A model generated the notes under the pieces. It made no database searches, had not been told where the DNA came from, and saw only the letters and a list, made by a program, of their open reading frames with translations. From Flavobacteriales bacterium (GTDB lineage Bacteria; Bacteroidota; Bacteroidia; Flavobacteriales_D; Sanyastnellaceae), in NCBI GenBank assembly GCA_029245065.1, contig JAQWQB010000089.1:1-55875 (forward strand): a stretch of 55,875 nucleotides of DNA. Reading direction: 5' to 3'. Position 1 is the stretch's first letter; every line of letters starts with the position of its first letter. The position numbers were made by a program, and so were the translations under genes. Shown here piece after piece: positions 1-55,875 of this stretch.

Positions 1-390
1 AACGGATTTTGCAAACTTCGCAAACCGTCTATGGACACTTGGTGATCCAAGTATTACTGATGACGTATACGGACAGTGTACATCATGTGATGCAGTTCCA
101 TTGACACTGACGGTAGATATGTCTTGTACAGCTACTCCAAACCCAACTGAAGTACGTATCACAGGTCCTTTCTGGGGCTGGGATCCAGCAGGTGGACCGG
201 TAGCGGTTGACAACGGCGATGGAACATGGACAATAACACTTGATCCTGCTCCAGCAGCGGATATGGAATACCTATGGGTTGTTGACGGAGTTCAAGAGAA
301 TTTGATCCAAGCAATGATCGACGGTGGTGATTGTGCTCCAGTAACGGATTTCGCAAACTTTGCAAACCGTCTATGGACAATTGGTGATCC
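1..390 (+). repeat. Direct repeat within the module array (1-48 and 343-390)
   Basis: Bases 1-48 and 343-390 are identical except at three positions and encode the same stretch, TDFANFANRLWT followed by GDP. The distance of 342 bases equals 114 codons, so the repeat unit is one whole protein module. Near-identity at the DNA level suggests recent tandem duplication of the module or gene conversion between copies; more copies may lie to the left of the window. Confidence 0.8.
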
Positions 391-1414
391 GAACATCTCT
401 GACGTATATGGTCAGTGTGGTGATTGCGGATCTGTTGACGGATGTACTGATTCTGATGCATCAAACTACGATGCAGCAGCTACAAATGATGATGGATCTT
501 GTCTTTATGAAGTGATGGTTTCAGTTGATATGAGTCAATATGGAAACGCTTTCACAACAGTTTATATCAGCGGAACATTCAACGGATGGGACGGTTTGTC
601 TAACCCATTGGATGATTCAGATATGGACAATGTGTGGGAAGGAACGGTATTGTTGCCAGCAGGAACAGTTGAGTACAAGTTCACCCACGATGATTGGATC
701 GGACAAGAAAACTTCGTAGGTGGAGAGTCTTGTACATCTACAATCGATGGATTCACCAACCGTACGCTTGATGTTGTAGGACCTACAACACTGAGTACTG
801 TATGTTGGGAAAGCTGTATCGCTTGTCAAGCAATTCCTTACACGTTAACATTCAGAGTTGATATGTGGAATGAAGTAGCTGATGCTGCAGGAGTTCACTT
901 AGCAGGTTCTTTCCAAGGATGGGACCCAGCATCTACTCCAATGACTTACATGGGGTACGGAATTTGGGAGTATTCAATCATCCTTAGCCAAGATGAAACA
1001 ATCGAATACAAGTTCCTAAATGGTAACGATTTTGCGATGAGCGAAATGGTGCCAATGGAATGTGGAGTTGACAACGGAATGGGCGAGTTCAACAGAACGC
1101 ACACTGTTGCTGGAGCTGATGAAGTAATCACTCTATGTTTCGGAGAATGTGACGCTTGTGCTGGTTGTACTGATCCTCTTTCACTTGAATACAACCCATT
1201 CGCAGGAATGGACGATGGTTCTTGTATGACTGGATTGGTGTACGGATGTACGTACTCAGATGCTGACAACTATGACGCAGCAGCGAACACAGACGACAAC
1301 TCTTGTATGTTTACTACAGGATCTGATTGTCCTGAAGACTTGAACGGAGATGGTTTAGTCAATGCAACGGATTTACTACAATTCCTAGGTGCATTTGGAA
1401 GTATATGTTTGTAA
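2..1414 (+). CDS. Secreted multi-module protein with starch-binding-like repeats (5' partial)
   Basis: The frame is open to the left edge, so the N-terminus is missing; a TTG at 101 is internal, not a start. The visible part consists of repeated beta-sandwich-like modules with the pattern V-D-M-S, then G-x-F-x-G-W-D, then a WE/WEY strand and EYKF. This pattern resembles CBM48/AMPK-type glycogen-binding modules. Between modules lie Cys-rich linkers of the form GCTDxxAxNYxxxAxxDDGSC. The last 30 residues carry one calcium-loop motif, DLNGDGLVNATDLL, like half of a type I dockerin, and there is no T9SS sorting domain. The last module and tail are paralogous to those of the GH16 protein that follows, so this may be another glucanase or a pure binding protein; the catalytic part, if any, lies outside the window. 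Confidence 0.85.
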   Translation, partial: TDFANFANRLWTLGDPSITDDVYGQCTSCDAVPLTLTVDMSCTATPNPTEVRITGPFWGWDPAGGPVAVDNGDGTWTITLDPAPAADMEYLWVVDGVQENLIQAMIDGGDCAPVTDFANFANRLWTIGDPNISDVYGQCGDCGSVDGCTDSDASNYDAAATNDDGSCLYEVMVSVDMSQYGNAFTTVYISGTFNGWDGLSNPLDDSDMDNVWEGTVLLPAGTVEYKFTHDDWIGQENFVGGESCTSTIDGFTNRTLDVVGPTTLSTVCWESCIACQAIPYTLTFRVDMWNEVADAAGVHLAGSFQGWDPASTPMTYMGYGIWEYSIILSQDETIEYKFLNGNDFAMSEMVPMECGVDNGMGEFNRTHTVAGADEVITLCFGECDACAGCTDPLSLEYNPFAGMDDGSCMTGLVYGCTYSDADNYDAAANTDDNSCMFTTGSDCPEDLNGDGLVNATDLLQFLGAFGSICL

Positions 1415-1450
1415 AGTACATGTACGGTTAACTACAATGTGAAAAAGAAA

Positions 1451-1477
1451 GGGGCCCAAATGTGGGTCCCTTTTTTT
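1451..1477 (+). terminator. Rho-independent terminator-like hairpin
   Basis: The arms 1451-1458 and 1463-1470 form an 8-bp GC-rich stem (one G-T pair) around a 4-base loop, followed at once by seven T. It lies 36 bases after the stop of the upstream gene and only 6 bases before the ATG region of the GH16 gene. It may end the upstream transcript or act as a partial terminator that lowers read-through into the GH16 gene. In-frame codons upstream of 1484 run through this hairpin, which argues against a longer N-terminus. Confidence 0.85.
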
Positions 1478-1483
1478 AATTTT

Positions 1484-3595
1484 ATGAAAATGAAGAAGAT
1501 ATTCTGTTTAATATTCGCCCTATCGTTCATCTCTGTCCAAGCCCAAAATTGGCAGATGGTTTGGAGCGACGAATTCGATGGTAACGCATTGAACCTTGAT
1601 AACTGGATTTACGACCTTGGTACAGGGTCCCAATTTGGCTTAAATGGTTGGGGAAATAACGAACTTCAGTACTATACTGATGACGAATCAAATGTGAGCG
1701 TTGCAAACGGAATGCTCCGTATTCGAGCTGAACAGGAAAATGTTGGTGGAATGAACTACACCAGCGGAAGGATCAGGACTCACACGAATGAGTTCTGGAC
1801 CTACGGAAAAATAGAAGCGCGTATTCAACTTCCAGCAGGTCAAGGTTTGTGGCCAGCCTTTTGGATGCTCCCTGAGGCTGGGTTCTGGCCAGGGGAAATT
1901 GATATCATGGAGATCATTGGTTCTGAACCAAATGTGCTGCATGGTACAACTCATCAAGGAACAGTTGGTGATGTATATTCTTACGGAGGAAGCTATTATT
2001 CTCCAGAACCACTTACAAATGACTTTCATACCTACGCTATCGAGTGGTTACCAGACAACATTATATGGTTCCTTGACGGTGTGGAATACTTCGCCATGAA
2101 CAGAAGCGAAATGCCAGCTGACTTGGAGTGGCTACTTGATGAAGATTATTATGTCTTATTGAACCTTGCTGTTGGTGGCAACTGGCCAGGTGCACCGGAT
2201 GGTACAACCTCTTTCCCAGCGGATATGCTTGTAGACTATGTAAGAGTGTATGAGTACGAAGAAAATCCAACCTCCAATGTAACGTTCAGGGTCAATGTTA
2301 CTGAACAAAACCTCCAGGCAGGTGACGCGGTTTATCTCGCAGGAACATTTAACAATTGGTGCTCTACTTGTCAGCCCATGACAGATGAAGGAGATGGTAT
2401 CTGGAGTGTGTCGTTAGATTTGCCAGTCGGAATTCAAGAATATAAATTCACGATCAACGGATGGGACGGACTAGCTGAGGGCTGGGTTGTAAATAATAAT
2501 TGTACAATGGTTACGATTGATGGCCAGGACGTGTACATCAATCGATTTGTAAATGTACTCTTTGAGGATATTTCAATGCCGCCGTTCTGTTTCAATGAAT
2601 GTGAGCAGTGTATTCCAATAGGTTTGGCAAATTGCACTGATAGTGATGCTTCGAATTATAATTCAGAAGCCGTATTCGACGATGGTAGCTGCGTGTACGA
2701 ACTGTTGTTATCAGTAGATATGGGACAAGAAGCACTTGGGTTCAATGACGATGTACATGTGAATGGCACATTTAATGATTGGTGCGGAGACTGCTATCAA
2801 TTGATCGATGTAGATAATGACGGCGTATATTTCATTTCGTTGGACCTTCCACCAGGAAATTATGAGTACAAATTCACGACCAACGGCTGGGAAGGCTTGA
2901 TTGAATCCTTCGATGTAGGAATGTCTTGCACCAATACTACGTTTGGTGGAGGGGGCGAAGTTTGGACAAACAGAGCTATAACATTAGGAACTGCGCCATT
3001 AGCACCTTCAGAAGTGTGTTTTAACGCTTGTGAAAGCTGTATTTACCCAACAGTAGATATGGAGTTCACTGTTGATGTTTTCAATGAAGCTGAGGCTGGA
3101 ATTGTGACGTTGAATTACGAAGTGGATGGAATCGCTAGCGCATTGCCGATGACTCACCTAGGGTGGGGGATATGGAGCGCTGAAATTACTGTCCCAGGAT
3201 CTTCAGAGGTAGTTTATAACTACGAAGTAAATGGTGCTGCGGAAACGGCATCTAATGAATGCATGGCGTCTGGAATAAGAACGATTATTTCAGATGATAT
3301 GGCCTTGCCGATGGTTTGTTTTAATGAATGCAATTTGTGCAATGGTTGTGCTGACCCAACGTTTATTGAGTACAACCCTTTTGCGTCTGCTATTGAAACA
3401 GATTGCCTGACCGCCACTTTGCCCGGCTGTACTTATTCAGAAGCATCAAATTTCGAAGCTGCAGCAAACATAGACGATGGTAGTTGTATGTTCGACCTAT
3501 CGAGTGATTGTCCTGAAGATTTGAATGGTAATGGGAACATTGATACACCTGACTTGCTTGCCTTTTTAGGTGCTTTTGACAGTGTTTGTCCTTAA
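1484..3595 (+). CDS. Secreted GH16 endo-beta-glucanase (laminarinase-like) with starch-binding-like modules
   Basis: The ATG at 1484 (or 1490) begins a clean signal peptide ending near VQAQ; the longer frame from 1439 translates the terminator. Residues about 20-265 are a GH16 domain with the catalytic motif EIDIME, giving Glu138 (nucleophile) and Glu143 (acid/base), plus the aromatic stretches typical of laminarinases (GLWPAFWMLPE). Three modules follow at about 265-600 with G-x-F-N-x-W and EYKF, like CBM48/AMPK-type modules; the third is degenerate. Then come Cys-rich DDGSC linkers and a single dockerin-like DLNGNG...DLL tail. The family hydrolyses beta-1,3 or mixed beta-1,3/1,4 glucans outside the cell. 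It overlaps the convergent regulator by 4 bases. Fusing alpha-glucan-type modules to a beta-glucanase is odd. The substrate is inferred from the locus. Confidence 0.9.
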   Translation: MKMKKIFCLIFALSFISVQAQNWQMVWSDEFDGNALNLDNWIYDLGTGSQFGLNGWGNNELQYYTDDESNVSVANGMLRIRAEQENVGGMNYTSGRIRTHTNEFWTYGKIEARIQLPAGQGLWPAFWMLPEAGFWPGEIDIMEIIGSEPNVLHGTTHQGTVGDVYSYGGSYYSPEPLTNDFHTYAIEWLPDNIIWFLDGVEYFAMNRSEMPADLEWLLDEDYYVLLNLAVGGNWPGAPDGTTSFPADMLVDYVRVYEYEENPTSNVTFRVNVTEQNLQAGDAVYLAGTFNNWCSTCQPMTDEGDGIWSVSLDLPVGIQEYKFTINGWDGLAEGWVVNNNCTMVTIDGQDVYINRFVNVLFEDISMPPFCFNECEQCIPIGLANCTDSDASNYNSEAVFDDGSCVYELLLSVDMGQEALGFNDDVHVNGTFNDWCGDCYQLIDVDNDGVYFISLDLPPGNYEYKFTTNGWEGLIESFDVGMSCTNTTFGGGGEVWTNRAITLGTAPLAPSEVCFNACESCIYPTVDMEFTVDVFNEAEAGIVTLNYEVDGIASALPMTHLGWGIWSAEITVPGSSEVVYNYEVNGAAETASNECMASGIRTIISDDMALPMVCFNECNLCNGCADPTFIEYNPFASAIETDCLTATLPGCTYSEASNFEAAANIDDGSCMFDLSSDCPEDLNGNGNIDTPDLLAFLGAFDSVCP

Positions 3596-6423
3596 ATATT
3601 CTGAATAAACTCACTCAATTTCACTTCTGCTTCAAGTTGCAGCTTCTTCCTAAGGCGGTAACGACTGATTTCAACTCCCCGAACGGAGATGTTCATAATG
3701 GTAGCTATTTCTTTGGTGGAAAGCGTCATTCGTAAATAAGCGCAGAGCTTATGATCGTTCGCTGTGAGGTTCGGATACGTTTTACGAAGTCGTTTCAAAA
3801 AATCAACGTGTACTTGGTCAAAATGACGCTCGAACTGTTCCCAGTTGTTATCCAATCGGATGTCTTCGTTAATGACTTTAACAATGCGTCGAATCTGCGT
3901 TTCACTTTTTTCTAACGCAGACAAGTCCAGCTGCTTGAGCGAGTCACGGACGCTTTGAAGAATTTGCCCTTTCTGCACTAAGTGCATAGTAGCAGAGGCG
4001 AGTTCCTTGTTCTTATAACTTAATTCGTCTTGCAAGCGCTGACTTTTCAATTCGTCAATTGCCTGAACACTTTCTTCTTTTTGAACGGTAAGCTCTTGTT
4101 CTTTTTGCTGCACAAGCTGGTTTTTCTCTCGCTCGAACTTCCTCCTAGGTACCAATACCATAAGTGTTAGCGATATCAAGCCAATTGTGATAGCTATGAT
4201 GAGCGCAAGTCGTGTTTGATGCCATGGCGCCTCGATGATAATTGGGAATTCAATTTCGTGACGGATATTTCCAGAATGATCAACAGCGCGTAAGTGAAAT
4301 GTGTATGATCCTGGCTCAAGATTTGTGTATTCTTTGCTGAATGATTTTTCACTCGAGGTCCAAGCGGTTTCCAACCCTTCTAAATAGACCTCGTAATCCA
4401 ATTCTTTTACGTCGTGAAAACTCGTGCAGGTGAAATTGAACCGGAGGGAAGTACTCCTCTTGTCGAGTGTCAGTGTCCCGTTTTCACGCACATCATTCAA
4501 TGCAGAATAGACCGTTGAATCGTTTTGGCTAAGGTCTTCAACGGAAGAAACCAGAAGCCTAGGTGACTCATCTAAAGAAAGGAGGAGAGTGGGTAAGTGA
4601 ATGTGCGCGAAGCCGCTTTCAGTGCCGGCAATAACGTGATTTTCATCGTAAGAATACATCAACTCAAAACCGGCTACGAGGTCTTCTTTAAGTCTTGAAA
4701 TAGGGTGAACTTCGATGGACTTAGATACTGGAGACTCTATGATTTCAATAAACTCAACTCGTTGGTCTGTAACAGCCCAAATGGTGTTGAATTCATTGCC
4801 GAAAACCCGTAAATAGTGTTGATCAGTGTTTGTGTCCCAGCTGTCCATTGGGCGAATTGAGTCTCGAAGGGAATCATACGTATAGATTCCTTCTTCAGAA
4901 GTGAACATGGTTTGGTTGTTCACTTTTGAAACATAAATCCCCAGGTCTGACGGAAATCCTTTGTTCTTTCCGTAAAAATCAGACGATACAATGTCCAAGC
5001 TTGTAGGGTCAAGTGTGATTTTCCATGCCCCTTTGTATGGATGTGATATCCACCAGGTGTAATCTCCAGAGTAGGATCCGATCCGAGAAGATTCACCGAA
5101 GCCTTCAAGTTGCTTTTCTAGCACCCATTTATCTTGTTGCTTAGAGAAAAGATACAAACCATTGTAGTGACCGGCAAGAACATGCGTTTTGTCGTTTGGG
5201 ATAGAGAAGTGTGTCCAAACACCATATGAGTTTTCAATTTTTTGCGCTTTGGCCCCATTGTATACCAAAGCTCCTTCCTGATGCCCGATCCAAAGATTAT
5301 CTCCAATAACATTCAATCCATACACTTGGCCTAAAGTCCCTTCAATAAGTTCGTAGTTGGTTTGCCCATCTAATTGAGGGATTGCCTTGAACAGACCATT
5401 TGAAGTACCGAAGTAGAGTTCATCTTTGTAGGAAACAACAGCATGACCAGCCCCAAGTAAGAAAGAGTCTGGATGTGAATATTTAAAGGGCGAGCTTTCT
5501 TCGATGTAGTCAATACCGTTGCTCATTCCGACCCATAAATCATGGTGCCTATCTTCGAAAACGGCAATGACATCATTTCGTTGTAGCCCTTCATTGACCG
5601 TATATTGTCGTTGAGGAATGAGCAGGTGGTTCGTGAGAATCAATCCACCTCTTCTTGTAGCGAAGGCATACCCTTTTGAGGTAGACTGCACTGTGTTTAC
5701 ACCTGAATTAGACAATAACTCATCTAAAACTTCCATTGAGGGTTCCAGTTGACCGGTAGACGAGGATAGTCCATTTGAAGCTAAAATCATTAAGGTGTCT
5801 ACTTCTGACTGAAAGAGACCTACACACCGGTCTTGTGGTGGTGTTTGGAAAACGAACGCGTTTGAACCCAGTTCGTAGATGCTGTCTCCAACTTGGTAAA
5901 AGTAACTGTCTTCTAACATAAAAGAGCTAGATAGGCCTGGGTTTTCTAATAGGAGTGAAATGGAGTCGTTTTCAATTTGAAGCAAGTGATGAGAGCAGCG
6001 GACAATGAGTTTTCCATTGTAATGATCAATATCCCATACCTCTTCTATATTTGAAATAGAGTCTGGAAGATTGTCTAACAAGGAAACATACTTCAGTTCG
6101 TTATTTGTCTCTGGGGTGAAGTAGCCCAATTCATTTTGGCCTCCCGCATATATTTTTGCATTGTCAACTTCAATAGATCTTAGGATGCTTCGGTTCGGTT
6201 GTTTGAAACAGCTCCACTCGGCCCCGTTAAACATAAGCAAACCGTCGTTGTTAGCGGCAAATACATATCCGTTTGCGTTCTGGGTGAGCTCGTAGCTTTG
6301 CGTTCCACCTCCAAAATCATTTTTGGCGTGGTTAATGATTTGAGCGTTACCAAGACCTTGGCTTTGTGCCTGAACAAGGTACATCAGTATAAATGCGAAT
6401 GTGAGAAAGTGCCTGCTTTTCAT
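3592..6423 (-). CDS. Beta-propeller sensor with Y_Y_Y domain, one membrane helix and LuxR-type HTH
   Basis: The start at 6423 gives a signal peptide (MKSRHFLTFAFILMYLVQAQ); a longer frame starts at 6468 but adds a poor, polar N-terminus. The order is: periplasmic regulator-propeller repeats (many WVG/WIGxxxG-like motifs, about residues 20-600), a Y_Y_Y domain (about 640-740, YTFHLRAVD), one membrane helix (LALIIAITIGLISLTLMVLV), a long coiled coil rich in Gln/Glu/Lys, and a C-terminal LuxR-like helix-turn-helix (STKEIATIMNISVRGVEISR). There is no histidine kinase or receiver domain, so glycan binding outside would be passed directly to the DNA-binding domain. It is divergent from the nine-gene glucan operon and is the best candidate for its activator. 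Confidence 0.88.
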   Translation of the reverse strand: MKSRHFLTFAFILMYLVQAQSQGLGNAQIINHAKNDFGGGTQSYELTQNANGYVFAANNDGLLMFNGAEWSCFKQPNRSILRSIEVDNAKIYAGGQNELGYFTPETNNELKYVSLLDNLPDSISNIEEVWDIDHYNGKLIVRCSHHLLQIENDSISLLLENPGLSSSFMLEDSYFYQVGDSIYELGSNAFVFQTPPQDRCVGLFQSEVDTLMILASNGLSSSTGQLEPSMEVLDELLSNSGVNTVQSTSKGYAFATRRGGLILTNHLLIPQRQYTVNEGLQRNDVIAVFEDRHHDLWVGMSNGIDYIEESSPFKYSHPDSFLLGAGHAVVSYKDELYFGTSNGLFKAIPQLDGQTNYELIEGTLGQVYGLNVIGDNLWIGHQEGALVYNGAKAQKIENSYGVWTHFSIPNDKTHVLAGHYNGLYLFSKQQDKWVLEKQLEGFGESSRIGSYSGDYTWWISHPYKGAWKITLDPTSLDIVSSDFYGKNKGFPSDLGIYVSKVNNQTMFTSEEGIYTYDSLRDSIRPMDSWDTNTDQHYLRVFGNEFNTIWAVTDQRVEFIEIIESPVSKSIEVHPISRLKEDLVAGFELMYSYDENHVIAGTESGFAHIHLPTLLLSLDESPRLLVSSVEDLSQNDSTVYSALNDVRENGTLTLDKRSTSLRFNFTCTSFHDVKELDYEVYLEGLETAWTSSEKSFSKEYTNLEPGSYTFHLRAVDHSGNIRHEIEFPIIIEAPWHQTRLALIIAITIGLISLTLMVLVPRRKFEREKNQLVQQKEQELTVQKEESVQAIDELKSQRLQDELSYKNKELASATMHLVQKGQILQSVRDSLKQLDLSALEKSETQIRRIVKVINEDIRLDNNWEQFERHFDQVHVDFLKRLRKTYPNLTANDHKLCAYLRMTLSTKEIATIMNISVRGVEISRYRLRKKLQLEAEVKLSEFIQNI

Positions 6424-6630
6424 TTTTGGTTGATGTGTCGTTCTAGTTGTAGTGCTGAAAATAATCAATTACTGTTAATTATGGGGTTTTAAGGCTCCTT
6501 AATGGTCATTGTAGAGGGGTGTGATGTAGTAATGAAGTAGTGGTTTATTAACAGGAAGTAGTGTTGTTGGGGCGCTGCAAGTCGAAGAAAGACATGCAAT
6601 CGCTAGATTGCTCCGAAATAACCAAAAATC
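6424..6630. promoter_or_regulatory. Divergent control region with inverted repeat at 6596-6611
   Basis: This 207-base gap separates the LuxR-type regulator (minus) from the glucan operon (plus) and must hold both promoters. A perfect 6-bp inverted repeat with a 4-base spacer (GCAATC-GCTA-GATTGC, 6596-6611) lies 19 bases before the operon's ATG. It could be an operator for a dimeric regulator or a 5'-UTR hairpin. The sequence TAGATTGC inside it only partly matches the Bacteroidota -7 box TAnnTTTG. No convincing -7/-33 pair was found for either gene. Confidence 0.5.
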
Positions 6631-8010
6631 ATGAGAACAACTCGACTCTTAATGGCAGCTGCTGTACTAGTAGCGCCTCTCTTTACATCTGCACAATCTG
6701 TGTACGATACGTTCGACGATGTGCGAACAGTTAATTACGGACTAGATATTCCTTTCGCTGATCAAATTGGAAACGGAATTGGAGGAACTGAATGGCCAGG
6801 ATGGCACGGAACCTTTATACAGTATGATTTGAACCCAGGTCCTGACGCTACAAACGACTCACCGATGTGCGGTCAGTACGTAAGAAATGCAAGTGAGTTT
6901 TACGACGTAGTGCTAGTACATCCAGGATTGATGGCTGATGTAGGGGATTACATTTCAGGGGCGAAGACGATGTCTTTCGATGTATTTTCTCCGCTACCAG
7001 GAATTACTGTTCAAATTACCTTAGAAAACGAATTATTGGCCATGGGTGGATACCCAGAAGGTCGTCACTCTGAATATACCGCTGTTACTACAACAGGAGG
7101 TGAGTGGGAAACACTAGAGTTTACACTAGCAGGTCAGCCTTGGACAGAAGCTGCAAACGCTGGGTGGTGGCCAACTGCTGCTGAAGCTCACATCGCTTGT
7201 GACCAAATGGTAATCCTTTTCGCGCCAGCTTCAAACACTGCTGATGTGTTCTACATGGACAATATCAATGGTCCAGAAAGAGTAGATGAGCCTTGCGCTG
7301 AGTCAAACACAGATCCAATTGTATTGATGGATGCTGATTGTGAGAATGATCGATTCATCAAAGAATACAGCGATGGCCGTTTAAGCATCTTTCCAGATCC
7401 ATTGAATGGTGACAATAACGTGCTTGAGTATGCACGTAACGGAGGTGCTTCTGATGATGTAATTGTTGGGAACTTCAACGGGGCATTGGAAATTGGAGAA
7501 AACGCTGTAATGACCATTGATTTGTTGGATTTAGCACCACCAAGTTCGTTGGTGTTTTCAATTCAGGATGCTTTTGGAACTGAACTAGCGCAATTCAACT
7601 TGACTTCGACGTTGGCAAATGAGTGGCAAACATTGGAAATGGATTTGAGCGCTTTAGAAGGTCTTCCAAATGCGACCAACTTCGTAATGCTTTTTGAGCC
7701 AGGACAATTGGTAGTTGAGTCTTATTACATTGATAACTTAACAATTGAGTCAATCATTGGTGTTGACGAACAGGCAACCACTTCTTTCAGTGTTTATCCA
7801 AACCCCTCTAACGGTGTGCTAAACATTGTCAATGAAGGGGCTGATAAGATCGCTTCAATTGAAGTGCTGAATTTAGCAGGGCAACTTGTTTACAGTACCT
7901 CGAAATTGACAAGTACGGTTGATGTGTCGTTTCTAAGTGAAGGAGTTTATTTCGTAAAAATTCAAACAGAATCAGGGGCTATTGCTACAGAGCGCGTTCT
8001 CATTCACTAA
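6631..8010 (+). CDS. T9SS-sorted surface protein with two carbohydrate-binding-like modules
   Basis: The signal peptide ends near FTSAQ. Two related beta-sandwich-like modules follow (about residues 22-215 and 220-370). Each has an FD/D start, aromatic patches (WPGWHGTF, GWWPT), a WETLEF/WQTLEMDL strand and a final FYMDNI/YYIDNL strand, a layout seen in CBM4/11-like binding modules. The last 80 residues are a type A T9SS C-terminal domain (VYPNPSNGVLNI ... GVYFVKIQTESG), so the protein is probably anchored on the cell surface. It is the first gene of the glucan operon. No catalytic motif is visible, so the inferred role is capturing glucan, like surface glycan-binding proteins. A similar module occurs in the GH16 protein at 17863. 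Confidence 0.8.
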   Translation: MRTTRLLMAAAVLVAPLFTSAQSVYDTFDDVRTVNYGLDIPFADQIGNGIGGTEWPGWHGTFIQYDLNPGPDATNDSPMCGQYVRNASEFYDVVLVHPGLMADVGDYISGAKTMSFDVFSPLPGITVQITLENELLAMGGYPEGRHSEYTAVTTTGGEWETLEFTLAGQPWTEAANAGWWPTAAEAHIACDQMVILFAPASNTADVFYMDNINGPERVDEPCAESNTDPIVLMDADCENDRFIKEYSDGRLSIFPDPLNGDNNVLEYARNGGASDDVIVGNFNGALEIGENAVMTIDLLDLAPPSSLVFSIQDAFGTELAQFNLTSTLANEWQTLEMDLSALEGLPNATNFVMLFEPGQLVVESYYIDNLTIESIIGVDEQATTSFSVYPNPSNGVLNIVNEGADKIASIEVLNLAGQLVYSTSKLTSTVDVSFLSEGVYFVKIQTESGAIATERVLIH

Positions 8011-8019
8011 AAAATAGAC

Positions 8020-9711
8020 ATGGGAATCCTTGATTACGGAATTGTTATAGCCTATTTCGTACTCGTTTTTTTTGTTGCCTTTTGGGTGACGAGACGAGAA
8101 CGTAAGGAGAAGTCTTCGTCGTCCTACTTTTTAGGAGGAAAGAACTCCAGTTGGTTCGTTATAGGTGCGTCATTGTTCGCCTCCAACATTGGTAGTGAAC
8201 ACCTAATTGGTCTATCCGGATCCGGAGCCAGAGGGGATTTTGTTAATGGTCAATTCGAGTTGTTGGCTGCTTTAATCCTTATCCTCCTAGGTTGGGTATT
8301 TGTACCCTACTACCTTAAAAGTGGTGTTTACACCATGCCTGAATTTCTGGAAAAGAGATACAACAGAGGAGCCAGAAATTACTTAAGTGTGATTTCGATC
8401 TTGGCGTATGTCTTGACAAAAATTTCTGTTACCATCTTCGCTGGAGCCTTGGTCTTTGACCAATTGCTTGGGGTTGAATTCTGGACAGGAGCCATATTGG
8501 TGGTTGTTGCCACAGGGGTTTACACGATTTTTGGAGGATTAAAGGCGGTTGTTTACACCGACTTGGTTCAAATGTTCGTGCTCACCGCAGGTGCCATAGC
8601 CGTTACATGGTTCGGTTTAGATGCGCTAGGTGGGTTAGATGCACTGACAAAGTCTATAGACGCCAACGCGGGTGAACAAGCAGGGAACTATTTCAATCTC
8701 TGGCGATCAAATTCAGACACCAATTATCCATGGACGGGAATCTTATTTGGTGCCCCAATCCTCGGAGTCTGGTACTGGTGTACAGATCAGTTCATTGTTC
8801 AGCGTGTGCTTTCAGCTAAGAATCAAACGGAGGCGAGAAGAGGAACAATCTTCGCTGGTTTCCTAAAGCTTCTTCCGTTATTCCTTTTCGTATTCCCAGG
8901 AACAATTGCTTTCGCATTGCACAATACAGATGGGGTACTATTGTTAGATAGTGCAGGTGAGATTTCTCATGATAGCGCCCTTCCAGCAATGGTTATCTCT
9001 TACTTGCCTTCAGGAATGAAAGGATTAGTTGCAGCTGGATTATTGGCAGCCCTTATGAGTTCCCTGAGTAGTGTTTTCAACTCTTGTTCAACATTGGTGA
9101 CAATGGATTTTTACAAGTTGTGGAAGCCAGATACTGCCGAACGAAAACTAGTTGTCGTAGGCCAGGTAACAACCGCAATTCTTGTTGTAACAGGTCTATT
9201 GTGGATTCCATTCATGAAATCGATGATGCAAGATGGTGGGTTGTTCAAATACCTTCAAAGTATACAAGCCTACATTTCGCCTCCAATTGCAGCTGTTTTC
9301 TTGCTGGGACTATTCGTCAAGAAAATCAATGCCAAAGGAGCACTGGCTGCTTTATGGACTGGCTTCGTGCTCGGAATTGGAAGATTGGTGTTGGAATTCC
9401 TTTCGACCCCTCCTTCAGATGGATCCGAAGCAATCCTTGACCTTGGAAATGGAACATTTTTATCATGGGTAGTAGGAATCAATTTCCTTCACTTCGCCTT
9501 ACTCTTATTCTCAATTTGTAGTGTTGTGATGATCGCAGTAAGCTACGCTAGACAAGAAGGAGCTAAAGACGTTTCTGACCTGGTGTACTCTCGGAAGGCA
9601 AGCACCAACAAATGGGGCATTGTCATGAGAAGAGATCTGGCTTTGACCATTGTTTTGATCATAAGTGTAATCGCTATTTGGTTCATATTTAGCCCATTAG
9701 GAATCGCATGA
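8020..9711 (+). CDS. SGLT-type sodium:sugar symporter (SSS family)
   Basis: The protein has 563 residues with about 14 hydrophobic segments and family-typical stretches: SSSSYFLGGKNSSWFVIGAS near the N-terminus, ASNIGSEHLIGLSGSGA (helix 1-2 region of the SGLT fold), YTIFGGLKAVVYTDLVQ and LMSSLSSVFNSCSTL. These match the sodium/glucose subgroup of the solute:sodium symporters. It starts 9 bases after the preceding stop and overlaps the next gene by 4 bases (ATGA). In the locus it would import glucose or short oligosaccharides across the inner membrane after hydrolysis. The exact sugar cannot be read from the sequence. Confidence 0.93.
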   Translation: MGILDYGIVIAYFVLVFFVAFWVTRRERKEKSSSSYFLGGKNSSWFVIGASLFASNIGSEHLIGLSGSGARGDFVNGQFELLAALILILLGWVFVPYYLKSGVYTMPEFLEKRYNRGARNYLSVISILAYVLTKISVTIFAGALVFDQLLGVEFWTGAILVVVATGVYTIFGGLKAVVYTDLVQMFVLTAGAIAVTWFGLDALGGLDALTKSIDANAGEQAGNYFNLWRSNSDTNYPWTGILFGAPILGVWYWCTDQFIVQRVLSAKNQTEARRGTIFAGFLKLLPLFLFVFPGTIAFALHNTDGVLLLDSAGEISHDSALPAMVISYLPSGMKGLVAAGLLAALMSSLSSVFNSCSTLVTMDFYKLWKPDTAERKLVVVGQVTTAILVVTGLLWIPFMKSMMQDGGLFKYLQSIQAYISPPIAAVFLLGLFVKKINAKGALAALWTGFVLGIGRLVLEFLSTPPSDGSEAILDLGNGTFLSWVVGINFLHFALLLFSICSVVMIAVSYARQEGAKDVSDLVYSRKASTNKWGIVMRRDLALTIVLIISVIAIWFIFSPLGIA

Positions 9712-11672
9712 AAAAGCTATTAATCGCATTGATATGCGTAGTTCCGCTTTCTTTATTAGGGGCTGACAATGATTCCCTTTCTTGGAAGGGGTCTAGTCAC
9801 AGACCTTCGTACCGCTTGAATAAGCTGACAGAAGGGTTCTCTCTTGGCGGGTACTATCGCTTTTATGGCTTGAATAGAAACCTGGTAGAACCTTTCAGGG
9901 TTCTTTCAGATAACCAATTCGCCAATACACCTCCATTCGTATTTGGAGTTGGAGATGTTTACCGTGACCCACCCATCTTTTTGATGACGGCGTCAGTTCG
10001 ACCTGGTGGTGGAGCGAGTATCAGCATGGATTACGCGCTGTATTCGAATTTCACAAATAGCAACGGTAGCGTGCCTTCTAACTTGAACCTTGGTATTAGC
10101 TTGTATGGAACCGTTCCCATGGAATTCGGTAAACTCGGATTTCAATTAGGCGGTATCAACTGGACCGATGTCAGTGGAATGACATTTTCTAGTTTCGCGG
10201 GATATGATCGATTTAGCCTTTTCGAGCGTTGGGCTTGGGAAGGAATTGGTCAATCTTCAGACAGAGCTTCTTTGTTTCTTGAAACCGGACGAATCAATCG
10301 TGAAGAACGATGGGCGCGTCAAGCATTCAAAGGAATATTGGTAGATCTGTATGAACTCCCATGGGGGCTTTCAACTAGAGTGCTTTATGGGAAAACTCCT
10401 GCAACAATAAGCTTGGACGATAATGTTCCACGCTTTACAGTGGGAGGTAGACTTCGCAAGAATGTAGGGTCGAACCACGTTGGGTTCAACTCAATGAATT
10501 ACGTTCAGTATGAAGATTCAACTGCGCAAACACGTTCGGGAATTGGATTGCATACAGCAGATGTTCAATGGAGTTTTGACAAGTTTCAAATTACAGCGGA
10601 AGGAGGAATTGCCGAACGCTATTCTCCAGATGGTACAAGAGAAACGGGGGAAGGAGTGCGTGTAAACATCATGCTTGATTCCTCACTTACGAAGTTGCCA
10701 ATCGAAGTAGGTTTCTTTCGTTTGTCGCCTCAGTTCATCAACTACTACGGAAACTTCCTCAGTTTGAACACACAGTTCTTGAGTGATGCCGCATCGCAAA
10801 GTGTAGCTGGAGGTGGAGGTGGTGCCACGAACTTCGTAGGAAGTATTACAGATGTTGGCCAAATCTTAAACAACCGCCAAGGATTCACATTGAATACGTG
10901 GTGGAAAAAGAAGAATACGAGCATTAATGTTGGGTCCATGATCTCGCAAGAGATGGAGCGTTTATCGAACAGGCTTTCTTTTGGACATAAGATAAACGGA
11001 CAAACATTGTCGCGTTTTGCCCCATTTGCAACGGGTGTGGGTCCGTATAGAAGATGGACATCGTTCTACAGAGGTGTAGCGGAAGAGCTGTTTATTACCG
11101 ATGTTGATACAACGGGACTTCCAATGTCGAAAATTCATTTCAACACAGTTCAACTTCAATTCAAGCAGCGAATGATGTTGAAAGACAAAGCGTTGTATTT
11201 GCTTTACATTGGAACGTATGGAAGTGCTGCCGATAAGTTCTCGGTATTGCCAATTTTTGATGATGGCGCTTATTTAAGAACAAGCTATTCAGAGTTTGAC
11301 CTTATTTACGACTTATCGAAAACCTTCGACGTATCCCTAGCCTTTGGTCTAGAACGTATTCAAGGAAATAGCCAAACAAACAATATTTATTACCTCGATG
11401 ACTCCGGCGCATTGGCTGGGGCAACCATTACTGAAGATGAGTTGATAGACGGAACATACATTCCAGCAGCTTCTTATGAAGGCGCATCAACTCCTAGTCT
11501 GACATTTGTAAATCAAAAGTCGCGTATGATAGGCGCCGGAGTGGATGTGAAATTATCACCACACTCAGGTTTGTACATCAGACACCGAAGATTTTGGCAA
11601 AAGGATGACGGTTTTACCGCAGACGATATTGAGGGAACAGAAACTACAATCGAATTAAAAGTTTATTTCTAA
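9708..11672 (+). CDS. Predicted outer-membrane beta-barrel protein 1 of the glucan operon
   Basis: The signal peptide MKKLLIALICVVPLSLLGA is followed by about 630 residues of alternating polar/hydrophobic strands with many Tyr/Phe/Trp and Gly. The chain ends in ELKVYF, with the terminal Phe typical of outer-membrane barrels. A Gly-rich loop (SVAGGGGGATNF) is unusual. There is no TonB box, plug or SusC-like N-terminus, and the length is well short of SusC (about 1000). I do not recognise the family. The start overlaps the symporter stop (ATGA) and the stop overlaps the next start by one base, so it is co-translated with a sugar transporter and another barrel. Inferred role: porin or secretion partner for glucan oligosaccharides. 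Confidence 0.75.
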   Translation: MKKLLIALICVVPLSLLGADNDSLSWKGSSHRPSYRLNKLTEGFSLGGYYRFYGLNRNLVEPFRVLSDNQFANTPPFVFGVGDVYRDPPIFLMTASVRPGGGASISMDYALYSNFTNSNGSVPSNLNLGISLYGTVPMEFGKLGFQLGGINWTDVSGMTFSSFAGYDRFSLFERWAWEGIGQSSDRASLFLETGRINREERWARQAFKGILVDLYELPWGLSTRVLYGKTPATISLDDNVPRFTVGGRLRKNVGSNHVGFNSMNYVQYEDSTAQTRSGIGLHTADVQWSFDKFQITAEGGIAERYSPDGTRETGEGVRVNIMLDSSLTKLPIEVGFFRLSPQFINYYGNFLSLNTQFLSDAASQSVAGGGGGATNFVGSITDVGQILNNRQGFTLNTWWKKKNTSINVGSMISQEMERLSNRLSFGHKINGQTLSRFAPFATGVGPYRRWTSFYRGVAEELFITDVDTTGLPMSKIHFNTVQLQFKQRMMLKDKALYLLYIGTYGSAADKFSVLPIFDDGAYLRTSYSEFDLIYDLSKTFDVSLAFGLERIQGNSQTNNIYYLDDSGALAGATITEDELIDGTYIPAASYEGASTPSLTFVNQKSRMIGAGVDVKLSPHSGLYIRHRRFWQKDDGFTADDIEGTETTIELKVYF

Positions 11673-13444
11673 TGAGAACCAAATACATACTACTATTGAT
11701 TGTAGGATGGCTTTCATGCATGACTGCGGAAGCACAAAATGATAAATTGACGGTCTACGGATCTGGTCGATTCATTCTGCAAAACAACAGTCGCTCTGGG
11801 GAGCTCTTTCAAGAATCTATTCTGAACGGAGATACGTTAGCAGCAGACACCGTGAGCACTCGCCGAGAAATTGGTGGTGTAGCGTTGTTCGATCTTGGTT
11901 TTCGAATCAAACCAAACAGCTCAACTGAAATCAATGCATTGACGCGTGTCAGCGGAGATCTAGATGGATTTTGGGGGGCTGGAATAGGATTCACGTTTCG
12001 TGAGCTTTACGTAAGAGGTTTGGTGAAGAACAAAGTGAGATACCGTGTTGGTGATCTTGACTTGAAAATGACGCCGTTCACCTTGTACAATTCGAATCCA
12101 GACTTGGGGACCCATAGCATGAGTGCGTTGAGTCTATTTCAAGACATCAATGAATACGAGAACTTCTCACGTGACAATCAGTGGAGACAACAAGGTGCTC
12201 ATATCGACTTTCAATTACTGATGGGAGAGAAGGGAGACCGTGTTGATTTCATGGGATACATGACGAAGAACAGACAAACGGATTTCTTTTTCGTGCCAGA
12301 CCGCCTTATGACAGGAGGTCAAGTGGTTTGGAATAGAGAAGGACTTGGTCGGGTTTTTGCCCAAACAAACAACTTCTTCGAAATTGCTGAAACAGCTCAG
12401 TTCAACGAAGGGACTTCTGCAACCAGTGCACATTCCTTGGGTGCTGAGTTAGCGCCGTTTGATAACAAGTCCTTTGTCTTATACGGAGAAGGTGGAATGT
12501 CATACCAAGGCTATGTTGAGCAAGAAGGAGCACCTGAAGAGAAAGAGATCAGCGGGTTTGTTGACCTTGGATTGCGTAAACCAGCCAAAGACGGAAAATT
12601 TGGGTACTACGGTGAAATCATGCACGTAAGTTCAGGATTCAGAAGTCCGGGTGCTCAATCACGTCGTGTGAACTTCAACTCGTTCGCTCAGAATTTAACT
12701 TTTGAGACGAATCAGGAAACAACTCGAGCGCTAACGGCTTTCGACTTGATTCAGGACGCAACCGTTTACAACAATACCATTGTGGTGAATCTTCAAGATT
12801 TCCACCCGGGATACAGCAACGTACTTCCTTACGGAAAGGCTACACCTAACAGACAAGGTTTGCTTGCAGGAATCGTGAGAATGGCTGATTCGTTAGTAGT
12901 TTCGAAAGTAGGAGCAGATGTTGCTTTGCTTACCGAGGCTTCTGGACAAGGAATTGCTACCTACCGAAACTTTGCCATGGTTGATATTGACGCTGAACTG
13001 TCGCTTCATAACCTCTGGGGAGGTAAAATGAAGACGAAGGTTGAAGCTCACTTTCACCTCGAAAATACGAGTAGAGATGGGTTGGATGCTGAGTCAGCTG
13101 CTGTGGCAGGGATCGGCGAATTAGACTTGTCGTCAAACTACTTTGAAGCTGGTATTTCACATGAAATAGCTGAAGGACTTGCCTTGCATGTTGCAGCCGT
13201 TGGACTTTCAGCAAATGGAAATGAATTCATTGCGTTGCGTGATGGGTTTGGCCAGGTGGTTGACTATACTGACGCTGAATACGATTTTTCAGACATGACT
13301 TATTTAGTTGGTATGAGATACGGTTTCTCTCCAACATCAAATCTTCAGGTTCAATTTAGAACCTCAGAAATTACAAATGAACTAGACCCAACCAGTGGGT
13401 ACAACTGGAATCAGTTCATTTTCACTTATAACCTGTTCTTCTAA
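11672..13444 (+). CDS. Predicted outer-membrane beta-barrel protein 2 of the glucan operon
   Basis: The signal peptide ends near AEAQ. The mature part has amphipathic strands (YGSGRFILQNNSR, ELYVRGLVKNKVRYRVGDL) and ends in FTYNLFF, with an aromatic C-terminus as in outer-membrane barrels. Its start codon shares one base with the stop of the preceding barrel gene and its stop shares one base with the following lipoprotein start. No TonB plug is visible. The sequence resembles poorly characterised Bacteroidota barrel proteins (possibly DUF6029-like, not confirmed). Together with the gene before it, it may form an outer-membrane channel pair that replaces SusC. Function is inferred from context only. 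Confidence 0.75.
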   Translation: MRTKYILLLIVGWLSCMTAEAQNDKLTVYGSGRFILQNNSRSGELFQESILNGDTLAADTVSTRREIGGVALFDLGFRIKPNSSTEINALTRVSGDLDGFWGAGIGFTFRELYVRGLVKNKVRYRVGDLDLKMTPFTLYNSNPDLGTHSMSALSLFQDINEYENFSRDNQWRQQGAHIDFQLLMGEKGDRVDFMGYMTKNRQTDFFFVPDRLMTGGQVVWNREGLGRVFAQTNNFFEIAETAQFNEGTSATSAHSLGAELAPFDNKSFVLYGEGGMSYQGYVEQEGAPEEKEISGFVDLGLRKPAKDGKFGYYGEIMHVSSGFRSPGAQSRRVNFNSFAQNLTFETNQETTRALTAFDLIQDATVYNNTIVVNLQDFHPGYSNVLPYGKATPNRQGLLAGIVRMADSLVVSKVGADVALLTEASGQGIATYRNFAMVDIDAELSLHNLWGGKMKTKVEAHFHLENTSRDGLDAESAAVAGIGELDLSSNYFEAGISHEIAEGLALHVAAVGLSANGNEFIALRDGFGQVVDYTDAEYDFSDMTYLVGMRYGFSPTSNLQVQFRTSEITNELDPTSGYNWNQFIFTYNLFF

Positions 13445-14499
13445 TGAAAAATGCTCTAATACTTATTTGCGTTGCTTTCGTTGCATTCGTAGGATGTCGT
13501 AAAGACGAAATTGAAGGACCTGAACTCCAGGATATTTTTGGAGAGTTTGATGTGTTTGAAAGCCTCACTGCTGATTCCGAAACGGTCAACTTTGAAAATG
13601 GAGAAATGATCACCTTCAGTGCTCAATTGTCTATTCGTACCGATTGGGTCATTACCGTTGAGGGAATGACTTCTGGTGCACGTTATGAGATCGAAGGAAG
13701 AGAACGTGATATCCAAGGAGATGTAGCAACATGGAATGGAAGAATCACGTTCGCACCATTGTTCTCTACGGAAGATGTGAAGACATACATGACCTTTGTA
13801 AATTACCCAGATACGCTTTGGGGAGATACTATTACTGTTGAAGGCGTGAAACCTGAAGCGTTGGTTGATGTATTGATCTCTGATTTTTCTACTGGAAACG
13901 GGTGGGGAAGCTTCGCAGAAGCCGCCGCAACCAATCAGCAATTGACAGGAAGCTACTTCGTGCAAAACCCGTTGAACCCGGAGCCTGATTTCATTCAGGT
14001 CTTTTCTCCAGAAGGAGAGGGTCATTGGAGAATGACGTACCTCAATAACAACAGTATTTTCATTTGTGGTGCGAACATTCTTGCGGAACAATCTCAACAA
14101 GCAGAGACTTCACCGTATTTCGAATTGGGTACAACCAATCCTGACAATGTGTACATCAATATGTTGATACACGGGTTTGGTGACGGAAACACTCGAATGT
14201 CCATTGGACTTCAGGAAGACGATAACCTGGATGGAGCATACGATCGATTCACAGAAGGAACTTACAACACCGAACTTGTGGTTGACTGGGTAGGATGGAA
14301 AGTTGTTTCTATTCCACTTAGTAGCTTCAACATCAGTACAGTTGGAGGTTTTGGTAACATCGATGGAACAGGAAATCAAGATATTGACCGAATACTAAGT
14401 GTTGAATTCTTGCTGCTTGCAGCTGAAGGAAGTACAGGGTTTGTAGGTTATGGAATGGATTACTGCAACTTCACAAGATACACGCCATGGAATCCTTAA
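13444..14499 (+). CDS. Predicted surface lipoprotein, glycan-binding candidate
   Basis: The lipobox FVGC places the lipidated Cys at residue 18. It is followed by RKDEIEG; a Lys followed by acidic residues just after the Cys fits the Bacteroidota lipoprotein surface-export signal, so the protein is probably on the outside of the cell. An Ig-like N-terminal part (about 30-135) precedes a beta-sandwich-like part (about 140-351) with aromatic residues (GNGWGSF, VDWVGWKVVSIPLSSF, GYGMDYCNF) as in binding modules. The position just after the barrels recalls SusE/SusF or other surface glycan-binding lipoproteins, but the sequence is not SusD-like. It overlaps the next gene by 13 bases. Confidence 0.75.
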   Translation: MKNALILICVAFVAFVGCRKDEIEGPELQDIFGEFDVFESLTADSETVNFENGEMITFSAQLSIRTDWVITVEGMTSGARYEIEGRERDIQGDVATWNGRITFAPLFSTEDVKTYMTFVNYPDTLWGDTITVEGVKPEALVDVLISDFSTGNGWGSFAEAAATNQQLTGSYFVQNPLNPEPDFIQVFSPEGEGHWRMTYLNNNSIFICGANILAEQSQQAETSPYFELGTTNPDNVYINMLIHGFGDGNTRMSIGLQEDDNLDGAYDRFTEGTYNTELVVDWVGWKVVSIPLSSFNISTVGGFGNIDGTGNQDIDRILSVEFLLLAAEGSTGFVGYGMDYCNFTRYTPWNP

Positions 14500-15635
14500 A
14501 AATTAGTTTGATTGCCGTATGCGCCGTCTTTTTTGCAGGTTGCGCTGTTACGATGCAGGAATTGACATTGGAAGATGTTGGTATTGTTCCGCTTGAAGGA
14601 TCTGATGGTTTTGATTACTTCAGATCTAGACAGGTTTTTGTCAACAGTACAGTTGATGTATGGGGACTTGAAAAAGATCCTTGTAAAGAGTTTACCTCGG
14701 TTTCGGCAGAAGGTGGACAAGCGCTTCAGCTGCAGTGGAATAAAAACAGCTGTGATTGGGTAGGTTTTGGAATAGGATGGGACGGATGGTCTCCCAAAGA
14801 CCTGAGCTCTATTTCAGAGACGGGAGCGTTCTTCTTTGATGTGAAAGCTGTCAATGATCGTGCAACTATTCCAACCTTGATCTTTTTATTACAAGATTAC
14901 GGCGGAGTAAATTCAGCAGGAGTCGTAGGAAGCCACTGCATGGAGCGTTACCCAATTGATTCGGAATGGCAAGAGTTTCAGTTAACATTAGATCGTTTCG
15001 ACCTGAAGAGCTCTGGTATTGACTTGACCAACATTAAGCAGCTGGTAATTGAATTCCAAGGTGCTGGTGACATCATCATTGACAACATTCGGATTGGACC
15101 GAAAGAAACACGCGACACCAGTAAAGACAAGAAAGCATTCCCTGCGAGCAAAGTGCCTATGGAGCCTACGGTTTTGTTTGAAACAGAATTTCAAAACGTG
15201 TGGGGACTAGGATCTTACGACCAGCGAAACTTTCAAATGACCAAGATTGACGGGAATACTGTCATGGAACTTGATTGGAAGGCTTGCACTGACTGCAAGA
15301 CCTATGAGATGGGCTTTAGCTGGGCCAAGTGGAAAGCAGTTGATGCATCCGATTTTGAAGGCTTTTTAGAACTAGAGGTACTGAACAAAGCAGGCAATAC
15401 GCCTTCTGTACCAATGTTTTTCAACCTTCAAGCATATGACTATTCGAACAAGAGCGTGCAGCTCACCAGCGAATGGGTTGAAGGAGGAAGATATGATGGA
15501 CAATGGCGAAAGGTTCGAATCCCATTGTCTGAGTTCACTGATTTTATAGATAAATCAGGAATCAAACAGCTCCAATTCCAAATGAAAGAAGAAGGAAGTT
15601 TGTTGATTGATAACATGAGAATTGTCGGAAAATGA
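14487..15635 (+). CDS. Lipoprotein with two tandem binding-like modules
   Basis: The lipobox FAGC gives a lipidated Cys at residue 19; the following residues (AVTMQEL) lack the acidic surface-export signal, so a periplasm-facing location is more likely. Two homologous halves (about 45-210 and 230-382) both begin with VWGL and contain a xxLxLxW strand, G-F-x-x-W-x-x-W aromatic patches, a WQEFQLTL/WRKVRIPL strand and a closing IIDNIRIG/LIDNMRIVGK. This layout matches CBM11/CBM4-type beta-sandwich modules. Its start lies inside the end of the preceding gene and its stop overlaps the GH3 start (ATGA). It may hold oligosaccharides for the GH3 enzyme. No catalytic motif was seen. Confidence 0.75.
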   Translation: MESLKISLIAVCAVFFAGCAVTMQELTLEDVGIVPLEGSDGFDYFRSRQVFVNSTVDVWGLEKDPCKEFTSVSAEGGQALQLQWNKNSCDWVGFGIGWDGWSPKDLSSISETGAFFFDVKAVNDRATIPTLIFLLQDYGGVNSAGVVGSHCMERYPIDSEWQEFQLTLDRFDLKSSGIDLTNIKQLVIEFQGAGDIIIDNIRIGPKETRDTSKDKKAFPASKVPMEPTVLFETEFQNVWGLGSYDQRNFQMTKIDGNTVMELDWKACTDCKTYEMGFSWAKWKAVDASDFEGFLELEVLNKAGNTPSVPMFFNLQAYDYSNKSVQLTSEWVEGGRYDGQWRKVRIPLSEFTDFIDKSGIKQLQFQMKEEGSLLIDNMRIVGK

Positions 15636-17866
15636 AATTAAAATTTAGCGTATTGGCCATTGCTTGCTTCACCTTTGTTGCGTGCGAACAGCCAACAACA
15701 AAAGAAGCTGCCAAAAGCAATAAAGCACAAGGAGAAAATTCGTTCGTAGACAGCGTGTTGGCTTCGCTTTCAGTGGAAGAGAAGATTGGTCAAATGACGC
15801 AGTTGACGCTTGACATGCTCGTTGTAGGACCTGCATACGTGGCGGAAGAGCCTCATACCATTGACCCAGCTAGAATGGACACCGTGTTTAATCAGCTTCA
15901 TGTTGGTTCAATTCTGAATTGCGCGGGACATTCCTATTCTAGAGAGAAGTGGCTAGATTTTCACCGCAGTATCAAGCAATATACAGACAGTAGCAGAAGT
16001 GAAATTCCAGTATTGTATGGCATTGATGCCATCCACGGCGTAACCTACACCGATGAGTCAACGCTGTTTCCACAACAAATAGCGCTAGCATGCTCTTGGG
16101 ATACTGCCATGGCAAAACGAATGGGAGCAATAACTGCTTATGAAACACGTGCTTCAGGTATTCGATGGAATTTTTCACCCGTATTGGATATCGCAAGAGA
16201 CCCACGTTGGCCGCGATTTTGGGAGACGTTTGGTGAAGATGTACTCTTAGTTTCTGAGATGGGTGAATCCATCATTGACGGGTACCAAGGAGATGAAATA
16301 GGGGATGACCACGTAGCAGCATGCTTAAAGCACTTTTTGGGCTATAGTCAGGCGCTGAGTGGGAAAGACAGAACACAAGCTTGGATCCCAGAAAGACAAT
16401 TACGGGAGTATTTCTTGCCGCAGTTTGAACAGGCCATTGACGCTGGTGCCATGACCATCATGATTAACTCTGGCGAAATGAATGGAATTCCTGTACACGT
16501 GAACAAGACAATCCTCACTGACCTTCTTCGAACTGAATTAGGATTTGAAGGATTAGTAGTTACTGACTGGGAAGATATTAAGTACTTGGTAAGCAGACAC
16601 AAAGTAGCAGCCACATACAAAGATGCAATCGAGATGAGTATCAATGCCGGAATCGATATGAGCATGGTGCCTGTTGACTATGATTTTCCTGTTCTCTTGA
16701 AAGAGTTGGTTGATGAAGGCCGAATTAGCGAAGATAGATTGGACCTTTCTGTTCGTCGTATTCTGCAAGTAAAATATGATTTGGGTCTCTTCGGACACGA
16801 AGTACCGACCGTTGAAGATTATCCTGATTTTGCAAGTGATGCGCACAAAGCAACAGCACTAGAAGCCGCAAAAGAATCACTTGTTCTTCTGAGAAACGAA
16901 GACGTTCTTCCATTGTCTAGAAATCAAAAGTTACTGATTGCTGGCCCGAATGCAGACGATCTAAACGCTTTGAATGGCGGTTGGACACGTACTTGGCAAG
17001 GAGATGACGCTAGTTTGAACACGCCTGGTAAGTTTGGCGTATTCGGCCAACTTCAACAAGAAGGAGTAGCCGTAGAATTGTGGGCAGGAAATGCAAATGG
17101 TTTGTCGTCAAAAGCCAAAGGAAAAGATGCTGTAGTTTTAGTAGTGGGTGAAAAGCCATACACGGAAACGCCAGGAGATATTGAGAGCCTTGATTTGCCG
17201 AAAGATCAATTGGATCTGATTGAAGCGGCAGGAGAACTGAACACTCCCGTCATTTTAATTGTAGTTGAAGGAAGGCCAAGAACGTTCAATTTGCCTGACC
17301 AAGTGGATGCTGTTATGCTAGCGATGTTGCCGGGAGATTTTGGTGCAGAGGCTATTTCAGCCGTTCTTTTCGGAGAACATAATCCATCTGGAAGGTTGCC
17401 TTTTACTTACCCTAGGTATGCCTCTTCACATGCTACGTATGACCACAAGCACACCGACTTAATTTCACCAACCTTTGGAACCGACGCATTTAACCCGCTA
17501 TTCCAATTCGGTGCGGGCTTGTCGTATTCTGAGTATGAATATAGTAACCTCACACTTTCATCTGACACGTTAAGTCTTGATGATGAACTTGAATTGAAAG
17601 TAACTGTTTCTAACGTATCGGAAATTTCGGGTAAAGAGACTGTTCAAGTGTATGTTACAGACTTGGTAGCTACGATTACACCATCTGTAAAACGCCTTCG
17701 CGCCTTCCAGAAAGTGGAAATCGAAGGAGGTGAAAATGTTGAATTGACCTTTACGATTTCAATGAGTGATTTGGCTTTTGTAAATGAGTCACTCGATTGG
17801 GAAACGGAACCCGGTGAATTCAACGTTCAAATTAACAATCAAACAGCGTCGTTTTGGATAAAATGA
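15632..17866 (+). CDS. GH3 beta-glucosidase lipoprotein
   Basis: The lipobox FVAC gives Cys18. The N-terminal GH3 barrel (about 40-380) has the family hallmarks GIDAIHG, RDPRWPRFWETFGED, KHFLGY and VVTDWED, with Asp312 as the predicted nucleophile. The GH3 C-terminal alpha/beta domain (about 410-620, LVLLRNEDVLPL) and a fibronectin-III-like end (about 640-744) complete the common three-domain layout at the usual length. It would remove glucose from the non-reducing end of beta-glucan oligosaccharides. It overlaps both neighbours by 4 bases. No acidic residues follow the lipid Cys closely except Glu19, so the lipoprotein may face the periplasm. Linkage preference is inferred from the two GH16 enzymes nearby. 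Confidence 0.95.
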   Translation: MKLKFSVLAIACFTFVACEQPTTKEAAKSNKAQGENSFVDSVLASLSVEEKIGQMTQLTLDMLVVGPAYVAEEPHTIDPARMDTVFNQLHVGSILNCAGHSYSREKWLDFHRSIKQYTDSSRSEIPVLYGIDAIHGVTYTDESTLFPQQIALACSWDTAMAKRMGAITAYETRASGIRWNFSPVLDIARDPRWPRFWETFGEDVLLVSEMGESIIDGYQGDEIGDDHVAACLKHFLGYSQALSGKDRTQAWIPERQLREYFLPQFEQAIDAGAMTIMINSGEMNGIPVHVNKTILTDLLRTELGFEGLVVTDWEDIKYLVSRHKVAATYKDAIEMSINAGIDMSMVPVDYDFPVLLKELVDEGRISEDRLDLSVRRILQVKYDLGLFGHEVPTVEDYPDFASDAHKATALEAAKESLVLLRNEDVLPLSRNQKLLIAGPNADDLNALNGGWTRTWQGDDASLNTPGKFGVFGQLQQEGVAVELWAGNANGLSSKAKGKDAVVLVVGEKPYTETPGDIESLDLPKDQLDLIEAAGELNTPVILIVVEGRPRTFNLPDQVDAVMLAMLPGDFGAEAISAVLFGEHNPSGRLPFTYPRYASSHATYDHKHTDLISPTFGTDAFNPLFQFGAGLSYSEYEYSNLTLSSDTLSLDDELELKVTVSNVSEISGKETVQVYVTDLVATITPSVKRLRAFQKVEIEGGENVELTFTISMSDLAFVNESLDWETEPGEFNVQINNQTASFWIK

Positions 17867-19644
17867 AAAAGTGGATAGGAAGTGTTCTGTTTCTAGGGCT
17901 AATGACCTCAGGTTATGCTCAATGTGAACAGCTAGTGTGGAGTGATGAATTCGACTCTCCTTCAATTGACTTAGACAATTGGTCTTTTGAAATAGGTGAT
18001 GGTTGTCCAGGGCTTTGTGGCTGGGGGAATGCTGAACTACAGTATTACACAGATAGTCAAGAAAACGCGTTCATAGAAGACGGAAAACTTATTATTCAAG
18101 GACAATACAACCCAGGAGATCAATTTGAATACACCAGTGCCCGATTGATTACTGAAGGGAAACAAACGTTTGCCTCAGGAAGAATAGAAGCACGTATCAA
18201 AATGCCTCAGGGACAAGGAATGTGGCCGGCCTTCTGGATGCTTCCGGAAGAAAGAAAGTATGGAAATTGGCCGCTCTCTGGAGAAATAGACATTACAGAA
18301 ATGGTGGGGTTTGATCCTGCTACAACACACGGTACCGTTCATTACGGACCGATGTGGCCCAACAATCAATTTACCGGTGAGTCAGCATCATTGTCTTTTG
18401 GCATTCTTGCAGATGACTTTCACACATACGCTGTAGAGTGGAGTGATGAAGAAATTAGATGGTTCATTGATGGTTCGTTGTTTTCAGTGAGAACAATATC
18501 GAATTTGGGAGATTTCCCATGGAGGTATGATCAGGAGTATTTTATCATCCTAAACCTCGCAATTGGTGGATATTGGCCAGGCTACCCTGACAACTCTACG
18601 TCGTTTCCTCAACGCATGGAAGTGGATTATGTGCGAGTTTACCAAAAAGCAGATGACACGTTTATTGTAGGACCTGATTTTGTTGCTGCAGAAGCACAAG
18701 GGATCGAATATACCGTTCCAACATTTGAAGGAGCAAGCTACAACTGGACAGCGACCAATGGAGAAGTGACGTCAGGACAGGGTTCTGAAGCGGTTACAGT
18801 TGATTGGCAAGAAGGTGAATCACAAGAAGTAACCGTTGCAATTTCATATGACGGCTGTACACAAAACGTTACTAGAGATGTTCAAGTTGGTGGAGTCTGT
18901 CAGACCGTTTTTGCCAATTTTGAAGATGTTCGAGAAGCTCAGTGGACATGGTTTAATGGGTCATACAGCGAATTAGGAGTTCCTTTTCCAGATGAAGTGA
19001 ATAGTAGTTTTTCATGCGCGAAATATACCCGCGGAACTGACGGTCAATCTGCCCTGAGAATGGGGATCGATGGGATTTCCAATTCCTTGGATTTCGAGTC
19101 TGGTGACAAGGTGCTTGCCATGAAGGTGTTAACCAATGCCCCGGTTGGAACGGTCTTAAAAATCTATTTGGAAAACCACCGAATGACAGGTTTTCCATCG
19201 TTGAATGGAAGAAGAAGCTCATTCACTGCTCAAACTTCAGCAACCCAAGAGTGGGAAACGCTGTACTTCACGTTCGAGCAAGTCATTGACATGAACGTAT
19301 CAGAGTTAGAGGTTAACCACCTTACGCTGCAGTCAACAGTGGCAGAAAATATTGCATACGTTTTTTACCTCGATGACATTTCGAGTTTCGAAAGTGACTG
19401 TATCACCATTGGACTAGAAGAAGTAGGGAACAAAACGTCTGCTTTGAATGTAGTTCCAAACGCTAATGGAATAGGTGTAATGGCAAACGAAACAGGAACG
19501 GTGTCCGTTTTCGGAATCACGGGACAACTCATCGCAAACCAGCAAATCAACGCATTCGAGCAAGAAGAGATTCAACTTCCCTCAGGAGCGTACATTGTCT
19601 CTTGGAACAATGGCGTCTCGAACCAAAAAGTAATCATCCAATGA
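17863..19644 (+). CDS. GH16 endo-beta-glucanase with PKD-like and binding-like modules
   Basis: The ATG at 17863 overlaps the GH3 stop and begins a signal peptide (MKKWIGSVLFLGLMTSGYAQ); the TTG nine bases earlier is not needed. The GH16 domain covers about 22-262, with the catalytic motif EIDITE giving Glu141 and Glu146. A PKD/Ig-like domain (about 265-345) and a module (about 348-515) similar to those in the protein at 6631 follow. The last 75 residues look like a T9SS type A sorting domain that is weakly conserved at its start (LNVVPNANGIGV) but normal at its end (LPSGAYIVSW ... QKVIIQ). Like the GH16 protein at 1484 it should cut beta-1,3 or mixed glucans, but here on the surface and inside the operon. 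Confidence 0.92.
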   Translation: MKKWIGSVLFLGLMTSGYAQCEQLVWSDEFDSPSIDLDNWSFEIGDGCPGLCGWGNAELQYYTDSQENAFIEDGKLIIQGQYNPGDQFEYTSARLITEGKQTFASGRIEARIKMPQGQGMWPAFWMLPEERKYGNWPLSGEIDITEMVGFDPATTHGTVHYGPMWPNNQFTGESASLSFGILADDFHTYAVEWSDEEIRWFIDGSLFSVRTISNLGDFPWRYDQEYFIILNLAIGGYWPGYPDNSTSFPQRMEVDYVRVYQKADDTFIVGPDFVAAEAQGIEYTVPTFEGASYNWTATNGEVTSGQGSEAVTVDWQEGESQEVTVAISYDGCTQNVTRDVQVGGVCQTVFANFEDVREAQWTWFNGSYSELGVPFPDEVNSSFSCAKYTRGTDGQSALRMGIDGISNSLDFESGDKVLAMKVLTNAPVGTVLKIYLENHRMTGFPSLNGRRSSFTAQTSATQEWETLYFTFEQVIDMNVSELEVNHLTLQSTVAENIAYVFYLDDISSFESDCITIGLEEVGNKTSALNVVPNANGIGVMANETGTVSVFGITGQLIANQQINAFEQEEIQLPSGAYIVSWNNGVSNQKVIIQ

Positions 19645-20909
19645 GATTTTTAGCAACATTTATTTGTCTTCTAGTTGTTTGCAGTGCACAAGCACAAGGA
19701 CCGGCTAAAGTAGAAATCAAGCAACAGAATGATCAGTGGACACTGTTGAAGAATGGTGAGCCTTACTACGTAAATGGCGCAGGAGGTCACGTGCGAATGG
19801 ATGTTGTTGTTGAATGCGGTGGTAATACCATTCGTACTTGGGGATTAGACAATGCGAAGCAAATCTTGGACGAAGCACACAGCCACGGATTAATGGTGAT
19901 GTTAGGACTTTGGATGGCACATGAACGCCATGGTTTTGACTACAGCGATGAATGGGCAGTTGAAGATCAGGTAATCGGGTTTACACAAGCCGTGAAAGAG
20001 TTGAAAGATCACCCAGCGCTGCTTCTTTGGGGAGTAGGGAATGAGGTTGACCTGTTTTACTCAGATTTGAATGTGTGGACAGCAACTGAACGAATTGCCG
20101 CTATGATTCATGAAGTAGATCCAAATCACCCAACGTGTGCCGTAACTGCAGGAATTGATGTGGCGGAAATTCAACTCATTCAATCCATGGCACCAAGTGT
20201 TGATATTTTAGGAATCAACACTTACGGTGGAATTGATGGACTGAGCACGCAAATTGACTTGTACGGATGGACAAAGCCTTATTTGGTAACAGAGTGGGGA
20301 CCAACAGGACACTGGGAAGTAGCAAAGACTTCTTGGGGAGCGCCAATTGAAGAAAGTAGTACAGAAAAAGCAACTGCCTACCACAACAGGTATTTACAGG
20401 GAATTGCTGCTGATAAAGAGCAGTGCATGGGGTCTTTTGTGTTCCATTGGGGGCAGAAACAAGAAACAACACCTACCTGGTACGGAGTATTTTTGGAGTC
20501 TGGAGAAAAAACGCAAGCCATTGATGTTTTGCACACGGTTTGGAGTGGAAAAGAACCTTCAACCAAAGCTCCGGAGATCAGTGTTTACAAGATCAATGGG
20601 AGTACTAAGGAAGACGGGCCTAAGCTAGCTGGAGGGCAAAAAGTGAAGGTAGAATTGGAATATTCAGATGCCGATAACGATGTAACTGCCGTGGATTGGG
20701 AACTGCTTCCAGAAAGTACAGATATCAAGGCTGGGGGAGACGTTGAAGAACGACCTGATGCCATTGCTGGAGCTGTGACCTACTCTATGACCTCTGGAGC
20801 GGCCACGTTAGACGTGCCAGCTGTTTCAGGACCATACCGCCTCTTTGTTTACGTTAGAGATAAAGACGGTAAAGTGGCTACTTCAAATATTCCTTTCTGG
20901 GTAGATTAA
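19641..20909 (+). CDS. Clan GH-A glycoside hydrolase, possibly GH158 endo-beta-1,3-glucanase
   Basis: The ATG at 19641 overlaps the preceding stop and starts a signal peptide (MRFLATFICLLVVCSAQAQ). Residues about 20-310 form a TIM barrel of the GH-A type: WGVGNE supplies the acid/base Glu135 after strand 4 and LVTEWG supplies the nucleophile Glu218 after strand 7. An Ig-like domain (about 320-422) follows. Size, Glu spacing and domain order fit GH158, known from a gut Bacteroides beta-1,3-glucan locus, but members of GH2, GH5 or GH17 share the barrel and I cannot assign the family with certainty. It is the last gene of the operon and its stop overlaps the convergent sensor kinase gene by 4 bases. 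Confidence 0.75.
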   Translation: MRFLATFICLLVVCSAQAQGPAKVEIKQQNDQWTLLKNGEPYYVNGAGGHVRMDVVVECGGNTIRTWGLDNAKQILDEAHSHGLMVMLGLWMAHERHGFDYSDEWAVEDQVIGFTQAVKELKDHPALLLWGVGNEVDLFYSDLNVWTATERIAAMIHEVDPNHPTCAVTAGIDVAEIQLIQSMAPSVDILGINTYGGIDGLSTQIDLYGWTKPYLVTEWGPTGHWEVAKTSWGAPIEESSTEKATAYHNRYLQGIAADKEQCMGSFVFHWGQKQETTPTWYGVFLESGEKTQAIDVLHTVWSGKEPSTKAPEISVYKINGSTKEDGPKLAGGQKVKVELEYSDADNDVTAVDWELLPESTDIKAGGDVEERPDAIAGAVTYSMTSGAATLDVPAVSGPYRLFVYVRDKDGKVATSNIPFWVD

Positions 20910-23900
20910 GCGTGTCCTAATCGGCCAAGAACTTCTATCAATTCTTCGGGTTTGAAAGGTTTGGTGATGAAGGTATCCATTCCGGCATCAATCACCTTGT
21001 CTTTCGATTGCGTCAATGCAGATGCCGTCAGTGCCACGATAGGAATATGTTTGTTCAACCCTTTCTCTTTTTCACGAATGCACTTTGTGGCATCAATTCC
21101 GTCCATTTCAGGCATTTGAAGGTCCATTAGGATAACATCAAAGTCTTCTTTTTCCCACATGGCGACGGCTTCTAAACCGTTTTTGGCGACCTTAAACTCA
21201 ACGTCCCATAGCTTCAAAAAGCTTGTAGCAACCATGATGTTCATGTCGTTGTCTTCAGCAAGGAGAATTTTGAGTCCCTTGATGTCTGACGAATTTTCCT
21301 TTTCCAACGGCGTTTCAATCACGCAACCTTGACGGGTTTCCAGCCAAACTTCGAAGATGAAGCTTGTTCCTTTGCCTTCTTCACTCTCGATTCGAATGTC
21401 GCCCCCCATTATTTCCAAAGTACGCTTTACAATAGCCAGCCCCAATCCGGTTCCGCCGTACATTCTGGTGGTGGAAGAATTGGCTTGCGTGAAGGATTCA
21501 AATACAAGAGCTTGTTTGTCTTTTGGGATACCAATCCCCGAATCCTGCACTTCGATGGATAGTAATGTTAAGTTTTCGTTTTCAGCAACTTTCTTCACTT
21601 TCGTTACCACACCTCCTTTCGAAGTAAACTTAATGGCATTCGATAAAAGGTTCATGATCACTTGACTCATTCGAGTTGAATCCATTTCAACCAAATCAGG
21701 TACATCTTCAGCTACCTCCCAATCAAGTCCAATTTCTTTTTGCTTGGCCTGAACACCTATGCTCATATGCACATTCCGCATGAACTGTCTAATGCCTATG
21801 GTTCTGTTTTCTAACTCAAGCTTCCCAGATTCAATTTTGTTGTAATCGAGAATATCGTTGAGGATGCCCAATAAGTTTGTCGCCGAAAACTTCAGCGACT
21901 CCATCTTTTCGGTCTGATCATCATCCAGGCTTGATTCCAACATCAAGTGAGAAATACCAATAACAGCGTTCATCGGCGTTCTAATTTCATGGCTCATGGT
22001 ACTCAGGAATTGACTTTTAGCCAAGGCTGAACGTTCTGCTACATCTTTTGCCAATTCGAGCTCTGAAGTTCGCTCTTGAACCAAGTTGGAAAGCCTGATT
22101 TCTCTTTTCTTGTAACGATACCTTTGCAAGAATATGACAAGCAGTCCTAGCGTAGTGAGTAAGACAGTTGCGAAAACAATGAACCAAGTAGAGAAATACC
22201 ATACTACGTTCGTCCTAATAGGAAGAATGGTGGTATCACTCCAAAGGTGGTTTCCTTTTTTCAAGGCCTGAACCTCCAAAGTGTAGTTTCCTTCGCTCAA
22301 GTGATTTACTATAATTCCGTTCCCCAACTCAGGGTTAGACCATTCCTCAGAAAGGGTCGGTATTCGCCAACGGTATTCAACATGCCTCTCTGGGTATTCC
22401 GGAGCACGAAAATCAATTTTCAACATGTCTTGCGTGTCGATTTCTACTTTTGAAACCAACTCAATATTTTCACCACTTCTATTTAGCGAGACAATGATAG
22501 GGGCAGAACTCTTCTCTGGAATAAGATCAATAGGCATGTAAGCGAGTCCATTGTTCGTTGCTACCCAAAGGGCATTGTCGTGAGTTAGAAGCCCTCGGTA
22601 TTGTTGGGTTTTAGCAGGTAGTCCTTGCTTGGCATCGAAAATGAGTTGACTGCGCTCGTCGATTCGAATGAGACCAACACTGGCGCCAACCCAAAGTGCT
22701 TTTTCTGTAGCCGAGATACTTTTGATCTCTTCATCGGTAAGTCTGCCAAGAGAAAACCGATCCAAGTTCTGGTCGTGCAATGTTAACAGACCAAAATTAC
22801 TAGCCAGCCAAACGCTGTCATTGCGAAATGAAAGGTCATTTACTTTCAGTGGAAGATTGTGGTCAAAGTTGAGTGGTTCACTCACATTGATAAATCGTTC
22901 GGTATCTTCACTGTACTTGAAAAGGTAACTCTCGTCGCCATAAGCGCCACAATAAACAGTGCCATCGGGGCTTGTTCTCAAAACGGTCGGGTCAGCTGTC
23001 AACCCATCGTCTTCGCCCAACATAAAGTAGCTAAATTCAGAAAGCATGCAAATGATTTCTGGGTTCCCTTCTTGTAGGCACCAAACCCTTCCTGAGTTAT
23101 CAATTTCAACCTCGTGAATACCATTCCCACTGCGGCTGAAGTTCTGAATCATACGCGCCCCATAGTCAGTCTTTTTGTACACTTTACCTCGGTCGTCTGT
23201 GAAGAAAGTGTTTTGGTTGATTTCAAAGGAGCACAGCACTTTGTTGTTGTGATGATGAATTTGTTCTGGTAATTTGTCGGGCGCTACTCTGATTAAATTA
23301 TTTCCTTGCGAAATTAATACTGACTCATTTTCCGAAGCACTTAAATCAGCAATAAATGAAAAGGAATTCAGCGTGCTCACTTGCTGAAAGGACTGTGGTT
23401 CAAGGAAGAAAAGCCCCTCGTCAGAACTAACCCACATTTCGTCTCCAAAACTATTGATATGGTTTACGGAGCCAACCACCTTAGCATCAAACAACGTGGT
23501 AACCAGTGAGTCTTTTTGCGTGGACTTTTGAAGAATACCTTGTGCCCAACTCCCAAAGAATAAATTCTCTTCGAACCATGCAAAATGGCTAGATTCCATA
23601 TCAGCTAAAAGACTCACGTCGCTCGTATCTTGACCATTCCAAGAATAAAGACCACTTGAAGTGCCGAAGTAAATCTTGCCATCGTGATCCATCGCATGAT
23701 TTACTTGACCAATTCCTTTCAATGTGTTGATTTCCTCAAAATGGTTTTTCTCCGGCGAAAGTTTGTAGGCACTTCCTTTCTGAGCAAATACAAAAACGTC
23801 CCCCGCCAGCTCTACCATGCACCCGGCTCTTAGGAAACATTCAGACGTATTCATTTTTCCAAATTCATAGTAGTCCCATTCATCTTTATAAAAACGCCCT

Positions 23901-24340
23901 ATTCCGAAATCATCGGAAACCCAAATGCTGCCATCATTTCCGGGTGAGATTGATTTGGGATAACATAAGTGATCTTTTTTCATTTCTGTAGAACCAGGAA
24001 TGACCAAGTTTATTTCGGCTGTAGTGGGGGTGTAATCAATTTGATACAAGCCTAAATCGGTAACGGCATAAAGTTCTCCCGAAGGCAGGCATTCGACCCA
24101 TTTTATATAACGGCTTGTAAACTCTTCTTGATAGACATCGAAAGAAGCACCGTTGAATCGATAGAGACCGTCGTCTGTTGCAGCCCAAATAAAACCAAGG
24201 GAATCGCGGGCAGAACATTTAACAAGTTCATTGTCTAGTCCATGCTCACTGTTGAAGTGATGGAGTGCAAACTGGGCGTTGACCGAGCCGATGTAGCTCA
24301 GAAAACCGATGAGGTAGAGATATTTCGAGAGTAATTGCAT
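20906..24340 (-). CDS. Beta-propeller hybrid histidine kinase with receiver, no DNA-binding domain
   Basis: The 1144-residue protein begins with a signal peptide (ending SVNAQ). Regulator-propeller repeats follow (about 25-630), then a Y_Y_Y domain (about 640-715), one membrane helix near 720-745, a HisKA domain with MSHEIRTPMN (His784), a HATPase domain with DSGIGIPKDK and GGTGLGLAI, and a C-terminal receiver with ILMDLQMPEMDG (Asp1073). Bacteroides hybrid sensors normally end with an AraC-type domain; this one stops after the receiver. It must pass the signal to another protein. It flanks the glucan operon on the opposite side from the LuxR-type sensor. Confidence 0.93.
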   Translation of the reverse strand: MQLLSKYLYLIGFLSYIGSVNAQFALHHFNSEHGLDNELVKCSARDSLGFIWAATDDGLYRFNGASFDVYQEEFTSRYIKWVECLPSGELYAVTDLGLYQIDYTPTTAEINLVIPGSTEMKKDHLCYPKSISPGNDGSIWVSDDFGIGRFYKDEWDYYEFGKMNTSECFLRAGCMVELAGDVFVFAQKGSAYKLSPEKNHFEEINTLKGIGQVNHAMDHDGKIYFGTSSGLYSWNGQDTSDVSLLADMESSHFAWFEENLFFGSWAQGILQKSTQKDSLVTTLFDAKVVGSVNHINSFGDEMWVSSDEGLFFLEPQSFQQVSTLNSFSFIADLSASENESVLISQGNNLIRVAPDKLPEQIHHHNNKVLCSFEINQNTFFTDDRGKVYKKTDYGARMIQNFSRSGNGIHEVEIDNSGRVWCLQEGNPEIICMLSEFSYFMLGEDDGLTADPTVLRTSPDGTVYCGAYGDESYLFKYSEDTERFINVSEPLNFDHNLPLKVNDLSFRNDSVWLASNFGLLTLHDQNLDRFSLGRLTDEEIKSISATEKALWVGASVGLIRIDERSQLIFDAKQGLPAKTQQYRGLLTHDNALWVATNNGLAYMPIDLIPEKSSAPIIVSLNRSGENIELVSKVEIDTQDMLKIDFRAPEYPERHVEYRWRIPTLSEEWSNPELGNGIIVNHLSEGNYTLEVQALKKGNHLWSDTTILPIRTNVVWYFSTWFIVFATVLLTTLGLLVIFLQRYRYKKREIRLSNLVQERTSELELAKDVAERSALAKSQFLSTMSHEIRTPMNAVIGISHLMLESSLDDDQTEKMESLKFSATNLLGILNDILDYNKIESGKLELENRTIGIRQFMRNVHMSIGVQAKQKEIGLDWEVAEDVPDLVEMDSTRMSQVIMNLLSNAIKFTSKGGVVTKVKKVAENENLTLLSIEVQDSGIGIPKDKQALVFESFTQANSSTTRMYGGTGLGLAIVKRTLEIMGGDIRIESEEGKGTSFIFEVWLETRQGCVIETPLEKENSSDIKGLKILLAEDNDMNIMVATSFLKLWDVEFKVAKNGLEAVAMWEKEDFDVILMDLQMPEMDGIDATKCIREKEKGLNKHIPIVALTASALTQSKDKVIDAGMDTFITKPFKPEELIEVLGRLGHA

Positions 24341-24344
24341 AGTT

Positions 24345-24352
24345 CGAAAATA
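24345..24352 (-). promoter_or_regulatory. Candidate -7 box (TATTTTCG) of the sensor kinase gene
   Basis: Read on the minus strand this is TATTTTCG, one base off the Bacteroidota -7 consensus TAnnTTTG. It ends four bases before the ATG at 24340, which would give a leaderless or almost leaderless transcript. No TTG at the -33 distance is visible. Confidence 0.35.
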
Positions 24353-24421
24353 GAACAGGCATTATTCTGACATTATAAGACGAAAGCGGAAAGGTCTGTG
24401 GTTCATTTCTGACAGATGAAC

Positions 24422-24447
24422 AAAAGCCACCCTCGTTGGCTTTTTTT
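24422..24447 (+). terminator. Terminator-like hairpin in a divergent gap
   Basis: The arms 24422-24429 and 24437-24444 form an 8-bp stem (AAAAGCCA / TGGCTTTT) with a 7-base loop; the second arm runs into a T tract ending at 24447. It lies between two divergent genes and upstream of the ribA promoter, so no annotated gene reads into it. A second small inverted repeat, GTTCAT/ATGAAC, sits directly upstream (24401-24406 and 24416-24421). Together they may form the 3' part of a short untranslated RNA. Confidence 0.65.
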
Positions 24448-24462
24448 GTAGAACATCCAATC

Positions 24463-24490
24463 TTGACTCGACGCAGAAAATGTACCTTTG
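24463..24490 (+). promoter_or_regulatory. ribA promoter (TTG - 17 bases - TACCTTTG)
   Basis: TTG at 24463-24465 and TACCTTTG at 24483-24490 are separated by 17 bases, a full match to the Bacteroidota housekeeping promoter (TTG / TAnnTTTG). The start of transcription is expected near 24495, about 30 bases before the ribA ATG. Confidence 0.75.
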
Positions 24491-24526
24491 TGAGAACAAA
24501 ATAATGTTGTAAACAGTTCCTATCAC

Positions 24527-25117
24527 ATGAGTATAGACAAACTGGCTGAAACACGCATACCTACAGTTCACGGTGAATTTCAAATGTTGGCTTTCACAAG
24601 TGAGTTTTCTGAATTCCCCCATTTGGCAATGGTCTCAGGTGAGATTGATTCCAATGACGTTATTAATGTGCGCATTCATTCTGAGTGTATGACAGGGGAC
24701 GTTTTCGGAAGTGTTCGCTGTGATTGTGGAGAACAATTGGATACATCCATGGACTTCTTTGGTCAAAATGGAGGGGTGTTGCTTTACCTCAGACAAGAGG
24801 GTAGAGGAATAGGCTTGGTAAACAAGATGAAGGCCTATAATTTTCAGGACGAAGGGATGGATACGATCAAAGCGAATCATGCACTTGGTTTTCATACGGA
24901 CCTAAGGGATTTCACTCCAGCCATAGAAATGCTCAAAGCAATGGGGATTTCCAGAATTAACCTTTTCACCAACAACCCTGAAAAAGTAGCTTCATTTGAA
25001 ACATCAGGAATTGAAGTTGTAGAGCGAAAGGCGTTGGAAATTGACCCACGAAAAGAGAATGAAGCTTACCTCAGAGCGAAACTAGAAGGAATGGGGCATT
25101 TTCTACAAAAACTATAA
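24527..25117 (+). CDS. ribA: GTP cyclohydrolase II
   Basis: The enzyme opens GTP in the first step of riboflavin synthesis in the cytoplasm. The zinc site is clear: HSECMTGDVFGSVRCDCG supplies the three Cys. The family motifs LRQEGRGIGLVNK (nucleotide and catalytic Arg region) and TNNPEK follow. At 196 residues it is the complete single-domain form; many Bacteroidota carry a fused RibBA instead, so the dihydroxybutanone-phosphate synthase must be encoded elsewhere. It has its own promoter and converges on the next gene with a gap of 4 bases. Unrelated to the glucan locus in function. Confidence 0.96.
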   Translation: MSIDKLAETRIPTVHGEFQMLAFTSEFSEFPHLAMVSGEIDSNDVINVRIHSECMTGDVFGSVRCDCGEQLDTSMDFFGQNGGVLLYLRQEGRGIGLVNKMKAYNFQDEGMDTIKANHALGFHTDLRDFTPAIEMLKAMGISRINLFTNNPEKVASFETSGIEVVERKALEIDPRKENEAYLRAKLEGMGHFLQKL

Positions 25118-25121
25118 CAGA

Positions 25122-26024
25122 TCAGAAGTACAATGCTTGAGCAATTCGAAAGGTGTTGGCGTGTGCTTCAATGATGTACCTGATGTCTTCTGAATACCCC
25201 CCACCCATGGCTGCTGTTACGGGAATTTGATTGGAATGACAGATCCCAAGAACCATTTCATCTCGTTTTTTACACCCCTGCATAGACAATCCTAGTCGGC
25301 CCAACTTATCTGTTGACAGCACATCCACCCCGCATTGGTAGAAGATAAAATCAGGAGCCACACGATCCACCGCATCCTTTAAATGCCTGTCAAGCAAGGC
25401 TAAGTAATGTTGATCATCGATACCGTCAGGTACACCAATGTCCAGGTCACTTTTTTCCTTGTGCATGGGGTAATTCTTTTCTCCGTGCATTGAAAAAGTA
25501 AATACCTGTTCGTTTCCGCTGAAAATTTCAGCCGTGCCGTTCCCTTGGTGAACGTCTAAATCTACAATTAGAATCTTTTGAGCGAGTTGCTCATTGAGCA
25601 AATGATTTGATGCGAGTGCGATGTCGTTCAGCAAACAAAAGCCTTCGCCTCTGTTCGTAAAGGAATGATGCGTTCCACCCGCAATATTCATTGAAACGCC
25701 ATGTTCCAAAGCAAAAAGGGCACAATCAACAGTTCCTTGCATGATGACACGTTCTCGTTGTACCAATCGCTCCGAAAGGGGAAAGCCCGTTTTTCGTTCT
25801 TCAGCTCTGGTCAAGTTTTGTTCCTTGAGTTTTTGCCAATAAATGTTGTCGTGGGTGGTTAAGATTGCTTCTTCTGTGAGCGGACCAGGAGCAAAAAAGT
25901 TGCTAGCTGCTAGCGTGCCTTCGTGCATTAATTGACGAGGCAACAGATCGTACTTTTCCATTGGGAATCGATGTCCTTCAGGAAGGTCGTGGGCATAACA
26001 GGCGTGGTGAGCAACGTAAAACAT
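25122..26024 (-). CDS. Histone-deacetylase-family zinc hydrolase
   Basis: The ATG at 26024 starts the protein (MFYVAHHACYAHDLPEGHRF); an upstream TTG at 26045 is less likely. The 300 residues show the arginase/deacetylase fold hallmarks: GGTHHSF with the two active-site His, DLDVHQGNGT with the zinc-binding Asp and His, and the later CGVDVLSTDKLGRLGLS with the second Asp. In bacteria this family includes acetoin-utilisation proteins and polyamine or acyl-lysine deacetylases, so the substrate stays open. It lies 42 bases after the frameshifted secreted-protein gene and may be on the same transcript. Confidence 0.9.
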   Translation of the reverse strand: MFYVAHHACYAHDLPEGHRFPMEKYDLLPRQLMHEGTLAASNFFAPGPLTEEAILTTHDNIYWQKLKEQNLTRAEERKTGFPLSERLVQRERVIMQGTVDCALFALEHGVSMNIAGGTHHSFTNRGEGFCLLNDIALASNHLLNEQLAQKILIVDLDVHQGNGTAEIFSGNEQVFTFSMHGEKNYPMHKEKSDLDIGVPDGIDDQHYLALLDRHLKDAVDRVAPDFIFYQCGVDVLSTDKLGRLGLSMQGCKKRDEMVLGICHSNQIPVTAAMGGGYSEDIRYIIEAHANTFRIAQALYF

Positions 26025-26066
26025 AGGTCCTTGTACCAGATACAATACGGCAAAGGTAAAATTGTT

Positions 26067-27910
26067 CTACTTTGGTTTTAGAATTATCCGTTCAGTAGCG
26101 AAAGCACCTTCTTCGTCTACGAAAACGACAATGTAGGTTCCGGGTCTTAAGTCAGTGAGGTTGATGTCCATGTGATTCACACCCTCTTCCATTTCCATTC
26201 GGAAGTCACTAACGATTCGACTTTGAAGATCATATACTTGAATTCCAATGGGTTTCGCTTCTTTCATCTTCAAGTCACACGCAAATATCCCTTTTCCTGG
26301 GTTGGGGTATAGGCTCATGAGTTCCGCATGCGCATCGTTGGTAAGCGAAATGGTTGGAAGAAGTTCTGACGCTCCATTCAAGTCCACTTGGTTTAGCCTG
26401 TAGTAAGCAGTTCCAAAGGGTCTTTCTCTATCATTGTATAGGTAGTTCGTTGAAAATGAAGTGGTTCCTTGTCCTAGAATTTCTCCAATTTTTTCAAATT
26501 GAATGCCGCCTGTGGATCGCTCTATTTCGAAATGGCTGTTATTCAATTCCGAAGCGGTTGTCCACCTGAGTTCATTTCTGTCGTTCAAGACTTTTCCAGA
26601 GAAATCGGTCAATTCAACAGGTAACATGATGGCACAGTCAAGTTGCACCCCGTCTAAATTCCATTCAAACGAAAAAGAAGTATTGTCTGCGGTGAAATTG
26701 TCAATGAGCATCAAGTAGTACTTGTTCAAATCGTCATTGGCCACTGTAATGGCTTCCACCCAAGCATCACCAGATGGAGATTCGGTGTAGTCTCCGGCAG
26801 AGAGTGCTAAGTCAGTTGGTTCATATAGTGCTGAATAAGAGCATCTTAATGGTGCTTCGTCTGGCGGACAAGGTACATCGTCGTAGTCATACGGCCCCCA
26901 AATGGCAAAGTCGTAGTCAATTCCGTTACTTGGTATCAATGTAAACCCTATAGTGCCTGTTGTGATCGGAGCAAAGACAAACCACTGGCTTTGGTGTTCC
27001 ACACTGAGGCAGTCAGCGTTCGTTGCATTCAAGTCTTGATAATCGGCATAATCAGAGCTGATTCCGTCAATTTTCCATCGGAACAAATGGTCAAGGCACC
27101 TCCACAATCTTGATGTAAATTGGAAGAGTAGTCTTCGCATGAAACTGTTAGGTCGAATGTCCCTGTAGCGCCTCCATAACCTTGAACGTAGATATAGTAT
27201 GTGATTCCACTTACGCTTAAAAAGCTAATCATCGAACCAATGCCACAAGCGTCATCGTTTCCTGATTCACAATTCAGCCCACTGCAATCGCCACTAAATA
27301 AGTTCAATTTGGTGTCGTAGTCATTGGTGCACACGTCAATGGTGACGTAGTCTCCCGTGCCATCAAATGCATACCACACTCCAGGAGCAGAAATACTGGT
27401 TCCGCAACCACCGAGACCGTCGTAATTGGCTCCAGATGTGGTGCCAGAAAGTGTTTCGCCACAATCAATAGTTGGGGCATTTTCACACGTGTCGTTGGTT
27501 GGAGCTGGTGCGGGAGTTCCCCATGTTGCAACCAGATTTACACCGCAATTGAAGTAGTCCGCGCAGTTGTAGGCGTCTACTAGAACCCAAACGGTTCCCG
27601 TGAAAGTGGCAACCCAAGAAATCTCCGATTGATACCCGCAAGCATCATCGTTGTAGGCAAGAGCATCACCTCCGGTAGAAGCGTATAGGGTAATTTGTGT
27701 ATCCCAAGTACCTCCGCACGTAGAGAAGGTGTAGGTTTCGCCAGCAATTACGTCAACGGTATAGTATTCACCGCCATACACGCAATAGGCCGTTTCTGAA
27801 TCGCCTGCTGAGGCCGGCGTAATATCTAAGTAAAATGAATTGTCATTTGGACACTGTGCTATGATTAATAATTGAACGAATATCCCACCCAAAAAGAAGA
27901 TGGTTTTCAT
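26067..27910 (-). pseudogene. T9SS-secreted protein with PPC-like domains, split by a frameshift
   Basis: Two overlapping frames, 27029-27910 and 26067-27140, are the halves of one protein of about 614 residues. The first half has a signal peptide (ending IIAQ) and two beta-sandwich PPC-like domains (STCGGTWDTQITLYAST, VCTNDYDTKLNLFSGDCSG). It ends in TICSDGK and then 13 unrelated residues. The second frame continues the same domain (KIDGISSDYADYQDLNATNA, QSQWFVFAP) and ends with a T9SS type A domain (LYPNPGKGIF ... ATERIILK). The frames would join if the run of four T at 27071-27074 (A on the coding strand) had five bases. Either a real inactivating deletion or a sequencing/assembly error. 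It overlaps the 161-residue gene upstream by 4 bases. Confidence 0.85.
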
Positions 27911-28392
27911 TGAATGATTATTTCCCAGCGCTGCTGAAGTTGTTGTCTTTTCTCTGTTGGAATTTGATCATACTCTGATTGAGTAAGAATCATTTTTGGA
28001 AGGGAAGAGGTAGAGGATTTTTTTGCCTCGGCCCATTTCCGAGCCACTTCAGCTTCAAAATCTTTACTTGACTTCCCAGTCGTGTTTTCTTGACTTCCAG
28101 CTTGTGTATCAGCCAAGTAGTATCCTTTTTTCTCCATTGACTTAAATACAGAAGGCAAATCGATAGGTAGATCACTCAGAATTGAGAATTCACCTGATTT
28201 AGGGTTGTAATTGAATGAAATGGCATGACCTATTTCAGATCGAATTTCTTCCATCAATACCTTGGCATTTTCTGGTGTGCTATTGCCTGCAGCTCTGAAG
28301 TGGTATGAGTTCTTTGCTGTTGATTGAGCAAAAGAAGATACAGACAGGAGTCCAAAAAATGCAATGAGAAGTGAATATATAGCTCGTTTCAT
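27907..28392 (-). CDS. Small secreted protein of unknown function
   Basis: The 161-residue protein has a signal peptide (MKRAIYSLLIAFFGLLSVSSFAQ) and no further membrane segment. The mature part contains a short alpha/beta stretch (ENAKVLMEEIRSEIGHAISFNY ... VFKSMEKKGYYL) followed by a charged, Ser-rich region and a Gln/Glu-rich C-terminus. I do not recognise a family. Its stop overlaps the start of the frameshifted T9SS protein by 4 bases, so the two were probably co-translated and may act together at the cell envelope. Confidence 0.75.
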   Translation of the reverse strand: MKRAIYSLLIAFFGLLSVSSFAQSTAKNSYHFRAAGNSTPENAKVLMEEIRSEIGHAISFNYNPKSGEFSILSDLPIDLPSVFKSMEKKGYYLADTQAGSQENTTGKSSKDFEAEVARKWAEAKKSSTSSLPKMILTQSEYDQIPTEKRQQLQQRWEIIIQ

Positions 28393-28456
28393 AAGGGTAG
28401 TATTTTCCCTTATTTACGCGTCATTTGCGCACAGGTTTCAATTCTAAAAGCTTATT

Positions 28457-29989
28457 TTAGAGATAGATGGCATGCATGAGTTCCATGCATAGGATTGCAC
28501 CTACAGTTCCTACTGCGTATCCTAGAACAGCTAAGAGAACTCCAACGGGAGCTAGCGCAGGCGAGAAGGCTGAAGCCACAATTGGCGCACTTGCTGCACC
28601 ACCTACATTTGCTTGACTTCCTACGGCTACAAAAAAGAACGGTGCACGAATTATTTTCGCAACAACAAGCAAGATGGTAATATGCACCAACATCCAGATG
28701 ATACCAATTAGTATCACAGCCCAATACTTGGTCCAACTGTGGTACAGTTCAACAATGTTCATCTTCATCCCTATAGTCGCCACCAATACATACAGAAGCA
28801 TACTTCCAATTTTGGAGGCACCAGCACCTTCATAGTTTCGAGCTCTGGTGAATGAAAGCGCAATTCCTGTAGCAGTCGCCACAATGATGATCCAAAAGAA
28901 TTCTTTTTCTAGGGACCCCAAATAAACAACCAATGATTCAGGGTCTACTTCTTTAATGGCGGCAAACGATTCTTTGAATCCAGGCCCAGCCCAATCAGCA
29001 ATGAGATGAGCAATGGCTACACCCCCAAATCCGAATGCTAGAATTATGGCAATATCATTGAACGTTGGCACTTTCGCAATGCTTGCTTGGTAGTCTTCAA
29101 CTTTTGTCTTCAAGGCTTCAACGGCACTATTGTCTGCTTTTAATTTGCGATCCAATACCAGACTCATTCCCGCACCTACCAAAAGGAATGCCATCCAGAT
29201 GTTCGCAACAAACACATCCACAATGACCATCGCACTGAATTGAGTCTTGGGTGTCTCGCTTATCTCTTTCAGGGCAGTTTGGTTTGCTCCACCGCCAATC
29301 CAACTTCCAGCAACCGTAGACAATCCACGCCAAAATTCACTGTTCCTGTTGATGAGCGTATCTCCGTGATTGATAACCGGAAACGCCACTAGCTCGTCTT
29401 CCTCTTCTTGAATAATGCTCAAGTCAACAATGCTTGAGTGGATCCCGGTCTGTTCGTTAAAATCAGCCGTATACATGGAGTCTACATTGAATTTCACGTC
29501 GTTCCAATGCATGATATCTCCTTGGGCAACCAAGTTATTTGATTCTAGTTCGATTCTTGATCGATTGTCTTCGCTCAATGAACTAGAAGACATAATGACC
29601 TCTGCTTGCAGCAGTTGAGGCTGAATTTTAGACACCAAATACAATGCAGTCGGTCCACCAATAACAATTCCTATGGTCGCCGTAAAGAACATGACAATTG
29701 CTTTCGGGCCTAGGTTGATAATTCCTTTCAAATCAATGCTGAGGCAAAGCAACACCAAACTGGCTGGAAGTAAATAACGCGATGCAACAAAATACAAGTT
29801 GCTCTCTTCTCCATCTACTAGGCCAAAGCTGTTGAAAATAGCTGGAACGAAATAACACAAGAGAAGGGCTGGTACGTATTTGTAAAACTTCTTGGTCTTT
29901 TCATGACTAGACGTGTAGAAGATGATAGCCAGTGTAGCAAGTAATAATCCGAGTACTACTGCGTCGTTCGTTATGATGGTTGCAAGCAT
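28457..29989 (-). CDS. DUF819 family membrane protein
   Basis: The start at 29989 (MLATIITNDAVVLGLLL) is preferred over the TTG at 30037, because a probable promoter (30009-30037) lies inside the longer frame. About ten hydrophobic segments, the opening NDAVVLGLLLATLAIIFYTS and the C-terminal half (GSQANVGGAASAPIVASAF, LAPVGVLLAVLGYAVGT) match the DUF819 family of uncharacterised integral membrane proteins. A polar insertion of about 90 residues (about 155-245) contains acidic stretches and probably lies outside the membrane. The transported substrate, if any, is unknown. Confidence 0.85.
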   Translation of the reverse strand: MLATIITNDAVVLGLLLATLAIIFYTSSHEKTKKFYKYVPALLLCYFVPAIFNSFGLVDGEESNLYFVASRYLLPASLVLLCLSIDLKGIINLGPKAIVMFFTATIGIVIGGPTALYLVSKIQPQLLQAEVIMSSSSLSEDNRSRIELESNNLVAQGDIMHWNDVKFNVDSMYTADFNEQTGIHSSIVDLSIIQEEEDELVAFPVINHGDTLINRNSEFWRGLSTVAGSWIGGGANQTALKEISETPKTQFSAMVIVDVFVANIWMAFLLVGAGMSLVLDRKLKADNSAVEALKTKVEDYQASIAKVPTFNDIAIILAFGFGGVAIAHLIADWAGPGFKESFAAIKEVDPESLVVYLGSLEKEFFWIIIVATATGIALSFTRARNYEGAGASKIGSMLLYVLVATIGMKMNIVELYHSWTKYWAVILIGIIWMLVHITILLVVAKIIRAPFFFVAVGSQANVGGAASAPIVASAFSPALAPVGVLLAVLGYAVGTVGAILCMELMHAIYL

Positions 29990-30008
29990 GAGTATTGTTT
30001 TGGAACTC

Positions 30009-30037
30009 GCAAGATAAGAAGTTGCGGTTGAATCCAA
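30009..30037 (-). promoter_or_regulatory. Candidate promoter of the DUF819 gene
   Basis: On the minus strand TTG (30037-30035) is followed after 18 bases by TATCTTGC (30016-30009), a near match to TAnnTTTG. Transcription would begin about 12 bases before the ATG at 29989. This supports the shorter start. Confidence 0.4.
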
Positions 30038-30110
30038 TTTTCGATTTGTGGTATTTCAACTCTAGCGCGAAAAATCTATCTTGTGCGCACTTACAACCAA
30101 AATCTTTCTC

Positions 30111-31106
30111 ATGAAATTACTAAAAGGACTACTAATCATCGTACTGATCATTCTGGGTATCGGTACTGTGTTAGCATTGCTAGGACCAAAGGAATTTAAA
30201 ACAGAACGCAGCATTGTGATCAATGCACCTTCAAGTATGGTGTACAATAATGTGGTGGACTTTAATAACTGGGCTGCTTGGAGTCCATGGGCGAACAAAG
30301 ACACGACCATGGTTACCACTGTCGAAGGCGCTCCCGGAGTTGGAAGCAAAATGTCTTGGACTTCTGCAGAATCTGGAAACGGAAATCAAGAGCTGACAGA
30401 AGCAGTAGCAAATGAAAGCATCAATACACAATTGACCTTTTCTGATTGGGAAGGAACGAGCTACGCGAATTGGAAATTTGAAGAAGTTGAAGAAGGAACG
30501 AAGGTAACTTGGTCAATGGATGGCGGTGAACTTCCTTTCTTTGGAAGAGCATTTATGATGGTCATGGACGGTGTTGGAAGACTGGAGACAGATTACGACG
30601 AAGGACTGGCGAGTTTGAAAACAATCATTGAAGCGATGCCAACGTTTGAACCAGTTGCAGAAGATTTACCAAGCATGAACTACATAGGGAAATCCGTAGG
30701 CGAGGTAACCATGGAAGATTTAGAAAATGGAGCTTTGCATGGAGCGTCTTACGGGGAAATCGGAATGTTCATGGGTACGAATGAAATTCAAATGGCTGGA
30801 ATGCCAATTTGTATTACTCATACGTACAACGAAGGAACAATGGACCTCACATTTGCAATGCCTGTAATGGATAGCCTAGAGGTAGCCGAAAACTTAGTTT
30901 CTGGAACCATCCCTGGTGGCAAGTGTCTTACAACCATTCACTATGGTTCATATGAAACGCTTGACCAAGCGTGGGGACCATTCTCTGAATACATTAAGTC
31001 GAACAACATTGAAGTCAGACATGCGCCCTATGAGATCTATATGAATGATCCAACTACGGTGAGTGACCCATCTGAGATTATGACGAAAATCGTTTACCCG
31101 ATCTAA
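30111..31106 (+). CDS. SRPBCC-domain protein with GyrI-like C-terminal domain
   Basis: The ATG at 30111 gives an N-terminal membrane helix (MKLLKGLLIIVLIILGIGTVLALL); the TTG at 30081 is ignored. Residues about 35-185 form an SRPBCC (polyketide-cyclase-like) domain with ERSIVINAPSSMVYNNVVDF and WAAWSPWANKDTTM. Residues about 190-331 resemble a GyrI/effector-binding domain (GGKCLTTIHYGSYETLDQAW ... HAPYEIYMNDP). This fusion is frequent in Bacteroidota and is thought to bind small hydrophobic ligands; no reaction can be assigned. A strong hairpin follows the stop. Confidence 0.88.
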   Translation: MKLLKGLLIIVLIILGIGTVLALLGPKEFKTERSIVINAPSSMVYNNVVDFNNWAAWSPWANKDTTMVTTVEGAPGVGSKMSWTSAESGNGNQELTEAVANESINTQLTFSDWEGTSYANWKFEEVEEGTKVTWSMDGGELPFFGRAFMMVMDGVGRLETDYDEGLASLKTIIEAMPTFEPVAEDLPSMNYIGKSVGEVTMEDLENGALHGASYGEIGMFMGTNEIQMAGMPICITHTYNEGTMDLTFAMPVMDSLEVAENLVSGTIPGGKCLTTIHYGSYETLDQAWGPFSEYIKSNNIEVRHAPYEIYMNDPTTVSDPSEIMTKIVYPI

Positions 31107-31133
31107 ACGGTAAGCAAGGTTTATAAAATCGAA

Positions 31134-31162
31134 AAGCCGGACCACTTGCGTGTGTCCGGCTT
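31134..31162. terminator. Strong hairpin between convergent genes
   Basis: The arms 31134-31142 and 31154-31162 are perfectly complementary (AAGCCGGAC / GTCCGGCTT), with an 11-base loop. Only a weak T-rich stretch follows on the plus strand. It lies between the ends of two convergent genes and may serve both. Confidence 0.7.
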
Positions 31163-31196
31163 AACTTTGACCAAGTAAATTGGTCTCCACCCTATA

Positions 31197-34100
31197 TCAT
31201 CTAATAATCAACTTTTCTTTATATTCCTTGCTCAACAGGTGGATATGCAAGGAGTAAACTCCAGGTGTTAGTTTTCGTTCAAAACGATAATCGAGTCTCG
31301 GATGAAGAGTTGTAATAGATAGAGTGTTGTTTTCAACGAGCTTACCACTTATGTCGTAAACTCTGATATCTATTACGTCAGCTCCTTGAGGAAGGTTTCC
31401 GAATTCGATAAAAATATTTTCTCCAGCACTAGGATTTGGGTGTAAATTCATACTAACTCCTTGTATATCAGTAGATGTAATTGAGTTTTCCGCATCGAAA
31501 ACAAGGTTGCAAATGCTGCCATAGTCGCTCCAAAAGCCATTCACTTCAGTTCGAACACTTACTGAATAGGTCGTACCTGCTAAAAAGAATTCGTCTGGCT
31601 GAATGGTTAATTGATTTACGTAAGACATTAATGTGAGTGTTTCACCATTCGCTTCGAACAACCACTCATAAGAAGTAGCACCTGAAATAGCCTGTAAATC
31701 AAGAATGTCCATACTATCAAATATGCCTTCGCTGCAATCAGTTTCGTCGATGGCGGTCAGCGGAATTTCTGGAAGCATTTCAATGGTACATGTTTCGCCC
31801 CAGTCAGACCAAATTTCATTTTCGCCCATGACCCTCACCGAAACTTCTGCGTTCATTCCATATCCGAGGTTGATCACATTTGAAAGCAAGAAACTGTTGT
31901 TAGCACCCAACGTGAACTCTTCAGCGAAAAGTCCTGTCGCGGCATTGATGAACCTCCAATTGTACATGGTTGCTTCTTCAATCGCCTCACAGTAAACATG
32001 GTCGTCCAATGTCAGTCCTGTTGCTTGGCATGATGTCTCATTCAACTGAGTTGAACTTGGCGCGTCAATGCAGTCAAAAGGAATGGTTACGTACGTAGTG
32101 GTCACACAGGCATTGTCATCTGAAGTGGTTACGCTGTATTCTCCTGCAGTCAATCCTTCAACCATAGCCGTTTGCGCTCCGTTGGACCACAGGTAGTGAT
32201 GATTTCCAGTTCCACCCATGGCATTCACCACAGCGGAACCATTGTTTCCACTACACGTTTCTGCTGTAACAATTAGTCCGGTTGCAGAAAGGGCAGAAGG
32301 TTCTATGATCTGTACATTTTCTGTTTCAGAACAACCATGTTCATCCACGCATACTACGTTGTAGTTGCCAATGGCAAGGTTGTCAATAGTTGCTCCTTCA
32401 AGTGCGTCATTCCATAGGTAAGCTAAATCACCTGAGCCGCCCGTTCCGGTGGCAGATGCTGTTCCATCTTGCATTCCGTTACACGAAATATCTGACTTAA
32501 AAACACTGAGTGTCAATGGTTCAGGGTCTGAGAGTGAAAGTGATGCTTCGCCTTCACAACCTGCGTCATCAATTACGGTAACCGTATAGTTTCCAGGTCC
32601 TTGATTGCTAATTGAAGTCCATGTGTTTCCTGTATTCCAATCGTAGGTGTAGGTACCTGTCCCTCCAGAAACAACTACTTGAGCACCTCCGTCTGTAAGA
32701 CCTGCACAAGATATTTCTGTAATTGAAACAGCTACATTCAGTGATTCACTTTGGGTGATTTCAAATGATTCCGTTGCAGAACATCCATTGTCATCAGTAA
32801 CTGTAATGCTGTAATTCCCAACGGCCAAATCAGTAACACTGTTTGCATCTGCTCCGTTGCTCCAATCAATGGTGTAATTTCCGGTTCCCCCTTCAGGAGA
32901 AACGTTCGCACTTCCCGGTTCAGCATCACAAGAGATATCAAAATCGGTCAAGTTCACCGTGATAGCTTCCGGATTGTCAAGCGTAGTGCTTGCTTGGCTT
33001 ATGCATCCGTTGGCATCTGTTACAAGAACACTGTAATTGCCAGCGGCTAGTTCGTTGGTCGAAACACCTTGGTCGCCATTGTCCCAGTTGATGAGGTAGC
33101 CTCCAGCTCCTCCGTTAACCTGAGCACTAATGGAGCCATCAGTTAAACCAACACAACTCGGTGCACTGGCAGTGATTGAAACGGTCATTTCTGATGGTTC
33201 ATCGATGGTTGCCGATGTTTCGGTGATACATCCAAAGGCATCGGTAACAGTGAGTGTGTAATTTCCTGCTGGTCTTCCACTTATAGAAGTGCCCGAATTC
33301 CCGGTGCTCCAGTCGTATTCATAAGGGCCATTGCCACTAACGGAGCTCGAAATAGATCCATCAGCAAGGTCGAAACACGATACATCTGTAGCGGTTAATG
33401 TTACAAATGCGCCCGTGATTACTTCTACCAAACCTGTAATGGTGTGGGAGTCAGAACCTGATGAATTTCCCACTACAAGTGTTACGCTGTAGTTTCCAGG
33501 GGAATTGTATACAATGTTTTGAGGGTTTTGCGAAGAACTGCTTGATGGCGTTCCACCAGGAAAGCTCCAACTCCAAGAAGTAGGGGCGTCAACACTAGTG
33601 TCTGTAAAGTCTACTTCCAATCCAGCACATCCATTCGAATTAGATGCATTGAAGTTTGCCGTAGGGGCAGGTCCTAGTTCGGGTTCTTCGGCGCAAAAAT
33701 CATGGCTAATTTCTTCTTCGAAATCGCCGTCGCCTTCAACCAGCACTGTTCCTTCGCCATCATATAAGGTGTAAGATCCAGTTGTGAATCCCATCCCGTC
33801 GCCATACACATCGTAAAACCACAAGGTGTAGCAACCAGAAGAGACACAAATGGACTCATTGAAGATCATTCCTTGGTTGTTATTGATGTAAGGACCACCT
33901 GAAGCAACAACAGCACCGTCTTCTTGGACTTCCCAGGTAGTTTCAGACCCGAAATAGTCAAGACTAATTTCCAGCTCTAATCCTGCTCCTGAAGAAATCG
34001 AAAATTCATTGACACGTTCATTGTTTGTTGAGTTTTCATCGGTATTTCCATTGGGCGAAGAGGTCCAAGCACTAAATTCATGATCGCCGCCAGATGCGCT

Positions 34101-35324
34101 AACCAATGGTAGTTCAACAGAAATTGATTCGCCTGAATTCAAAGAGCCTGTCCACGCAATTTGTTGAGCGTTGGTGTTGTCTACACTGTAGTGAATGTTC
34201 ACAGATGTCAGTGTAACAGAACCGTAATTGGTAAGCTGCACTTGAGGTGTGAATGTACTGCTACAACTTGTACCAATAGGGTTCGAAATATCAGTAATCC
34301 CTGCGTCGTAATCGTTCACAGACACGCATCCCATTGAACTTAGAATGGTCAATCGATCTGCTAAGAGGGTACTTCTCATACGGTCTTTTTGACCTTGAGA
34401 GAACATGTTTCTACAACTTTCAGAGGTGTAGTCCATGTAGTTTTCTACTTGTTGTGTGCCAGAACATGCTGGGTTTGAGCAACTAGCAGAAAGAATGGTA
34501 GGAGGGGTATCGCACACACGATCACCTTGAGTGGTGCAGTTTGTTTCAGCACTACAATCCGTAGTTGTGTGGAACGTATGGTACAGTCCAAGGTAGTGCC
34601 CTACTTCATGGGCAAGAGTTCTGTTGAGGGCTGTATTTGGTTTGATGTTGCCTACGGTTCCAATGGCATTGTGTAAAATGACAATTCCGTCAACAGGGTT
34701 GTTAACGGGGAAATAGGCAAATCCTTGGATGCCACTTTGGGCGTCGTTGTCTTCAATTTCATTGACCACCCAAATGTTCAAGTAATCTTCTCGTGGCCAA
34801 ATGGAGAGTTCTTTTACGTCCAATTCATCTGCTCCACTATCTCCGGTGGCTTGAATTCCTTCGTCTGCATAATTAGCAACAACGGTACCATCCACTCTGC
34901 TAATTCCGGTTGAGGCATTGCCATCGGGGTCTCTTGCTGCAAGACAAAATTCAATGCCAACATCTACGCCATCTCCGTCTCCGTTGGTGCCGGGTAATTT
35001 TCTGAAATCTTCGTTAAGTGCGGTAATAGAAGAGAGAATCTGCTCTTGCGAAATATTGGCGCCTTGTCCAATCGGTTCCCCTTCGTGAATAACGTGCACT
35101 ACAACTGGAATGGTGTAGATTTCATCGTTACGTTCATGAGCTGACGCACTGAGTTCCTGAATCCTTCGTTCCAAATTAAAGAAGGAACGCTGGTAGATCT
35201 CATCGTTTTCCAAGAGTTCTTCATGGAGTACGTCACTGGCGCACGGGGCGTCGTCGGATTGTGCAAAAACAGCTGTAGAGAGTGCTATTGCACTTAAGAT
35301 AAGTGTAAGAATTCGCATGTTCAT
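31197..35324 (-). CDS. Large secreted M43 (pappalysin-like) metalloprotease with SprB-type repeats
   Basis: The start at 35324 (or 35318) gives a signal peptide ending VFAQ; the frame runs further upstream without a better start. The order is: propeptide; M43 zinc protease domain with HEVGHYLGLYH (first His at 239) and a later Met-turn (NYMDYTSE); a CARDB-like domain; a domain with GSETTWEV and YDVYGDGMGF; a PKD domain (SWSWSFPGG); six SprB-type repeats of about 75 residues (DGSIS...GxYxxxW...GNYxVTVTDxxGC); two fibronectin-like repeats; and a T9SS type A domain (LHPNPSAGENIF). About 1375 residues. It is expected to be exported by T9SS and attached to the surface, where it cleaves proteins. 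Confidence 0.93.
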   Translation of the reverse strand: MNMRILTLILSAIALSTAVFAQSDDAPCASDVLHEELLENDEIYQRSFFNLERRIQELSASAHERNDEIYTIPVVVHVIHEGEPIGQGANISQEQILSSITALNEDFRKLPGTNGDGDGVDVGIEFCLAARDPDGNASTGISRVDGTVVANYADEGIQATGDSGADELDVKELSIWPREDYLNIWVVNEIEDNDAQSGIQGFAYFPVNNPVDGIVILHNAIGTVGNIKPNTALNRTLAHEVGHYLGLYHTFHTTTDCSAETNCTTQGDRVCDTPPTILSASCSNPACSGTQQVENYMDYTSESCRNMFSQGQKDRMRSTLLADRLTILSSMGCVSVNDYDAGITDISNPIGTSCSSTFTPQVQLTNYGSVTLTSVNIHYSVDNTNAQQIAWTGSLNSGESISVELPLVSASGGDHEFSAWTSSPNGNTDENSTNNERVNEFSISSGAGLELEISLDYFGSETTWEVQEDGAVVASGGPYINNNQGMIFNESICVSSGCYTLWFYDVYGDGMGFTTGSYTLYDGEGTVLVEGDGDFEEEISHDFCAEEPELGPAPTANFNASNSNGCAGLEVDFTDTSVDAPTSWSWSFPGGTPSSSSSQNPQNIVYNSPGNYSVTLVVGNSSGSDSHTITGLVEVITGAFVTLTATDVSCFDLADGSISSSVSGNGPYEYDWSTGNSGTSISGRPAGNYTLTVTDAFGCITETSATIDEPSEMTVSITASAPSCVGLTDGSISAQVNGGAGGYLINWDNGDQGVSTNELAAGNYSVLVTDANGCISQASTTLDNPEAITVNLTDFDISCDAEPGSANVSPEGGTGNYTIDWSNGADANSVTDLAVGNYSITVTDDNGCSATESFEITQSESLNVAVSITEISCAGLTDGGAQVVVSGGTGTYTYDWNTGNTWTSISNQGPGNYTVTVIDDAGCEGEASLSLSDPEPLTLSVFKSDISCNGMQDGTASATGTGGSGDLAYLWNDALEGATIDNLAIGNYNVVCVDEHGCSETENVQIIEPSALSATGLIVTAETCSGNNGSAVVNAMGGTGNHHYLWSNGAQTAMVEGLTAGEYSVTTSDDNACVTTTYVTIPFDCIDAPSSTQLNETSCQATGLTLDDHVYCEAIEEATMYNWRFINAATGLFAEEFTLGANNSFLLSNVINLGYGMNAEVSVRVMGENEIWSDWGETCTIEMLPEIPLTAIDETDCSEGIFDSMDILDLQAISGATSYEWLFEANGETLTLMSYVNQLTIQPDEFFLAGTTYSVSVRTEVNGFWSDYGSICNLVFDAENSITSTDIQGVSMNLHPNPSAGENIFIEFGNLPQGADVIDIRVYDISGKLVENNTLSITTLHPRLDYRFERKLTPGVYSLHIHLLSKEYKEKLIIR

Positions 35325-35421
35325 TGTTTTCAAGCTTACTCGCAGATTCATGCTACGTATACCTGAAATGGGGAACAAGGGTTACACTAGAAAACGGGTA
35401 TTAATATTTATCAGAGAAAGA

Positions 35422-36171
35422 CTACGAGGGGTGGAACATGTCTCCGAAATGCGCATACAGTTCCGGATGCTCCTTTTTCATTCGGTCAGGCGCTTCGAAA
35501 AAGTATTCTGCTGCAACGGGGAAGAATTCCGTGGCGCTTGTTCCTCCGTAAGAATCGATGTCCGATTTTTTATGCTTAATCTCATTCATTTTAATGCGAA
35601 TAAGCTCTAGCCATGGAGAGACAGCAGGTTGTTTTAGAAGTACTTCGGGGAGGCCGTCAATAGCGCCGTCCCACCCGTCAATGAGGTGTACGAATTCGTG
35701 AATTGCCGTATTCTGTCCGTCTTTTGCCCGACGAAAACCACCTTTCAACGCGCGTTTGGATAAGATCATGGTTCCGTTCATGTAGCCTGTTCCAACCATG
35801 CCGGCAACATTTCTGTTTTTGCCCTGCAATTCGTGATTTTTAGAAAAGGCATTTGGATAGATGAGTACTTCTTCGAGGTTGGGGTAGGTACTCTCACCAA
35901 GGTGGAAAAGGGGGATTAGTGCTGCTGCAGCTACCAGCAAGCGATGCGAATCATCAATTTCAGTCTGAACAGGAGTGATTGTTACACTTGAAAGAAATGC
36001 TTGAACACGCTCTTGGAAAACCAACTGGTCAGCAGGAGTGAGGTTGTCGTAGAAATCTACTTCTTCCTTCAAAATGGTGTGCCAAGAAACCGGAAAAGGC
36101 CCAGAAATTTTTTTCCGGGCCTTTTTGCGGTAATAGAAATAAGCTTGGTAGGCGATGAAAATAAGCGTCAC
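35422..36171 (-). CDS. M90 (MtfA-like) zinc peptidase with N-terminal membrane segment
   Basis: The HEFVHLIDGWDGAIDG motif gives the zinc site of the M90/MtfA peptidase family, with FFPVAAEYFFE supplying the further Glu. In E. coli MtfA is linked to control of sugar uptake through Mlc; here only the family is certain. The GTG at 36171 cuts a membrane helix in half: the frame stays open upstream for ten more codons (IIDLVGVIIAS) up to the stop of the preceding gene and completes a helix before YRKKARKK. No ATG/GTG/TTG lies in that stretch, so the true start may be a rare codon such as ATT or ATA, or the protein is re-initiated at the overlap. It follows the FKBP gene directly. Confidence 0.85.
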   Translation of the reverse strand: MTLIFIAYQAYFYYRKKARKKISGPFPVSWHTILKEEVDFYDNLTPADQLVFQERVQAFLSSVTITPVQTEIDDSHRLLVAAAALIPLFHLGESTYPNLEEVLIYPNAFSKNHELQGKNRNVAGMVGTGYMNGTMILSKRALKGGFRRAKDGQNTAIHEFVHLIDGWDGAIDGLPEVLLKQPAVSPWLELIRIKMNEIKHKKSDIDSYGGTSATEFFPVAAEYFFEAPDRMKKEHPELYAHFGDMFHPS

Positions 36172-36200
36172 AGACGCAATAATAACTCCTACCAGATCAA

Positions 36201-36914
36201 TTATTGTTGAGGCGCTCCAGCGTCTGGAAGAATCTCGAGTAATTCGATCGTAAAGATAAGCGCTGCGTATGGAGGGATAGGGCCTCCTGGACGAGGACGT
36301 GCTCCGTAAGCCAATTCTTGTGGGATGTAGAATTCTGCTTTTCCACCTGGCTTGAGGTATTGAACTCCTTCAGTCCATCCTGGAATGACCTGATTCAAGA
36401 AAAACTCTGCTGGCCTTCCATTCTGATAAGAACTCTCAAAAATGGTTCCGTCAATAAGCTTTCCTTCGTAGTGTACTTTCACTTTTTGAGTAGAGAGAGG
36501 AGAAGTTCCTTCGCCCTCAACAAGCATTTTATACTGAAGTCCAGATTCAAGAACAACAACACCTTCTTTGGTTTTATTCGCTTCTAGGAAATCAATTCCA
36601 TCTTGCTTCGCCGCTAGTTCTGTTGCTTCTTTTCTTCGCTGAAGTTCGGCTCTGATGTAAGTATCAGCATCTTCTAGTGGGAAAAGCGAATCACCGTCCA
36701 ATTGAGCGCGCATTCCAGCCGCTAATTTAGATTCATCGATATCTTCGATGCCTTGTGACTTCAGGTTTTCACCAATACTTACACCCAAAGCATAAGAAAT
36801 AGAGTCTTTGGCAGTGGCAAGTGAACTCGCGTTTGCGTTCACCGTCTCATTTGATTTACAGCTAACAATTAGCATTCCTGCAGCAAGAACAGCTGCACCG
36901 TATTTAAACATCAT
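36201..36914 (-). CDS. FKBP-type peptidyl-prolyl isomerase lipoprotein
   Basis: The lipobox IVSC precedes a dimerisation-type N-terminal helix region (SISYALGVSIGENL ... IRAELQRRKEA) as in FkpA/Mip proteins. The FKBP domain follows at about 120-230 (KVHYEGKLIDGTIFESSY, VIPGWTEGVQ, LAYGARPRPGGPIPP, LIFTIELLEI). It catalyses proline isomerisation in proteins in the periplasm or at the membrane and helps outer-membrane or secreted proteins fold. The start overlaps the yaaA stop by 4 bases; the order yaaA - FKBP - M90 peptidase suggests a stress or protein-quality operon. Confidence 0.93.
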   Translation of the reverse strand: MMFKYGAAVLAAGMLIVSCKSNETVNANASSLATAKDSISYALGVSIGENLKSQGIEDIDESKLAAGMRAQLDGDSLFPLEDADTYIRAELQRRKEATELAAKQDGIDFLEANKTKEGVVVLESGLQYKMLVEGEGTSPLSTQKVKVHYEGKLIDGTIFESSYQNGRPAEFFLNQVIPGWTEGVQYLKPGGKAEFYIPQELAYGARPRPGGPIPPYAALIFTIELLEILPDAGAPQQ

Positions 36915-37687
36915 GTTGTTGGTACTTGATCGCGGGTGAAAACGAGTTCATTCGTCTCAGATAGTCGCGGGTTAAAAGAATATCCTTGAAGATCAAAAGC
37001 TTTTAAATCCTCAGGATTAGTTAATTTATTTTTAATGATAAAACGAGCCATCAATCCTCGCGCGTGCTTTGCGTAGGTCATGAGTGCTTTGTATTCTCCG
37101 TTTTTGTTGTCTTTGAAGTGACAGGTAATGATCTCACGATTCAGTTCTTTCGTGTTCACCGCCTTGAAGTATTCATTTGAAGCAAGGTTGATAATTGGCC
37201 CTTGCGTTTCAGAATTGTTCAGCTTATCTGTCAATTTATTTCCCCAAAACTTGTAGAGGTTTTTCTTTGTTGGCGAAACTGCCCAACTCGTTCCCATTTC
37301 CAATCGGTAGGCCTGCATTAAGTCCAATGGGCGAAGAACTCCATAGAGACCGCTTAGGATACGCAAGTGTTTTTGAGCGAATTCAAAGTCTTGCTCCAAG
37401 AAGTGCTCTGCTTGTAGTCCGCGGTAAACTTCCCCTTTGAATGTTAGTACGGCCTGACGTGAGTTCCCAAGATGAAAAGGAGCTGACCACATTTGAAAAC
37501 GCTCATGGTTTTCAGCAGCTATGTCTGGGCTCACTTTGTACATTTTCTCTAGCTTCTTAGCAGAGAATTTTTTCAATTTATTGACAAGGTAATCCGCTTC
37601 CTCAAGAAACAAAGGCTGGCTAGCGCTTTCAGTAATTCCTTGGTTTTTGGTATCTAGCGTTTTAGCTGGGGAAAGAAGTATCAGCAT
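36911..37687 (-). CDS. yaaA: Peroxide stress protein YaaA
   Basis: The protein has 258 residues, the normal family length, and the family signatures MLILLSPAKTLD at the start, LRILSGLYGVLRPLDLMQAYRLEMG in the middle and KHARGLMARFIIKN near the end. In E. coli YaaA lowers free intracellular iron under hydrogen-peroxide stress and binds DNA; the role is inherited from the family. It lies 22 bases downstream of cvfB and overlaps the FKBP gene by 4 bases. Confidence 0.95.
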   Translation of the reverse strand: MLILLSPAKTLDTKNQGITESASQPLFLEEADYLVNKLKKFSAKKLEKMYKVSPDIAAENHERFQMWSAPFHLGNSRQAVLTFKGEVYRGLQAEHFLEQDFEFAQKHLRILSGLYGVLRPLDLMQAYRLEMGTSWAVSPTKKNLYKFWGNKLTDKLNNSETQGPIINLASNEYFKAVNTKELNREIITCHFKDNKNGEYKALMTYAKHARGLMARFIIKNKLTNPEDLKAFDLQGYSFNPRLSETNELVFTRDQVPTT

Positions 37688-37709
37688 ATCTCGTAGTTTA
37701 TCTTGCAGA

Positions 37710-38546
37710 CTAAGCGTCTTTTTTCAATTTGATTCCTCTAGGCGTAATTTCAATCTTACGATCCTTGTAGAGTTGGCCAATGGCCTGTTTGAAGGTGCTT
37801 TTACTGATGCGTAAGCGAAGCTGGATTTCTTCAGCAGGTGTACTATCAGTTAAGCGAAGATAACCGCGGTGTTCATCCAGTTTTTCCATGATGCGCTTAA
37901 TGGCATCATCCACTTTCGCACGTCCAGGACGGTACATGGAAATGTAAAGATTCGCTCCTTCATTTTCGCGAACATATCCTACGTAGGTTTCCCCGCGTCT
38001 CATTCCTGGAAGCGCATCGTTCTTGTGAAGAAATCCGGTGTACTTGTGGTCAACAATAATGGGCCATCCTGCGTTGGATTTTTCCTCAATCATGAACCGA
38101 ACTTCCTGGCCTACTTCAAGTGGACTTTTACGTGTTAGGAAGTCTTCTAAGTTCGTTGTGAGGATAGCACGCTCTTCCATTTCAATGAAAGCCAGAGTCA
38201 TGTAGTATCGCCTTCCTTCTTCAATCCTATCCCCTTGGTACTCAGGGAACAATGGGAGCTCTTCGTCGACTCCAATGTCAACAAAACCCACTTTTCCAGC
38301 GGTATGTTCTACCTTCAAAAAAGCAATTTGTCCGGTTTGGACAAGTGGCTTCTTCATGGTGGCTTGGAGCTCCTTTTGACGGTCGGTCCATAAAAATACT
38401 TCCAGTTCGTCACCCTCTTTGTGCTTCGCAGAAAGCTCTCCCAATGAGATGGGAATTGCTTGTCCCATAGCATCCAAATAGGCCATATTTCGCTCTATCC
38501 GAGCGATTGGCAGTGTGACTGTAGTTCCAGGTGTTGCAAAAAACAT
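37710..38546 (-). CDS. cvfB: CvfB-like RNA-binding protein (S1 domains and winged helix)
   Basis: The start at 38546 (MFFATPGTTVTLPIARIERN) is chosen because the -7 box TACCTTTG ends six bases upstream of it; the longer frame to 38612 is unlikely. The protein has three S1-like beta-barrel domains (IARIERNMAYLDA; AFLKVEHTAGKVGFVDIG; PIIVDHKYTGFLHKNDA) and a C-terminal winged helix (LRISKSTFKQAIGQLYKDRKIEI). The length and layout match CvfB/YitL, which binds RNA and modulates gene expression in Gram-positive bacteria. First gene of the group cvfB - yaaA - FKBP - M90 peptidase. Confidence 0.9.
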   Translation of the reverse strand: MFFATPGTTVTLPIARIERNMAYLDAMGQAIPISLGELSAKHKEGDELEVFLWTDRQKELQATMKKPLVQTGQIAFLKVEHTAGKVGFVDIGVDEELPLFPEYQGDRIEEGRRYYMTLAFIEMEERAILTTNLEDFLTRKSPLEVGQEVRFMIEEKSNAGWPIIVDHKYTGFLHKNDALPGMRRGETYVGYVRENEGANLYISMYRPGRAKVDDAIKRIMEKLDEHRGYLRLTDSTPAEEIQLRLRISKSTFKQAIGQLYKDRKIEITPRGIKLKKDA

Positions 38547-38552
38547 GAACCG

Positions 38553-38560
38553 CAAAGGTA
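38553..38560 (-). promoter_or_regulatory. -7 box of cvfB (TACCTTTG)
   Basis: A perfect TAnnTTTG on the minus strand ends six bases before the ATG. The expected start of transcription falls at or next to the A of the start codon, suggesting a leaderless mRNA. No TTG was found at the usual distance upstream. Confidence 0.6.
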
Positions 38561-38593
38561 CACATTCGATACACTCCTTTAGACTAGATTTCC

Positions 38594-38601
38594 TATTTTT
38601 G
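38594..38601 (+). promoter_or_regulatory. -7 box of the T9SS protein gene (TATTTTTG)
   Basis: TATTTTTG matches TAnnTTTG and lies 25 bases before the ATG at 38626, so a short leader of about 20 bases is expected. The cvfB -7 box lies 34 bases away on the other strand, making this a compact divergent promoter pair. Confidence 0.55.
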
Positions 38602-38625
38602 AAAGTATTCAAACCAAAACCTGCT

Positions 38626-40524
38626 ATGACTAATATGAAACACCTTTACAATTGGGGCTTAGCGCTCTCTTTAAGTTTCTTTCTTACTGCTATTTCGTTC
38701 ACTACCTCTGCGCAATGTGATCTAGGAGAGGCTGAACTCGCAATTACCATCCAAACAGATGCTTGGGGGTATGAGACCTACTGGGAATTGAGACCAGCTG
38801 ACTCAGAATGCGGAGTTGACGTCATTACGTTCGGAAGTAACCTTGACCAAGTAGGCTGCGATGGTGGCGGAGAACAAGACGCCACTGGCGGAAACGGATA
38901 CGACAACAACATTACCGTGGAAGTAGATCCAGTATGTGTCGCGCTAGGAGAGCCACTTACTCTTCAATTCGTTGATGACTACGGCGATGGCGGATTGAGT
39001 TTCGTGCTATTCTTGGACGGTGTTTTCATTGGGAACTATACCGGACAAGGAAATGGAAACTCATGGACATTCACACCTGGAGAAAGTGAATTGCCTATTT
39101 ACGACATGCCTTGCAACGCTTCGCCAATGGAAATAGACGGTGAAGCCGTTATGATGAACAACGAAACAGCCTCTGTTTTCCCCGGAGAAGTAACACCTGG
39201 TGGTGGTAGTTGTGCACTGTACGGGATTTGGTGCGAAGGTGGACTGTCTAACACTGTTTGGGCGTCATTCGTTGCTCCAGAAGACGGAGCACTTTTCCTT
39301 TCAACATGTGTTGAAGGAACAAACTTCGATACGCAACTTGCAGTATGGTCAGCAACAGATTGCAATGACTTCAATACATTCGAAATTGTATCAAGTAACG
39401 ATGATATCATCGGTGGCTGTGGAATTGCAAACGGATTTGCGTCTGGTTGTTACGTCTCTTGCCTGAACCCAGGTGAAACGTATTACGTGCAAATTGACGG
39501 ATGGAACGCTGCTACAGGAGATGTTTTCGTAGAGGCAACGACCTACGAAGGCGAATCTTCATTGGAAGCATTCGTAAACAACATTCCATGTGCACTTGAC
39601 AAAGGAGAAGAAGGAAATGGCTTCATCAACCTCTACGTAACTGGAACCGGAGCTGATTTTGAAGCAGAATGGACTGGCCCTAATGGTTTTACCTCTGATG
39701 AAACGGGAGTTGCAGACCTGAGTCCTGGAGATTACAGTGTAGTTGTTACAGATAATTGTGGGAACGTCTACGAGGATTCTTGGACGATCTTTTCACCGCA
39801 ACCAATTTCTATAGGTGTTGACTTACTACAACCTACCTGCCCACTTTCTACTGATGGTGTAGTGGTAGTTGAACCTTCTGGAGGAACAGAACCGTTTGAA
39901 TTTGACTGGAGTGGCCCCGGAGATTACACCAACAACATTGCAGGGCCAGACGACCTAACAGAAGGGGCATATGTCTTGACGATTACCGATGACAACGGCT
40001 GTGAATATGTTCAGAATTTCAACTTGGTTGCTGACAACGTTGTCGATATCGATTTGGGTGATGACATGTTGTTGTGCTTAGACGAGTCAGTCTTATTAAA
40101 CGGCCCAATTGGTTATACGTATGAATGGCAAGACGGAAGTGCGAATCAGTTCTTTCAAGTAGAAGCCGGTGACCTTGGAGTTGGGGAATATACCTTCATT
40201 TTATCGGTCGAGAACGAAGAAGGTTGCAACGCTGCGGAAGCAGTAATCATTACTGTAGATGACTGTTTAGGGGTGAATGATCAAGATCTTGTAGACATAG
40301 CGGTTTACCCAAACCCAGCTGCAGACTGCGTCAACATCAACGAATTGCCACAAGGAGAAAAGACCTTAGAATTGTTCAATGCCAATGGGAAGAGAGTTCA
40401 CATGGAACAACTCATTGACCAACAAACAAGATTGAACGTTGCGAAATACGCAAGAGGGAATTACCTCATTCGAATTTCGTCTGCAGGAACCCCAATTGCA
40501 CATAAAATGATTACGCTCAATTAA
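38626..40524 (+). CDS. T9SS-secreted multi-domain protein of unknown function
   Basis: The start at 38626 (MTNMKHLYN) or 38635 is chosen because the -7 box lies between it and the longer frame's start at 38515, and because a signal peptide (ending FTTSAQ) follows. The first domain (about 30-155, [12 protein letters not shown] ... [12 protein letters not shown]) resembles one in the M43 protease at 31197. A PPC-like domain (about 160-310, [20 protein letters not shown]) and two SprB-type repeats (about 320-465) follow. The C-terminus is a T9SS type A domain ([12 protein letters not shown] ... ARGNYLIRI). No catalytic motif is visible; likely a surface adhesion or binding protein. It overlaps the convergent threonine aldolase gene by 4 bases. 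Confidence 0.85.
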
Positions 40525-41540
40525 AGGTGTTGCTCGAAGATTTGCTTGAGTTGTGCGAAATGCGCTGAAGTAAAATCCAAATGAGTAACGAAACGTATTT
40601 TAGAAGGCCCGAATGGCAGTGCATGTATACCGTGCGCTGCCATTTTTTTGCACTGTTCTTCTGCAGACGCGCCGTCGGCTAATTTGAAAATAACAATGTT
40701 TGTGTGAACAGGTGTTACCTCTTCAACCCAAGAACGCTCATTCAAGAGGGTTTCTAATTTTTTAGCGTGATCGTGGTCTTCTTGCAATCGTTCCAAATGA
40801 TGATCAAGGGCATGCAGACCAGCCGCCGCAAGGATACCTATTTGACGCATGCCTCCACCCATTGATTTGCGTACACGGTGAGCTTCTTGAATGAATGGTT
40901 TGCTTCCGAGCAATACAGATCCACCGGGTGTACCCAGTCCTTTACTCAAGCAAATAGAGATACTATCAAACAAGCTTCCGTATTCATTGGTGTCAATAGC
41001 AGATTCTTCCAAAGCGTTGAATACACGAGCACCGTCTAAATGGAAGCCAAGGCCGCGCTGTTTAGCCAATGCCGAGATTTCTTCAAGATGTTGTTTGTCG
41101 TAGAAACAGCCACCACCTTTGTTGCAGGTGTCTTCAACAGAAATGAGTTTTGTTCGCGCATAATGGCTATCATCAGGATTGATTGCCGCTTCAGCTTGCG
41201 CCGCTGTAAACCGGCCAGAATCCCCTTGCGTTAGTCGAATGCTTGCGCCCGAATTCCGAGCGATGCCCCCGCCTTCGTAGTTGTAAACATGAGAAAGCTG
41301 ATCGCAGATTACTTCGTCTCCTGGTTGCACATGAACGTTGATGCCAATCTGATTTGTCATGGTTCCCGAGGGACAAAATAATCCTGCTTCTTGGCCAAAC
41401 ATGTCGGCTAGTCTTTCTTGAAGCTCATTGACTGTTGGGTCTTCTCCGAATACATCATCACCAACGGGTGCAGATAGCATTCTTTTCAGCATCTCAGGAG
41501 TAGGTTTCGTGACCGTGTCACTGCGCAAATCGATGTTCAT
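40521..41540 (-). CDS. ltaE: Low-specificity L-threonine aldolase
   Basis: This PLP enzyme splits threonine or allo-threonine into glycine and acetaldehyde. The sequence shows the family start [14 protein letters not shown], the [14 protein letters not shown] stretch, [23 protein letters not shown] (the PLP-contacting Asp) and [10 protein letters not shown] with Lys200 as the Schiff-base lysine. At 339 residues it is complete. It has its own promoter in the 17-base divergent gap with the subtilase gene. Confidence 0.96.
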
Positions 41541-41557
41541 TTTCTTACATTTACAGA

Positions 41558-43144
41558 ATGTTCAAAGGTAGTTGGTTGTGCGCGATTTTTTTCATTCTAC
41601 TCAGTTGGATGTCAATTTCGACGTTCGCACAGGAGTCAAAATATTGGGTCTATTTTACCGACAAAAAAGGGGAGACCTTCGACCCCCAAACGTATTTTCA
41701 CCCGGCCGCCATTGACAGAAGAGAAAATGCGGGGATTCCTTTGTTTGACTCCACTGATTTCCCAGTATCCTCAAAGTATCAGGTCGAATTGCAAAGCGTT
41801 GGCGCCGAACTCCAAAATGAAAGCCGATGGTTAAACGCCGTAAGCTGTTTATTGACAGAAGAGGAGCGCTTTTTTGTTCAAGAAATGCCCTTTGTTGAGC
41901 GCGTGGAATTGATCGCATCAACTTCATTCGTGTTTGGGATGTCAACGGAGAATCTTGAACCCGATATTATCAACCCCTCTTCTTTGAATCATCAGACGGA
42001 AGTACTTGGTGGAACATTACTTCGTGAGCACAGTTTGAACGGCAAAGGGATTCGAATAGCTGTATTTGATGTGGGCTTCAAAGGATACGAATCGTCTTCG
42101 TTCTTCCAGCATCTTCGAAACAAAGGACTTATTGAACGCACGTATGATTTTGTGGGCAAAGATGAAAAGGTTGGCCATTCCAATGCTCATGGAACCAAAG
42201 TGTTGTCTTGTTTGGCAGGGGAAGAACTCAATACGTTCACTGGTTTGGCGGGAGGAGCGACCTTTTTATTGGCAAGAACGGAACGCAATTCCATTGAAAT
42301 AAAAAGTGAAGAGGATTGCTGGATCGCTGCAGCTGAATGGGCAGACAAACATGGTGTCCATATTATCAATAGTAGCTTAGGATATACCGATTCACGTTAT
42401 TTCAAGAAGGAAATGAATGGTAAAACTGCGCCGGTATCAATTGCTGCAACCATGGCCGCCCGAAAGGGAATATTGGTTGTGACTGCTGCCGGAAATGAAG
42501 GTGATGAACAGTGGAAATTCGTTGCAGCTCCAGGAGATGCAGACAGTGTTTTAACCGTTGGGGGCATCAATCCATTTTCAGGACTACCTTCGTCGTTCTC
42601 ATCCTTTGGACCAACGGCAGACGGACGGCTAAAACCCAATGTAGTAGCCCATGGAACAGCATTTTGCAGTTCGCCTTTGGGTTCCTCCCAAGAAATTGGA
42701 ACGTCATTTTCATCGCCACTCATTGCTGGTTTCGCGGCATGTATTTGGCAACACAACAAGACGTTGACGAACATGGAAGTGCTTGACATCATTCAATCAA
42801 GTGCTAGCTTGTATCCACACTTTGATTATTCCATGGGGTATGGGCTACCGAATGCAAGTCGGTATTTCCATGAAGAGGAAACGCATTTTGATTGGGAATT
42901 TGAAGAAGTAGATTGCAATTACGTGATTGAACCAACCGATCACACAACTCCAACGAAGTACCAAAACAAGTTCGGGTTTGATCCCCTCATTTACTATTCG
43001 TTCTTGTCAGATGAAAACGAAATTCTAAGTTTCGGCGCGGCCTATATACAAGGCAATGGGCAAGGATTCATCCGTGTTCCAAAAGAGTACGAAAATGCCA
43101 ATATTAGGGTTAGTTTTCTGGGAACTGTAAAGGAAATTCGATGA
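41558..43144 (+). CDS. Secreted subtilisin-family (S8) serine protease
   Basis: The signal peptide ends near STFAQ. An inhibitor-like prodomain (about 25-130) precedes the S8 catalytic domain with Asp171 in AVFDVGF, His211 in SNAHGTKV and Ser383 in GTSFSSPL; the oxyanion Asn lies in TAAGNEGD. After about residue 440 comes a short beta-rich tail of about 90 residues without a recognisable T9SS domain. The family degrades proteins outside the cell or in the periplasm. Its stop overlaps the start of a predicted outer-membrane barrel gene (ATGA), and a membrane DnaJ gene follows, suggesting a linked function in envelope protein handling. Confidence 0.93.
41563..41570 (-). promoter_or_regulatory. 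-7 box of the threonine aldolase gene (TACCTTTG)
   Basis: A perfect TAnnTTTG on the minus strand lies 22 bases upstream of the ATG at 41540. It sits inside the first codons of the divergent subtilase gene, so the two promoters overlap each other's coding start. On the plus strand TACATTTA at 41546-41553 may be the matching weak box for the subtilase. Confidence 0.55.
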
Positions 43145-43887
43145 TGACTAGGACGGGATTGATCATCGGTTTATTGGTTTCGATTTGTGCAACAATGAAT
43201 GCGCAGGAAGATGAGTATTCGGCCTACTACTACGAAGTGGACTCTACGGAGTATGAAACAACTTTTGGCCCCAACACCGCTTATTACCAGCATGGATTCA
43301 TCAGTTACGGAATGCCCATTCCCATCATTGAATCAGATAGTCTTCGAACTAAATGGGGAGGAGTGTTCTTAGAGTACGGTTCACGTGGGAAAATAAAAGT
43401 AGCTGAATGGTTGGCCCTAGGATGGGAGGTTTCGTACCAATATAATTCTCAATCCATCGTTCAAGATAGCGTGCTCAACTTGCTTTCGTTAGGAGAGGTG
43501 TTTGAGAAACAACAGATTAAAAAGCACGTTATCAACTCAGGAATTCATGTACGTTTCAATGCAGGACGAAGAGGGAACAACTTAGGGGAATACGTTGATC
43601 TTGGCGGTTTTACTAGTTTCGTTGCTGGTTCAAGAATGATTTTGGTGCGCGAAGAAGACCGAAATCAAGTCAACTTTGGTTCAGCACAACAACGAACAGT
43701 ATTGAAACGAATCAACTTTACCAGTCCATTCCAATACGGCGCAAGTGTTAGAATTGGATTAAATGGTTTTATCTTGTGGGGAAGGTATACCTTGAATGAT
43801 TCTTTTCGGAAACAAGAAGAAGTGAATAACGGAATTCAATTACCCAACTTAACACCGCTGACCGCAGGGATACAACTCGCTTTTTGA
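43141..43887 (+). CDS. Predicted outer-membrane beta-barrel protein
   Basis: The signal peptide (ending TMNAQ) is followed by about 225 residues of amphipathic strands (WGGVFLEYGSRGKIKVAEWLALGWEVSYQY, GIHVRFNAGRRG, GFILWGRYTL) and a C-terminal Phe (LTAGIQLAF), typical of an 8-10-strand outer-membrane barrel. I do not recognise a named family. It is translationally coupled to the subtilase upstream (4-base overlap) and to the DnaJ-domain gene downstream (1-base overlap). Confidence 0.75.
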   Translation: MMTRTGLIIGLLVSICATMNAQEDEYSAYYYEVDSTEYETTFGPNTAYYQHGFISYGMPIPIIESDSLRTKWGGVFLEYGSRGKIKVAEWLALGWEVSYQYNSQSIVQDSVLNLLSLGEVFEKQQIKKHVINSGIHVRFNAGRRGNNLGEYVDLGGFTSFVAGSRMILVREEDRNQVNFGSAQQRTVLKRINFTSPFQYGASVRIGLNGFILWGRYTLNDSFRKQEEVNNGIQLPNLTPLTAGIQLAF

Positions 43888-44444
43888 TGGATAACTATTT
43901 TCGAACATTGGGTTTGCAAAATGATGCTGATATCAACGATGTCAAAGCAGCTTACCGCGTGTTGGCCAAAAAGTATCATCCAGACGTTTGTGAATTGCCA
44001 GATGCAGAGCAAAAATTTGTTCAGGTCAACGAAGCATATGAATTCTTGCGAGATGAACAGCGACTGGGAATGTATCAACGCAACTTGTCCAATCAACTCT
44101 CTGATGCCCAAAAAAGACGCAAAGAAGCCATCTACAACGAATGGGTGAGGCGCCAACAAGCTGCAGCACAGCAACGGGCAAGAGCAAATGCCAACTCTTC
44201 TTATGATGCCTTCACGCAGTCGCCAGTGTATAAAACAGCTATGATTCTCAGTGATTTATATAACTATATTTTCCTCGGGGCTGGATTGGTGTTGGTTTTT
44301 GCGCCGGTCATTTGGTTCATGAAATTGGCAGAAGAAGAGCGAGAAAAGCTTAACCTCACTTGGACAAGTGTCTTTTTTTCAGGTATCGTAGGGATTGCTT
44401 TCACCTACGGCATTTATCACTTCATTTTCAAGAAAGACAACTAA
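43887..44444 (+). CDS. DnaJ-domain membrane protein
   Basis: The ATG at 43887 shares its A with the preceding stop. Residues 1-65 are a J domain with the HPD motif at 31-33 (KKYHPDV), which would stimulate an Hsp70 chaperone. A charged Gln/Arg/Ala-rich coiled stretch follows, then two membrane helices (YNYIFLGAGLVLVFAPVIWF and VFFSGIVGIAFTYGIYHFIF). It lacks the zinc-finger and C-terminal domains of DnaJ proper, so it probably recruits DnaK to the inner membrane. It is the third gene of an overlapping trio. Confidence 0.92.
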   Translation: MDNYFRTLGLQNDADINDVKAAYRVLAKKYHPDVCELPDAEQKFVQVNEAYEFLRDEQRLGMYQRNLSNQLSDAQKRRKEAIYNEWVRRQQAAAQQRARANANSSYDAFTQSPVYKTAMILSDLYNYIFLGAGLVLVFAPVIWFMKLAEEEREKLNLTWTSVFFSGIVGIAFTYGIYHFIFKKDN

Positions 44445-44531
44445 CCTTCCATCATTTGAACACACCCCTTACAAAGGAAGCAAAACAGAATACAAGAAGA
44501 TTTTGCACCTTTAGGGCTCCAAAAATTAGAC

Positions 44532-46751
44532 ATGAAGAAAATCTGTTTCGCCTTATTCGTATTAACCTCATTGCAGCTTCACGCAACAGAGGGAATGTGG
44601 ATTCCAACCCTTTTAGGAGCTATTGAAGATGACATGCAGGCTTTTGGCCTACAGCTTTCTGCCGATGACATATACAGCATTAATCATTCTTCTCTGAAAG
44701 ATGCCATTGTTCATTTCAACGGAGGATGCACAGCCGAAGTGATTTCAAAAGATGGTTTACTTCTTACAAATCACCACTGCGGATACAGTCAGATTCAATA
44801 CCATTCGAGTTTGGAAAACAACTACTTGAAAGATGGTTTTTGGGCGAAAACACGCGCTGACGAAGTGGTGAACCCGAGCCTGTACGCCACATTCAGTGTA
44901 CGATTAGATGATGTTACCAAGCAACTCTTGGATGGTGTAACAGAAGGGATGACGGCTTCAGAAAGAGCTGCTATCATTGCTAAAAACGAAGAAAAGGTTG
45001 TTGCAGCAACGTTGGAAGGAACAACCAATCTTGATGCCTTTGTACGCGCCTACAACTACGGAAATAGCTACTTCGTAATCGTTACCAAGGATTATACTGA
45101 TGTTAGACTGGTAGGCGCACCCCCATCTGCAATTGGGAAGTTTGGAGGTGACACAGATAACTGGGTTTGGCCAAGACATACAGGTGATTTTTCTCTTTTC
45201 AGAATATACGCTGGGGCAGATAATGAACCCGCAGATTACGCACCTGAAAACAAGCCGCTACAGCCAATCATGCACTTGCCAATCTCTATGGATGGCATAG
45301 AAAAAGGCGATTTCACCATGGTATTCGGTTTTCCAGGGAGAACAGAACAATATTTGACCACTGGAGCCGTGGAATACGTGGTAGAAACCGCAAACCCAAT
45401 TCGCATTCACATGAGAGAAACGTCGTTGGAAATTATTGATGCAGCGATGAGATCTTCTGAAAAGATTCACATTCAATACGCCGCGAAGCAATCAAGTATT
45501 TCGAATGCGTACAAAAAGTGGATAGGTCAAAACAATGGATTGAAGGAACTCAACGCCATTCAGAAAAAGAAAGACCTGGAAAAAGCCTACATGGAGTTGG
45601 CGAAAGTAAAAGGCAAGCAAAATTATTTGAATGCTCTTGAATCATTGACTAAACTGAATGAAGAGGCAAAGGACTTGAAATTGAGTAGAGATGTTTTCAT
45701 CGAATACTTCTTCTACGGACCAGAAATTTTTGGCTTTGCGAGAGGATTCGACGGAATTATTAAGAATTACGCCAAACTAGAAAGCGAAGGGAAATTGGAA
45801 GAACAAATCGAAAGTTTGAAGTCTTCTACTGCGAGTCATTTCAAAGACCTTCACGCACCAACAGAAAAAGCAATTTTTGAAAATCTTACAGCACTCTATT
45901 TTGATTACATGCCGCAGGCATACTTCCCACAGGAAATGACAGACTTCAAAACAAAGAATAAAGGTGAGATGGGGCGTATGCTCAAGAGCCTCTATGGAAA
46001 GTCTGTATTTGCGAACGAAGAAGCCTTGAATAAGTTGCTTTCTAATCCGTCTGAAAAAGCGTTTGCAAAGCTGAAGAAAGACCCTGCATACGCATTGTAT
46101 CAGAGCCTCTTCAATGGGTATCTTCGAGATGTTCGTCCAGAATACTCACGACTCAATAATGAAATTGATGAGCAGATGCGTGTTTATGTTCAAGGTCTTG
46201 CAGAGCTCTTCCCGAACAAGGAATATTCGCCTGATGCCAATAGCACATTGCGTTTGACATATGGAAAGGCAGAAGGCAGTGCTCCAGTAGATGGAATGGC
46301 CTATAAGTTCTGCACGACGGCAGATGGAATCCTTCAGAAATTCTACTCTGGAAACCCTGATTTCGATTTGCCAGCCGACATGATTTCACTGTTGGAAGAA
46401 GAAAATTATGGGAGATATGCCCATACTGATGGTGAGCTACGCGTTTGTTTCACAGGGTCGAATCATACCACAGGAGGTAATTCTGGATCGCCTGCCATCA
46501 ACGGAAAAGGACACCTTATTGGTCTCAATTTTGACCGCTCTTGGGAAAGTACCATGAGTGATATTTACTACGATGCTGGTCGGTGTAGAAACATCATGGT
46601 AGACGTCAAGTATGTTTTATGGGTAATTGATGTGTACGCAGGAGCAGGACACATTGTAGATGAAATGACGCTTGTTTGGGGCGATGAAGCTGCTGAAACT
46701 GAAACTGAGAACCAAGGTGAGTTGACCCCAATTGAAGCTGTTAGCCAATAA
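44532..46751 (+). CDS. dpp11: S46 dipeptidyl-peptidase, DPP11-like (Asp/Glu-specific)
   Basis: The signal peptide (ending LQLHA) is followed by the S46 start TEGMWIP. The chymotrypsin-like double-barrel residues are visible: His81 in LTNHHCGY, an Asp in GGDTDNW and Ser651 in TGGNSGSP. Residue Arg669 in NFDRSWE aligns by motif with Arg673 of Porphyromonas DPP11, which sets preference for Asp/Glu at the second position; DPP7 has Gly there (FDGNWE). The enzyme removes dipeptides from peptide N-termini in the periplasm. The C-terminal 20 residues are acidic and extra. A weak -7-like sequence precedes it. It overlaps the following minus-strand gene by 11 bases. Confidence 0.93.
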   Translation: MKKICFALFVLTSLQLHATEGMWIPTLLGAIEDDMQAFGLQLSADDIYSINHSSLKDAIVHFNGGCTAEVISKDGLLLTNHHCGYSQIQYHSSLENNYLKDGFWAKTRADEVVNPSLYATFSVRLDDVTKQLLDGVTEGMTASERAAIIAKNEEKVVAATLEGTTNLDAFVRAYNYGNSYFVIVTKDYTDVRLVGAPPSAIGKFGGDTDNWVWPRHTGDFSLFRIYAGADNEPADYAPENKPLQPIMHLPISMDGIEKGDFTMVFGFPGRTEQYLTTGAVEYVVETANPIRIHMRETSLEIIDAAMRSSEKIHIQYAAKQSSISNAYKKWIGQNNGLKELNAIQKKKDLEKAYMELAKVKGKQNYLNALESLTKLNEEAKDLKLSRDVFIEYFFYGPEIFGFARGFDGIIKNYAKLESEGKLEEQIESLKSSTASHFKDLHAPTEKAIFENLTALYFDYMPQAYFPQEMTDFKTKNKGEMGRMLKSLYGKSVFANEEALNKLLSNPSEKAFAKLKKDPAYALYQSLFNGYLRDVRPEYSRLNNEIDEQMRVYVQGLAELFPNKEYSPDANSTLRLTYGKAEGSAPVDGMAYKFCTTADGILQKFYSGNPDFDLPADMISLLEEENYGRYAHTDGELRVCFTGSNHTTGGNSGSPAINGKGHLIGLNFDRSWESTMSDIYYDAGRCRNIMVDVKYVLWVIDVYAGAGHIVDEMTLVWGDEAAETETENQGELTPIEAVSQ

Positions 46752-47079
46752 TAATACGCGCTAAAAGCTGGTTTTCTTCGTCAAAAATGGAAGAGCTATA
46801 CATGGTTCCTTTTCGTTCTGTGTGCACCGTAATCCATGCACCTGTTAAAGGAAGGTCGAATACCTCAAGATCACAGTGATCCATGGTGAAATGTGCGTTG
46901 TTGAATAGCTGTGAAATACTTTCAAGCGTAAAAACCGTAAACATGCCGGCTTGCAGTTTTCCGCTGTTTGTAGACATTTCACGTCGTATTTGAAATCGAA
47001 TTGATCCACCGCCAAAAACGGTAGGTGATGATGTGCCTAATAACCATAAGGCCATTGGTGATGATTCTTCCTTGCTCAT
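46741..47079 (-). CDS. Small conserved-looking protein, possibly hotdog-fold
   Basis: The 112-residue product starts with ATG at 47079. The stretch NSGKLQAGMFTVFTLESISQ is faintly like the helix of hotdog thioesterases (usually HxGxxxxLxE), and the strands LTGAWITVHTERKG and MYSSSIFDEENQLLARIIIG fit a beta-sheet, but the catalytic residues are not clear and the protein is shorter than typical members. It overlaps the end of the S46 peptidase gene tail to tail by 11 bases. Without it the region 46752-47260 would be empty. Real gene likely, function unknown. Confidence 0.6.
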   Translation of the reverse strand: MSKEESSPMALWLLGTSSPTVFGGGSIRFQIRREMSTNSGKLQAGMFTVFTLESISQLFNNAHFTMDHCDLEVFDLPLTGAWITVHTERKGTMYSSSIFDEENQLLARIIIG

Positions 47080-47260
47080 ATTCTTCCCACTTTTCCAGAT
47101 TTAGCCCCAAGTACAGGACTAAGACGTGCAAACATTAAATGACGTAGGAAGTAGGGTGAGCAGCGAATTTCAAGTTTACCTACATCATTGTGAGCGCATG
47201 CCTTACACTTATTAAACTCCAACGAGGCTAATTTAGTTTCGGTAAATAAGGTTAAATCAC

Positions 47261-47920
47261 ATGAAAACAGCTTCTTGGAGAAATCAACAACTCGTTCTAG
47301 GTAATGATACAGACGTATTGTTGGACCTAGAAGACATGATGGAAAGCCGCACCTCTTGCTTTCTAAATATCGTAGGACTTAACGAAATTAAATCATCTTT
47401 CGGTCCGAACGCTGAAGTCAAACAAAACAACCTGGGATTGGTTGAAGATGGTGCCATTGGCCGACTTATACGTTTCACAAGAGGAGAGAACATTGCGCTG
47501 GTGAATGTGAATTCCCTCGTAGAAACGCTCATTACTATTTCAGAAGAAAACGGACGATTTGCACTTTACATTTCAGACGAAAAGGAGCAAGATAAATCGC
47601 TGAATAACAAAAGAGTAAAGAAATCAGGTTCCGCTGTCAGAGAACTTGACCTGGAAGAACAAATTATTACACAAGGCATAGACCTGGTCGTTTCGTATTC
47701 AGAAAAGGACAAGGCAAAAAGGGTGTTCGAAAGAAGCACTAAAAATTACCACAAACCGTTGGTTTGGATTCAACTACCAGAGTCGAAAACGCAAGCTTTT
47801 AACGCATCATCCCAATCAGGATTCAAGTTAAAAAGAGCCGCATTCAAAGCATTGGACGCGTTGCAATGTGCTTGGAAGATTGTGAGCAAGGCTCCTCTTC
47901 TTAACCAAGAAAGTAGATAA
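47261..47920 (+). CDS. Uncharacterised soluble protein (219 residues)
   Basis: No signal peptide or membrane segment. The sequence has two parts: an N-terminal alpha/beta region (DTDVLLDLEDMM ... IALVNVNSLVETLITIS) and a Lys-rich C-terminal region (DLVVSYSEKDKAKRVFERSTKNYHKPLVWIQLP ... LKRAAFKALDALQCAWKIV). I do not recognise a family. It may be a cytoplasmic DNA- or protein-binding factor given the basic C-terminus. The 181-base gap upstream (47080-47260) has only a weak TAGTTTCG as a candidate -7 box. Its last 20 bases overlap a tiny minus-strand gene. Confidence 0.7.
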   Translation: MKTASWRNQQLVLGNDTDVLLDLEDMMESRTSCFLNIVGLNEIKSSFGPNAEVKQNNLGLVEDGAIGRLIRFTRGENIALVNVNSLVETLITISEENGRFALYISDEKEQDKSLNNKRVKKSGSAVRELDLEEQIITQGIDLVVSYSEKDKAKRVFERSTKNYHKPLVWIQLPESKTQAFNASSQSGFKLKRAAFKALDALQCAWKIVSKAPLLNQESR

Positions 47921-48008
47921 CGGTTACGATAAGCGCTAAAACAAAAATTCCAACCAATACTGGTCCTCCAACTTCGTTCTGTTCTGCTTCTTTGTGTTCG
48001 TGAGACAT
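47901..48008 (-). CDS. 35-residue single-helix membrane protein
   Basis: An ATG at 48008 opens a frame of 35 codons ending with TAA at 47901. The product begins MSHEHKEAEQNEVGG and continues with one hydrophobic helix of about 18 residues (PVLVGIFVLALIVTVIYFLG) to the end. A perfect -7 box (TACTTTTG) with a TTG 21 bases upstream precedes it. Helix design and promoter together make a real gene likely. Small His-containing tail-anchored helices of this kind occur as accessory subunits of respiratory or transport complexes, but no partner gene is nearby, so function is open. Confidence 0.7.
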   Translation of the reverse strand: MSHEHKEAEQNEVGGPVLVGIFVLALIVTVIYFLG

Positions 48009-48024
48009 GTTGTTCAATTTTTTA

Positions 48025-48056
48025 CAAAAGTAAGAATGCAATCCAATATAAGGCAA
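48025..48056 (-). promoter_or_regulatory. Promoter of the 35-residue protein gene
   Basis: On the minus strand TTG (48056-48054), 21 bases, then TACTTTTG (48032-48025). The -7 box lies 16 bases before the ATG at 48008, giving a leader of about 10 bases. The rest of the gap up to 48307 shows no further gene and no clear promoter for the plus-strand CotH gene. Confidence 0.6.
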
Positions 48057-48307
48057 GGAAAATGCAACTACATTTTCAAGTTAGTGTACCTGCAACCCTT
48101 AGTCCTTCGGGGATTGTGAATTGTGGACGGTATCATCTTGAACAAAATCGCCGAAATTAAGTTCCAATGAAGTACCAAAAACACCCTCAATTAGGACAAC
48201 TTTATTCTTGAAACTCAGGAAGTAAGTTGTAAATTGGAAGCGCTACCACTGGGGAATGCAACCTTTCGTTTGTATCAACAGTGTATAAGTAAAGGAACCT
48301 GTTTGAA

Positions 48308-51300
48308 ATGAGAAAATTATTTACACTTGCCTTGATAAGCTGCCTGATCGTACCTGGAACGTTCGCACAGGTGGTTATCAATGAATTCAGTGCAGCAAAC
48401 TACACTGACTTCAACACCGGAGGAGAATTTGAAGACTGGGTAGAACTATACAACCCAACTGGAGCCGCAATTGATATTGGAGGCTATTTCCTGTCTGACC
48501 TCGACAACGAACTCGATAAATTTGAAATTCCCAATGGGACAACGGTGCCAGCAAATGGTTACCTGGTTGTGCTTTGCTCAGGAATGTTCGACGAAGATCC
48601 TAACGCTTACGGCTATCTGAACACCAATTACAAGGTGATTCAATCTCACAATGAAGGGTTTTACTTATCCGATGCTGGTTTGAACCTCGTGAGTGGTTTC
48701 CAATACAATGTTGATGGACCGTCTAATTTCACCAACCATTCTTGGGGTCACAGTACAGACGGTGGTAATGACTGGGTAGTCTTTGCAGACCCTACACCAG
48801 GAGCCACCAATGGTTCAACTCCCTACACTGGTTATTCTTCGAAGGTGCAGTTTAGTGTTGAGGCCGGTTACTATGCTGGAGCTCAATCATTGACACTGAC
48901 GGCAGACGCGGGAGCAACGATTTACTACACATTAAACGGAAACGAGCCTACCGACGCTTCTACGGAATATGCTGGTCCAATAGACATCAATGCTACAACA
49001 GTAGTGAAGGCCATCGCTTATCCGGCTGGAGCAGATGAACAGCCTAGTAAAGTAGAAACAAATACGTATTTCCTTGGTGCTGACCAACACACCATCATCG
49101 TTGTGTCGTTAACGGGTAACACCGTAGCAGACGGGAACTGGGTAGGAGATGAATACGCTGCAATCGAATTGTTCAATCCAGATGGTTCCTTCTGGTGCGA
49201 AAGCAATGGAGATTCAAACGAGCACGGAAATGATTCCAACGCATACGGACAACGTGGATTTGACTACGTTACAAGAGATGCAATGGGTCAGGCGCACGAA
49301 TTGGAAGAGCAACTTTTCCATGCGAAAGACCGTGACCATTACCAACGACTTATTTTCAAGGCAGCAGCCAATGATAATTACCCATTCGAACCCGGCGCGC
49401 ACATTAGAGATGCCTATGTGCATACGTTGAGTCACAATGCAGACTTGAACATGGATGAACGTACCAGTGAAAGCTGTATCGTTTACCTAAACGGAGACTA
49501 TTGGGGAGTTTACGAATACCGTGAAAAAGTAGATGATCTTGATTTCACAAGAGAATACTACGATCAACCACGCCACTTTGTTGATTTCATCAAAACATGG
49601 GGTGGAACTTGGAATGAGTATGGAAGTGATGCCGATTGGGATACGTTCGTGAACTTCGTAACTACGAATGACATGACAGACCCAGCAAACTTCGAATACG
49701 TGGAGTCTGTTTACAACACAATGAGCCTCATTGATTATTTCATCTTAAACTCTTACATCGTTTCTGCCGACTGGTTGAACTGGAACACCGCATGGTGGAG
49801 AGGTCGTCATCCCGAAGGAGGAGCGAAGAGATGGAGATACGTATTATGGGACATGGATGCCTCTTTTGGTCACTATGTGAACTATACAGGAGTTCCTGAT
49901 ACAGGTCCCGGCGCGGATCCGTGCAACCCAGACAACTTAGGAGATCCAGGAGGTCAAGGACACGTTCCAATCTTGAACGCATTACTAGAAAACGAAGACT
50001 TCTTTGCTGATTACGTCAACAGATGGGCAAGTTTGAGCAACTCATACTTCAACTGTGAGTACATGCATGCCACACTAGACAGCATGGTGAACGTAATTGA
50101 ACCTGAAATGCAGCGTCAATGTGACCGTTGGGGTGGAAACATCGCAGGGTGGGAAACCGAATTGACACAGCTTAGAGACTTCATCGACACCCGTTGTGCT
50201 GAAGTTGTTGTTGAAGGAATGGAAGATTGCTACGATGTAGAGCCGGTGACACTTACCGTACTAATTGAAGGTATTGGAGAAGTGGAAGTAGTTGATTTCG
50301 ATGTAACGCCTGCCATGGTGCCTTGGGAAGGATTCTACTTTGCTGACATCCCTCTTGACTTAGAAGCAGAGGATGAAGGCTTGGGCGTATTCCTCTACTG
50401 GGAAGTAATTGAAGGTGACCTTGTTATTGACGATCCGGAAAACCCAGAACAAACTATAGTACTCACAGGAGATGTGACCATTGTTGCCTACTTCTTGAAC
50501 GACATCGATCCGCAAGAAGTAATGTTCGATGTGCAGCCAGCGGGTGCAGGTGAAATCCTTTTCGAAGGGGTGCCTATGGGACCATATCCGAATACCACAA
50601 TGGTAGATGGTGGTCCAGGAGACCTAGAGGCAGTAGGAGCAGACATTTGGTACGAATTTGACCATTGGGAAATTCTTAATGCCAACATCAACCCAGACGA
50701 TGAAGATCCGGAAGGAACTGTTTTCATAGCGCAAACAGATACCATTATTGCCGTATTCAATGAATTGCCTCACTACGACATCATGGTAGATGTTCAACCA
50801 GCTGATGCTGGATGGATTACCATCGATGGTGTTGATCTACCTTCTTACCCTTGGAGTGAGACGGTTGCTGGAGATGTTGATATGAACTTCATTACAGCAG
50901 GAGTAGATGAGTGGAGTATCTTCTCTCATTGGGAAGTGAACAACCACGCTGTTCTCCCGGATGATCTATCTCAGGATATGATTATCAACCTCAACCAGAC
51001 GGATACTATCATCGCAGTTTACGATGTGATTCCACACCAAACAATTACGGTGTTGGTTGAGCCAGCAATTGCAGGAACGGTTATCGTAGATGACTTCCTT
51101 GTTGTGAATGATGACTGGACAGGAGAGCTTGAAGCTGAAAGAGCGATGCCTTTTACAGCGTATGCTGAGAACTTCTGGTACTTCGACAAATGGGAAGCGA
51201 ACAATCACCTTGCTTCTCCAGATAACAGAAGCCAAGAAGTAGAGTACACCATTACAACGTCTGATACCATTGTAGCCTACTTTGTTCAAGAGCCGTTCAA

Positions 51301-51583
51301 TGTATTTGTACCTAATTCATTCACACCGAACAACGATGGTAAGAACGATGTGTTCCTTCCGATTGGTTCGGCATGGGATGTTGACCTGTACGAATTATTG
51401 ATATTCAACCGTTGGGGTGAAGTGGTATTCCAATCAACGGATGCTACAGTTGCTTGGACAGGAGACCACCAAAGTGGAACACACTACGTAAGAGACGAAG
51501 TGTACGTGTATAGACTGAAAGTGAAATCGGTGCATGAACCAACACCACAAGAATTTAGTGGTAGTATCACGGTCATCCGATAA
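48308..51583 (+). CDS. CotH-domain surface protein with lamin-tail domain and type B T9SS domain
   Basis: The signal peptide (ending GTFAQ) precedes a lamin-tail domain (about 22-150, VVINEFSAANYTDF ... EDWVELYNPTG), a chitobiase-type Fn3 domain (about 180-255, ATIYYTLNGNEPTDAST) and a CotH-like kinase-fold domain (about 260-640) with YLNGDYWGVYEYREKVD and WRYVLWDMDASFG, the conserved acidic region of spore-coat CotH kinases. About four repeats with V-x-P-A-x-A-G and FDHWE/FSHWE follow (640-980). The end is a gliding-motility type (type B) T9SS domain (VPNSFTPNNDGKNDVF ... ELLIFNRWGEVVF). CotH proteins phosphorylate proteins in spores; here extracellular attachment or modification is inferred. 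Confidence 0.9.
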   Translation: MRKLFTLALISCLIVPGTFAQVVINEFSAANYTDFNTGGEFEDWVELYNPTGAAIDIGGYFLSDLDNELDKFEIPNGTTVPANGYLVVLCSGMFDEDPNAYGYLNTNYKVIQSHNEGFYLSDAGLNLVSGFQYNVDGPSNFTNHSWGHSTDGGNDWVVFADPTPGATNGSTPYTGYSSKVQFSVEAGYYAGAQSLTLTADAGATIYYTLNGNEPTDASTEYAGPIDINATTVVKAIAYPAGADEQPSKVETNTYFLGADQHTIIVVSLTGNTVADGNWVGDEYAAIELFNPDGSFWCESNGDSNEHGNDSNAYGQRGFDYVTRDAMGQAHELEEQLFHAKDRDHYQRLIFKAAANDNYPFEPGAHIRDAYVHTLSHNADLNMDERTSESCIVYLNGDYWGVYEYREKVDDLDFTREYYDQPRHFVDFIKTWGGTWNEYGSDADWDTFVNFVTTNDMTDPANFEYVESVYNTMSLIDYFILNSYIVSADWLNWNTAWWRGRHPEGGAKRWRYVLWDMDASFGHYVNYTGVPDTGPGADPCNPDNLGDPGGQGHVPILNALLENEDFFADYVNRWASLSNSYFNCEYMHATLDSMVNVIEPEMQRQCDRWGGNIAGWETELTQLRDFIDTRCAEVVVEGMEDCYDVEPVTLTVLIEGIGEVEVVDFDVTPAMVPWEGFYFADIPLDLEAEDEGLGVFLYWEVIEGDLVIDDPENPEQTIVLTGDVTIVAYFLNDIDPQEVMFDVQPAGAGEILFEGVPMGPYPNTTMVDGGPGDLEAVGADIWYEFDHWEILNANINPDDEDPEGTVFIAQTDTIIAVFNELPHYDIMVDVQPADAGWITIDGVDLPSYPWSETVAGDVDMNFITAGVDEWSIFSHWEVNNHAVLPDDLSQDMIINLNQTDTIIAVYDVIPHQTITVLVEPAIAGTVIVDDFLVVNDDWTGELEAERAMPFTAYAENFWYFDKWEANNHLASPDNRSQEVEYTITTSDTIVAYFVQEPFNVFVPNSFTPNNDGKNDVFLPIGSAWDVDLYELLIFNRWGEVVFQSTDATVAWTGDHQSGTHYVRDEVYVYRLKVKSVHEPTPQEFSGSITVIR

Positions 51584-51600
51584 CCAATAAAGAATTCTGA

Positions 51601-51637
51601 AAAACCCTCATCCTTTTAGGTTGGGGGTTTTCTTTTT
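51601..51637 (+). terminator. Terminator after the CotH gene
   Basis: AAAACCC (51601-51607) pairs with GGGTTTT near 51625-51632 and the inner bases can extend the stem; a T-rich tract follows to 51637. It ends 17-50 bases after the CotH stop. Confidence 0.7.
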
Positions 51638-51653
51638 CAAGCCTTTTTAGAAG

Positions 51654-51661
51654 TACTTTTG
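51654..51661 (+). promoter_or_regulatory. -7 box of the EamA transporter gene (TACTTTTG)
   Basis: A perfect TAnnTTTG that ends four bases before the ATG at 51666. The transcript would start at or inside the start codon region, so translation is probably leaderless. No clear TTG upstream. Confidence 0.55.
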
Positions 51662-51665
51662 TGAG

Positions 51666-52508
51666 ATGAAAGGGAGCGGCCCATTTCTGATGTTAATGTC
51701 AGTGTTTCTGTTTACGGCGGCCAACGTCCTCGTGAAACTTATTTCGGACCTGCCTACTACACAAATTGTTTTCTTGAGATCATCTATTTCACTGTTGATG
51801 TGTGCGTCTTTTGTGCTTTACAAAGGCTTCCCTTTCTTCGGGAAAAACAAGAAGTGGCTCTTAATTAGAGGTGTTTTCGGAATGATTGCCTTAACGCTGT
51901 TCTTCTATACCATTCAGAATATACCATTGGCTTCAGCAACGGTGATTCAATACCTCTCACCAGTGTTTACAGTAATTCTGGCCATGATTTGGTTGGGTCA
52001 AAAAGTAAGACCTATTCAATGGTTGTTCCTGGCCATCGCTTTTGTAGGTGTGATTCTCGTGAAAGGTCCTGACAATAGCGACGTTCCCTTGAAGTTTCTA
52101 GTCATAGGTGTTACCGCTGCTTTTCTGGCGGCTGTTGCTTACTTCGCCACAATGAAGTGCAAAGACACTGATCATCCCGTGCTAATAGTAATGTACTTTC
52201 ACTTGCTTGCTACACCCATCATGGGAGGGGTTTCAAGTGTTAACTGGGTGCCAATTGATACCAATACACTTTTAATTGGTCTTTCTGTTGGCGTATTAAG
52301 CGTTTTGGCACAAGTGGCCATGGCATTCGCTATACACAAAGAAGATGCCTCGGTAGTAACTCCCATCAAGTATGTGGGGGCTATTTTCGCCTTGGCTATT
52401 GGGTACTTCTACTTTGGCGAAGAGCTAAGTGGCATGGCAATCTTGGGAATATTTTTAGTCATAGCCGGTGTTACCCTGAACACTTTTGCGAAACGCCCTT
52501 CATCTTAG
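51666..52508 (+). CDS. EamA/DMT-family membrane transporter
   Basis: The 280-residue protein has ten hydrophobic helices in two EamA repeats, the usual layout and length of drug/metabolite transporters: the first repeat has VFLRSSISLLMCASFVLYKG and SATVIQYLSPVFTVILAMIW, the second ASVVTPIKYVGAIFALAIGY and GMAILGIFLVIAGVTLN. Such proteins export amino acids, nucleotides or small metabolites across the inner membrane; the substrate cannot be told. It has its own promoter just before the start codon. Confidence 0.92.
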   Translation: MKGSGPFLMLMSVFLFTAANVLVKLISDLPTTQIVFLRSSISLLMCASFVLYKGFPFFGKNKKWLLIRGVFGMIALTLFFYTIQNIPLASATVIQYLSPVFTVILAMIWLGQKVRPIQWLFLAIAFVGVILVKGPDNSDVPLKFLVIGVTAAFLAAVAYFATMKCKDTDHPVLIVMYFHLLATPIMGGVSSVNWVPIDTNTLLIGLSVGVLSVLAQVAMAFAIHKEDASVVTPIKYVGAIFALAIGYFYFGEELSGMAILGIFLVIAGVTLNTFAKRPSS

Positions 52509-52600
52509 TATAATTACCACAAGCGTCAATTCAACATTGATTTATGCGTGTTCAGCTTTTTGGTTGAATTCATCTCCGAAGAACCTTGCACTTTTGAATC

Positions 52601-52927
52601 ATGATAGTAGCAATTACACGCTTGAAATTAAAGCACATAGGGAAACTTCCTTCCTTTATGAAACATGCAGTTCGAAGTAAGAATGCTTCGGAAAACGCCA
52701 AAGGGAATTTAGGGGTGAAAGTCGAATCAGCGGGAATCCTAGTGCACAGAACGTTGACTTTTTGGGAAAACAAGGAATCACTAATGAATTTCGAGACTTC
52801 GAAGCCACATGTCGAAGCAATGAAAGCCACCAAAGACTTAGCTTCAGAGGCATTGTCAAGTCATTGGGAATGCGAAGAGAAACCTACTTGGAAAGAGGCA
52901 CTTGAGCGCATAGGTATTGCCGATTGA
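52601..52927 (+). CDS. DUF3291-like small protein
   Basis: The 108-residue product (MIVAITRLKLKHIGKLPSFM) resembles DUF3291, a ferredoxin-like dimeric alpha/beta barrel relative of antibiotic-biosynthesis monooxygenases: the stretch HRTLTFWENKESLMNFETSK and the later HWECEEKPTWKEALERI fit this fold. The -7-like CACTTTTG with a TTG 21 bases upstream lies just before the ATG. Its end is 2 bases from the convergent next gene. The 92-base gap to the EamA gene contains an 8-bp inverted repeat (52528-52535 / 52563-52570). Function unknown. Confidence 0.75.
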   Translation: MIVAITRLKLKHIGKLPSFMKHAVRSKNASENAKGNLGVKVESAGILVHRTLTFWENKESLMNFETSKPHVEAMKATKDLASEALSSHWECEEKPTWKEALERIGIAD

Positions 52928-52929
52928 GT

Positions 52930-53667
52930 TTAGAAATCCTGCTTGAAAAATGGACTTCTCCATTCGTAGGCAGATAAGTTCTTGAAGAACGCAAACCCAA
53001 CGTAGGTGACAATAGCAGTTGTGCAAACAAGTGTCCAAACGAAGAACGCTAATCGAGCGAAAGTTGAATTGGCCACACTGTCGCCCACTAAGAGCTCTGT
53101 TGGAATCATCATTGAAAGAATTAAACTCAAGCTGGCAATGGTAATTCCTAGTGTTGTAAAAGATCGCAATGGCCACATAATCAACTTACGGTACCAAGCC
53201 ATGTCATTGCCCCATTGGTGGATTAAGTAAAAATGACGGTCTCCGAGCTCTAAGAAGAGCAACGGATCTTTGTCACAATCCTCGAGTAAAAAACGTTCTG
53301 ATGGCGCAATAATTTTGAACCGGTTTAATTCAACACCAAAGTGACGTTCAAGTGCTTTGATTTTTGCAATGGCTTCATGAGGAATATCTCCTTTGAATTG
53401 GCGAGAGTCCAGGAAACGTAACCTGTTTTCAATACAGATGCGTTCAATTTCTTCAATCGAATAAATGCGCTCCATGTCCAAGGCTGTCCATGAAAAATCA
53501 TGCTGTAAAGCGGGAGGGGTCTCAATATTCTTACGTATCCTCAGGTCATCGCAGTAATCTTGGTACAGCACTTCAAATGCTTCGTTCAAGATAGCGTCCG
53601 CTTCTGTTTCTGTGATTTGAACTTTGCGCTTGTCAAGTTCAACTTTAAGATTCGTGTTTTTGAACAT
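52930..53667 (-). CDS. Uncharacterised membrane protein with two C-terminal helices
   Basis: The 245-residue protein has a soluble charged N-terminal part of about 165 residues (ETEADAILNEAFEVLYQDY ... ERHFGVELNRFKIIAPSERF ... DRHFYLIHQWGNDMAWYRKL) followed by two membrane helices (TTLGITIASLSLILSMMIP and RLAFFVWTLVCTTAIVTYVGFA). I do not recognise a family. It is divergent from the acyl-CoA mutase gene with a 176-base gap (53668-53843) that holds only weak -7-like boxes. Confidence 0.75.
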   Translation of the reverse strand: MFKNTNLKVELDKRKVQITETEADAILNEAFEVLYQDYCDDLRIRKNIETPPALQHDFSWTALDMERIYSIEEIERICIENRLRFLDSRQFKGDIPHEAIAKIKALERHFGVELNRFKIIAPSERFLLEDCDKDPLLFLELGDRHFYLIHQWGNDMAWYRKLIMWPLRSFTTLGITIASLSLILSMMIPTELLVGDSVANSTFARLAFFVWTLVCTTAIVTYVGFAFFKNLSAYEWRSPFFKQDF

Positions 53668-53843
53668 ATCCTTCCAATTTTCAATCTAACACCTTCGCAT
53701 CGTGTTTGTTGTTCTTAAAGTTACGAAATGTGTTCGTACGGTATGGTAGTATTTATGTACCTAATAATAGACTCTTATGCCGTCTATTTGATTTCTAGCA
53801 CTTATTTGTCCTCTACTCTTTGTAATTTCGCACCACCCATTCA

Positions 53844-55875
53844 ATGATCATGGAAACTGTAGCCCCTTATACCCCCAAGAATAAAGTTCGAATTGTAACC
53901 GCTGCTTCGCTTTTTGACGGACACGATGCTGCCATCAACATCATGAGACGTATCATGCAAAGCTCCGGATGTGAAGTAATCCACCTCGGTCATGACAGGT
54001 CTGTTGAGGAAGTGGTGAACTGTGCAATTGAGGAAGATGCACAGGCAATTGCCATGACGTCTTACCAAGGTGGACACGTAGAATATTTCAAGTACATGTA
54101 CGATTTGCTCAAAGAAAAAGGAGCATCGCACATTTGCATCTTCGGTGGAGGAGGAGGAACGATTCTTCCAGAAGAAATCAAAGATTTACATGATTACGGC
54201 GTTACGAGACTTTACCATCCAGATGATGGAAGAGAGCTCGGATTGCAGGGAATGATCAATGACTTGATTGAACGCTGTGATTTTCCCACCGGAATTAATC
54301 TGAATGGCGAAGCAAAGCGACTTTCTCCGGAAGACCCTGGAGCCATTGCCAAATTGATTTCTGCCGCTGAGAATGATCCTGAAGGCAGTGAAGCAGTACT
54401 CCAAACTGTTAGGGCTCAAGCAGAGCAGTCGAAAACACCTGTTCTTGGTATCACCGGAACGGGTGGTGCGGGTAAATCATCCATGGTAGATGAACTCGTT
54501 AGAAGGTTCCTACTAGATTTTCCCGAAAAACACATCGCAATCGTTTCTGTTGACCCGTCGAAGCGGAAGACAGGAGGGGCCCTGTTGGGTGATCGAATCA
54601 GAATGAACTCAATTCGAAATGAGCGCGTTTACATGCGTTCATTAGCAACAAGACAATCTAACCTTGCTCTTTCAAAGCACGTCAACGAAGCATTGGCGAT
54701 TTTGAAAGCATCTAAGTTTGATCTCATCATTTTGGAAACAAGTGGTATCGGCCAGTCTGATACAGAGATCATGGACCACAGTGACGCCGCGTTGTACTTG
54801 ATGACTCCAGAATTTGGTGCCGCAACCCAGTTGGAAAAAATCGACATGCTTGATTTTGCCGACGTTGTAGCCATCAATAAGTTCGACAAAAGAGGAGCCC
54901 TGGACGCATTGCGTGATGTAAGAAAGCAATACAAGCGAAATCACCAAGTGTGGGATGCCGCAGACGAAGACCTTCCAGTATTCGGAACCATTGCGTCTCA
55001 ATTCAATGATCCAGGAACCAACAGGTTGTACAAGTGCCTCATTGATACGTTGGGTGAAAAGACGACTTCAGAGCTGAAAACGACTCTGGAAATTTCGTCT
55101 GAAGAATCAGAGAAGATCTATGTCATTCCTCCGAACCGTACAAGATACCTCTCAGAGATATCTGAAGGGAACAGAGCTTACGATGCTTGGGTAGACGCGC
55201 AGTGTGATATTGCTGAACAACTTTACTCAATTCGAAATACGAAGAAGAGCATAGAAGAGAGCGCAATGGACGATAAAGACCGTCTATTGAAAGGACTAGA
55301 TGAGCGATATGCAGAGTTGGTATTGGATTTCGATCCAAGAAACCTAGCAATGCTTGAAGCATGGGAAGAAAAAGTAGCCCGTTACGGTGCTGATGAGTAC
55401 ATCTTCAAAGTACGAGATAAAGAAATTCGAATTCAAACGAAGACCACATCCCTTTCGCAACAAAAAATCCCGAAAGTGGCGTTGCCGAAGTACAAATCAT
55501 GGTCAGCGTTGCTGAAGTGGATGCTTCAAGAGAATGTACCAGGTGAATTCCCGTACACGGCGGGTATTTACCCATTCAAACGTGAAGGAGAAGATCCAAC
55601 GCGTATGTTCGCTGGAGAAGGTGGCCCTGAAAGAACCAATAAACGATTCCATTATGTGTCGTTAGGAATGCCAGCAAAGCGTTTGTCCACAGCGTTCGAT
55701 AGTGTTACCCTCTACGGAAATGATCCGGGCTTGCGTCCAGATATTTACGGTAAAATTGGAAATGCAGGTGTGAGCATCTGTTGCTTAGACGATGCCAAGA
55801 AACTCTATTCTGGGTTCGACCTCGCCATGGCAACCACCAGTGTTTCGATGACCATCAATGGGCCAGCGCCTATGT
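53844..55875 (+). CDS. icmF: Fused acyl-CoA mutase IcmF (3' partial)
   Basis: ATG at 53844 or 53850 begins a frame open to the right edge (about 677 residues visible of a usual 1100). The order is: B12-binding domain (about 15-150) with [12 protein letters not shown], the lower-ligand His loop; a G-protein chaperone domain (about 200-420) with Walker [11 protein letters not shown] and INKFDK (NKxD); a linker; and the start of the mutase barrel, ending in [19 protein letters not shown]. IcmF interconverts isobutyryl-CoA and butyryl-CoA, or related branched acyl-CoA esters, with adenosylcobalamin, and carries its own repair chaperone. The exact acyl-CoA cannot be told from this part. A TAATTTCG near 53823 may be its -7 box. 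Confidence 0.95.

Follow-up and report, generated by a model that had tools for sequence, protein, structure and literature searches.

We describe a nine-gene operon of a marine Flavobacteriales bacterium (Sanyastnellaceae, Flavobacteriales_D) that is probably a beta-1,3-glucan (laminarin-type) utilization system, in which a quartet of genes for two candidate outer-membrane barrels and two lipoproteins (BARREL1, BARREL2, LIPO1, and LIPO2) provides an outer-membrane stage that replaces SusC and SusD. The core of the system is this barrel-barrel-lipoprotein-CBM quartet plus GH158, and the accompanying symporter is replaceable. The quartet most likely binds beta-1,3-glucan oligosaccharides and, we infer, admits them without SusC/SusD.

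Organization of the operon

The window, i.e., the whole stretch of DNA that was analyzed, is 55,875 nt long and corresponds end to end to contig JAQWQB010000089.1 (C92; assembly GCA_029245065.1). Since it spans the entire contig, the left flank of the operon is unreadable here. The initial annotation had placed nine overlapping genes at 6631-20909, and the open reading frames were found there, all in one direction. The features of the locus are:

2..1414, +, CBM-like-module protein, upstream, truncated by the contig end; homologues at the same position in loci L023 and L025
1439..3595, +, second GH16 with CBM48/AMPK-type modules, upstream (GH16 3.8e-24, AMPK1_CBM 4.4e-15); also upstream in L023, L025, and L057
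3592..6468, -, divergent Y_Y_Y-domain regulator with LuxR-type HTH (Y_Y_Y 1.1e-6, GerE 1e-4); position kept in close relatives
6631..8010, +, T9SS-sorted surface protein, putatively glycan-binding (Por_Secre_tail 1.7e-15); heads the operon in close relatives as well
8020..9711, +, SGLT-type sodium/sugar symporter (SSF 1.8e-90; PDB SGLT1 6.9e-116)
9708..11672, +, BARREL1, candidate outer-membrane barrel, quartet gene 1 (weak OMP_b-brl, C-terminal Phe, paralogue of BARREL2)
11672..13444, +, BARREL2, candidate outer-membrane barrel, quartet gene 2 (weak OMP_b-brl, C-terminal Phe, hhalign to BARREL1)
13444..14499, +, LIPO1, putative surface glycan-binding lipoprotein with LES-like signal C-R-K-D-E, quartet gene 3
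14487..15635, +, LIPO2, CBM30-like lipoprotein, quartet gene 4 (CBM30 9e-11, SGBP_B_XBD 0.0012)
15632..17866, +, GH3 beta-glucosidase, probable lipoprotein (GH3 N, C, and Fn3-like domains; PDB BoGH3B)
17863..19644, +, laminarinase-type GH16 with PKD-like domain and T9SS tail (GH16 1.7e-22; TIGR04183 4.5e-6)
19641..20909, +, GH158 endo-beta-1,3-glucanase family member (9oro, BuGH158 6pal; catalytic residues)

With the likely ATG starts, the operon junctions are overlaps of 1-13 bases and a single 9-base gap, which separates the T9SS-protein gene from the symporter gene (8010/8020). Overlaps measure 4 bases at 9708 (symporter/BARREL1), 1 base at 11672 (BARREL1/BARREL2), 1 base at 13444 (BARREL2/LIPO1), 13 bases at 14487 (LIPO1/LIPO2), and 4 bases at 15632 (LIPO2/GH3). 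The GH3/GH16 overlap is 4 bases with ATG 17863 or 13 with TTG 17854, and that of GH16/GH158 is 4 bases with ATG 19641 or 43 with TTG 19602. The two ATG codons are the likely starts, and both GH16 and GH158 would therefore begin in 4-base overlaps. The Y_Y_Y/LuxR-type gene is the probable regulator of the operon. On the upstream, laminarinase-type GH16 (1439-3595) the CBM48/AMPK-type, glycogen-binding-like modules are repeated, and similar modules make up the protein at 2-1414, a feature kept in L023, L025, and L057. Convergent with the operon end lies a gene for a hybrid sensor kinase (20906-24340, -) that carries Y_Y_Y and receiver domains and is without an AraC output domain.

Enzymes, symporter, and substrate

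Domain matches confirmed the T9SS protein, the SGLT-type symporter, GH3, and GH16 as annotated; the product of the first gene, 6631..8010, gave no catalytic family match in profile searches. The protein initially annotated as a GH-A enzyme proved to be GH158 (9oro, 6.8e-98; BuGH158 6pal, 1.7e-77). Its catalytic Asn-Glu and Glu are invariant among 15 homologues, and the matching residues are essential in BuGH158 (PMC7157763). With this assignment, the GH16/GH158/GH3 set equals that of the Bacteroides uniformis beta-1,3-glucan locus. The nearest PDB structures are laminarinase 3azx for GH16 (1.6e-72) and BoGH3B for GH3 (3.6e-171), while the symporter best matches SGLT1, SGLT2, and vSGLT. Considering the B. 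uniformis enzyme set, the laminarinase-like GH16, the BoGH3B-like GH3, and the SGLT-like symporter, the substrate is likely beta-1,3-glucan and the imported product likely glucose, as judged from sequence and structural matches.

The barrel and lipoprotein quartet

BARREL1 and BARREL2 matched no Pfam, NCBIfam, or PDB family, PDB profile searches included. OMP_b-brl was weakly matched by 2 of 21 BARREL1 homologues and 3 of 19 BARREL2 homologues. Outer-membrane barrels often end in phenylalanine, and a C-terminal Phe is present in 20 of the 21 and 16 of the 19, respectively. The hydrophobic-alternation score exceeded that of shuffled sequences for BARREL2 only, and this score separates barrels poorly from soluble proteins. 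AlphaFold models from four-row alignments gave no usable fold for either protein (pLDDT 28.6 and 41.5). The initial annotation of the two as outer-membrane-barrel candidates is thus plausible from the weak OMP_b-brl matches and the C-terminal Phe, the barrel fold itself being short of proof. Compared with each other by hhalign, the two align over their full length with an E-value of 2.3e-13 (reversed controls, near 0.1), and by this profile evidence they are ancient full-length paralogues. Neither Plug nor TonB_dep_Rec was matched by any BARREL1 or BARREL2 homologue, and profile comparison detected no relation to TonB-receptor barrels; the plug and TonB-receptor barrel that mark a TonB-dependent transporter were therefore both missing from BARREL1 and BARREL2. 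A search of plasmid records found no BARREL1 relatives.

The two lipoproteins were as annotated, with visible signals (LIPO1, ..VGC/RKDEIEGP; LIPO2, ..AGC/AVTMQ). In LIPO1 the signal C-R-K-D-E agrees with C-X-K-(D/E)2-X at the lipid-bearing cysteine, and a C-X-K-(D/E)-type signal directs lipoproteins of Capnocytophaga to the surface (PMC5080379). The lipobox and acidic motif are conserved in most LIPO1 homologues: at least 2 acidic residues stand at +2 to +6 in 40 of 59, and position +2 or +3 is basic in 53 of 59. CBM_11 was weakly matched by 6 of 20 LIPO1 homologues (best, 0.0019), and a PDB profile search with LIPO1 returned chance-level matches only. LIPO2 matches CBM30 structures by profile (4e-6) and is without a lipobox in part of the order. 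Neither LIPO1 nor LIPO2 gave a match to SusD.

Absence of SusC and SusD

As initially annotated, the window holds no SusC or SusD; profile searches gave no match on its contig. The genome has a single SusC over the cut-off (TIGR04056) and a single SusD, which are adjacent on contig C54 and adjoin two GH13 alpha-amylase-type genes. In the relative G020, a single-contig genome, the sole SusD match lies ~850 kb from the operon. A SusC/SusD pair just left of base 1 was therefore rejected as far as this could be tested, since the genome's own pair sits with GH13 on another contig and the pattern in G020 agrees. Both a linked SusC (TIGR04056) and a linked SusD (PF07980/PF14322) are missing from the locus, and clustered glycosidases, a surface binding protein, and a regulator are present. 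Judged by what defines a SusC/SusD locus, it falls outside that class, although it would work like a member in its predicted role.

Barrel-bearing genomes that are at least 90% complete number 68. PF14322 was unmatched in 26 of them; 25 of these 26 were searched with PF07980, which was unmatched in 24, leaving 24 such genomes in which both SusD families went unmatched. Four of the 24 (G092, G014, G017, and G052) also had no SusC over the cut-off. Since profile searches may miss divergent members, this evidence of independence from SusD is strong but not absolute.

Conservation and linkage to GH158

The order BARREL1-BARREL2-LIPO1-LIPO2 was kept in 64 neighborhoods wherever the region was complete enough, the median gaps being 1, 2.5, and -4 bases. 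GH158 was found in 53 of these neighborhoods, GH3 in 36, and GH16 in 30, several regions stopping at contig edges. An SSF symporter was present in 12 of 64, and an MFS transporter adjoins two others that were checked; the initial description of a self-contained system with a sodium symporter was therefore too narrow. Close relatives retain almost the entire locus, including the divergent regulator, and relatives keep gene order at 40-70% protein identity.

Across 349 genomes of the order, BARREL1 occurred in 111 and GH158 in 110. They were found together in 106 (BARREL1 alone in 5, GH158 alone in 4), i.e., in 106 of the 115 genomes with either, and 94 of the 106 pairs shared a contig within 10.5 kb. 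Fisher's test of co-occurrence gave 1e-77, a value that ignores shared ancestry and is not usable as a probability. Chance clustering was rejected on the basis of this co-occurrence and of the gene order kept at 40-70% identity. Another 40 regions with GH158, almost all of them from genomes beyond the order, contained no barrel (one had a SusC/SusD pair), so the barrel-GH158 link is not an artifact of GH158 detection. Within the reach of these tests, the barrels form an unnamed family tied to glycosidases rather than a known, unrelated one.

Proposed mechanism and alternatives

Enzyme families, catalytic residues, gene order, linkage to GH158, and the missing SusD matches were computed directly, and the following pathway may be drawn from them. 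At the cell surface, the glucan would be acted on by two T9SS products, the GH16 and the binding protein, and the fragments would be held by LIPO1, with its LES-like signal, and the CBM30-like LIPO2. Given the predicted barrel topology and pore function, oligosaccharides would enter through the paired paralogous barrels; as to energetics, TonB is probably not needed, since no plug domain was detected in them. At their predicted periplasmic location, GH158 and GH3 would cut the oligosaccharides to glucose, which the SGLT-type symporter would take up.

The main rival to this pathway is that the locus serves beta-1,3-glucan but the barrels are scaffolds that anchor or assemble the surface binding proteins and enzymes, import being left to an unlinked TonB-dependent receptor or a general porin. 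This genome has ~30 TonB-receptor-like matches, any of which is a possible carrier, other barrel-bearing genomes have 17-42, and the barrels have no relative of known function. However, the two barrels invariably come as a pair that is tied to GH158, and across 64 regions the locus shows no linked TonB-receptor family, one weak match to the genome's SusC aside; we consider a scaffold role unlikely, if still a serious contender. Import through the barrels is the reading we prefer, and the glucan that it would serve can also be questioned. The quartet lipoproteins gave CBM11- and CBM30-like matches, and such domains of known enzymes bind beta-1,4-containing glucans. A different or broader beta-glucan (mixed-linkage or cell-wall glucan) would fit this, and BuGH16 also cuts mixed-linkage glucan (PMC7157763), but GH158 and the nearest GH16 structures indicate beta-1,3-glucan, which makes a substrate other than laminarin rather improbable.

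Polysaccharide export loci also contain barrels and glycosidases, so one could imagine that the cell makes, remodels, or exports its own beta-glucan here. The window operon, however, has no glycosyltransferase or export gene and includes a sugar symporter; there are T9SS-secreted hydrolases, and Y_Y_Y, LacI, or Nudix-type regulators are nearby. A glucan biosynthesis locus was accordingly rejected as scarcely credible. The initially suggested alternative uptake system for glucose-based glycans holds in that the locus serves beta-glucan without SusC/D and combines two barrel candidates and binding lipoproteins with a symporter of the glucose type, while uptake through the barrels keeps the standing of a prediction. 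More tentatively, the paired barrels with LIPO1 and LIPO2 could be a glycan importer of Bacteroidota that is dedicated to its substrate, independent of TonB, and separate in its evolution from SusC/SusD; it would serve beta-1,3-glucan in about one third of the sampled genomes of the order, including some without detected SusC or SusD.

Relation to known systems

The locus shares with B. uniformis 1,3GUL the enzymes GH16, GH158, and GH3 as well as a regulator and a lipoprotein that binds glycan at the surface. Where 1,3GUL has SusC and SusD (PMC7157763), however, the present locus has two barrel-type proteins that are unrelated to them and a different pair of lipoproteins, and its symporter lies inside the operon. 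Marine flavobacterial laminarin PULs likewise combine GH16 and GH3 in one locus of T9SS bacteria, but these are recognized through SusC/D, and the GH158-barrel quartet is not mentioned in the accessible text of those reports (PMC6794258, PMC6246565). Glycosidase clusters without SusC/D have been reported as CAZyme loci without susCD (the "CAZyme clusters" of PMC10108472; PMC10811738), although in the accessible text these are residual categories, and a conserved outer-membrane module is not named for them. In the open-access literature searched, a scope that sets aside subscription journals and preprints, the quartet is undescribed and susCD-less loci appear only as a residual category. The quartet may be an outer-membrane module of its own, perhaps a separate class.

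Laminarin is a main algal storage carbohydrate and a major marine carbon pool. SusC/SusD genes are the common basis for inferring that Bacteroidota use glycans, and a bacterium with the quartet would be recorded as having no beta-glucan locus. A Crocinitomicaceae strain reported to be without PULs (PMC12313589) would be a case in point if it carries the quartet. With the quartet genes as markers, genomes and metatranscriptomes can readily be scanned again, and SusC/SusD-free import of polysaccharide fragments in Bacteroidota becomes directly testable.

Cassettes in other genomes

A scan of the phylum with BARREL1 found it in at least 6 of 395 genomes, a lower bound because the best three candidates were scored per genome. 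BARREL1-type cassettes occurred in four genomes outside the class (L082-L085), three with GH158 nearby, and in L083 the cassette is preceded by a LacI-family regulator gene. Their occurrence suggests spread, or deep ancestry with regulator exchange. In L069 and L071, one genome carries two barrel cassettes separated by ~10 kb, of which the second reads BARREL1, BARREL2, LIPO1 until the region ends. In L064 (10931-14598), a Nudix-type (NrtR/AraR-like) regulator gene and gapA-, pfkA-, and BadF-type-kinase-like genes, identified from N-terminal sequence only, stand beside the barrel cassette. A similar Nudix-type regulator gene set (L055, 14559-18394) adjoins the SusC/SusD locus with GH13 genes in the genome from which the window comes.
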